Positions 1 through 64,000 of a stretch of DNA of 64,000 nt are shown here, piece after piece. The stretch's first letter is position 1; every line of letters begins with the position of its first letter. Source of the stretch: Siphonodentalium dalli (lineage: Eukaryota > Mollusca > Scaphopoda > Gadilida > Siphonodentaliidae); NCBI GenBank assembly GCA_032622095.1, contig CP136065.1, positions 248,929,474 to 248,993,473 of the forward strand. Direction: 5' to 3'. The notes under the pieces are model-generated. The model saw nothing but the letters and a program-made list of their open reading frames with translations. It was not told the DNA's origin and did not search any database. A program made the translations under genes and the position numbers.

Positions 1-1060
1 ATGCAGGGGTATGAATCCTGAATACCACTTAAAACATGCAGGGGTATGAATCCTGATTACCACTTCAAACGGGGGCTTGAATCCCGAATACAACTTAAAA
101 CAGGGGTATGAATCCTGAATACCACTTAAAACAGGGGTATGAATCCTGAATACCACTTAAAACATGCAGGGGTATGAATCCTGAATACCACTTAAAACAT
201 GCAGTGGTATGAATCCTGAATACCACTTCAAACGGGGGCTTGAATCCCGAATACAACTTAAAACAGGGGTATGAATCCTGAATACCGCTTAAAACAGGGG
301 TATGAATCCCGAATACCACTTAAAACAGGGGTATGAATCCCGAATACAACTTAAAACAGGGGTATGAATCCTGAATACCACTTAAAACAGGGGTATGAAT
401 CCTGAATACCACTTAAAACAGGGGTATGAATCCTGAATACCACTTAAAACAGGGGTATGAATCCTGAATACCACTTAAAACAGGGGCATGAATCCTGAAT
501 ACAACTTAAAACAGGGGTATGAATCATGAATACCACTAAAAACAGGGGTATGAATCCCGAATACCACTTAAAACAGGGGTATGAATCCTGAATACCACTC
601 AAAAACAGGGGTATGAATCCCGAATACCACTCAAAACAGGGGTATGAGTCATGAATACCACTCAAAACAGGGGTATGAATCCCGAACAACACTCAAAACA
701 GGGGTATGAATCCTGAATACCACTTAAAACAGGGGTATGAATCCTGAATACCACTTAAAACAGGGGTATGAATCCTGAATACCACTTAAAACAGGGGCAT
801 GAATCCCGAATACAACTTAAAACAGGGGTATGAATCATGAATACCACTAAAAACAGGGGTATGAATCCCGAATACCACTTAAAACAGGGGTATGAATCCT
901 GAATACCACTTAAAACAGAGGTATGAATCCTGAATACCACTTAAAACAGGGGTATGAATCCCGAATACCACTTAAAACAGGGGTATGAATCCTGAATACC
1001 ACTTAAAACAGGGGTATGAATCCCGAATACCACTTAAAACAGGGGTATGAATCATGAATA
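1..1060. repeat. 31-bp minisatellite array
   Basis: About 34 head-to-tail copies of a 31-bp unit containing AGGGGTATGAATCCTGAATA followed by CCACTTAAAAC fill the start of the window. Variants include AATCCC for AATCCT, TACAACTT for TACCACTT and a few copies with an extra ATGC. The array starts before the window and ends near 1060. Open frames on the minus strand (for example 95-319, 444-692, 755-940) are only the repeat read through, since 31 bp is not a multiple of three and the frame is kept only by indels. No gene is supported here. Confidence 0.95.
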
Positions 1061-1990
1061 TCCGGTTATTTAACCGCGGTTTTCTTTGGATTCCGGTGTA
1101 AACAATATTTGATTCGAGTCGAGGAAAGCTCATGCAGAGTGATCAGATATCGATTTTTGAAAATTTTCTTTCCCGATATATGTAATTATTGGCGGCTTGG
1201 CAAATATTCGTCAAGCCGACGGTCTCAGACCAAATTGCGGATGGATAAAGATGGACAACTCTAAAATCAAGCGGCCAAATTTCGTTGAACAAAATGTTGA
1301 TAAATAACGCGTTTTACAGCATTTTGGGCACTTTTATATTATAGTTGACTCAACTTGACTGTGGTTATATAGCATTATTTTTTGGGGGCAATTAATCGAT
1401 TATGATAACTGAATCGGCATTTCAAAAAAAGAATTGTTGTTGGTGGAATCTGATATTGGGACCATCGCATCGGATTGAGTACCTTTACCAAATATTTAGT
1501 CTGTTATAGTTGCATTGGGGACCATGCATCGAATCTGATTGAGTATCTTTAAAGATGCATTATCCGAATTAACGTTCCCAAATTACTATTTCTTTGGCTT
1601 CGGGGGTAAAAAATATTTGATTCGAGTCGATAAACCAACCCATCAAAGTTCAGACATATCAGATATCGATTTTTGAAATTTGTTATTTCTCGAGATGTGC
1701 AATTATTTGTGGCCCAGAAAACAGTCGTCAAACCGACGGTCTCGGACAAAATTGTGGATGAAGATGGTTAACTCTAAAATCAAGTGATAATACGGCCAAA
1801 TTTCATGATACTGAAGTGATAATACGGTCATATTTCATTGAACAAAATGTTGATAAATAACACGTTTTGGGGAAATTTGATACCATAGTTGACAGTGGTT
1901 AGCATTATTGTGTTGCAATTAATCGACTCTGATAACTAAGGCGTATTTTGAAGAAATATTGTTGTTAATTGTTGTTGTTGTTGTTGTTGT
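1060..1990. repeat. dispersed repeat, two degenerate copies; (GTT)n at its end
   Basis: Two related stretches (about 1070-1400 and 1540-1960) share blocks such as TATTTGATTCGAGTCGA, TCAGATATCGATTTTTGAAA, CGACGGTCTC and AACAAAATGTTGATAAATAA. A third copy lies in reverse orientation at about 33430-33870 inside an intron of the neurochondrin gene, including the segment GATTGAGTACCTTTA. The short open frame at 1549-1749 (minus) lies within one copy and has no recognisable protein features. A GTT trinucleotide run sits near 1968-1990. The class of element is not recognised. Confidence 0.75.
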
Positions 1991-2765
1991 ATATTGATGA
2001 TATGGGGACCGTCTGATCGGATTGAGTACCTGTAAAGAAAACTATTTTAAAATTAGGGAGCATATTTTGAGAAATGTTCTAATCTAACACTATATGCGTG
2101 CGTCCAAACGCACTTATTTATTATGCCTGAATGGTTCTTTCGATTTTGGTAATTTCAGAATAGATAAATTGTGTGCAAAAGTACATAATAACAAATTGTA
2201 AGAGTGTTAATTGTGGTCAAAATGATATGATCAACATGTCTGCATTCATCTTGCAATGTATTGTAATTTAAGCTATATTTGTACTATATAATAGGTATGT
2301 CAGGGCACATGCCAACGGCAATGACATTTCATAAACAAAATTCTTAGATTAAGGTATGGTGTCTACACGCCAAATTACTTCTACTCAAGTGTGACATTAA
2401 TGAATTTAATGTGCAATTAGTAATACCCAGCGCGGAGGCAGGTGAATCTTGTCCAATCTTCCCTCTTTAATTGTGAGGAGCACCCATAATTATGTGGGTT
2501 AAATTAAATATAAAACCAAGTTTTTATTTGTAAGATAAATGTATAAGTTAAAACTTAAAAGTAAAAGTTGAGTTACGTTATGTGCAGTTTTTTTTTTGTT
2601 TTTTTTTTAAAGCTGCTGTAGTGGTTTAAGAAATTCTGTACTTTATCAATACATTAATCAGGTGACATGATGTTCCTTGCAATCGAAACTGATGATTTCT
2701 AACGATTGTAACGTCTGACTAATGTTAAAGGGGTCACTCTGACCTAACAATTTAAAGTGATGAAG
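1991..2765. other. intergenic, no gene seen
   Basis: AT-rich sequence without a convincing coding region or repeat structure beyond a poly-T run near 2588-2610. Confidence 0.6.
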
Positions 2766-2773
2766 GCTGACGA

Positions 2774-3928
2774 CAGGGATGTGGCTAGAGGGTCTCCGCT
2801 GGGGGGGGGGTGTCCACCTTAGGAATTTCCAACTGCACCCCCCCCCCTTGAGTCGGAATCACACCAACACAACTTTTTGCATAATTCCATTTACACCCCC
2901 CCCCCCCTTGACGCGGAATCGCACCAACACAACTTTTTGCATAATTCCATTTGCACCCCCCCCCTTGTACCTCATGCTCAGGCCTAATTTCCTATATATT
3001 CATAAGCCATGCTTCGATTTTCCCAGTATGAGAACATTAAGATATTTGAACCTGAAAATTGCCCCAAAAAAAACAACTAGTGATCTAATTCCAGACAAAT
3101 GCACACAGCTGCCGACAACAGACCAGGAAACACCGGGCCGACCATGGTTGTTTGGCCCGGTGTGAGAACATTTTGAAAACTATATACAAGAAAATCGCAA
3201 ATCCTAGCATCTAGACTGGCCTCAACTGAAGCTTTCCTAGTGTTGGAAATTTCAAACCTCATGCCCTCAGGTTGGAAAATTCTTCAACTGATGACCATTT
3301 ATGTCTACAAGTTTGACCAAATGTAGTAAAATATTGTTTTGCTAAACTAATTAGCAGTTTTGTATTGGCCATGTGGATGGGGCAATGACACACCGGGCCG
3401 ACCATGGTGGGTCGGCCCGGTGTGCGAAAATTTTGAAATCTGAACAAGAAAATCGCAAAATCCTAACATCTAGACTAGCCTCAAGCCTTTCTACTGTTGG
3501 AAATTTCAAACCCTACACCCCCACTTAGGTTGGAAAATTTCCAACTGATGACAATTCCAATGACAATGTTGTTTTCTTAAATTAACTAGAAGTTTTTGAC
3601 TGGCCACGGGGGAGGGACCAGGACACAAGCTTTCCAAGTGTTGGAAATTTCCAACCTGTCACCCCCCCCTAAGGTTGTAAAATTTCCAACTGATGTCCAT
3701 TTCTGTCAAAAATTTTGACCAAAAATAGGAACATATGCAAATATTGGTCGAAAAACAATAATTCCCCCCAATAAATTGTTTTATAATCAAACTACAAGAA
3801 CATTTTCAACCTATTGTTGGTGTGAAATTTCGTTGTGGCAGGTATGAAATTTCCAACTATTGAAAATATAGCTCTCTGCTGGGGGGGGGGTGAGACACCC
3901 CCACACCCCCCCTCTAGCTACATCCCTG
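2774..3928. mobile_element. hAT-type MITE with perfect 8-bp target duplication
   Basis: The element begins CAGGGATGTGGCTAGAGGG and ends with the near-complement CCCTCTAGCTACATCCCTG. It is flanked on both sides by the identical 8-mer GCTGACGA (2766-2773 and 3929-3936), the 8-bp target duplication expected of hAT transposition. Inside are C-rich tandem blocks, repeated TTGGAAATTTC/AATTTCCAAC motifs, and two hairpins built on CACCGGGCCGACCATGG (about 3131-3165 and 3391-3425). There is no transposase; the open frame at 2779-3165 is an accident of C-tracts. It is a non-autonomous copy about 1.15 kb long. Confidence 0.9.
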
Positions 3929-3936
3929 GCTGACGA

Positions 3937-5513
3937 ATAAGGATGTATACACGGGGTATGAAATCTCGTTGGAAATGAATTTTTTTTTTAGTTTTTTCTT
4001 CTGCACGATTTCTGCTAGAATAATTGTTTACGTTCCAATGAAAATTTAGATGACTGCATATTAATTGCTAATTGGCGCCAGTAAGACAGTTGAGATAAAA
4101 TTGATGCAGCCACGATAGCAAACCATATGTACCATTCAGCACATTTTCAAAAGCTATGTAATCTTTAGTTCTTTTTTATGTGAGAGCTGCTCCTTCCGCC
4201 TGACGCATCGTGTCCCTGCTGCATGTGGGATGCACGTAATGCAAATTGGGATGTTGTGGCGACAGGAGGTGGGATATCTACCCCCGTTTTTTGTTAATCC
4301 AATTCGTTTATTTTCCTAAGTTTCGGTCAAATTTTGACAAAATTGGTCTAATTCAGTTGGATTATATCGAACCATTTTTATTATTATTATTGGGGATGTG
4401 AGGTTGAAAACTTCCTACATTTGGAATGTTTGACGTACAGGTTGGAAAATTTCAACCCAAGGGTGGGTGAAAATAGAATTTCTGGATTTGGGAATTTTTG
4501 TCTGCTTGGTTCAACTGGGGGCGGGGGGCGGGACGCACTGCAAGGGGCAGTACGACACCCCATGCACCCTCAGCAGTTTATAAACTAGCACTCGGAGACG
4601 CACGTGATATTTCGCAAGCTGCCATGCAATCAAAGAGCGTGACTAACACTTCGGTCAGAGTTCACGTGCTTATTTTCTCCCCGAATATTATATATATATA
4701 TATTTAACTAGCCGATGAGCCCGACGTTGTCCGGGCTATTCAAAAACCAAATTTCAAGTCGATAGTTTCACCGGTTTCCGAGATCTGGTCTGCGCATGCC
4801 CGAAGCTGGCGTCGCACGGCTCGGCGACCCGATAAAATTCGTATCCGGGGCAAGATACATTCACATAGCAAATTTCAAGTCGATAGCTCCACCCGTTTCC
4901 GAGATCTCGTCTGCGCATGCGCGAAGCGGGCGCCACACGGGCTCGCCAATACGACAACGTCGACCGCCTGGTCAAACTACACACACGTACCAAGTTTCGT
5001 CCCGATCGGTCGAGAATCGTAGATTTGTATAAATGACATACAGACAAACAAACAGACAATTAAACAGAGGTCTTCAAAATATATATGAGATGTTATTTTA
5101 TTTAATGTTATTTTCTCCCCGATTTTCTCACGTCATCATTATTCCATTCCCGAAAATGCACAAATGTAAACTATTCAAGGCTGTTGACGCCATACACATA
5201 GTTTCCACAATCAGTTAAAATCATCCCTCATTGCCATGGAAACAGAAATTTTGCTATTTGTCCAGCTGATTTGTCCCAAATGAGTTGTGTATGTTGCATA
5301 TATTAACTTACTATATATGATGGCACCTTTGCCAAATTTTGTGTTTCAGTTAGTTCCGGGTCGTGTCGGCTTGTCGGTTTCTTGATATATTTACCATTAT
5401 GTTGCTCAACTTGCCCGTAGGCATACCGGCCGATATACCGATTGGCTGCTGGTAAACCCCACTACACGTGGGGCTACCGTCACATTATTACATGCATTCC
5501 AGAAAATTATAGC
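3937..5513. other. intergenic with possible retroelement tail (4700-5070)
   Basis: No gene is seen. Between about 4735 and 5065 a GC-richer stretch repeats the phrase AATTTCAAGTCGATAG twice, with CCGTTTCCGAGATCT between, and ends in an ACATACAGACAAACAAACAG run. Such tails are common at the 3' ends of short or truncated retroelements; family not recognised. A (TA)n run lies at about 4689-4705. The overlapping open frames on both strands (4754-5059, 4796-5032) follow this repeat and are not supported as genes. Confidence 0.45.
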
Positions 5514-6361
5514 CCGGGAGCTAATAGGGGTACCCTTGCACCCCCATGGGACTTAACTTTACCCCACTCGTTGTGTTCCTTGTTATGTCCTTCAACTTTT
5601 AAGCAATGTTAACAAGAAAACAAAGTGGTCGTGTAGACTCCAGACAAGATGGCGGCCATCATGGCCGCCGTTTTTCAGACAAGGCCCTAAGTCAGTTTGA
5701 TGCAAATTATAGCGGGAAACTCTAGTTAAATGTATACAAATGTATACCTTTGCAACTCCCCATCCACGATGGCCGCCAAAATGGCCGCCGGAAGCTGAAA
5801 ATATGACGTTTATTCACTTATATCTTCTAGATCAGTTTATGCTGTTTGGAACTGGTTTTAGAAATGTGACTTTATTTTGTATTTTGTATATTAACTGATC
5901 ATTGATGCAATGAAATATGCAATTATCGGGGTTCTAGCCACTTCCGATCCCTCAAAAATTCTATTTTACAGAATGCGATATAAAATTTCACCAACAAAAT
6001 TGGGATTCTAATCATATTTCAACAAGAAATGACTCAAATGAGCAGAAATTTCTAATGTAAGTGTCACTTAGTGTGGCATATCATTACCTATGAATATTCC
6101 AACTCATTGGAACCAAAATTGTTTCTTTGGCTCAAAATGGCTGCCAAAATGGCCGCCAAAATATGGAAAATGGTAGATATTTCCACAGCGTGCCCTGCAA
6201 TCGCTTACAAGTTGTGGTAGATGTATACAATTGGCCATTCTGCCTACTATACATTGAATACTAACACGTCTGATGTACCAGCATGGACATAATAAGGAAC
6301 AAAATGAGTGGGGTAAAGTTAAGTCCCAGGGGGGCGCAAGGGTACCCCTATTAGCTCCCGG
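5514..6361. mobile_element. inverted-repeat (MITE-like) element, about 850 bp
   Basis: Left end CCGGGAGCTAATAGGGGTAC and right end GTACCCCTATTAGCTCCCGG are reverse complements. The similarity continues inward for about 80 bp on each side (TAACTTTACCCCACTC against GAGTGGGGTAAAGTTA). The interior contains several ATGGCCGCC-type motifs and no transposase frame. A target-site duplication could not be defined with confidence, so the superfamily is left open. Confidence 0.8.
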
Positions 6362-6977
6362 ACCTTTATATCAATGGCGATTTATACTAAAATAACACGA
6401 GGTTGATTTGGTGTCGGCTTTCCCGTTTCTTGCCTATACACATATATATGGACGGTACCGACTGCATGGACTGCCTGCGTGAACTGTTTGCCATTATATT
6501 GCCACTATATTGCCTGTACCGACTGACTATACTGGCATGCCGTTGCCAGCATTGTCAGTAAGTATAAGTACCATACAGAATGCGGCCGGTACTGGCCTGC
6601 GCCGGTGTGTTTACACATATGCCTACATACAGGGACGTGGCATGCAGGTGGAATCGGGGAGGCGTCTCCACAAACTTGGTCCAAATTTCGATACATGTAT
6701 ATGGGTCACGTTGATAGGCCCTATATAGTTGGAAATGGTGCTGATGTAATCTGCATATTCAGTGTATAAGTGATCAAAGAATTGGGTTGTTTTTGGAGGA
6801 TAGTGCATGGTTAAACTTATATAGCCCTGGAAAAAAACTACGCTGATGAAATAGCCTCTCCTCCAGTTGTCGAGTGCCACGCCAACATTGCCACTCTGCT
6901 GGTAGAATGTCTCTTCTGTATCTGTAGTTGATGCGCGCAGGATCCGTTCGGATGTATAAGCGCGTGGGATGGGATGA

Positions 6978-7685
6978 TTAGGACGTTTTGTTGTTTTCAG
7001 CTGGTTCTCCGTCCATTGTCATTTGGATGGATCGCATGCTGTCTTCTTCCAGAGTATTCCAGTCCTTGATTGTTTTAGGGAAGAATGAGTTTTTGAATTC
7101 TGTAGTCTGCGCGTCGATTAATTCATAGGGTTTTGAGTTGTTACACTCCTGCGTAGAAACAAAGTTCTTTGATACGTACCCCTCGAACTTCCGAGCTTTG
7201 ATTTTTCGACCCACTTTTTGTTTTGGTCTCAACAGGTCTTTGGTGTCGATAGCCGGGACCAGCCCGTCCACTACCTTGCCAAACAACTGGAGTCGATGGT
7301 CATACCTTCGGCCTTCTAGTGTTTGTAGCTGTAATTCACGCAGCATGTTGGTGATTGTTCCTGCCTCTTGTGATGTATAGTCCCCTGTTAGGAATCTCGC
7401 TGCTCTCTTCTGTATCCTCTCTAGTTTGGCAATGTCTCCTATCAGGTGGGGGTCCCAGACAACTGATGCATATTCCATCTTTGGTCGCACTAAGGTTTCG
7501 TATGCGATCAGCTTGCTTTTGGCTGGAGCCTTCTTTAGGTTTCTTCTAATGAAGCCTAGCGTACTATTCGCCTTCTGTGTGATTTTGGTGATGTGAGATG
7601 ACCATTTCATGTCCTTGGAAAGTGTCACCCCCAGGTATGGGTTTTCATCTACTTCTTCCAGTAGGCAGTTTTTTAAAGAATGCAA
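6978..7685 (-). pseudogene. 5'-truncated non-LTR retrotransposon, reverse transcriptase C-terminal part
   Basis: A 235-codon open frame on the minus strand reads as the region downstream of the catalytic core of a LINE reverse transcriptase (CR1/Jockey-like). It has the 'YLGVTLSKDMKWSSHI' block, the thumb-region 'LVRPKMEYASVVWDP' block, 'LERIQKRAARFL', and a C-terminal 'FFPKTIKDWNTL' block, all common in invertebrate LINE pol proteins. The palm motifs, including the FADD-type box, and the endonuclease domain are absent. The copy is therefore 5'-truncated at about 7685, the usual result of incomplete target-primed reverse transcription. It is a dead transposon fragment and not a host gene. Confidence 0.85.
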
Positions 7686-7689
7686 ACGA

Positions 7690-8632
7690 ATCTAAGAAGG
7701 ATATAATAGTAACTGAAGTATACACCGAGATACCTTGTTCCGCAACTGATTCAATGCTTGATTGCTTGTTGTTGAAATCCCTCCTTTAGGTGAGGAGCAC
7801 CCTATTATGATGTCTATTATATTGGGTATACTATATAAAAAAATAGTACCGTAATAAAAACATCTCTATACTTTTATATATGAAAATTTGCATAGCATGA
7901 AAGTATTAAGCACATCGTATACACACATCGTAGTTAGTAGACTCTGAACTTATTAAATCATCCTAATAATAATACAAAAATGTGGGAATGAGATATATCA
8001 TTTAAAGTTAGCGTAAATGACTTCACCCTTTATATTATTCTCGAAACTTTACTTTATATGGACTATATCTTTGTCCATGTACAAATATTTCTTATTTCCT
8101 TTTTAAAACTCCCCCTCTTGAAAATTAGTTAACATTAAGACTACTAAATTATTTACTACCAACACGTAATTTCCCAATAAAAATCCCAACTGCTTATTTC
8201 TAAATATATGCTAAATCAAACTATAACTACTTTCTGGGAAATATAGCCAAATATATAGCTTTACGTTTCTTTAAACAAACTTGCAAATAACCTTAAATTT
8301 AACGTACATGTACATAATTCACTAGATTCTCCAATAACTAAAAACCAAGTTCAACAAAATGATGAAATGACATGTGTTTAAACGACCAAATTTGTGTTAC
8401 AATTATTACCTTGTCTGTATTGGCTGTATTGACAAAAGTCAAGAGCGTTAAAGAGCATAAGTGTATTTTTTATATTGATCCAAACATGTGAGGAGATGTT
8501 GCCCTTATTATTATCACATTCCGGATTTGGTAAGAATGTGCTTCCGTTAAAATGTTATTTATACGTTATTGTTTGTGCTTTTAGCTTTATCCGTTTATTT
8601 ACGTTTTCTGTGCGTACACGTGCGCGAAGAAA
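7690..8632 (+). promoter_or_regulatory. upstream flank / putative promoter region of neurochondrin
   Basis: About 940 bp of AT-rich sequence lie between the LINE fragment and the first coding exon, with no coding region. The first exon reads in frame back to a stop at 8582-8584 (TAG), so the ATG at 8633 is the first in-frame start after that stop. Any transcription start should lie here or further upstream if there is a non-coding 5' exon. No TATA box or initiator could be assigned with confidence. Confidence 0.4.
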
Positions 8633-8716
8633 ATGAATGAGGGAAATTTATCACGATGTTTATCTGATTTGCGCAATGCAGAAAGCGATAATGAGAAATT
8701 TGCTTCGTTGTTAATG
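8633..8716 (+). CDS. NCDN: neurochondrin coding exon 1 (start codon)
   Basis: Encodes residues 1-28, ATG at 8633 through ATG|GTAAAA at the 5' splice site (GT at 8717), phase 0. The peptide 'LSRCLSDLRNAESDNEKF' matches the conserved N-terminal helix of neurochondrin (vertebrate form: 'LERYLGALREAKNDSEQF'). The N-terminus before it is shorter than in mammals. An in-frame TAG at 8582 supports this ATG as the start. The apparent continuation of the frame to 8881 is intron read-through. Confidence 0.9.
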
Positions 8717-11700
8717 GTAAAATGTTTTCCAATTTACTACCCAGAGAATCAATGCTGTCGCATAAATTTACCTAATTTCGCGCACAACTCAACAGTGTCA
8801 ACACCACCCACCGGCCCCCCACAACATCATTCATCAATCATCATGATAATGATCATCATGTCAACATTGGCAACAATATAAGTTGTTTTTTCAGGATAAC
8901 GGTTAACATAGAATTTTGACAATAACTACCTTTGTTGCATCATATCTTAGTCCATTCAAGTTTCAACATTTGTCTCGCCAGTCGATGTTCGTGTTCGCTT
9001 TAATCTGATTTAAGCCCTTCCCAGATAGCATGACTACGTTGGGCCAACGTTGGCATAATGTCGGCAACGTTGGCAATAGGTTTGGTTGGGTTAATGGTGT
9101 TGGCCCTTCGTTGGCGAACGTGACAACGGAATTTACTGCAGCACATTGGTTGGGTTGACGTTGTTGGCCCTTCGTTGGCCCAACGTATTCCTCCCAACCG
9201 TTGGAATTATAACGTTTGGCCAACGCGAACGTGCCAACGGAATTTACTGCAAAATTTTGGTTGGGTTGGCGTTGTTGGCCCTTTGTTAGCCCAATGTATT
9301 CCTCCCAACCATTGTAATTATAACGTTGGGCCAATGTTGGGGAGCTCATAAAAGCCGAACACAACCGAACATAACCGAACATAACCGAACACAAGTCCAA
9401 ATAATAGGAAATTTCATGAATAAAGTTCATAGGCATGTGTATTCATGTTCACACTATAAATATACGAAGTTTGGTGGAGTTTGGGCCAATAATAAGTGTT
9501 TTAATCGATATTTTGTAAGACGCGTTTAGTGTTCGGCATAGAAAACCCGAACACAAGCTAGCTTATGTTCGACACTCATGCAGTCACCGGTAATTAATTA
9601 ACACATAGAATGATGTGACATTAGCTGCCGTTTGAGATATATAACTCTATATAGAGTCTACTAAATATACGAACACCTTGTAAACTTCAGACATATGTAT
9701 TCACGTTCAACCTATTACTATACGAAGTTTGGTGGAGTTTGCTTCAATAATGAGTGTTTTGTTAGATGTTTTGTATAACGCGTTTGTGTTCGGCATAGAA
9801 AAGCAGAACACAAACTTCTGTCTCGTGGATTAGTTTATCCGCTGATAGGTGATAAGTAATATCTGCCAGATGGGATTTGGCAGGCTTTATTCGGGAGAAA
9901 AATGCATTGTTGTCCATTTTCGTCCGCATTCTCACTAAAATGTTACCCCCACCCCGTTATTATTACAAGTACATTCGTACAATATGGTTGTTTAGATGGA
10001 TCATACTGGACAAATATCAGCACGCCCCGAATAAAGAGCGTTTCGTATTGTATCTTTTTAAAAGTCTGATATGCTGTGATATGCAGAAATTTAAGATCTT
10101 ATTTTATTTTCAAATATGTCTCTGATATGACAGGAATGTGATATGAAAGGAATAAAGATTATTTATTTTGCGCTCAAGATACTTTTTGATGTTTGCTAGG
10201 GTTGATTGATCTAGTTTTGCATGTCTTTACTCTTTTAGTCTGACATGGCTTCTTGGCAATAGCCCCGTTTTGCGGTATCGTCAAACGTTAAAAACTTTGA
10301 GTTGTAATCTTTCCATGAAGTTACATAAATATTTATTTTTGTAATTATTATTATTCTCGTCACGTTTTGGGAGAGGACTTAATTACAAAAAAGCCACAAC
10401 AGGCTTATTGTCTCATCCCTTTCCAATCACCCATAATCACCCATTAGCATTTTTGTAAAATATTCATCTTCTTTTGTATTGTGTATAAATATTGTTTACA
10501 CCAAGTTTTGCTTCATGTGACGAGTGCATAAGGTATGTGTACTAGCGGGAAAACTTGTTTGTCACTCGACGTTTTTACAATCGTTGTCTTTCACGACGGG
10601 GCCTATCAAAAGCATGTTGTTTCTATAATAGTAGGCGCCATCAAACACTGAAACTATTTGTCAAAACACTAAACTACAATAGGTGAGAGACCGCCATCAA
10701 CAACAATTAAAGCCTTTCGGATTAGTGACCATGTCAGATATTAATTATCACCTAGCTAGACAGCCGTTAGACTAATCCACGACAAAATGATAACTTGTGT
10801 TCGGCTTTTCTATGCCGAACACAAAACGCGTTTTACAAAATATCGAATAAAACACTTATTATTTTCCCGAACTCCACCAAACTTCGTATAGTAATAGTGT
10901 GAACATGAATACACATGCCTATGAACTTTATTCGTGATATTTCCCATTATTTGGACTTGTGTTCGGTTATGTTCGGTTGTGTTCGGTTGTGTTCGGCTTT
11001 TATACGTACCGCAATGTTGGGCCAATGCGAATGTGCCAATGTAAGTAATTTATTGGTTGGGTTGACGTTGTTGGCCCTTCGTTGGCCTAACGTAGGCCTA
11101 TTCCTCCCAACCGTTGGAATTACAACGCTGGTCCAACATTGGGCCAATGCGAACATGGCAACGAAATTTACTGCAGCACATCGGTCGTGTTGACGTTGGT
11201 CCTTCGTTGATCCCAACCGTTGGAATTATAACGTTGGGCCAACGCGAACGTGATAACGGAATTTACTGCAGCACATGCATCAGTTGTGTTGACGTTGTTG
11301 GCCCAACGTAGGCCTATTTCTCCCAACTGTTGGAATTATAAAGTTGGGCCAACACGAACATGCCAACGGCCAATTACAGCTTCACGACAGTCCAATTACA
11401 TATGTAGCGCACATACATGTGATATAAATCTCAACGATATGCTGTATGTTCCGTTAAAAATTAAACGTACAAACATTACTGACACAATATATGCTACGAT
11501 ATGTCATAAAATACGTTGGATGTTGTCGGTTGGTATATCGTTGGCCCAACGTAATGCCAACGTAAATGACGTAGAAAGCTCTGACGTCAAACTATACGCG
11601 CATGCACAACGGATCAGGTGTCTGCCTTTCATATTGCGCGCTTTGTTCTGGTTCTCGTTCAGTGTTGCTGCTGGTATTGATTTTAGCAAATAAAGGATTC

Positions 11701-14700
11701 AGTTTCTTCAATTTGTAATTCAAGGATTTGTTCGCTCTTTAGATGCCGTCATCGGGTCGCTATCCGAGGTAGGTTTACGTTTGTGAGAAACTACTCTTTT
11801 GTGTAAAATTAATTAATTATTTTTCCAATATTTTTGTCGGAATCACAAAGTTCTGAATGTTTGCCCGGCGTACATATAAGTTATAGCGGGGAATACTTAT
11901 TAACATGCATAGTAGTTTCTAACAAACTTGCATCTGATAGTGACACGGTGGCCGATGGTGGTAAGGCCAAAACAAAAAACTTCTCTGTTTCCGATAACAT
12001 TGGGATAATTTTCCAGACAGGCAGGCAGGGATTTTTTTTTTTAAACCTTTCAGTCGTAAGTGATATAATAGTGTAGTTACAGCCCCATGAAATATGGTAG
12101 ATCAATGAGCATTAAAAATGAGCCAAGCATTGGGTAAAAACATGTTGTCCCTTGAATTCATTCACTCTGCAGTATGATCTCTACCAATAACTGACTAATT
12201 TTTGCTTTCGGGATTGGGGAAAAAACAATAAATATTGACATTGACACTCTAACAGGTAACTTTTGACTAGCCTTCTGGAGAAAAAAAAAAATTTGAGGCA
12301 GGCAAGAAAATCTCAGCCAGGCAGGGTATCGGAAACAAAGAGTTTTTTTTTTTGGCCTAACTAAATTATGAACGGATTATTGGATGCCAAAAACAAAAAA
12401 ATCCCCAACGTTATGCCAACCAATTTAGTTTGAGTTCCCAACATTGTCCCTCCGTTGGGTCAACGTTATGCCAACCAAATGGTTTAGCGTCCAACGTTAT
12501 GCCAACCATGTAGTCTGGATATCAACGTTGCATGGCCCAATGTTGGGCCAACACTCTCTATATGTCGTCCAACGTTGGCCCAACGTTGACCCAATGAGCA
12601 AAATTACGTTGGCCCAATGTTGGTTGCCCTACGTTGGCCCAACCATTCAGATGTTGGTTGTGCCAACGTTGGCCCAACCATGTCATGCTATCTGGGTTAA
12701 TTCATTATTTAAAACTTTGATCTCAATAGGCAGGTCAGGGAAATCCTGAAATTGAGGTATTAAACCTCGAATTAAGTACAAAACCCCGATCGAGGTTCTT
12801 CGAGATCATGTGATCAGTTACATGGACTCACCTTCATAGTGTAAGATGAAATACATGTACTCCACATTATATTACTTCCATCAGTATCATTTTTATGTGT
12901 ACCCATACCATGTATGGTACACATAATGCCGACGTCCGGATCAACCATCCGTCGTCCGTCCGTCCGTCCGTCTGTCCGTAGACACTTGCTTTCCGATTCA
13001 ATTACTTGAATATTTTTTATCGGATCGTGTTAAAATTTTATGTGCATGTTTATGATAACACACTCCTCACCTGTATAGTTTTTGGTATCGATCAGTTGAT
13101 CGGTTTAGAAATTATTAACACTTTGCATCCGCACATAGGCATGAGCCATCCGATGCTGTAACCAAAGTACTTTTTGTCCGATTGTTTTCATATTTGATAT
13201 GTAGGTTTATAATGACACACCCCTCACCTGTATAGTTTTTGGTATCGATCGGTTGATCGGTTTGGAAAAAATTAACCCTGCACACAAATGCTATCTGATG
13301 CATCTAAGTCAAACAATTTTCTTCTGATATGCCTCATATTTCTTACCTAGGTTTTTCTTAGCACGTTCTTTATCTGTATGGTTTTTGGTATCGTTTAGTT
13401 AACCCTTTCTGCTCTTGTTTTTAAATAGACTTAATCCAAGCTGTGTTAACATAAATATTTTTCTTCTGATCAGCACCAAATTTGGTACATATGGTCCTCA
13501 CCCCAAAATACAGATCAGGTTCAAATTTGAGTTTGATCTGGTATATTTTAACAGAGTTATGGCCATTTAAAATTCAAGTAGCTTATAATCTAATTAATGC
13601 CTGCAGGCAGTCAGCTTAGCAGAGGAGATCGTATTACACAGCCAGTGTCTTATTGGAAATGAGTTTCTCTTTAGCTTCACATTAGATAAATACCATGGCT
13701 CACAGAGTGTTTAGGGGTTCTCCTTAGCCAATGCTAGTTGGAGACAGACAAATAACACTAAGTGAATAATTGAGCTCATCTCTGGAGAAGCTTGTCACAG
13801 CATCTGGGCTGTGTGCAGTGTTTGTTTATTTAAGTCTCACATTCCTATAATCTGATCTCAAGCCTCACTCTACTGCATAAATAAAATGAATATGACAGTG
13901 ATGGCCAGAGGTCATTAACTTCCACATAGGTGTCTGCTGTCTATATAGTCTTCATGACATTAGGGACTGGCTTGTTGTGTGGGTTTTGCTAAATCCAATG
14001 ACATGCTTTTTATAGACTTTTTTGTGTTTATCAGTTCATTAGTTTGGATAAGATTAACCCTATTCTATCCGATTTCATAACTCAAATATTTCCATTTATT
14101 TTATTTATAGTTCTTGGCATAGTTTATGATAACACACCCCTAACCTGCATATTGAGAGTCATATGGTTGATTTGCTTAAAAATATTAACATCTCCACCAA
14201 TCCTGTTGACACAATGTGATACTAGTAACTAGATATACTTTACATGATCACTATATATAATTGCATCCATGTTGATGCATTCTTCACTTGTTTAGATTTT
14301 GGGATCGATTGGTTTGATAAAATTAACCATAAATTATATTTCCGCTGTTACATAAATTACATCTTTCCAATGTTCAGCTTAGAAGAAAATTAACCCTACC
14401 CATTCCAATCCATGGTCATACAGTATGCTATCCAATGTAATGAATCTTATTTTCAATCTGTCCAATCTCATACTAGTACATATACCTCTAGCTATCTAAA
14501 AATTCAGCATTAAAATATTTTATATCCAATCATTATCAATAATTTTATATCCAAGTCTATACATCCCTCACTTGTACAGTGGTTCATGTATTGATTTTTT
14601 AAATGGGAAATATTAACCATTTTCTCCCATCTAAATGATCCCATGAATTTTTAATATGCAACTAACAAAAAACATAATAAAAACAGCTATGGTGCATCTT

Positions 14701-17700
14701 TCTGACTATGGATTTAGCTTAATTAGCTTTATCACTCTATAAGACATATCTGGTTGAAATTGATTGCCATATCCATGTTCCTATTGTGCATATGTGAGCA
14801 AGGTGCCCAGTAAGTCTGATTCCACTTGTGACCTCAATAGTAAGGTGTGAATTGTTGATTTTTTTGCACTCATGAAAAGGTTGGTGTAAGAATCTATTAA
14901 AATAGCTAATCAGTATCGCCAAGGTATGGGTTAAACCAGGGTTTCCGCTAGGGATAAATAACTGAGGCCGTATTTGGGGGGGGGACACTCAACGCGACGG
15001 GGCGACCATGGTTCGCTCCGTCGGGTGAAAATTTTGATGTTTGTCAGTGAAAAGAAGCAATTTCCTTGCACCTAAGACATGAAATAGGAACGTTGAATCT
15101 ACGTGGATAAAGTAAATTGAAACAGCGCATGTTTTTTGACACCAAATTATTTAGTTATTAATTTAGTATCTCCATCATCGCTGTTCAAAGGTCAAGGGTA
15201 TCAGAATGTGAACCGGATTTCGTACCGGCTGTTTTTCGTACCGATATTCTGAAGCATACCGGTAGTTGGTAACCAAGAGGTCATTCCCCTCGCTACGCTG
15301 GTTTGGGCGCAATTCCGTTTTGCAAGTAACTCCATGCATTTGAAAATGCATCTAATCTTCTCTCTGTTCGCGCCTCGTGTGGTGTTTGATGCGACTTGCA
15401 TTTGTTGCATCACATTTCCCGAAGTAGCTGAAGCGGCAAAGTCAACGCTCGCCTGAACACAATCTACGTGAATTCACATGCCTTTCAAACTGTCTACGTG
15501 GATGGTCAGTCTGCCGAACCCCTGTGTCCACCCAGGACAGACCGATTTGTTGCATTCTGGGCAGAGAACGGCGCCACCGGGAACATAGGGAGCAAATCCA
15601 CCCCCCTTTCTCTATACTGTAATTTGCCCACGGGAAGATCTCCATCCATTTTCGACGTGACGAGACAGACGAACCACCTCGAGAAGATGTCGAATCAATA
15701 CCTTGGCTATCATCTACCATAACGGAAACTATGTTCGCTCCAGTCGACGTTGAAGCAATACATTGTCGATCATATGTTGCATCAGAAACTACGTTCGTAG
15801 AGTTTGGCGCATCGTCGGTCGGCAAGTTTCCAGGTCGCCCAGTAGTATAAAACGCAGTTATTTTTGCTGATCCCTGGGCATCGTTCGGTCGCAGTTTTCT
15901 TTTGTATAATCCATCTTTGTGACTCATAATTAATTTTGTTTAAACGGACCGCTCGCAAATTTTGAAAGTATTCAACTAAAACTTCAATGTAACATGAGAC
16001 GTGACGTCGCGGGAACCGAGTGCGTGGGCAGTTTTCTTTGTCGGCAACGGTCCCTTTGATGTGACGATTGGTTTGTCTTTGACTTATGCCGACAAAGCAT
16101 TACGATGGGTGACCCATGCAACTGATTACGTATAGGCATAAAGTGCATATGTTAATCGCCCAGTGCCGGTGGCCACATTCCCGGGAAAAGAGGTTTGAGC
16201 TCGCCGGGCCATTATTGGGGAGGGGAATGAGGCCGCTTGACGGCCGGCCTGCCGTAGTAGCGGAAACCCTGGTTAAACATCTGCCGATCGTGATCGGCCT
16301 CTCGTTGGTTTAGAGTGTTTCCCCTTATGTCATGGGTGAGTATTTTGGCCAGTGGTCACATGATCTTGAAGAACTTCGATCAAGGTTTTTACACAAATCG
16401 AGGTTTAGTACATAGAGTTTGGGTTTTCCCTGACCTGATAGGGGATAACTTGAACAAATATCAGCTGATATTGTTGATAATCGATTTACGAGAGTTGCTC
16501 AATGTTGATCTAATTCAAAACCTGGCAGGTCCGTCAAGTTTGGGTGGACATGTGGGACTGTAACTCCCCTGACTACAGCCCCCCCCTGATGCACCCCTGG
16601 TACTGACATAGCATTCAGGGCGCTTATCTCTACCATGACAGGAGGTTATTGTTCTGTGGGATGATATAATCTTCTTTCTTCTCAAAATGAAAAATGACCA
16701 GAGATAATCAAGGCTCTGTAATGCCTTGTGAGATGGGAGGAAACAGTATGCTGCAGTTTTATACTGGGAGACTTTATATCATTTGTAACACTTCTAACAC
16801 CTGTCTACTAGTGATGCGGACCGGATCGGACCACCTTGGGTGGTCCGGTCCACTGCCAAGGCGGTCCAGTCCGGTCCTGTCCAGGCCATTCCGGTCCGGT
16901 ACACATGCCTGGACCGGTCCAAAACGGTCCGGTCCATCTATAATAGGCTATATGTTAATTAATTCTCTGTTTTCTAAAAGTTTTTACTCTGTATAGTACA
17001 AACTATAAGGTTACTGGAGTTCAGTGCATTGCAATCAGTCCATACATGTCAAAACTTACATTGTTTGCCGATTGTATGCATCATTGTCTGTCTCTGGTGG
17101 GATATACTGGGAGCGATGCACGATAATAGTATTTCTAGTAATGCGAACATGCACTAATTAAATGTATTGGGCATATATATAGCTAGCTAGGGCCAGAATG
17201 TGTTATAACCAATCTAACATGGCACTCAACTGATCGTATGCATGATTCGTATCATACTTATTTTCATTAAATTGAAATTTAAACGAAATAGCTATACTGA
17301 TGACAATTATACAAATGTGTACTAATATGACTACTACATTAATATTGGAGATTGTGATGGCTGATTGTATAGTCCTGACAATTACAGTTATATACCTAGG
17401 CTAAGTACAGCTACTATAATACTATTGGATTAATGTGACTGTCTTGTGTATGTACTATGTAATGTGGTTTGCATGTTTCTTCGATAATTATAACTGTGAA
17501 AAACAATAGAATACTCGATTCGATATCCATTCAAATTGATTAGTTGATGCCATGTTACACTGTTTATGACAAATAGTTCCATACTCATTCAGTTGCATGT
17601 TTGTCGCATTGGTAGGGTGCTACATAGTGTTGGACATTAAATCAGGCGGCCGCCCACACTGGCACTTTCATTATGAGGAAAGTGACATGTACAATGTACA

Positions 17701-20700
17701 TCTATACATTGTTTTCGTGACATCAAATGTTTAATAGATATTAACCACTTCAATGCGTCAATACATCGTTGCTAATTGATATGACGGCAAATACGCAATA
17801 ATATTCGCGATAGTTTATTATAACTGAAGTAAAATAGTGGACCGGACCGGTGAGTACCGGACCGGCGGCAAAAAGCGGTCCGGTCCAGTAACACCCGGAC
17901 CGGACCGCGGTCCACCCCTGGACCGCGGACCGGACCGGTCCAAAGCGGTCCGGTCCGCATCACTACTGTCTACAAGCATTCTCACTGGAATCTTAGAAAG
18001 TATGTAAGTTAACGCTCTGTAACGCTTTGTAACATGTTGCTACACTGAGATGGGAGGTAACAATATGCTGTGGCTTTTTACTGGGGACTTTATATCATTT
18101 GTAACACCTGTCTATGAGTGGTCTCTCTGGAATCTTAGAAATCATGAAACACTCCGTAATGCTTTGTAACATGTCGCTACACTGATATGGGAGAAAACAA
18201 TATGCTGTGGTTTTCTACTGGGGACTTTATATCATTTGTAACATTTGTAACACCCGTCTACGAGTATAAAAGTATAAATATTTCATTCTATGAATGCAAG
18301 ATGTTACATTTTGTTACACTTTTAACATTTGTGACGGTATTACAAAATGCCTAGTGGTGGACAAGTGTACCGGTTTCATACATGTACATGTATCTTTAGA
18401 AGCCTCAATTGTTTTCCTTTTCAGGTGACAAAGATAATCAAGTCGAATGAATGTGACTCATCAACCAGGCGCTCCATTTATGATGCGGTCGGTTTCAAGT
18501 TTCTAGCTCGACTTCTCAAAACAAGTAAATAATACTTAATCCTGTTAGATTGTTAATTTATCTGATTATATATGCTCTCCATTTATGATGCAGTCGGTTT
18601 CATGTTTCTAGCTCAACTTCTCAAAACAAGTAAATAATACTTAATCCTGTTAGATTGTTAATTTATCTGTTTATATATGCTCTCCATTTATGATGCGGTC
18701 GGTTTCAAGTTTCTAGCTCGACTTCTCAAAACAAGTAAATAATACTTAGTCCTGTTAGATTGTTAATTTATCTGTTTATATATGCCAGGGTTTCCGCCAG
18801 GCCGGCTGCGGGTCTGTCACACGGACCCATTCCCCCCGTCGGTCGTTGCATGAAATCCCGTTCATACACAAATAAATGACGTTATTTAAAACTTATTCAG
18901 TCTTGCCTGTGTCGACAGGCTATACATCTACACTTATTTTCATTAATATTGACATATGAAATCGACACAGTCCATCTCCCGAAAAAAACAATAAGAATAG
19001 CATGCAAATACATTGGAGCAAAACATCAAAGGCGGCAAACATCAATGCCATCAGAATAAGCATGCGTCAGCTGCAGACTTATTTCGTCAGCATATCGGTG
19101 CCATAAATGGGTCTGTTTTTGACGTCGCGTTCAGTTCAGCGCAAACTAACCATGAGCCATAAAAAGGGTGAATATAAAAGAAAAATATGACCAGAAGATG
19201 CAAAGGGTTCGGCGTAGATTAGCAATTTTTTTAGACATGAGACTGAAAGCCAGACAGGTATAGATGGTCAAGTTACACATAGTGACAGTTCCATGTTAAG
19301 ATGAATGTGCAGAACCTTGCCTTGGTACTTTAACAAATACGTCGTCTGACAGAACGCAATCAAGTCGACAATGGGGTGATGAATATCAGTGGGCCTTTTA
19401 CAACGCCGCTAAGTCCAGGTGGATATGCCAACTGTGTACGAATTGGCACGGACAAATACCACGGGCACCGGATACCGACCCATGGTGGGTTGATAAAGGC
19501 ATCAGACTAAGCGATCATCCAAGGCGCCAATTTGAAAAACACCAAAATTCATCAGTCCACCGAAATTGTCTAACTACATGTACTAGCATTGACAGAGTAG
19601 CCGCCACTACAGCCGGGTCCGTGATTCAACAACTACAATATGCCTCAGATACCACTCGGGATGAGAACAGGGGAAAGATAGTGGGAATTTTCAAAATTAT
19701 GGAACTGGTTGTGAAACGAAACTGGGCTTATTCTACTTCCCTTCCTGACATTGTATCACTTGTGGAAGATCTCGGTGTGGATTTGAAACTACTGGGAACC
19801 ACTACATATCTTTCACACCAATCTAATGAAGAAATGATAAAATGTATGAGTGAGTACATAGAGGAAACAATGTGGGATGAATGTAAAAGTGCTAGTTTCT
19901 AGAATATCGTAAAGTATATAAATAGTGCATTCGAACAACGAAAGAACTTAGTGTCTAATGCCAACCTCAAGCAGTAACGATTTACCTTATAAACTTACGT
20001 CAGTCGTATAGCCTTGGCATACCACATTACAGTACGTAAATATTTGTTTTATTGTCTATGTGAAATGTGCATGTATATGTTTCATTGTGTCTTATGTTAA
20101 CCATCAATGTTGAAGTTGTGACAATAAAATCTTATCGTATGAAAATTCAAAATTGTCTAGTGGAAAACGAATATCTAAGTTTGCTTTAATTGTGTCTATG
20201 TTAATCATCATCATCATCATCATCATCATAATCATGGAACAAATCTTTCGACTTTTTGTTCCAGTACTAATGAAAATGTATTGGTAAAAAATGTCACAAT
20301 CATAATGGATTTAAATTATGTTGTTATGCTGGTAGAGTTCTGTCATTGACATCGTCATATAGATATCGCCTGTTGTGGAAATATGAATCTATTAACATTT
20401 TAAATTCCTTCAGAGATGGTGTTGCTACTATGTGGTTTGGTAACGCATTCCAGTCTTCTATTTATATATCCTCTGTGTGAAGAAGTATTTCCCATAGTCC
20501 TTTAACACTGTTCGCTTCTGTAACTTCCATTGGTGACCTCTAGTTTTATCGGACAAACTTTTCTGGAATAGTTCATGAGTATCAACGTTGTAGTGGTCAT
20601 TTAAAAACCTGTACACTTCTATTAAGTCTCCCCGGAAACGTCTATACTTCAGGGACATTATGTTTAGTTCGATCATGCGTTCTCTATAACTAAGTTGCTT

Positions 20701-23700
20701 CAGCTGCGGGTACCAGTTTCGTTGCTTTCCTTTGAACCCTTTCGAGAATTATACTCTGGTATTTATGTCGAGGATGCCATGCGGAATTGCCATACTCTAG
20801 CACAGGACGTACCATGCTCACATATAATTGTCTAAATGTGCCCAGATCTAAGTGGGAGAAGGTTCTGTAAATTATTCCAATGATTTTACTTGCTTTGTTG
20901 CAAATTTGATGTATGTGTTCGTCGAATTTGAGTTTGTTATCAATTATAACCCCTAGATCTCTCTCCGAGTGACTAATAAAATGGGAGTTTCTTCATGTGT
21001 GCTTGTATCAATCATGTGGCAGTTTATTTGTAGATTGTTATGCCCAAAATGGATCACGTGAATTTTATCGTTGTTGAATCGGAGTTGCCATTTCTCTGAC
21101 CACTTACACACAGCATTTATTTCTTTTTGGATGTCATCGTGTTGCGGGTTTACTGTAAGTTTCGTGTCATCGGCAAACATTTCACAGAAACAATTTACAC
21201 TATCGGGCAAGTCATTTATGTAGAGTAGAAACAATATTGGGCCAAGAACGCTTCCTTGTGGTACACCACTAGTGACCATTTTCCATTCAGAATACTGATT
21301 TCCTATCCGGACGCGTTGTTGTCTTATTAAAACCCACCCTTTTACAGACAATTGCACAGAATATTGTTTGGGCTTTATATATCTTACGGTGCTATCATTT
21401 TTTATTGCAGAAAAAGTTCCAGAAGACTGCTCACCATACATATATAGGTCAATTGCATTGAGTCTGCTTGTGTGCTTTAGTACAGATCATGATTTGGTGA
21501 GCCATATATATATATAGGTCAATTGTATGGTGAGCCATACATATTTAGGTCAATTGTATGGTGAGCCATACATGTATAGGTCAATTGTATTGAGTCTAAC
21601 AATGTATTCCTTATTCCATTGTTACAACTACATGTATGAGCAAGGTGTGGGGAGATCTTGAGTAAAATCTGAGGTGAGTCGAAATATCAGGGAGGGGGTG
21701 ATGATAATCTAGGTATTTTTTGTTACTGCCTCAGTTTACTTATTATACCCCCCCCCCCCCACACTGATTATACCCCTATTATGTCTCCCATAGCAGAAGA
21801 GGCCATATACAGGTATGGGTTCCAACATTGTCCGCTTGTAACAAATCTTTTCATTGGGAAATTGTAAGACTGACCATAATGGACTAGGTTACAATTTGTG
21901 TATCGTTCAATGATAATTCTCAGAAGCATATTTTGAATATTGATGCTGATCACCCTTAAATGATTAGACCAATTCAAAAACTCTAGGAAACATATTTTCA
22001 CCCCTTATATCAAATTGGCTTATGGAGACATAGGCTCAGATTGAAGTTCCCAAATGGTGAATATTGTGATGTAATTACAACTACTTTCTCTTTCGGTTAA
22101 ATACGTGCATTTGATTGGTCAATTGCCCTTAGATACGCTTGGTAGCGACGATTTCTATCAGCCGAGGGAAATGTCATTTCCCACATCACAACGCGCAGTG
22201 ATACTTTAAGAAATTGGGCAACATGCACGAACGGTCGCCCAACATCATGATGCCATTTCCTAAAAGCGTCCATAGTTACCATACCGTGAAAATTAAATTA
22301 ACGAATTAGACAGATCAGTGAAACTATGAAATGTGATAATTTAGTTGGGGATAAAGGAATGTTTTACATAACTATTCCACCATTAGTATTAGCATTTATC
22401 CAGCTTTGTGTCAATACTAATATGACATGGTAGTGGTCATGAGAGCATAGAATGCACCATTGTAGCGATTGTTTACTTTTCGAGTTTGTCACCGGAGAAC
22501 GCAAATTCGGTGGGGAAATTTGGGAACACTGCTTCAGAATTGCTATCGAATCAGATTGTCTTTATGACAATAGATGTTCTAGAATCGTTTTAAATAAGTG
22601 AAATTTACACCAGCAAGTACAGTTTAATAGTTTACGGTGTGGTGTCTTGCTTTTGTATAGGTTGGAAAGTTGGAAACAGAGATCGAATTGTGTGTGTTCA
22701 TCTCGAACTTCCGGTCAGTCGCCCAATTTATTCTCGACCCGATTTCCCATTTTCCATTAAAAGAGCAACTGAAGTCCAGACACAAATATCACCTGGGTAG
22801 TTTTACTATTTTAGTGTTTTTAATATAGTTTCTTAAAAAAAACTAGTTTAATCACCAACTAATATGCAGATTGTCGTAATTATAAGCAATCAATGTCGTT
22901 TTTAATGCATCTGTCGGCGTATAGAAGTGTCTGATGCTGAATTACTTACTGTATAATTTCGCAAAGAGAAATTATACTAAGTATGTAGTTTGACATCAGA
23001 CACTTCTATACGCTGACAGATGCATCGAAAACGACGTTTATTGCATATGTACACCCATTGGGAATCTTGATTATGCAATGTGTCATCTGCCAATTTGGGG
23101 ATATCGAGAAACTAAACTAAAAAAATAAATAAAATCTGTGTGAAGAGTAGAAATTTTATAATAAAGAAACTTTCAAGAGAAGATGAGGCCTAAGCAGATT
23201 GGGGTCCCCAGCGGGTGTATTTAGTGATGCTAACCCGCTATGAGGGATAGTGTCACTAAATTCACCCTCTGGGGACCTCATTCCTGAAATGACACACACT
23301 AAACTCAGGATTGAATAGCTCTTTTAAAATATCATTGTTTCATCTCTGTTTCTATTCAACATTAGGTAATATGGAAGGTGGAAGTGACAACAACCTCTGA
23401 AGATAATGCATGAAAATGTACAAATCACACCTCTATCACTCACTCACACTCAAATTATAAACTCCCAGTTAATTTTTAGCTCAACTTTAATTTGTAAACA
23501 TTGAGCTATTGCCATGGGTTGGTGTCCATCGTCCATGCACAATATCAAAGTGAAATTTAGATTTCAACATGTATATACTGGAATGGTCTGTTATTAATTT
23601 TGAGGGGTTTTCAGAAAAAAATAAGCAGGGGCGCCGGAAGCATCCAAGGGCAGGGGGGGGCAGAGCCTACAAAAAGGGCACTTTTCCGCAAAAAAGGGCA

Positions 23701-26700
23701 TTTTCTCCGCAAACTCCAGCTGCAAACTCGGGAAAATAACCATAAATTCAATGTGGCAAAAATCCCTATTTTAATGGTATTTGTCGGTTTTCATGGCCGT
23801 TTTGTGATAAAATTGGCAAAAAATTAATATTCCTTGTGAAATTGGTGGTATTTGGACCAAAAAAGTCACATTTTGATATAAAAACACAAGATTAAACGCA
23901 CAAAAAGCATTTTCTGTCTCCAGAAAAAGGGCAAGTCCTGCCCCCCGCTCACCCCCAGGGTGGTCAGCTGCCCCCTCTGCCCCCCCCCCTCTTCCGGCGC
24001 CCCTGAAAATAAGCAGGTGCAACAGAAAATAACAAGTGCAGAAAATACAAGTGCAGAAGTAGTCCTATTTATTGGAGGGAAATGTTCAGATAATAAGTTC
24101 AACAAATTACCTTTGGTCGGTTGTTGAACATAGTATCTGAACATTTCCTAAAGGAACTAATCATCAATGAGTATTTAGTATAGAAATGTGTCCACGCCTT
24201 TTATATTTAGTATAGAAATGTGTCCATGCCTTTTATATTTAGTATAGAAATGTGTCCACGCCTTTAGTATATAAATGTGTCCACGCCTTTTATATTTAGT
24301 ATAGAAATGTGTCCACGCCTTTTATATTTAGTATAGAAATGTGTCCACGCCTTTTATATTTAGTATAGAAATGTGTCCATGCCTTTTATATTTAGTATAG
24401 AAATGTGTCCACGCCTTTTATATTTAGTATAGAAATGTGTCCACGCCTTTTATATTTAGTATAGAAATGTGTCCACTCCTTTTATTATTAGTATAGAAAT
24501 GTGTCCACGCCTTTTATATTTAGTATAGAAATGTGTCCATGCCTTTTATGTCTGCATTTTGTTTGTGATAAGATTTATTTTCAAAAATTTCCAGGCCGGC
24601 CACCAAGATCTGTTGCAGCATATCCCACTATTGAATGAAATCATATCCAGTGAAAAGTGAGTAATATGAAAGTAAGATTCAGAAATGTCACTTAGAACTA
24701 GTACAAATAGTGAATTAACAAATATAAACAATTATGTTGATATTATATTTATGATAAGTATATCCTGAATGCACACAACAAAAACATTAACTGCTAAGAA
24801 TTATATGCAAAAAGTGAAATACCTTCATTTTAACAGACATGATTTTATGGAGCTTTTAACAAGATTGTTCCAAACATCTGGGCATGTCAGTTTGAATGTC
24901 CATTTTCCATGATATCACTGCACCTTGTTGTGCAATACTTTTTTGGGTAAAATTCTATTTGAAACCTCATGGAGGTTTGCACTCCAAATACACCTAATAA
25001 TATTTGCTTTTGAATATTTCCCGGCATCGAAATAGGTCAATAAATACCTGAACTATCTTCCTACGAGCATTATAATTCCCAGAAAGATGCATTGAAGTGA
25101 TAAAAAATACAACTTCAAAATATTGTATGGGCCCCGTACAAATATGGTGCCATTTGTATTCATCAGAGTTCTGGAATCAGAAATGGAACGTCGGAAAGGT
25201 TATATTTGTATTATCTTAACATGAAACTATTAAAAAAATACTTCGCTCACCGCTTTCTCTTCATTTTAATCATCAAAATTATGTTGTGCCTTTGACGACA
25301 ACATTAGATATTCTTCCCATAGTCTACAATTGCAATGTTTATGCAACCGCTGAATAAAAAAAAGGAACCGGCTCAAATGAAATGATCTCAACATTATCGA
25401 AAAATCTAAGAAACAAAACACGTATTTTCAGTGCTATATCGACAAAAAATTGTTCGAAAAAAAATCTTCCACGTATATATGCTATGCTTTGTTATACTTC
25501 TTTCCAAATTAGGATAAATAAGTAAAAATCTCTCATCACTGAAATGTTCTCTAAAAAAGCCTCGTCGCGAACATTTTTATTAATATTTTCTATTAGAAAT
25601 ATTTTATTTACACAAAGAAAAATGAATTATTTTTTATTTCTGAAGTATGTTTTCCAGATATTGAGACAAAAATAAAAATGATTAGCCACCCCTCCCTCAT
25701 CCCAAAGTTGAAAACACAGATATTTTATTTTAATGGCCTTGTGTATACATAATTTTGGAGTTGGAATGAGCCATGTCTATTTAAATAAGAAGCATCACCA
25801 AGGTTGCACATGATGTAACACTTACTGTATCACTCTCTTGGCAGCACTGAAGAACAAGAGATGCACTGTCTCAAGGATGATGCATATGAACTGTTAACTA
25901 ACATCACTCTAACATCGTCGGGTCTCAGGTCATTATCAGAGCAGAAGACACCAACCGTTCTTACAGAAATATATACTAATCAGATACATGGTAAGCTGTT
26001 AACTAACATCACTCTAACACCGTCGGGTCTCAGGTCATTATCAGAGCAGAAGACACCAACCGTTCTTACAGAAATATATACTAATCAGATACATGGTAAG
26101 CTGTTAACTAATATCACACTAACATCGTTGGGTCTCAGGTCATTATCAGAGCAGAAGACGCCAACCGTTCTTACAGAAATATATACTAATCAGATACATG
26201 GTAAGCTGTTAACTAATATCACTCTAACACCGTCGGGTCTCAGGTCATTATCAGAACAGAAGACGCCAACCGTTCTTACAGAAATATATACTAATCAGAT
26301 ACATGGTAAGCTGTTAACTAATATCACACTAACATCGTTGGGTCTCAGGTCATTATCAGAGCAGAAGACGCCAACCGTTCTTACAGAAATATATACTAAT
26401 CAGATACATGGTAAGCTGTTAACTAACATCACTCTAACACCGTCGGGTCTCAGGTCATTATCAGAGCAGAAGACACCAACCGTTCTTACAGAAATATATA
26501 CTAATCAGATACATGGTAAGCTGTTAACTAATATCACTCTAACACCGTCGGGTCTCAGGTCATTATCAGAGCAGAAGACGCCAACCGTTCTTACAGAAAT
26601 ATATACTAATCAGATACATGGTAAGCTGTTAACTAACATCACTCTAACACCGTCGGGTCTCAGGTCATTATCAGAGCAGAAGACGCCAACCGTTCTTACA

Positions 26701-29700
26701 GAAATATATACTAATCAGATACATGGTAAGCTGTTAACTAATATCACTCTAACACCGTCGGGTCTCAGGTCATTATCAGAGCAGAAGACGCCAACCGTTC
26801 TTACAGAAATATATACTAATCAGATACATGGTAAGCTGTTAACTAATATCACACTAACATCGTTGGGTCTCAGGTCATTATCAGAACAGAAGACGCCAAC
26901 CGTTCTTACAGAAATATATACTTATCAGTAAGCTGTTAACTAATATCACACTAACATCGTTGGGTCTCAGGTCATTATCAGAACAGAAGACACCAACCGT
27001 TCTTACAGAAATATATACTAATCAGATACATGGTAAGTTGTTAACTAACATCACTCTAACACCGTCGGGTCTCAGGTCATTATCAGAGCAGAAGACACCA
27101 ACCGTTCTTACAGAAATATATACTAATCAGATACATGGTAAGCTGTTAACTAATATCACACTAACATCGTTGGGTCTCAGGTCATTATCAGAACAGAAGA
27201 CGCCAACCGTTCTTACAGAAATATATACTTATCAGTAAGCTGTTAACTAATATCACACTAACATCGTTGGGTCTCAGGTCATTATCAGAACAGAAGACAC
27301 CAACCGTTCTTACAGAAATATATACTAATCAGATACATGGTAAGTTGTTAACTAACATCACTCTAACACCGTCGGGTCTCAGGTCATTATCAGAGCAGAA
27401 GACGCCAACCGTTCTTACAGAAATATATACTAATCAGATACATGGTAAGCTGTTAACTAATATCACACTAACATCGTTGGGTCTCAGGTCATTATCAGAA
27501 CAGAAGACACCAACCGTTCTTACAGAAATATATACTTATCAGTAAGCTGTTAACTAATATCACACTAACATCGTTGGGTCTCAGGTCATTATCAGAACAG
27601 AAGACACCAACCGTTCTTACAGAAATATATACTAATCAGATACATGGTAAGCTGTTAACTAATATCACACTAACACCGTCGGGTCTCAGGTCATTATCAG
27701 AGCAGAAGACACCAACCGTTCTTACAGAAATATATACTAATCAGATACATGGTAAGCTGTTAACTAACATCACTCTAACACCGTCGGGTCTCAGGTCATT
27801 ATCAGAGCAGAAGACGCCAACCGTTCTTACAGAAATATATACTAATCAGATACATGGTAAGCTGTTAACTAACATCACTCTAACACCGTCGGGTCTCAGG
27901 TCATTATCAGAGCAGAAGACACCAACCGTTCTTACAGAAATATATACTAATCAGATACATGGTAAGCTGTTAACTAACATCACTCTAACACCGTCGGGTC
28001 TCAGGTCATTAATAGAGCAGAAGACGCCAACCGTTCTTACAGAAATATATACTAATCAGATACATGGTAAGCTGTTAACTAACATCACTCTAACACCGTC
28101 GGGTCTCAGGTCATTATCAGAGCAGAAGACGCCAACCGTTCTTACAGAAATATATACTAATCAGATACATGGTAAGCTGTTAACTAACATCACTCTAACA
28201 CCGTCGGGTCTCAGGTCATTATCAGAGCAGAAGACACCAACCGTTCTTACAGAAATATATACTAATCAGATACATGGTAAGCTGTTAACTAACATCACTC
28301 TAACACCGTCGGGTCTCAGGTCATTATCAGAGCAGAAGACGCCAACCGTTCTTACATAAATATATACTAATCAGATACATGGTAAGCTGTTAACTAACAT
28401 CACTCTAACACCGTCGGGTCTCAGGTCATTATCAGAACAGAAGACGCCAACCGTTCTTACAGAAATATATACTTATCAGTAAGCTGTTAACTAATATCAC
28501 ACTAACATCGTTGGGTCTCAGGTCATTATCAGAACAGAAGACACCAACCGTTCTTACAGAAATATATACTAATCAGATACATGGTAAGTTGTTAACTAAC
28601 ATCACTCTAACACCGTCGGGTCTCAGGTCATTATCAGAGCAGAAGACGCCAACCGTTCTTACAGAAATATATACTAATCAGATACATGGTAAGCTGTTAA
28701 CTAATATCACACTAACATCGTTGGGTCTCAGGTCATTATCAGAACAGAAGACACCAACCGTTCTTACAGAAATATATACTTATCAGTAAGCTGTTAACTA
28801 ATATCACACTAACATCGTTGGGTCTCAGGTCATTATCAGAACAGAAGACACCAACCGTTCTTACAGAAATATATACTAATCAGATACATGGTAAGCTGTT
28901 AACTAATATCACACTAACACCGTCGGGTCTCAGGTCATTATCAGAGCAGAAGACACCAACCGTTCTTACAGAAATATATACTAATCAGATACATGGTAAG
29001 CTGTTAACTAACATCACTCTAACACCGTCGGGTCTCAGGTCATTATCAGAGCAGAAGACGCCAACCGTTCTTACAGAAATATATACTAATCAGATACATG
29101 GTAAGCTGTTAACTAACATCACTCTAACACCGTCGGGTCTCAGGTCATTATCAGAGCAGAAGACACCAACCGTTCTTACAGAAATATATACTAATCAGAT
29201 ACATGGTAAGCTGTTAACTAACATCACTCTAACACCGTCGGGTCTCAGGTCATTAATAGAGCAGAAGACGCCAACCGTTCTTACAGAAATATATACTAAT
29301 CAGATACATGGTAAGCTGTTAACTAACATCACTCTAACACCGTCGGGTCTCAGGTCATTATCAGAGCAGAAGACGCCAACCGTTCTTACAGAAATATATA
29401 CTAATCAGATACATGGTAAGCTGTTAACTAACATCACTCTAACACCGTCGGGTCTCAGGTCATTATCAGAGCAGAAGACACCAACCGTTCTTACAGAAAT
29501 ATATACTAATCAGATACATGGTAAGCTGTTAACTAACATCACTCTAACACCGTCGGGTCTCAGGTCATTATCAGAGCAGAAGACGCCAACCGTTCTTACA
29601 TAAATATATACTAATCAGATACATGGTAAGCTGTTAACTAACATCACTCTAACACCGTCGGGTCTCAGGTCATTATCAGAGCAGAAGACGCCAACCGTTC

Positions 29701-32700
29701 TTACAGAAATATATACTAATCAGATACATGGTAAGCTGTTAACTAACATCACTCTAACACCGTCGGGTCTCAGATCATTATCAGAGCAGAAGACACCAAC
29801 CGTTCTTACAGAAATATATACTAATCAGATACATGGTAAGCTGTTAACTAACATCACTCTAACACCGTCGGGTCTCAGGTCATTATCAGAGCAGAAGACG
29901 CCAACCGTTCTTACAGAAATATATACTAATCAGATACATGGTAAGCTGTTAACTAACATCACTCTAACACCGTCGGGTCTCAGATCATTATCAGAGCAGA
30001 AGACACCAACCGTTCTTACAGAAATATATACTAATCAGATACATGGTAAGCTGTTAACTAACATCACTCTAACACCGTCGGGTCTCAGGTCATTATCAGA
30101 GCAGAAGACGCCAACCGTTCTTACAGAAATATATACTAATCAGATACATGGTAAGCTGTTAACTAACATCACTCTAACACCGTCGGGTCTCAGATCATTA
30201 TCAGAGCAGAAGACACCAACCGTTCTTACAGAAATATATACTAATCAGATACATGGTAAGCTGTTAACTAATATCACACTAACATCGTTGGGTCTCAGGT
30301 CATTATCAGAACAGAAGACGCCAACCGTTCTTACAGAAATATATACTTATCAGTAAGCTGTTAACTAATATCACACTAACAGAAGACACCAACTGCAAAT
30401 TTCACAATTTTGCATAACCTATTTTTCGTTTGCCTGGTTTGTGCCTTGGTAACCCAATGTAACTAATGTATGGGTTTTAGTGAGATCTGGGGATATTGTG
30501 AGCAGCATTTGCTTACTTTAGGCTTGAAATGTTTTTCGCCAAAAGTTTGACCAAAAGAAATTTTCCTTGACCTTTTTCGGAAAAAAATCTAGCTATTGAC
30601 CAATTCAGCCGCCGGTAGTGTGAAAGCTGGTTGTCCTACATAGTTATGCACACATATCTCCTTAACCCTTTCAGTGCCAGGTCCGATTTTTGTATCAACC
30701 CATATACCCTGTGCCAATGCATTCTCTTATATATGTGAGTCGACCATAGGTCGCCTCGCATATATAAGAGAATGCATTGGCCTAACAATTTTTCATCATT
30801 TGTTATTATTTTTTACAATTTTTTACAATTTTAATAATTTTTTCTTATATTCTTTAACAGACTTATTTTGTAGGTTTAGTGCCAGGGAATCTTACGTTTT
30901 TCATGGGCATCAAAATTATTACTATGAATACTTGGTGATAGTTATAACATGCCCCTAAGGTTTTATCCAGTTTGTTTTTTAAATTCGCTATAGCATGCTT
31001 AAGCATACCCAAAACAAAATTCAACCCAAACAAATCTAAAAAAAACATTTTAATTTATTTTTTATTTTTTTATTTTTTTAGGGCCGATTTTACAGACTGT
31101 AAATTAGGGCTGATGAGATCGGCCCCCTGGCACTGAAAGTGTTAAGACCCTGCAAATATGCAGATTTGTAATCTGATATCGATCGGGGAGCTGATGTCGA
31201 CATCAAACTGAATCATAAATCGAATCCCAAATCGTATCCGCTAACCGCCAGTGCTGAATGTAGGTCTTCGAAGTCAGTCCCAATTTTATACCTATACGGT
31301 ATCAGGGAAATAGCAGGCTAGCATCACTAAATTCACCCTCTGGGGACCTCATTCTGGTTAGGCCTCATCTTCTCTGGAAATTTCTTTATTATCAAATTTC
31401 AAAAGAAACTTCATCACATAGATTCTATTTCATTTTTAGTTTAGTTTCTCTATATCCCCAAATTGGCAGACGACACATTGCATAATCGAGGTTCCCAATG
31501 GGAGTACATCACAATATTCACTATTTGTGAACTTCAATCTGAGTCTATGTCTCCCATAGCATATGAAGCCGTAGTGAATGGGGTCCCCAGAGGGTGAATT
31601 TACTAATGCTAGCCCACTATGCGGGATAGAATCACTAAATTCACCTTCTGGGGCCCTCATTCTGCAAATTACAGGCACACTATATCCAGACTTGAGCCTG
31701 TCATATGATATGTCTATTACCTCTAAATTCATTTTCTCAAAATTTTCAGATTGGCAGAAAGCCAAAAATCTATTACTAAGGATTACTTCATTGTGTGATC
31801 GAGACATATGGGGAAACAATGAACAGGGTATTCATTTGTTACTTACCTATCTGGCAGAAAACTTCAAGAAGAATTCATTACCAGACAAGTTGGATATGTG
31901 CTTTGAGATTTCTCAGATCATATCATCATTAAGGATGGACAGAACGGAGAGTGATATTCCACCGTGGTTACATTTATTAGTGAGTGAGGTATGTGGTCTC
32001 CTACAGAACAGACTCGCTGCGGAACAGAGAGCGACGTTACTCCAGTTAGCGTCTGTGATAATTGACTCTACGGGCATCAACTGCTTCTTGCCTCCAAATG
32101 TCTCTGATAAGAAGATGTTACTGCTGATAATCCATCTTGTTTGTATCGACACACGGTTGATTCTAGAGAATACACCATTAGCAGAAGTGAGCATTATAGA
32201 TTTTAACCTCATATCAAATACAAAATACTGGACTTGATCTGTCAAATAAATAGCAGATAGAACGACACAAGTGTGTGAACTGGTTAACGTTATTGTAAAA
32301 TGAGATCCAGAGTTTCGTGTTTTACCTCGCGGCACGACAAATGAGTGCAATAACGTTAACATGTTCACAAAACTGTATTGTTCTATGTTTATTGCACACT
32401 CTGAAGATTGTATTGTACTGCTTTAACCCTTTACCCAACAGAAGGGCCCTGTGCCAATGCATTCTCTTATATATGCGAGTCGACCATAGGTCGCCTCGCA
32501 TATATAAGAGTATGCATTGGCTTAACACATTAAAAATTATAAAATTGTTAAAGAATGTAAGAAAAAATGGTAAAAAGTGTTTAAAAAAGATTTTTTTTAG
32601 GCCAATGCATTCTCTTATATATGCGAGGCGACCTATGGTCGACTCGCATATATAAGAGAATGCATTGGCACAGGGCATAACTGTAACTATCACAATGTGG

Positions 32701-35700
32701 TCAAGGAGCCGGTTCCAATGATATCCATATTTGTATGGTTCTATTGAGACAGACCGAAGATATTTTAGGCTGTTGAAGCTTTATTTGGCCGGTTTTGGCC
32801 GGTTTGTTGGGTAAAGGGTTAAGTAATTGACCCAGTAACTGGGCTAATATGCGTTTATAACTGCGGAAAAACCATAACTGCACCTTAATTAACTGTTCCA
32901 TTACTTGGTGGCACAGCGATTAAATGCTGTAAATAAACCCCTGTTATATTCCTTGACTGCCGATACACTGTAGCTAACTGTTGATTGTCAGCAAATTTTA
33001 TTTTTATGACATGTTTAATTTTGTTGGGGCCGCAATTATACTTGAAGTTAGCGTTTCATACCAGTTGATGATTACATGGATTTTAACAACACAATTCTCT
33101 GGTTGTCTTAGGGTTTCTTCTAATGTCTAATTGAAATTCAGTTTAACTGAGGGGCCACCATGGTTTGATGAGTTATTTACTTAGGGCAGTACAGTAGCTT
33201 GTAATATACTAAAATTTAGGTTGCTATGGTGTTATTTAATTAAACAAATGTGTGATTTATGTAGACTATACTTCATAAGTTAGTCAGGATATTTTCTGTT
33301 AAAGTTGAAGTCGCCACTGACGATGTCAACGTAATCTGTTTGTATTCTTCAAGGACAAGACATTATTTATTTAACTTTTTGAAATCTTTGGTATTTTTGC
33401 CAAAATAAAACCAACGGGTGTGTTATAGATACATAGACGACATGTGTGTTAAAGGTAATAAATCCGATTTGATGGTCCCCATATCATCAGATTCCAACAA
33501 AAACATTTTTTAAATGCGGCTTCAGTTATCAGAATCGATTAATTGCCCAAAAATAATGCTGACCGCAGTCAACTCATTATTCGCCCAAAACCTGTTACTT
33601 ATCAACATTTTGGTCAACTATATTTTGCCGGTTTGTCAAATATCTGACACAAAAAAGCCACTTGATTTTAGAGTTATCCATCTTCATCCTCAATTTGGTC
33701 AGAGAAATTCCTCTCGTCGACTGTTTACTGGGCCACTTAAAATTAAAATAATAGATTTCAAACATCGATATCTGATCACTCTGAGCTTTGATGGATGGGT
33801 TCCTTGACTCGAATCAAATATTTTTTACCCCCGAAGCCAAGGAAATAGTAATTTGCGAGCATTAATTTGGATTGAGTACCTTTAATGGGTTTGTTTATAT
33901 GGCACGAGTGTTAGCGTGGACAGATCGAGTTCTATCATTCCTCGATGGCACAAGTGTCGTTATTTGTTTATTACACATCACCTGTCCTAGAATCTGTGCT
34001 TTAAAAAATACAGGCTTACAAGGTTTATTTAGGCACATACAGGGCTTGTTTTTTCATGTGTGATAATGCTTTTATTTTATAGTTTAGGTTTCATGGTTGA
34101 TTATTACAGATACCCGGGAAGATGAATCTGTTAGTGATATACTACAGTCTGTTAGAGAACACTATACAATACATGATTCAAGAGACACCACTCCAGCTCG
34201 AGAAGAAACAGATTGTTCAACTGCATTCAGCGATGTGTGGTGCATTTAATGCTGTTATTTTCTTCTTATCTGAATGTTCAGCCGATGAATCTGTGCAGGT
34301 TAGTCTCGCATCCATTAGCGCAGGGTTTCCACTTGGGGTTGGGGGAGTGGGACCCCCAGGTCTGATATATTTTGTCAAATTTACCAAATAGCAAATAGAC
34401 GACGTCCCAGGGCTCATTTCCACAAATCTAAACGGATTTCAAAGATATTTGGTATATGAGTTCACCTGACCATTACCTAGAACGAGTTCGCAAGCCAGTT
34501 CTGGCCAGATATTTTTACCGGAGTTATTGGACTTTGTTTATTATTTTTGTTGAATTTACCAAATAGCTAATAGACGACGTCCCAGGGCTCATTTCCACAA
34601 ATCTCAACGGATTTTAAAGATATTTGGTATATGAGTTCACCTGACCATTACCTAGAATGAGTTCGCAACCCAGGTCTGGCCAGATATTTTTACAGGAGTT
34701 ATTGGACTTTGTTTATTATTTTTGTCGAATTTACCAAATAGCAAATAGACGATGTCCCAGGGCTCATTTCCACAAATCTCAATGGATTTCAAAGATATTT
34801 GGTATATGAGTTCCCATGACCAGTACCAAAAATGAGTTCGCAAGCCAGGCTTTTTGACAAAATCCCACCTCTTGTTTAGCGCATACTGAGAATGTAAACA
34901 TTATTGAGAATGCACTTCACCAACTGCACAATTCGGCGAGGGATACCGCCGTCTGCGACTGCTTGTTTTTTTTAATTTTGATGTAAACTTGTTTTTCCTG
35001 GTGGCTTATCCGTCAAATTATGTTTTGAAGACCCATAAATCAGTCAATTTTGATCAAATTGGACAGTCTAAATCCCCTTGTAATATATAATATAAGATAC
35101 TGGACAATCTAAATCACCTTGTATTATTTAATATTGGATACTGGACAATCTAAATCACCTTGTATTATTTAATATAGGATACTGGACAATCTAAATCACC
35201 TTGTATTATTTAATATAGGATACTGGACAATCTAAATCACCTTGTATTATTTAATATATGATACTGCTTCAATATCTAGATCTGTCCATGACCATTTATG
35301 TTAGGAAGAATAAATTATTAAAAATTGAATTCACCCTCCCACCCTAGATTTCTGAAAACGTTTGATGAAAATCTAGCAATTTATTTATATTGGCCTAATG
35401 GAAGTTTGGTTGTATTTCAGCTTCAATCATCAGCTGTCATTGCTTCTGTTCGAGTTCTTGGGTCCTGGTTAGCAGAAGAAACAACAGCACTGAAAGAAGA
35501 AATCTATAACGTTCTACCCTATGTTATGAAAGTGTGGTGAGTGAACAATAGACTGAAGAAATCTATAACATTATACCCTATGTTATGAAAGTGTGGTGAG
35601 TGAACATTGGACTATAACATCATACCCTCAGTCAGTAAAGTGTGGTGAGTGAACAATAGACTGAACATTTTACCATATGCTATGAAAGTGTGGTGAGTGA

Positions 35701-38700
35701 ACAATAGACTATAACATTATACCGTATGTTATGAAAGTGTGGTGAGTGAACAATAGACTATAACATCATACCCTATGTTATGAAAGTGTGGTTAGTGAAC
35801 AATAGACTATAACATCATACCCTATGTTATGAAAGTGTGGTTAGTGAACAATGGACTATAACATACCACATGTTATGAAAGTGTGGTGAGTGAACAATGG
35901 ACTATAACATCATACCCTATGTTATGAAAGTGTGGTTAGTGAACAATAGACTATAACATCATACCCTCAGTCAGTAAAGTGTGGTGAGTGAACAATAGAC
36001 TGAACATTTTACCATATGTTATGAAAGTGTGGTGAGTGAACAATAGACTATAACATTATACCCTATGTTATGAAAGTTGTTAGTGAACAATGGACTATAA
36101 CATCATACCCTATGTTATGAAAGTGTGGTGAGTGAACAATAGACTATAACATCATACCCTATGTTATGAAAGTGTGGTGAGTGAACAATAGACTATAACA
36201 TCATACCCTATGTTATGAAAGTGTGGTGAGTGAACAATGGACTATAACATCATACCCTATGTTATGAAAGTGTGGTGAGTGAACAATAGACTATAACATC
36301 ATACCCTATGTTATGAAAGTGTGGTGAGTGAACAATAGACTGAAGAAATCTATAACATCATACCCTATGTTATGTTATGAAAGTGTGGTGAGTGAACAAT
36401 AGACTATAATATCATACCCTATGTTATGAAAGTGGTGAGTGAACAATGGACTATAACATCATACCCTATGTTATGAAAGTGTGGTGAGTGAACAATAGAC
36501 TGAAGAAATCTATAACGTTCTACCCAATGTTATGAAAGTGTGGTGAGTGAACAATAGACTGAAGAAATATATAACATCACACCCTATGTTATGAAAGTGT
36601 GGTGAGTGAACAATAGACTGAAGAAATCTATAACGTTCTACCCAATGTTATGAAAGTGTGGTGAGTGAACAATAGACTATAACATCACACCCTATGTTAT
36701 GAAAGTGTGGTGAGTGAACAATAGACTATAACATCACACCCTATGTTATGAAAGTGTGGTGAGTGAACAATAGACTGAAGAAATCTATAACATCATACCC
36801 TATGTTATGAAAGTGTGGCGAGTGAACAATAGACTGAAGAAATCTATAAAATCATACCCTATGTTATGAAAGTGTGGTGAGTGAACAATAGACTATAACA
36901 TCATACCCTATGTTATGAAAGTGTGGTGAGTGAACAATAGACTGAAGAAATCTATAACATCATACCCTATGTTATGAAAGTGTGGTGAGTGAACAATAGA
37001 CTGAAGAAATATATAACATCACACCCTATGTTATGAAAGTGTGGTGAGTGAACAATAGACTGAAGAAATCTATAACATCATACCCTATGTTATGAAAGTG
37101 TGGCGAGTGAACAATAGACTATAACATCACACCCTATGTTATGAAAGTGTGGTGAGTGAACAATAGACTGAAGAAATCTATAACATCATACCCTATGTTA
37201 TGAAAGTGTGGCGAGTGAACAATAGACTATAACATCACACCCTATGTTATGAAAGTGTGGTGAGTGAACAATAGACTATAACATCACACCCTATGTTATG
37301 AAAGTGTGGTGAGTGAACAATAGACTGAAGAAATCTATAACATCATACCCTATGTTATGAAAGTGTGGTGAGTGAACAATAGACTGAAGAAATATATAAC
37401 ATCACACCCTATGTTATGAAAGTGTGGTGAGTGAACAATAGACTGAAGAAATCTATAACGTTCTACCCAATGTTATGAAAGTGTGGTGAGTGAACAATAG
37501 ACTATAACATCACACCCTATGTTATGAAAGTGTGGTGAGTGAACAATAGACTATAACATCACACCCTATGTTATGAAAGTGTGGTGAGTGAACAATAGAC
37601 TGAAGAAATCTATAACATCATACCCTATGTTATGAAAGTGTGGTGAGTGAACAATAGACTGAAGAAATATATAACATCACACCCTATGTTATGAAAGTGT
37701 GGTGAGTGAACAATAGACTGAAGAAATCTATAACATCATACCCAATGTTATGAAAGTGTGGTGAGTGAACAATGGACTATAGCATCATACCCAATGTTTT
37801 GAAAGTGTGGTGAGTGAACAATAGACTGAAGAAATCTATAATATCATACCCTATATTATGAAAGTGTGGTGAGTGAACAATAGACTATAACATCACACCC
37901 TATGTTATGAAAGTGTGGCGAGTGAACAATAGACTATAACATCATACCCTATGTTATGAAAGTGTGGTGAGTGAACAATAGACTATAACATTATACCCTA
38001 TGTTATGAAAGTGTGGTGAGTGAACAATAGACTTAAGAAATCTATAACATCATACCCTATGTTATGAAAGTGTGGTGAGTGAACAATGGACTATAACATC
38101 ATACCCTATGTTATGAAAGTGTGGTGAGTGAACAATAGACTGAAGAAATCTATAACATCATACCCTATGTTATGAAAGTGTGGTGAGTGAACAATAGACT
38201 GAAGAAATATATAACATCACACCCTATGTTATGAAAGTGTGGTGAGTGAACAATAGACTGAAGAAATCTATAACATCATACCCTATGTTATGAAAGTGTG
38301 GCGAGTGAACAATAGACTATAACATCACACCCTATGTTATGAAAGTGTGGTGAGTGAACAATAGACTGAAGAAATCTATAACATCATACCCTATGTTATG
38401 AAAGTGTGGCGAGTGAACAATAGACTATAACATCACACCCTATGTTATGAAAGTGTGGTGAGTGAACAATAGACTATAACATCACACCCTATGTTATGAA
38501 AGTGTGGTGAGTGAACAATAGACTGAAGAAATCTATAACATCATACCCTATGTTATGAAAGTGTGGTGAGTGAACAATAGACTGAAGAAATATATAACAT
38601 CACACCCTATGTTATGAAAGTGTGGTGAGTGAACAATAGACTGAAGAAATCTATAACGTTCTACCCAATGTTATGAAAGTGTGGTGAGTGAACAATAGAC

Positions 38701-41700
38701 TATAACATCACACCCTATGTTATGAAAGTGTGGTGAGTGAACAATAGACTATAACATCACACCCTATGTTATGAAAGTGTGGTGAGTGAACAATAGACTG
38801 AAGAAATCTATAACATCATACCCTATGTTATGAAAGTGTGGTGAGTGAACAATAGACTGAAGAAATATATAACATCACACCCTATGTTATGAAAGTGTGG
38901 TGAGTGAACAATAGACTGAAGAAATCTATAACATCATACCCAATGTTATGAAAGTGTGGTGAGTGAACAATGGACTATAGCATCATACCCAATGTTTTGA
39001 AAGTGTGGTGAGTGAACAATAGACTGAAGAAATCTATAATATCATACCCTATATTATGAAAGTGTGGTGAGTGAACAATAGACTATAACATCACACCCTA
39101 TGTTATGAAAGTGTGGCGAGTGAACAATAGACTATAACATCATACCCTATGTTATGAAAGTGTGGTGAGTGAACAATAGACTGAAGAAATCTATAACATT
39201 ATACCCTATGTTATGAAAGTGTGGTGAGTGAACAATAGACTATAACATCATACCCTATGTTATGAAAGTGTGGTGAGTGAACAATAGACTATAACATCAT
39301 ACCCTATGTTATGAAAGTGTGGTGAGTGAACAATAGACTATAACATTATACCCTATGTTATGAAAGTGTGGTGAGTGAACAATAGACTTAAGAAATCTAT
39401 AACATCATACCCTATGTTATGAAAGTGTGGTGAGTGAACAATGGACTATAACATCATACCCTATGTTATGAAAGTGTGGTGAGTGAACAATGGACTATAA
39501 CATCATACCCTATGTTATGAAAGTGTGGTGAGTGAACAATAAACTGTAACATTATACCATGTGTTATGAAAGTGTGGTGAGTGAACAATAGACTGAACAT
39601 TATACCCTATGTTATGAAAGTGTGGTGAGTGAACAATGGACTATAACATCATACCCTATGTTATGAAAGTCTGGTGAGTGAACAATAGACTGAAGAAATC
39701 TATAACATCATACCCTATGTTATGAAAGTGTGGTGATTGAACAATGGACTATAACATCATGCCCTATGTTATGAAAGTGTGGTGAGTGAACAATAGACTA
39801 TAACATTATACCCTATGTTATGAAAGTGTGGTGAGTGAACAATAGACTGAAGAAATCTATAACATTATACCCAGGCCTGGCATTCTGAGGCGAGCGATAA
39901 AATCGCTCGCCTACCGCCCGCCTGAAAATAATCCAGGCGGACGAAATAACGCCCTCCCAAACGGCAAAACATCGCTCTCCAGGACCCGGGTGTAAGTAAT
40001 GATCTATGTACTAACAGAGTCGGCAACGAAGTGTTAAACGATGTCGGTATGGGACCTTTGATCTATAAGCCGCATTCCGACTGTCCCTGGCGAAATGTAC
40101 AAGCGATATTGATTACGTTGTAGCAATATTTCCACCGGAAGCACGTGCCTCTGTGAAATAGACACACCGTTCAGTGTTATGTCACTTTGAAGTATTGCGT
40201 CATGCCTCCCACGCAACTGGACAGTGCTATATAATGTCAGGCATCATTGAGGCATTGTTATGAGGCAATGTAAAAAGAATAGTTGTCTGAATTGTTACTA
40301 ATTACATTACTAGCTAAAGTAACAACATATCTTGTTATTTAATATTAAAATATTTTGTGTAATGAAAACAACAAACTCAGCAATTATTGTAATAGTTTAA
40401 TACTGACATGTACTTTATTTTTATCAATACTGTACATGTGGAGTGGAATATTTACTATGTCTGATTTTGGCAAACATTTTCGCCCTCATGTGCTCGGCAC
40501 AAATAATAGCCCTCCTAGACCTTTTCAGGAGGGCGATTTTTAGCTCTCCTAGATTTCTGAGAATGCCAGGCCTGTATACCCAATGTTATGAAAGTGTGGT
40601 GAGTGAACAATAGACTATAACATTATACCCTATGTTATGTTATGAAAGTGTGGTGAGTGAACAATGGACTATAACATCATACCCTATGTTATGAAAGTGT
40701 AGTGAGTGAACAATAGACTGAAGAAATATATGACATTATACCCTATGTTATGAAAGTGTGGTGAGTGAACAATAGACTGAACAATTGTGCTTGTGCTGTA
40801 TAAAAATAGAGTATGGGAAGGTTAACCCTTCCATGACTGGAGCTTCCTGTAGGGAGCCCCATACATGTGGCAGCTTGTTTAGCTGAGTGTCGTCTGCTCA
40901 CGTTTGAGATGCTCCATATGGGTAGCTTAATCCTTCCATGACTGGAGCTTCCTGAAATTTTGCGAAAACCCTGTGCCAATGCATTCTCTTATATATGCAA
41001 GTCTCCCATAAGGAGCCTGGCATATAGAATAGAATACATTGGCCTAACAATATTTACCTTGACCTTGTAAGCCAGTGAATAATAAGGTATATAACTACTC
41101 ATCAAAGAGTATTTAGTATTGAGCATGTTAAAGACATATGTGACCCGCCATATCAAATCCAGTCGTAAGTCGGGATTTTTTTACCCTGTGCCAATGCATT
41201 CTCTTATATATGCGAGTCGACCATAGGTCGCCTTGCATATATAAGAGAATGCATTGGCCTAACAATTTTTTATCATTTTTTAAAAATAAATGTTTCTTAC
41301 AATTTTTAGGACATAAAATAAAAAACATCCATTACCCTGCAGGGAGCCCCACACATATATAGAAGCATATAGAAGAGTGTCGTCTGCTCATGTTTGTCTG
41401 GGGCTCTGTATGGGTGAAATTTTAAATAAAATTGTTCAAGAATACAAGAAAAAATTATTAAAATTGTAAAAAATTGTTAGGCCAATGCATTCTCTTATAT
41501 ATGCGAGGCGACCTATGGTCGACTCGCATATATAAGAGAATGCATTGGCACAGGGTAAAAAAATCGCGACTTACGACTGGATTTGATATGGCGGGTCACA
41601 TATCATATGCTTTCATTATATGCTTGCTTATAAAATATCGGAAAATGCCGAAATGTAGATCGTCTTATATATCTCTTTGAAGCTACAGTGAAATACGATT

Positions 41701-44700
41701 TTATTATTATTGTAGCTATTGTTATTTTCACTGTTGTGTGAAACCCTCACCAAAGCTTAGTCCAGAGCTAATTTACTGGACGAGTTTTGTAAATTCCACT
41801 ATAAACTGGGGACAAGTCGTAGATCCTCTATATATATGATAGAATGACGTTGTGTGTTGGAAATTTTGATACAAAATTACATGAACTCCTTGTTTATATA
41901 ATTATATTTGCCGATACCTTGGAAACCGCTGCTTCTGCTTTTACGACATCCAAATTTTTCTCAACATGCATAATTGTCCAAGCTTCTATTTATACATTTT
42001 CTGGTCAGTTTGTTTGATACTTGACACTCATAGGCGAACCTGTGCGCCTACGATTATGAGCTCGATCCGACTTTTGTTTATGGAGTTTTTCCCATTTTTG
42101 ACCCCCGAAATATTTTTTTCCGGGGACTATTAAAATAGCCGGTGTCCGTGCGTCCGTACGTGTGTCCAGAAATGGTTTCCGGATGATAACTTTAGTTCGG
42201 TTATTAGATCAAAAGCAAATTTCATAGGTGAGTTTATCAGACCAAAATACAGGTCAAGTTCGAATATGGTTTTGCTCTGCCCATTTTTGCGAGAGTTGTG
42301 GCCCTTTTTCGACTTGGAATCCTGTCAATTTCTGGTTTCTGGATGATAACTTCAGTTTGTGTGATCATATCTGAACCAAATTTGGAATGGTTGTTTATCA
42401 GCCCAAAATACAGGTCAGGTTCGAATATGGGTTTGCTCTGCCCATTTGTGTGAGAGTTATGGGCCTTTTACGACTTAGAATCCTGTTAATTTCTGGTTTC
42501 CGGATGATAACTTTAGTTTGTGTGATCATATCTGAATCAAATTTGTTATATGAGTTCATCAGCTCGAAATACAGATCAAGTTCGAATATGGGTACGATCC
42601 ACCCATTTTCATCTGGTTGCTTCGGATTTAAGATCCTTGTTATTTTTTTCAGAAAAGCTGATGTCCCCAATGAAGCCCCTTTTTCGGGGGACACTGTGGC
42701 CGGATGGCCTTTTATTTCAATTAGAAATTTTTCTAAACATGCACCTCTAAATTTTTTTGCTGTTCCTTTGAGAAGTTCTCTATTTGTCCCCCGAAAAATT
42801 TATTTTCGGGGGACTATAGAAACGGGGTCCGTCCGTCCGTCCGTCCGTTGAGCCGTCCGTCCGTCCGTCACACTTTTGAGTACCTTCATGGTGTAATCAT
42901 CTCCTCCTACAGATTTCATCCCAGAGATTTGAAACTTCAGAATATTGTTGCCCATATATTGAAGATGTGCATCATGTATATAGATAACGGATTTTATTTT
43001 TTTTGGACAGAGTTATTAACCCTTTTCGACTTAGAAAAATTTCAACATTTTTTATAATTTTCAGTATCAGGGTACCTTCATGGTGTAATCAACTCCTCCT
43101 ACAGTTTTGATTGTAGATATTTGAAACTTCAGAGTATTGTTATCCACATATTGGAGATGTGCAACATGTATATAGAGTACGGAAAAATTATTTTTTTATG
43201 GAGTTATTAACCCTTTCAACATTTAAAAAAAAATTCTTTAACAAAGCGGCATTGACTTGCCACTTTTTCGGGGGACACTGTGGTCAGCTGACCTTTTATT
43301 CATCTTTCTTTTAGCCAAAGATCCATGAAAGACCATTCATCTAAACAGATCCCTTCACAAGAAGAACATTCATCACCATCTTCACTGAAAGAAGGGGAAG
43401 CTGATGTACATTCTGAAAATGGAGATCTCCCAATGCAGAGTGATGCGAATGAGCTGAATGGCCAAACGGACACTGGTGGTCAACCACCCCCTCTACCACA
43501 TTATAACATAAGCAATATCAATGTTCTAAGATTTCTGCTTCCTGGGTTGTGTCACTTGACATGTGAGGACAAACCTAGATCAATTCTGCTGACGGAGAGA
43601 GTCCATTCTTTGGTCATAGATTATTTTCATTTACTCTGGAAGGATTTTGTGGAAAATGGAGATGAGAGTGTCTGTGTAAGTTGTGTATTTCTGCACTGTT
43701 TGACAACATAAATTTAATTCCGTCTAGATTTTTTTCCTTTATGTTTGTAAACCAATTTATTAACTTGCTGTGACCATAATACCTACTTTTATCTACCATT
43801 TCCTATGAAGATAAAATTGGCGATAACGAATTGGCGATAAAAACATCTTTATCATTACTGCAGTTGTGTGTGATACAAGGCACACATGACGTCATTGACT
43901 GGTTCAAAATCATGAATGAACTGACGTCACATCAATCGCGTGAAAAATCGACATTCCGACGTATATTCTTGCTTACTATAAACAAATAGTTCCTAGGTTT
44001 TAGCATTATTTGATTGCCTACCATCATGGATATTATGGTATAACATATCACAAAGTAACAAATATGTATTTGTTGAGTATTTATTATACATTATATAAAA
44101 CACGCAGGTGTAAGAGATTTTGTCCATCGAATTGAATTTCAGTTAGGCATATTCGCGTGAACTTGCAGGTTGAGAGAATTTAGCAAAGCAAGGTAATCAC
44201 GTGACACACAAATCCAACAATTTTGGCATTTACGAAACTTCTAAAATGTAATTTGTGTGGTGGATTCTGTCACACCAATGGTAGATAAACGTGTTATATA
44301 CACAATGTGTTTGCAATGATTCATGTATCGTGACTCGGCTAGTTTTCGTGACCACAGAGCCACTCAGCGACCAAGGTCGCCTCGTCGCTATATGGCCATG
44401 AAAACTAGCCTCGTCGCGATACCTGAATCGATACAAACACATTGTGTATATAACACATATTTATTCCCGATTTATTAAAGATTTCATTGATTTATTTTAT
44501 TGGTGATGTTTGAACAATCATCCTATTCCAAATCATTCAGTAAACAGTACTTTAAGTATTCAAATATTTTTGCTACTTTCGAATCAAGTGAATACAGAGT
44601 ATGATTCTTAATAAGTGATGATGATTCAGCCAAACATATATTATCACAAATATCAATGTAATACACACAGGCTGAACAGTGTTATTTTTATTATATTGTC

Positions 44701-47700
44701 GTTTATATCTCACAATGTCATTTAAATTCACTGTTAGTAGAAACACATTGCCAAAATTTAAGCCTGTGTTCTAAAAATATGTTCGATGTTACAGAATAAT
44801 TACTTGAAATACAATGGCAATACAAGATGTGGGCAGTGCCTGAGGACACGGATTGCTTAAAACACTTTAACAAAAACACATATAAATTTGAGCTACAGTG
44901 TTATTGTACACTTTCATTTAACGTTGAGCTTCAGTGTTATTGATACATTTCTTTATACTTCCAGGAACCTCTGACGACACTGTGCAGCATTCTACTGAAT
45001 CTGTCTGTTCTAGAATCCTCCTTGATTTCTATCCACGGTGACTTCCATATGCTCCTCGATACCATCCTTCATGATTTACCTCTCATCAGTGAGTATATAA
45101 AGCCAGATAAAGTAGATTTCCCGTTTCTCACACATGCATGGTCCCTAGTGTTGATTAGTCAACATCGACTAGAACTCGAGACGACATTGACAATCACCTA
45201 GTCGACAAATCGCTATATTTCCCAGAAAGGTATAGATAAATGTTTCATTGGTAGCAATCATTGATGCATTCAGTATACTTCCATATTTAGCATCGCCCAT
45301 GTGAATAAAACACAAACATTGCATTGGAACCCAAATACGACTGCCTGGTAGCGGTTACGGTATTATAAAAACATGTTGCTGATCTAGATATTCAGTTATC
45401 ACGCCAGACATAGCGTCACGTTATGGTCTGTTATTCGCCGAAAAAACCGGATCCTTTTTATGTCTCATTGGAACAAACATTGTTCAGCTAACTCGGATCA
45501 GCAGAATTACTGTACACGTTCACATATTCAAAGCGCAGCACCTTTGTTCTACGAAATTCTACATCCAACGTTGCAATAGATATGTTGATTTGACAACTTG
45601 GTGACTGATACAAGATCAAACCAATTCCGATGTGACCACGTGTTACCTTCAGTCCTGACTGGTCGCTGTTATATTGTGCTGGATTATGCCAATATATCAG
45701 TCAGATTTCTAATCAAGTCATTGACTCATTGTCTTACAACCCACACACCCCTAAAGTAGACAAACGGTTACATGGTATAGCAGAATTAATAGCTCGCAAA
45801 GTAGACAAATGGTTACATGGTATAGCAGAATTAATAGCTCGCAGAACATTGCGTAAAATGTTACAATTGTGATATCATTGGGCAAAAAATAGACTGCGCA
45901 TGCACCAGAAGTTAGGAAGCTTGTTGCATCCAGCTGTATCGAAGTCTATCTATAGTATTTTCCGCCAAGGAGAAGCCCTCAACTGAACTATATGGATTAC
46001 GTCTCCGGCCCTGTGTCAATCAGGAGGGTTAAAATTTTATTGCTGTGCCGACCCCACTCACACCCGTGTCCAGATTAGTCTCGCATGAATACACCCGCAT
46101 TCTATCTATTGTCTAGTCAGTTTTTAATTCCTCCTCGCCAGGACAGGATCGTTTCTATTTTCTCAAGGTTGTATCTTTCTGTGTTGCGAGTTTATCGACT
46201 CAATATTTATTGTTGATATTACAAACTTGCAATTTATTGTACCCGATAGTTAATTAATATTTCTCACATCCGAAACGGGAACTTTTTTCGTTTCACTGTA
46301 TCCGTAATTTGTTTCCGTGTTTTTTTGTTTTCCTCAAGACGGCTTTATCTTTCAACAATTGGAATTAAGATGGCCATCTTGACAATGACTAAAGAGGCAC
46401 ATAGCTTACTTGTGGCAAAACCACATAGTGCATATTGTGCCACACATACGGCGTGATGACTATCATGACTTACAATTGAGGACGCAATGTAGTACGGTAT
46501 GCGATATCTCCTAATTTCGTACTACACGTGCTTCACTTTACATAAGTTTCCGTCGACTCGCTTCGGTTATTTCGTAAGTTCCGTTGCTTTGTATCATAAT
46601 GTATACTGCCAAATCATACATGGCACTGCTCTGTTAATTCGCAGAAAGTTGCACAGGACAGCAATATCCTCCTTTGTAATAATTTACATGAATAAATACG
46701 AAAGATAGTACTTGTTATCAGATGACAATTCACATTTCTTTCGACTGAGCGATCTGTAACATTGTTTTAACGATCAATACCTGCGAATCTACGCCCGCCA
46801 GTATGTATGAGCGTGTGGTCTTGTCTTAGACACATGGCAAATGCAATAAAACATTACAGCGACTTCAAGGTATTTAGAAAATTCTGCCTTGTCTATCACG
46901 ATTAAATATCATATAACTCATTGTATCATCAGTACAATAGTTACTAACACTCCGTAACAGGGGGATGGTATTCGTTATCACATATATAACCACACTTCAA
47001 ATTGATGTGTTGTCTGACGATCTAAATATTGTGTTGCATTCTTTACATCCATGTATGTACAGTTTGGGTTACTACGAAATATTGATCACCAACTGCAATG
47101 AAGTGAAAACTTTGTAGCCTGACACTCCAGCTACACTTGGCTCACTTTACTTAAACAATGGTGATTCTACCCATGGTAAGAACATTTTGGAGCCATCTTG
47201 GATGTTCGACTTGAAGTGAGACCACTGGCCTACTTGTGGAGAGTAACCATCTCCAATGGGAACTTGGCAAATAAGGGAAAGCTTCGTCTTCAATATGGCA
47301 CACCTTGTTCACAACATGGTCAGGGTGTTGCAACGATTTATTGGCTTGCCAGCATCTCACTGAATTTAATTCGATTGATGTTTCTCCTTCATAACATCCG
47401 CCAGATGATTTAAGATTTACGCCACACATGGGTTGGCACTTAGAATTGACAATCTTTGTGATGTAACGACTGTGATCAGCAGATGTCACCAACTTGACAC
47501 ATCTGACCTCTTATCCTCAGACATTATTAGTGTTTGTCGATACATTCAATTTCTCGGTCCCATTGACATATTATGGTTTAAGTGCCTCAATGCCATCTTA
47601 CCGTAGGATCTAATATGCCGCGGCATTGGCGAGCTTGCAATAATGTATTGCACGCCGTAATAGTTCCATACATTGTACATGACAATCATATGGTATTAGG

Positions 47701-50700
47701 GCCTCATGTATGCTGTCAGAACTGACTACTAGTATGCTTACATATGGTGAACAGTTTTCATCCCAATACTGACATACTTTGCAGTTTCATCAGTGAATGA
47801 TAACGGCAAACAGCGAAATAGAAAGAATAAATATTGTCACGTGCTCCAGATTCACTGCCAATAGTCTTTCCAGTAGAGACCATCACTTGGCTCACTAACT
47901 TCTATTTCCACATATATCAAAACGATAATCTGCCAAATAGCTTTCACTCATTTATATTGCTCAGAATATCAGAAAGGACTGCATTTGTATTGTTACATGT
48001 CTAAAGCGAGCTTACATGCGCAGCGTTTATATTGCGCACATCTACTGCCAATATATTTCCGAAGCGGCCAGAACATGGCTCTTCGTCTATTGTCACATAT
48101 CCACTGATTATGTGACAAAACGATTCGATACAATCATGACGAAAATGAAGGCATTCGTATCTTCACGTCCGCTGTAAGCGCACTTTCCTAACGGAAACCG
48201 CCTAGTTCTTGCCTATGTGCATTCGGAACTCATCGTCCTCATATACGAGAAAAGACAGTATCTTACCTGTCATAGCAGGTAAGATCATGTGGCCAGGGGT
48301 ATTAACCTTACTTTCTACTCAATAACCTACAGATTGTATTGTATTATGTCTATTAACCTTGCTTTGTTATAACTAACAGCATGTCTTGCAGTCGAACATG
48401 ATTCGAATTTGCTGGCCACACAGTGCGGGTTGCTCATTCACGGGTGTATTACTTGTTATAGTTGGGTGAGGGCATATTAGTCAATGATTACCTACTTTGA
48501 GCAACCGTACCAGTCTTTACCTCGGGCAGGACCAGTTCTGGCCCCACCCGGCCTGCTACGGCAGTGTGAACCAATGGTAGGCGGGTGCTGCAAGTGGTTG
48601 ATTCGGGAAACCAATCTTCTCGGGCGATTGCTCCAGCACCTTTCTCTCAGGTGCCTAATGGTAGTGGCAATACGATTATTAAATTTCAAGAAAATTCACA
48701 TCGATCTACTATAATTCCACATAGAGAAATTTCTATCAGTATTTTGATTTCGGCCTGGATTCATGCCACGAAGATCTGTTTATAGGTCATCACAATTATT
48801 GGGCACCTGGGAGTAGCCTTTGGCGGCTGTTCTGGGTGGGGAAGACTCGTTGTCACGTGACGCTCTTGCTCTCATAGACATAGCGCACCAGCCAAATGGC
48901 CTTCTGACTCTTCCCCATGGTGCAGTGGCCCACATCATTACAAGATGGGGTCCAGTCGATCCCCTGGAATCGTAATACCTTCGGGATACATCCGGGCCTG
49001 CTCCTCCGCCGTCATGTGATCATAGTGGTATGTCATCGACATTTATTCCAGTTTGGTCAGGACCAACTGCATTTGGGGGATTCCATGGAAGGGGCTTCCT
49101 CTGATCAAATGGCTCATCAGAACTAATTCCCTCTGGCCTTGGGGGCACAGCTTATTCTACATTTGCCATTGCTCGTGCCCCAGACTTTGAGGGGGTGACC
49201 TTGGACAGGACATAGCTACTTATCCCAAATGCAAGAGCATTTGTCTTGCGTCGAACCATTTCAGAGTAGGCCTCTTCCACAGTCTGGTATCCCAACCTAA
49301 TGCAGCCAATTCTGTTGGCTGGCGTCGATCTTGACATGCTTCTCTGCATCGCGTGGCGTCGGCAGGTTTGACGACGATGAGCAAGAATCGCGGGTCGACA
49401 GTGGGTCACCAGGCACACTGTCGGACGAGGATTCTGATGTTCCGCTGGTAAGTGATTTTGTACAGGATTAGGATACAGGTTGATATCTTATATTGCTTCA
49501 TTTAATTCAACAATTTGCGATAAGTACAAGTATTTACCTCAGTCAGGAAAGATCCAGCACTGTAGCCTTTGGAGGATGTTCTGGGTGGGGAAGTGAAGAC
49601 TTGTTGTTGCGTGCCTCCAAGAGCTGCTCCAGCCTTCTGCCTCTTCCCCACGGTGCAGTGGCCCACATCTCCACAGATGGGGTCCAGTCACTCCCCTGGA
49701 ATCGTACACCTTCGGGATACCTCTAGGCCACTCCTCCACCGGTAGGAAAGAAAGGCTGAATGTTCTGGGTGGGGAAGACTTGTTGTTGCGTGCCTCCAAG
49801 AGCTGCACCAACCAGCCTTCTAACTCTTCCCCATGGTGCAGTGGCCCACATCTCCACAAGATGGGGTCCAATCCCCTGGAATCGTAATACCTTAGGGATA
49901 CCTCCAGGCCACTCCTTCACCGGTAGGAAAGAAAGGCTGAATGTTCTGGGTGGGGAAGACTTGTTGTTGTGTGCCTCCAAGAGCTGCACCAACCAGCCTT
50001 CTATCTCTTCCCCACGGTGCAGTGGCCCACATCTCCACACGATGGGGTCCAATCTCCTGGAATCGTAATACCTTCGGGATACCTCCAGGCCACTCCTTCA
50101 CCGGTCATTTTGCAATTTTGATCATTCTGCTAAATTTGATCATTTCGAAATGTACCCGACACTCGTTATGTGCGCCATCATAGATCACTGATGCTTCTAT
50201 GCTTGTTCATCAAGTCCTCAGTGGTGTTCTCTAATCCCATATATACTGGTATGCAATGATACCTTGGATCATGATGGCGTTCCCTGCTCTCTACATTATA
50301 CGAGGCTGGAGTACAGATGTGTGGCATGATATAATGAAACCTCATACCTCGCTACGATATCTGCAGCATATCATTTTTATACCCCCCCGCAACGAAGTTA
50401 GGGGGGGTATACTGGAGTCAGCTTGTCCGTCCGTCCGTCGGCGTCTCCGTCGTCCGTCCGTGGACACAAATTTGTCCGGAGTTTTTCTCAGTCGTTTTTT
50501 TTTTAGTTATCCCCCCTTTTTCGACTTAGAAAATTTTCGCAACATGTATACTTTTGTCCGAGCTTTTATTCCTACATTTTTCGGTCAATTTTTTTAAAAC
50601 TTGGCACAGATATTTAGTACCATTGGAACTTGTGCACCTGCGATTATGACATCTGTCCGACATTTTTTGGTGGAGTTATCCCCCTTTTTCAACTTAGAAA

Positions 50701-53700
50701 CTTTTTTTGCAACATGCATAATTTTGTCCGAGCTTTTATTCCTACATTTTTCGGTCAATGTTTTTTAATCTTGGCACTGATATTTAGTACCATGGGAACC
50801 TGTGCACCTGCGATTATGACGTCTGTCCGACATTTTTTTGTGGAGTTATTCCCCTTTTTCGACTTAGAATTTTTTTCGCAACATACATAATTTTGTCCAA
50901 GCTTTTATTCCTACAATTTTCGGTCAATAGGTTTAAGATTAGGGTTATGGTTGTACACCTGCAATGGGAACTGTTATTTTATTATTTTAACTAAATGTTT
51001 ACTGACATGTGAAACATCTTAGTATTTTAAAAAGGGGGGTATCCGTAGTCCCATTGGGACAGTCACACCTCTAGTTATATCTGGTTTGTGTATCACAGGG
51101 AGCAATTGACTTTCGATATTTGATTAGCAAATAATCTCACATTGACATGATTAGATAGCATTTTTATAACATCATACATGTATAAAAAATTCCTCGCTAT
51201 TACCGGTATCCACATTTCAGTAGCAAATCGCGAAGCGATTCCAGTTAATTTGCTCCCTGGTGTATCATAAGCATTCTGATATCTTATGGCATACACAATG
51301 GCTGCATGTGACATCAGTTCATAATGTGAACTGTCGAGAGAGCGAAGAAGATGACAAAGAGAATAGGATGAAGCAAAGTTATACTTGCTCGGTTGTCTCG
51401 CTAGCATGAATTATATGGCACTACCTGGGATGTTTCTTCCAAAAACAAGGGGGGGGGGGGGTACACATTTGAGCAATGTCGTAATCTGAATTGGGAGCTC
51501 TTTCACGTAACATAATCATATCTGATTCATGACTAAATCACATTTACATGAATCCTGTTTCGGAAGAGTACATTCCCATCGAATTTGGATATTAATTAAC
51601 TTTATTGCTCGTGCCTCCTCCTGGGCTTGCATTCTAATCCATATAGTTCAGTTGAGGGCTTCTCCTTGGCGGAAAAATATAATTTTTATAATTAAAATTA
51701 CTTTTTCCTTAAGGGAAGCCCGAAACTGAACTATCATAGATCCCTCCCATGGTGGTGCCATTCCCAACCCCGCGACTCGCAAATCTCATGATTAAGTCGG
51801 AAATAAAAAACTGACTAGACAATAGATAGAATGCGGGTGCATTCATGCGAGACTAATCTGGACACGGGTGTGAGTGGGGTCGGCACAGCAATAAAATTTT
51901 AACCCTCCTGATTGACACAGGGCCGGAGACGTAATCCATATAGTTCAGTTTCGGGCTTCCCTTAAGGAAAAAGTAATTTTAATTATAAAAATTATATTTC
52001 TATGTCCGTCACTTTGTCGAGATCGCACGCGAACATAACTTCAATGCTTTATTATAAGATATGGGTGATGTTCATGATACTTACCTTTCACTATAGGCTG
52101 TCAACATCGATAAATAAAATGATAAATATGCATGTTTTAATAAATTTATAATAACAAACAGCTGTGAAATATGTAGATCATTGATGTCTAAGAAAATACT
52201 TTGATAATCCCGTGTGGGATAAGAGGATAAATGTTGGATTTATTTATATTCATTCGCAAATTATTTCAAGTGAATATATAAGATATACATGTACATTCAC
52301 CAGTTGTTGACTGACAGACCTGTTAAGTTTTGAATATGGCCATTCAGGAGATTTTTACGGGAGGGACCACCTCCAATTTGCGACCACATTTCCTGTTCAC
52401 TATCTGGTTTATTCTATATATCACCTTCAGTGGGTGATCACCTGTTAAATGTGACCGCGACCCCCTAATTTTCGTTCAAAACACAAATTCCATCTGTGTT
52501 GAGAGACCACCACCACCATTTATTAAAGAGAAAGAAGCAGACACTTCATTTAAACTAAGTTAAAATACTCAGAATTCCACCGGATATGGCCGGATATTGC
52601 GTGAAACCGAAAGAACAAAATCGGAATAAACTATAAAATGGACTCATCTTACGGTTTAACCCCCAAAAGAAATGGACACATTCCACCAATTATTAAAAAA
52701 ATTTAAGAAGCAGAAACTTCATTTAAAATGAGTAAAAATGAACCAGAGTTACACAGGTTACAACCAGACATGCGCAAAACTGAAAGTACAAAATGGAACT
52801 GTCTTACAGTTTTACCCGCTAACGAAATTGACACGTTTGCATGCTTTGTGACTTAGCGGTTATTATATGCATGATTGGATGTTTGTTTTGACAAATGCTT
52901 GAACTGTCTCAGAACAATTAATTAATATATTGAGGTATGCCCAAAATGTGATAACGGGTTTAGTGGCCAATGCGTGTACTCATTTTATCTGTTGTCCGAT
53001 TTTCTTGTTGTAGCTCAGAGAGAAGGTAGCATCATTCTGAAATCCAATATAATTACCCTCGGACTAAAACTGAGCAGGGAACAGAATAAAAGGAAAGGTA
53101 TATAAATAATTCATTAAAGTCAATTCAATCGCCCTCGGGGGACTAACACTAAGACAACTTTGAACACAATGTACGGGACGCATACCTAAACGGGCCGCAT
53201 ACATAAACGGTGGCATTTCTATTCATTGGAATTCTGGAATCAGAATGTCCTGAAAAGGTATATTGTGTTAACTTATCATGAAACTATTAAAGGTATATTG
53301 TGTTAACTTATCATGTAACTAATAACAAACTTCACACGCTTTCTCTTTGTTTTAACCCTTTACCCAACAAACCGGCCAAAACCGGCCAAATAAAGCTTCA
53401 ACAGCCTAAAATATCTTCGGTCTGTCTCAATAGAACCATACAAATATGGATATCATTGGAACCGGCTCCTTGACCACATTGTGATAGTTACAGTTATGCC
53501 CTGTGCCAATGCATTCTCTTATATATGCGAGTCGACCATAGGTCGCCTCGCATATATAAGAGAATGCATTGGCCTAAAAAAATATTTTTTTAACACTTTT
53601 TACCATTTTTTCTTACATTCTTTAACAATTTTATAATTTTTAATGTGTTAAGCCAATGCATTCTCTTATATATGCGAGGCGACCTATGGTCGACTCGCAT

Positions 53701-56700
53701 ATATAAGAGAATGCATTGGCACAGGGCCCTTCTGTTGGGTATTCAGTACCATAAACATTTTAGAGTGATGACGGCTCTAGATTTTATTCCCATGGTGACG
53801 GTCTAAACTAGAAATTTTTACGTGACCGCTGACTGAAAAATTGAACCGGCAGAAACAAAACAATCTCAAATTTATTGAAACAAAACATATTTTGAGCACG
53901 TTATCAATGAATTTCTTCGTAAATGTTCTACATAGGTATGTTCTGAGATACCTCTTACCAAATTATGTATAAAATATATTGGGTTTCGAACAAACCATGT
54001 TCACTTAGCGTTTGGTAAATTTCCCTGAGTCACATTTCTTATCCTAGTCAGAATATGATAGGATAGGATAACTTTATTTATTTTATACACACATGAATAT
54101 CACAAATATATACCTGAGTATCTCATGCGTTACAGGATCTTGATAACATTTGGTATAGGAGTTCATCATCATAAAGGCTTTCAACGAATTGTCAAACTGT
54201 CTTGTTTGCATTTTAGAGTTATTCATCTTTGTTTATCTGGAAATATATTATTGCCCGTCCACCTGAGTATCTCAGCCATGGGTTATAGAATCTCGATGAA
54301 ATTTGGCGACATATATGTTGAAATATGTTCACTATCTCAAGGGCTTTCAATGAAGTCTCAACCGATGTTGTTTGAATATTCCATTCTAGAGTTATTCATC
54401 TTTGTAATATCTGGAAATATTTGTTTTGCCCATCCACCTGAGTATCTCAGCCATGGGTTATAGAATCTCAATGAAATTTGGCGACATATATGTTGAAATT
54501 ATGTTCACTATCTCAAGGGCTTTCAATGAAGTCTCCATTCTAGAGTTATTCTACTTCATTTATCTGGAAATGTTTATTTTTTGTCTGTTCATACAAATAT
54601 CTCAAGTCATGGTTTATCAGATCTCAATGAAATTTGTTATGAATATTCACCGTAATGAGGACTTTCCAAGAAGTTTGAATCATTGTTTTTTTTTTGCTTT
54701 CTTCTTGGGTTATTTCACTTTGCTCACATAGAAATGTTGATATTTGTCTGTCTGTTTGAATGTCTCAACCAAGGGTCATCAGATCTCAATGGAATTGGGT
54801 GGAGATATTCAATACAAGGACAGCTTTTAAGATAAAAATTTAAAAGGATCGAAAATGGTGACGATCCTGTGACTTCTACTTCCCATCCTAGATTTTTTCA
54901 GATCTCAAATTTCCAGTTAACCCTTTACCCAACAAACCGGCCAAAACCAGCCAAAATAAAGCTTCAACAGCCTAAAATATCTTCGGTCTGTCTCAATAGA
55001 ACCATACAAATATGGATATCATTGGAACCGGCTCCTTGACCACATTGTGATAGTTACAGTTATGCCCTGTGCCAATGCATTCTCATATATATGCAAGTCG
55101 ACCATAGGTCGCCTCGCATATATAAGAGAATGCATTGGTCTAAAAAAAATCTTTTTTTAACACTTTTTACCATTTTTTCTTACATTCTTTAACAATTTTA
55201 TAATTTTTAATGTGTTAAGCCAATGCATTCTCTTATATATGCGAGGCGACCTATGGTCGACTCACATATATAAGAGAATGCATTGGCACAGGGCCGTTCT
55301 GTTGGGTAAAGGGTTAAGATAACAATTTAAAAGGATCTGTTGATGAGATTGAAAATGGTGACGATCCTGTCACTTCTACTTCCCATCCTAGATTTTTTCA
55401 GATCTCAAATTTCCAGTTAAATGGCAATTTAATTATAACAATTAATATTTTTCAGATCTCAAATCTGACGCCATCAATAGTTTTTTGACATCTGTGATCT
55501 CATTTCTGCAAAGAACGTTCTGTGTAGAAAAAGAAAAGAAGTCGGTGACCAGACTGTGTATCTCCGAGTCATTTATAGAATGCTGGCGTGATATTTCAGA
55601 GCTATGGGGCCTCGCTGTCCAAAGTATGTATGAAGTTTTACTCTGATTAGCTTACAATGAGTTTACCTAATTACACATAACATTATAAGGCCAAAAACAA
55701 TTCATATTTTGTTTACGAACCCTTTTGCATTTGATTTCTGCCTGCACATTTAACTTTTTTATTGACATCACAAAAAAAATTAAATACAAACACGCCATAT
55801 AATTATACAATGAAAATAAGCCAAAAAAAATACCCAACTTGGAGCATCTTGTTTAATTGTAATTTTGAGCATTGTTTTCCATATACGTTTGATTATTTGA
55901 TCAACTGCATTTTGGTCACGGTTAGACCATAAACTATGCCTGTTGACTGCCGAAAATCAGTGTTAATTAACCCAGTTGTTTGGTTGGAAAAAATCAGTAA
56001 ATTATAGTCAGAAAACTAATATGGACCAATCTGTAAGTGAAACGTGCCAGTATACAAGACAATTTAAACAGTAGATTGATCTTTGCTATATGAAGCTTGC
56101 GAGTTTCAAGCGTAACTTTTACCAACATTTATAAGGATCAACTAATTTTACATTAAAAGAAATATTCCAGTTACAAGTTTATATTTTGATTGAATGACTA
56201 CAAGAAATAACAAACAGCTCGAAATTTGATTAAAAGAATAAATGTGGAATCACAATCACAATGTGTCAATTCATCACTCCCTCTATGGAGTTTGGTTAAA
56301 GAAATTTAAAAACAAATTCATTTGTGAAGCATATTAAAATTTCGAACGGGATTACTAACAGAGCGCAGTAAAAGTGTTCATGATTTTGTTTCGTTTCTGT
56401 TTGATAAATATTGTTGGCATTTTTAACAACCCGAAAAATATGAAATAAAATCCTGTCATTCTCTCACAATTACGATATAAAATACTGCTATCCTCTCACA
56501 ATTATGTTTGGGTATTATTAATAGTTATTAGGGTCATGAAGTGAATATAATGACTCCATATTTCAACCATTGTTTCATAAGTTTAATTGACATATTTCAT
56601 CTCTCCTATTTTCGTTCTATAGCGACTCCTGTCGTAGTACTGATCAATTTAAATTCTGTAGACTCACTTCGCCCTATAGAACGGCCACTTCGCCTTATTT

Positions 56701-59700
56701 TTATAGTAGGGCGAAGTCATTTCGCCCTGAAAATCTGGTCTAGGCTGGTCCCTGTTTGTTATATGATATTTTAGGGAAAATGTTGCATGCATAACATTTG
56801 ACTGTTACTTTTAATGCTTCCACTGCTAGTTTTATTGCTTCCAACTATGTCCACTTGCCCCTAGTTGTAGTGCATTTGCAAAGAAAATATGACTGTCGTT
56901 ATTGTATAAACTAAACATTATTTATGTAAACCAAATGTTTTTTGTATAAATCAAAATTTTTATATGAACCAAATATCACCCATGTCCCCTGAATTTGTCT
57001 CTATCTGAATATCCTGAATTGACAGTTAACCTGCTATGGTATATTTTGGTAACACGTCTTTGAATTGACACTGTCATTGTTGAATGTTTAACAATGAATG
57101 CAACTCGCAATGTCCCAATAATCCATATCGGTCAAATGAGGAGTTTTCATTATGGGCGCATTATCGTTATGTGCTTCTTTTGTGAGAAAGATTGACTGAT
57201 AATTTTTTGTACTTTCTCTGACTTCATTGAGTAGTTTGTCTTATCTTATTTTCAGTTCTGTGCTCAATAATACCAGTGTACCCAGAACTCTCTCTGATTA
57301 TACTAAAGAGTGGCTGGATACCGTCTCTCATGAAAATGTTCCTTGATGTCAAAGGTCAGCTCAGATTTCATGTTATCGAGTCTTAGCATGTGTTATGTTA
57401 TATAATGTTATATGTTATATAACGAAAGTGGTGTTTGTTTAAATATATTTATCAGATTTTGGTAGACTGAAAAACATGAATACTTTTGTACCCTGTCGTT
57501 ACATCATTTGTGATTGTGATTATTGCTATAAGGTGTCGATAAATTTCAGTTTAAGAATTTTTACACAGAAAATAAAATTGCATATGCAATTCTCTGGTTG
57601 TATAAGTTATATACATGTACACTTTGATGATGTTTTATTAATTGAAGTATATTGTTTCAAAGTACAGTTATGTGTACGCACAAAAATAATTATTCTGTTT
57701 GCAGTTAATCATCATTTCGATCCGGTTTGATGTCAATACTGCATAATCTGCAGACATATTCATGGCGTAATAATGTGAAACTAACTAGCGTTATATATAT
57801 GCATGTACATGTACACCCACAATGCAGTTTGAGAAAAATTGGGTCCATAAAGATCTACATTTGTATAACCACCATCCTGATAAATTACAATCAACCAATA
57901 TTAAAATGCTATGCCCTATTGGACAGTTGTCTTATATGTGATCTTTTTGACAGTATACCTAAGTGAACAAACCTCTAATAATAAGAAATTAGCATATTAC
58001 GACAAATATCGTGGATGCATCACTGCTATATATCATCATCAGCCTGGGCAAAATGTCCAACATAGCGTCAATGATGTCGACAAATTGGATATTCGAATCG
58101 GCTGTCCGATTTAGTGTCGACACCGAATCAAATCTACAATATTTGCAGGGACCTAGCTTCATGGCACCCTCATAACCCTGAGAGGGCATCATGGCACCCG
58201 CATAACCCTGAAAGGGCCTCATGGCACCCTCGTAACCCTGAAAGGGCCTCATGGCACCCTCATAACCCTGAAAGGGCCTCATGGCACCCTCATTACCCTG
58301 AAAGGGCCTCAAGGCACCCTGATAACCCTGAGAGGGCCTCATGGCACCCTCATAACCCTGAGAGGGCCTCATGGCACACTCGTAACCCTGAGAGGGCCTC
58401 ATGTCACACTCATAACCCTGAGAGGGCCTCATGGCACCCTCATAACCCTGAGAGGGCCTCATGGCACCCTCATAACCCTGAGAGGGTCTCATGGCACCCT
58501 CATAACCATGAGAGGGCCTCATGGCACCCTCATAGCCATGAGAGGGCCTCATGGCACCCTCATTACCCTGAAATGGCCTCATGGCACCCTCATAACCCTG
58601 AGATGGCCTCATGGCACCCTCATAACCCTGAGAGAGCCTCATGGCACACTCATAACCCTGAGAGGGCCTCATGGCACCCTCATAACCCTGAGAGGGCCTC
58701 ATGGCACACTCATTGCCCTGAGAGGGCCTCATGGCAAACTCATAACCCTGAGAGGGCCTCATGGCACACTCATAACCCTGAGAGGGCCTCATGGCACACT
58801 CATTGCCCTGAGAGGGCCTCATGGCAAACTCATAACCCTGAGAGGGCCTCATGGCACACTCATAACCCTGAGAGGGCCTCATGGCACCCTCATAACCATG
58901 AGAGGTCCTCATGGCACCCTCATAACCCTGAGAGGGCCTCATGGCACCCTCATAACCCTGAGAGGGCCTCATGGCACCATCATAACCATGAGAGGGCCTC
59001 GTGGCACCATAATAACCCTGAGAGGTCCTCATGGCACCCTCATAACCATGAAAGGGCCTCAATGCATCCTCATAACCCTGAGAGGGCCTCATGGCACCCT
59101 CATAACCCTGAGAGGGCCTCATGGCATCCTCATAACCCTGAGAGGGCCTCATGGCACCCTCATAACCCTGAAAGGGCCTCGTGAAATTTTTTATTTGAAA
59201 ATGTAGCCAGAATTCTCTATGAGCTCAAAAGACAAAGTCTCAGCTGGAGCGATAGTCATCACTCCTCGTCTGTTCATCCATCCATCCATCAACAATTCTT
59301 TAAACATCTTCTCCTGAACCATAAGACCGTATGGGTTCATATTTGGTGTGGATGTTGACTCACATTCAGATTTATTCAAATTAGGTCACTGGATCAAATA
59401 TTTGCGAAGCTAAAAGGTACTAGAGAGATATTCAAGACTTCAATAAAAGTGTAGGATCTTTTTATTGAAGTTTTTTGAACATCTATTGTGTCAACTTAAA
59501 ACGACTTCTTCTCAAGTACCATTGGGCCCAATGGGTTCATGTTTGGTATGAAGAGTACTTGGATGACTGGGGTTCAGATTTGTTCAAATGACATCACTGG
59601 GTCAGATGTGGGCAGAGCCAGGGACATAGCTAAAAAATAATTTAGATTTTACTCTCAATTTTTTTTTTAATGAAAATTCAATTTTTATTTTAAATTTAAA

Positions 59701-62551: not shown

Positions 62552-62571
62552 TGTTATGTACAATAATTCTA

Positions 62572-63287
62572 CTCTAATGTTCCAAATAGACCTGCTTTAT
62601 TTTCATTGAAAATTCCATGTGTTTCTTATTTGGGTCTGCACATTTAAACTTGGGAAAGGTTTGTTAATAAGATTCGTGAGGAGGTGTTTCTTATATTTCC
62701 GTTGGTGCCTGCTGTATACGTTTTGACATCAGCTGTAAAAAATCACACACCATTTGCATGTTAGTATTAGTAAATCAGCACACGATTTTGTTTCTAACTC
62801 CATCTGAGATGTCATGTTTGTTTATGTTTTGACAACTGTGCAGAAGAGGGTCACCGGAACAGACTTAATAATAACCATCTCCCCAGACTAGATAGGATGC
62901 GCCCTTGTGGAAACATCTCTGTATGTTTATGTACATTCCGGGAAATTTCTCTATCCCATAATTACTTGTAGGTATGTATTAAATGTGTGCAGTTCAGTGC
63001 TAGCTCCCTAGTACCAGAAACAAATGTAAATTTAAACCCTTGGCAATATTTCAAACCATGTAAAATACTCTCAATCTATGGAAAATCAACTAATTATACA
63101 TGCACCTACACTTGGTCCTGACATATATTTCAATGAACTACATGATTATTTGGGTCTACACATTTATTAAATTTTATCAGGATTTCCACCCTTTACATTT
63201 ATTTGGGACTGCTCCATTAATAAATTTTGTCAGGATTTCCAGCCTGCACATTAATTTGGGACTGCACCTTTATTTGGAACATTAGAG
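62572..63287. mobile_element. MITE with TA duplication in the presumed 3' UTR
   Basis: CTCTAATGTTCCAAATA (62572) and TATTTGGAACATTAGAG (to 63287) are inverted ends, with TA on each side (62570-62571, 63288-63289), as for Tc1/mariner-type elements. Inside the right half, three direct repeats share TTTGGG(A/T)CT(A/G)CACATTTA-like and TTTTGTCAGGATTTCCA phrases. An AATAAA at about 63217 lies within it. It begins 20 bp after the stop codon. Confidence 0.85.
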
Positions 63288-63289
63288 TA

Positions 63290-64000
63290 ATGTATGTGAA
63301 ATTTTGATATATTGTTGATTTTCATGTGAGAATTAAAACAAACTGTTGTTTTTGTCAGATTACTTTCTTTGATATTTTCTCTCAAACAGGGCTTGTGGGT
63401 AACTTTGACAGGCATCCCCCCCAGAAATTTGTGACAATACAGTCAATCAATATGGTCATTGTCTGATGCAAGGCGAAAAATAAGTGGCCGGTCATGGTCA
63501 TTGTCTGATGAAAAATAGCTTATGTCCAGTGCACTTCTGTATCTGTCGGACATTTTGTCCGATGCAAATTTTTAAACAATCTATCTGTTTGGGTATGTAC
63601 AAGGAGCCACTACTGGCCAAATAGGACATTGAAGGTGAAATTTTTTTCAGTACTGCAAGTTATATATAGATCCATTCTGAACCCACTCTTTGCTGAAAAT
63701 AATGTGTATTTACCACTTTGGACATGAAATGGATAATCTAAATTAAATTATACTTTTATTGGTGCGATAATTTAATTCTGGTTCGGGTTTTTGTTTTTTT
63801 TTCCATATGACGGAAGCTAGATAGAACATCTGTTTTGCAATTCGTGTAAATGAAATGTGGAAAAGAATTCTCGATGCACGTTATTGTTTTATTTTATTCA
63901 TTGAATTATTAAACATAGTTGTATTGATATGATATTTGACCTTGAATTGTCCTGTGATAACATAAATAATACAGGACCATCAACTGTTGGTCATTTGTAA
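63290..64000. other. 3' flank, no feature seen
   Basis: No gene or clear repeat apart from the phrase GGTCATTGTCTGATG repeated at 63451 and 63497. The transcript end could not be placed. Confidence 0.45.

Follow-up and report, generated by a model that had tools for sequence, protein, structure and literature searches.

Minisatellites at exon edges in the neurochondrin gene and in other genes of Siphonodentalium dalli

The neurochondrin gene and its arrays

The window analysed, a stretch of 64,000 nucleotides of contig CP136065.1 of Siphonodentalium dalli (assembly GCA_032622095.1), contains the gene for neurochondrin (NCDN), identified by a profile match to family PF05536. Its exons and repeat features are given in Table 1; exons 3 and 5 we take to be such from their likeness to human NCDN. 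In the gene model, four of 14 donors carry exon-edge arrays, compared with none of 13 acceptors.

Table 1. Exons, arrays and inserted element of the NCDN locus (window positions)
Feature	Position	Strand	Description
First coding exon	8633..8716	+	array-free; self-BLAST
Exon 2	18425..18524	+	PF05536 positions 30-64; cag|GTGACA ... AAACAA|gtaaat; last 52-53 bases are array copy 1
Exon 2 donor array	18472..18785	+	TRF 105-bp unit x3.0, 96% matches; self-BLAST; unit about half exon, half intron
Exon 3	21411..21496	+	gcag|AAAAAG ... GATTTG|gtgagc
Exon 3 donor array	21434..21597	+	exon piece and GGTGAG repeated in intron; self-BLAST 93.75% over 32 bp
Exon 4	24595..24656	+	no exon-derived array; separate 24172-24549 array stops 45 bp upstream
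Exon 5	25845..25990	+	ggcag|CACTGA ... TACATG|gtaagc
Exon 5 donor array	25891..30390	+	105-bp unit (100 exon and 5 intron bases); TRF 42.9 copies, 95%
Exon 6	31750..32186	+	PF05536 162-303; array-free
Exon 7	34110..34298	+	PF05536 304-375; array-free
Exon 8	35421..35536	+	PF05536 positions 369-405; ttcag|CTTCAA ... AGTGTG|gtgagt
Exon 8 donor array	35504..40781	+	49/59-bp units, split by an insertion; TRF, self-BLAST, donor count
Inserted element in exon 8 array	39872..40574	.	inverted ends CAGGCCTGGCATTCT ... AGAATGCCAGGCCTG; TATACC on either side; read from sequence
Exon 9	43315..43675	+	PF05536 424-467; array-free
Exon 10	44965..45088	+	no exon-derived array; self-BLAST
Exon 11	53014..53097	+	array-free; self-BLAST
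Exon 12	55456..55623	+	array-free; self-BLAST
Exon 13	57256..57354	+	array-free; self-BLAST
Exon 14	60846..60963	+	array-free; self-BLAST

TRF and direct reading bear out an earlier note on this DNA, according to which an array of tandem copies, built from the exon's 3' end and 5' splice site, follows each of exons 2, 5 and 8, with the real exon as copy 1. The 3, 43 and about 85 copies given there compare with 3 copies, approximately 43 copies and 86 donor-like sites here, and the three minisatellites that it calls ordinary (at 24172, 35060 and 58159) were likewise found on reading to contain no exon sequence. The note listed three donor cases and no acceptor case of this size; the three are real and the 13 modelled acceptors are free of arrays, but a smaller fourth case, at the donor of exon 3, had been overlooked. 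TRF places this array at 21495-21590 (31 bp x3.0), and exon bases from 21434 recur to about 21597.

Copy typing divides the exon 5 array into 44 copies, with the exon and an incomplete final copy included (37 of 105 bp, six of 97 bp and one of 33 bp), and variant copies recur in higher-order blocks. The 86 donor-like sites of the exon 8 array comprise 74 GTGAGT, 7 GCGAGT, 4 GTTAGT and 1 GTGATT. When the genome was searched and the best candidates only were scored, the exon 5 unit gave 18 matches, every one within its own array, and the exon 2 array gave a single match at its own place. These searches gave no evidence that either of the two units came from a dispersed satellite, and both look local in the genome.

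Frequency of exon-edge arrays in other genes

The assembly comprises 2.23 Gb in nine contigs of 190-301 Mb, and a sample of 203 exons outside NCDN was drawn from four gene families and all nine contigs. Of 291 family matches, 88 were excluded from the count, leaving 42 of 53 for PF00118, 28 of 30 for PF01602, 112 of 123 for PF00225 and 21 of 85 for PF00063. Those dropped from the first three families were extra copies of one exon, long matches in a single frame and weak ones, while the 21 PF00063 matches were picked to keep clear of paralogue clusters and to limit the total letters. An array was assigned to an edge by its overlap with the matched interval rather than with called splice sites, and cut-offs were set post hoc on data already seen.

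TRF detected exon-edge arrays at 14 of the 203 donors and 4 of the 203 acceptors; the acceptor figure leaves out three arrays (L112, L145, L167) because there is almost no exon sequence in them. These arrays lie in other genes on several contigs, which rules out the locus-specific instability proposed in the earlier note. BLAST self-comparison of 182 of the 203 exons added pairs without a TRF call, held outside the main counts, at two donors (L113, L136) and six acceptors (L069, L106, L130, L134, L145b, L159), and among these 182 exons such diverged pairs shrink the gap between donors and acceptors. The pairs in L029, L116, L117 and L160 were scattered or weak when viewed; those in L088 and L121, and some additional weak ones in L143 and L145, lay outside the viewed set.

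By TRF, reading and self-BLAST, the units of NCDN and sampled arrays alike span the exon-intron boundary, and copy 1 is the exon in 14 of 14 sampled donor arrays and in all four of NCDN. Many copies carry splice signals, GTAAG in the exon 5 copies and GTGAGT at most exon 8 sites, and sampled arrays read likewise. Both edges are affected in the sample, and donors only in NCDN. The NCDN proportion of four in 14 is above the sampled donor rate (binomial P = 0.013), in a window that was chosen for its arrays.

Intronic array density predicts 3.74, 4.31 or, using the window's own background, 5.38 donor arrays, against the 14 observed. For arrays of at least 2.5 copies, 10 were observed against 0.90, 0.90 or 2.85 expected, and at identities of at least 94% the figures are 8 against 0.78, 1.08 or 1.13. 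Young or multi-copy acceptor arrays number 3, with 0.5-0.9 expected. A detectability bias, in which constraint on copy 1 would leave old arrays recognisable for longer, was rejected as the excess grew at identities of at least 94%. In successive 100-bp bins, arrays cover 13, 14, 16, 10, 10 and 10 of 171 flanks downstream of exons and 6, 8, 14, 10, 11 and 10 upstream, with no rise towards the exons in these flanks; the excess therefore depends on the reasoning that an exon edge can be straddled by the seed unit alone. That donor arrays outnumber the intronic prediction hints that exon edges may also be hit more often than introns.

Origin and persistence of the arrays

We consider it probable, at about two chances in three, that these are exon-edge minisatellites of the kind called 'mirages' in amphioxus, arising from DNA-level tandem duplications that straddle an exon edge by chance, are filtered by splicing and expand in the intron. 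The initial event would be a tandem duplication of about 30-105 bp, requiring little or no homology, that happens to cross an exon-intron junction. Low homology is indicated by duplications in general here, since in 10 of 11 two-copy arrays (at least 92% identity, period at least 25; 10 intronic arrays and the donor array of L174) the length minus two periods is -3 to +4, the remaining one having +20. Copy 1 at a donor retains the complete exon together with no fewer than the first five intron bases, from which we infer that the first donor stays in use in array introns and that later copies, most of which have their own donor, are intronic. Slippage or unequal exchange may then have expanded the intronic copies, a route consistent with the variants and higher-order repeats observed.

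Under this proposal most duplications within exons would be purged, duplications at acceptors would tend to survive if the unit has more intron, and donors would therefore dominate. The intron part is at least five bases in 14 of 14 sampled donor units, and its median is 13.5 bases in these compared with 48 in nine acceptor units (Mann-Whitney P = 0.0045); five of the nine are diverged pairs found by BLAST only. Three acceptor units have intron parts of 14, 20 and 24 bases, so the splicing filter is not strict. The donor-linked mechanism suggested in the earlier note survives in part: donor arrays outnumber acceptor arrays in the TRF counts and exceed intronic expectation, but acceptors are also hit, and in excess when young or multi-copy, and the asymmetry largely fits splicing tolerance, the difference being not significant once the filter is allowed for (P = 0.087).

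A tentative reading, which we think rather unlikely, is that the 3' edges of exons, at 5' splice sites, are genuine germline hotspots where tandem duplication exceeds the intronic level about 3-4 fold when all arrays are taken and up to about 10 fold when they are young or multi-copy, its ends clustering within the first 17 intron bases. Equally doubtful, if not more so, is its mechanistic form, in which some process associated with 5' splice sites, such as polymerase pausing, R-loops or U1-bound nascent RNA, would cause paired nicks or breaks near donors whose repair yields tandem duplications. That young and multi-copy donor arrays are in excess would fit such hotspots, as would L023, in which one donor shows two different left junctions. 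Of 14 sampled arrays, 9 have the right unit edge at most 17 bases from the donor (5.2 expected, P = 0.025), and adding NCDN makes this 12 of 18 (6.0 expected, P = 0.002), although this comparison presumes uniform breakpoints, the 17-base cut was picked post hoc and TRF may shift array starts slightly to the left. Against hotspots stand the acceptor arrays, themselves above expectation when young or multi-copy, and the flat coverage by arrays with distance from exons.

It is improbable that selection retains the arrays because extra donors are useful, for example as spares or as U1-binding sites that shield long introns from premature 3' processing. GGTAAG is present in 37 of 37 full-length exon 5 copies, the unit shows no variation in its final 29 bases but does at 11 of the other 76 positions, and AGTAAG persists in the 97-bp copies; homogenisation explains the invariant stretches, however, 12 of the 86 exon 8 hexamers depart from GTGAGT, and acceptor arrays would not play such a role. 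We regard it as very improbable that downstream donors are used and the arrays add protein repeats. The exon 5 unit equals 35 codons, its exon and first copies lie within a 370-codon open frame (25819-26931), and periods are divisible by three in 8 of 14 sampled arrays (P = 0.085) compared with 23 of 76 intronic ones. Stops directly past the donor in the exon 2 and exon 8 units nevertheless led us to reject protein repeats for these exons, and stops arising from the 97-bp copies and from one substitution present in two copies make them unlikely for exon 5. Assemblies often misstate how many copies a long array has, and one report describes an amphioxus mirage misassembled in a draft genome (PMC3087553). 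An assembly artefact is nonetheless very unlikely here, given the many separate loci, two-copy cases that fit single reads (L010, L022, L067, L174), distinct copy variants and the element inserted within the exon 8 array.

Relation to known systems

Mirage minisatellites were reportedly described in amphioxus Adh3 by Canestro et al. in 2002. The reported hosts are cephalochordates; the present assembly, 2.23 Gb in nine contigs, is unlike Branchiostoma, which has about 0.5 Gb and 19-20 chromosomes. A search with a mollusc haemocyanin family gave no match, with nothing in the controls either, and so carries little weight. Mirages also occur in amphioxus globin genes (PMC3087553) and in PGBD5 and troponin C (PMC3902484), and in the globin report both donors and acceptors are affected and splicing is undisturbed in RT-PCR. 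Lengths that vary between haplotypes or in the soma are a further mark of mirages. The arrays here share the boundary-spanning unit, the authentic exon edge as terminal copy, the splice signals in many copies and the involvement of both edges; the earlier idea of an unknown phenomenon is accordingly abandoned. They differ in reaching 86 donor-like sites, in their sampled frequency of 14 in 203 donors and in being known from the sequence of one assembly. No genome-wide frequency of mirages was found in the available parts of the literature searched, a set that did not extend to the original Adh3 paper. Mirage-type arrays are common in this genome, the structure itself being already known from lancelets.

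Human IFI6 (6-16) reportedly has a donor minisatellite (Turri et al., 1995), with a 12-base unit similar to the donor consensus. It too lies past an exon and offers several donor sites; two of its downstream units serve as donors according to one source (PMC4526556), whereas first-donor use here is deduced from structure. The Rogers model of intron gain by AGGT duplication also involves tandem duplication across an intron-exon boundary, but creates a new intron; none was seen here, the extra copies lying within the old intron. AG|GT is not in excess at array donors (6 of 18, placed by eye, against 59 of 118 other donors, called by a method that itself favours AG), and AGGT-based gain was rejected. 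Donor positions of the 14 sampled array exons were set by eye, and the remaining donors were called with a splice matrix for the AG|GT count only. Polyubiquitin UBC, as described in PMC10809524, is likewise a tandem repeat with a splice site per unit, but its units are coding and its dual-specific AGGT sites act both as donor and as acceptor, in contrast to the intronic copies here. Short tandem duplications can also arise where DNA breaks are filled in by CST and DNA polymerase alpha-primase, as shown at Cas9-made breaks (PMC8355091, in whose abstract no connection with exon edges is drawn).

Should some 7% of donors bear exon-derived arrays, as sampled, tandem duplication would keep supplying spare donors beside real ones, a source of new exons and introns and a natural test of how the spliceosome chooses the first among many identical donors. 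Mirages would then be no mere peculiarity of lancelets but a class of mutation that can be measured, and one simple prediction, the amount of intron a surviving unit must carry, could be checked with full annotation and transcripts. Were exon 3' edges truly hotspots, the arrays would record the mutational footprint that transcription or splicing leaves on DNA, and mirages would be widespread beyond lancelets, feeding intron growth and new splice sites.

In L157, TRF reports an array of 31 bp x2.0 within the matched exon interval. Genome-wide, a search for three copies of AGGTAAGT spaced 30-60 bp apart yielded 2268 matches (1222 + 1046), and one for the reversed octamer 2417 (1515 + 902). Among the matches listed (about the first 100 of each), many overlap one another in satellites, and separate arrays counted by eye in the first 85 Mb of contig C1 numbered 9 for AGGTAAGT and 11 for the reversed octamer, and single octamers in 338 kb numbered 14 and 37, respectively.

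Neurochondrin and its donor arrays

The genome amounts to 2.23 Gb in nine contigs, with the window on contig C5. The plus-strand gene is neurochondrin (NCDN), with PF05536 matches above cut-off at five exons in a profile search. The other exons, which show splice sites at both ends, were assigned by eye with the human protein as a guide. The model has 14 coding exons and provisional transcript ends.

The earlier note had reported tandem arrays repeating the ends of exons 2, 5 and 8 together with their donors, and none of this size at acceptors. TRF and the sequence itself confirm the three arrays, and sequence and self-BLAST reveal a fourth at exon 3, where GGTGAG and a piece of the exon are repeated in the intron. 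Arrays thus occur at 4 of the 14 NCDN donors. Self-BLAST around each NCDN exon likewise found no comparable acceptor array; exon 12 is touched by a single 17-base match whose partner lies more than 500 bp away.

Exon-edge arrays in other genes

Exon matches of four families were collected across the whole genome, and 203 of 291 were retained and taken with about 600 bp per side (187 stretches, 273,962 letters). TRF (score at least 50, period at least 15) found 76 arrays outside exons, 14 across donors, 7 at acceptors and one within a matched interval (L157). All 14 donor arrays, read base by base over the whole array or its first copies, begin within the exon and repeat its end and donor. Four of the seven acceptor arrays include exon sequence, one with only 6 bases, and three end at or just beyond the acceptor. 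In one stretch (L023) a single array at one donor has two different left junctions, which suggests that this exon edge was duplicated twice, separately. BLAST on 182 exons added diverged pairs at about two more donors and about six more acceptors, so the donor bias is weaker in older duplications.

Array copies are not freely tolerated inside an exon, so only the seed unit of an array can straddle an exon edge. Donors were therefore compared with the chance of a random intronic point falling in an array's first unit. At 203 donors, 14 arrays were observed against 3.74, 4.31 or 5.38 expected, the last from the window's own array-rich background (P 4e-5 against 3.74, 0.0014 against 5.38). With thresholds picked after the data were seen, donor arrays of at least 2.5 copies number 10 (0.90, 0.90 and 2.85 expected) and those of at least 94% identity number 8 (0.78, 1.08 and 1.13 expected). 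A constrained first copy might merely keep old arrays visible, an explanation opposed by the persistence of the excess at this identity. Acceptors have 4 arrays against 3.74 expected unfiltered, or 2.55 if 25 intron bases are required; since young (3 against 0.78 or 0.46) and multi-copy arrays (3 against 0.90 or 0.54) outnumber expectation, an excess exists in those classes at acceptors as well. Plain array coverage neither rises nor falls with distance from exons, so no excess is visible unless the seed-unit argument is accepted.

Origin and retention of the arrays

All 14 donor units include at least 5 intron bases (median 13.5), enough to retain the donor core in copy 1. In nine acceptor units, four from TRF and five from BLAST only, the median is 48 (Mann-Whitney P 0.0045), which would follow if the last copy has to supply its own pyrimidine tract; three with 14 to 24 intron bases are exceptions. 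Fourteen donors against four acceptors gives P 0.031 under equal odds and 0.087 after allowing for this splicing filter. A donor-linked process is hinted at most clearly by a clustering that the filter does not predict: of the 14 sampled arrays, 9 have the unit's right end at most 17 bases from the donor (P 0.025), as do 12 of 18 with NCDN included (P 0.002). Sampled two-copy arrays, nearly all intronic and not including the three older two-copy donor arrays, have little end homology (-3 to +4 bases in 10 of 11), which fits a proposed break fill-in route of duplication.

The earlier observation is confirmed and extended. Its interpretation, a donor-linked mechanism or locus-specific instability, is partly supported: the donor excess and clustered unit ends favour a donor link, against which the acceptor arrays speak, and arrays at other genes' donors speak against locus-specific instability. 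On the best reading, ordinary tandem duplication would generate these minisatellites, which would persist where splicing tolerates them; an additional tendency to originate at exon edges is possible.

Arrays of this kind are already known. PMC3087553 and PMC3902484 describe amphioxus "mirages", tandem repeats of differing length spanning exon-intron boundaries, in troponin C, PGBD5, Adh3 and a pair of globin genes, of which one is affected at an acceptor and the other at a donor. Splicing seems to be normal, judging from the Adh3 data and from globin RT-PCR, and the globin authors consider the mechanism unclear and possibly general in cephalochordates (PMC3087553). Other papers report a human IFI6 minisatellite providing several donors (PMC4526556), boundary-crossing duplications that can create new introns (PMC4974935) and, in polyubiquitin, an array of splice sites with dual purpose (PMC10809524). 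The boundary-spanning unit is common to amphioxus and S. dalli, whose genome is unlike a lancelet's. The present case contributes the array size, the sampled frequency in such a genome, and the difference in intron content of donor and acceptor units.

Array interiors and neighbouring sequence

The exon-5 array has 44 copies if the exon itself and an incomplete final copy are counted. Copy typing resolved 17 distinct sequences, which recur as blocks; such higher-order structure is typical of growing minisatellites. A recurring 97-bp variant shifts the frame but retains GTAAG. Among the best-scoring candidates, searches with the exon-5 and exon-2 units gave matches at their own loci only. The exon-8 array contains 86 donor-like sites; as the flanks of its insertion share TATACC, that part of the array is older than the insertion.

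Features of the window and of other contigs (bare positions refer to the window)
Feature	Position	Description	Source
Exon-5 array	25891-30390	higher-order repeats about 11 copies long	
Element inserted in exon-8 array	39872-40574	inverted ends CAGGCCTGGCATTCT; TATACC on both flanks	
Hairpin-like element GTGCCAATGCATTCTCTTATATATGCGAG...	~30705-30785, 32446-32530, 32600-32690, 41185-41255, 53500-53575, 55065-55140	dispersed in introns	by eye
Open frames	6978-7691, 20458-21486	minus strand	
Large satellite	G000:C1:231991190-232058398	units of about 26/52 bp with GGTAAGT	pattern search
Similar myosin exon matches, many	G000:C4:274219458-275508405		family match search

The myosin matches are probably a paralogue cluster, and the two open frames presumably resemble reverse-transcriptase fragments of retrotransposons. 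The NCDN exon 2 array and that of a sampled stretch, L087, stop exactly where a sequence starting with CAGGGTTTCCGC begins (at 18786 in the window, and at position 1041 of the sense strand in L087). This sequence, which may be one end of a mobile element, is present too in three stretches without a counted donor array (L044, L133 and L149).
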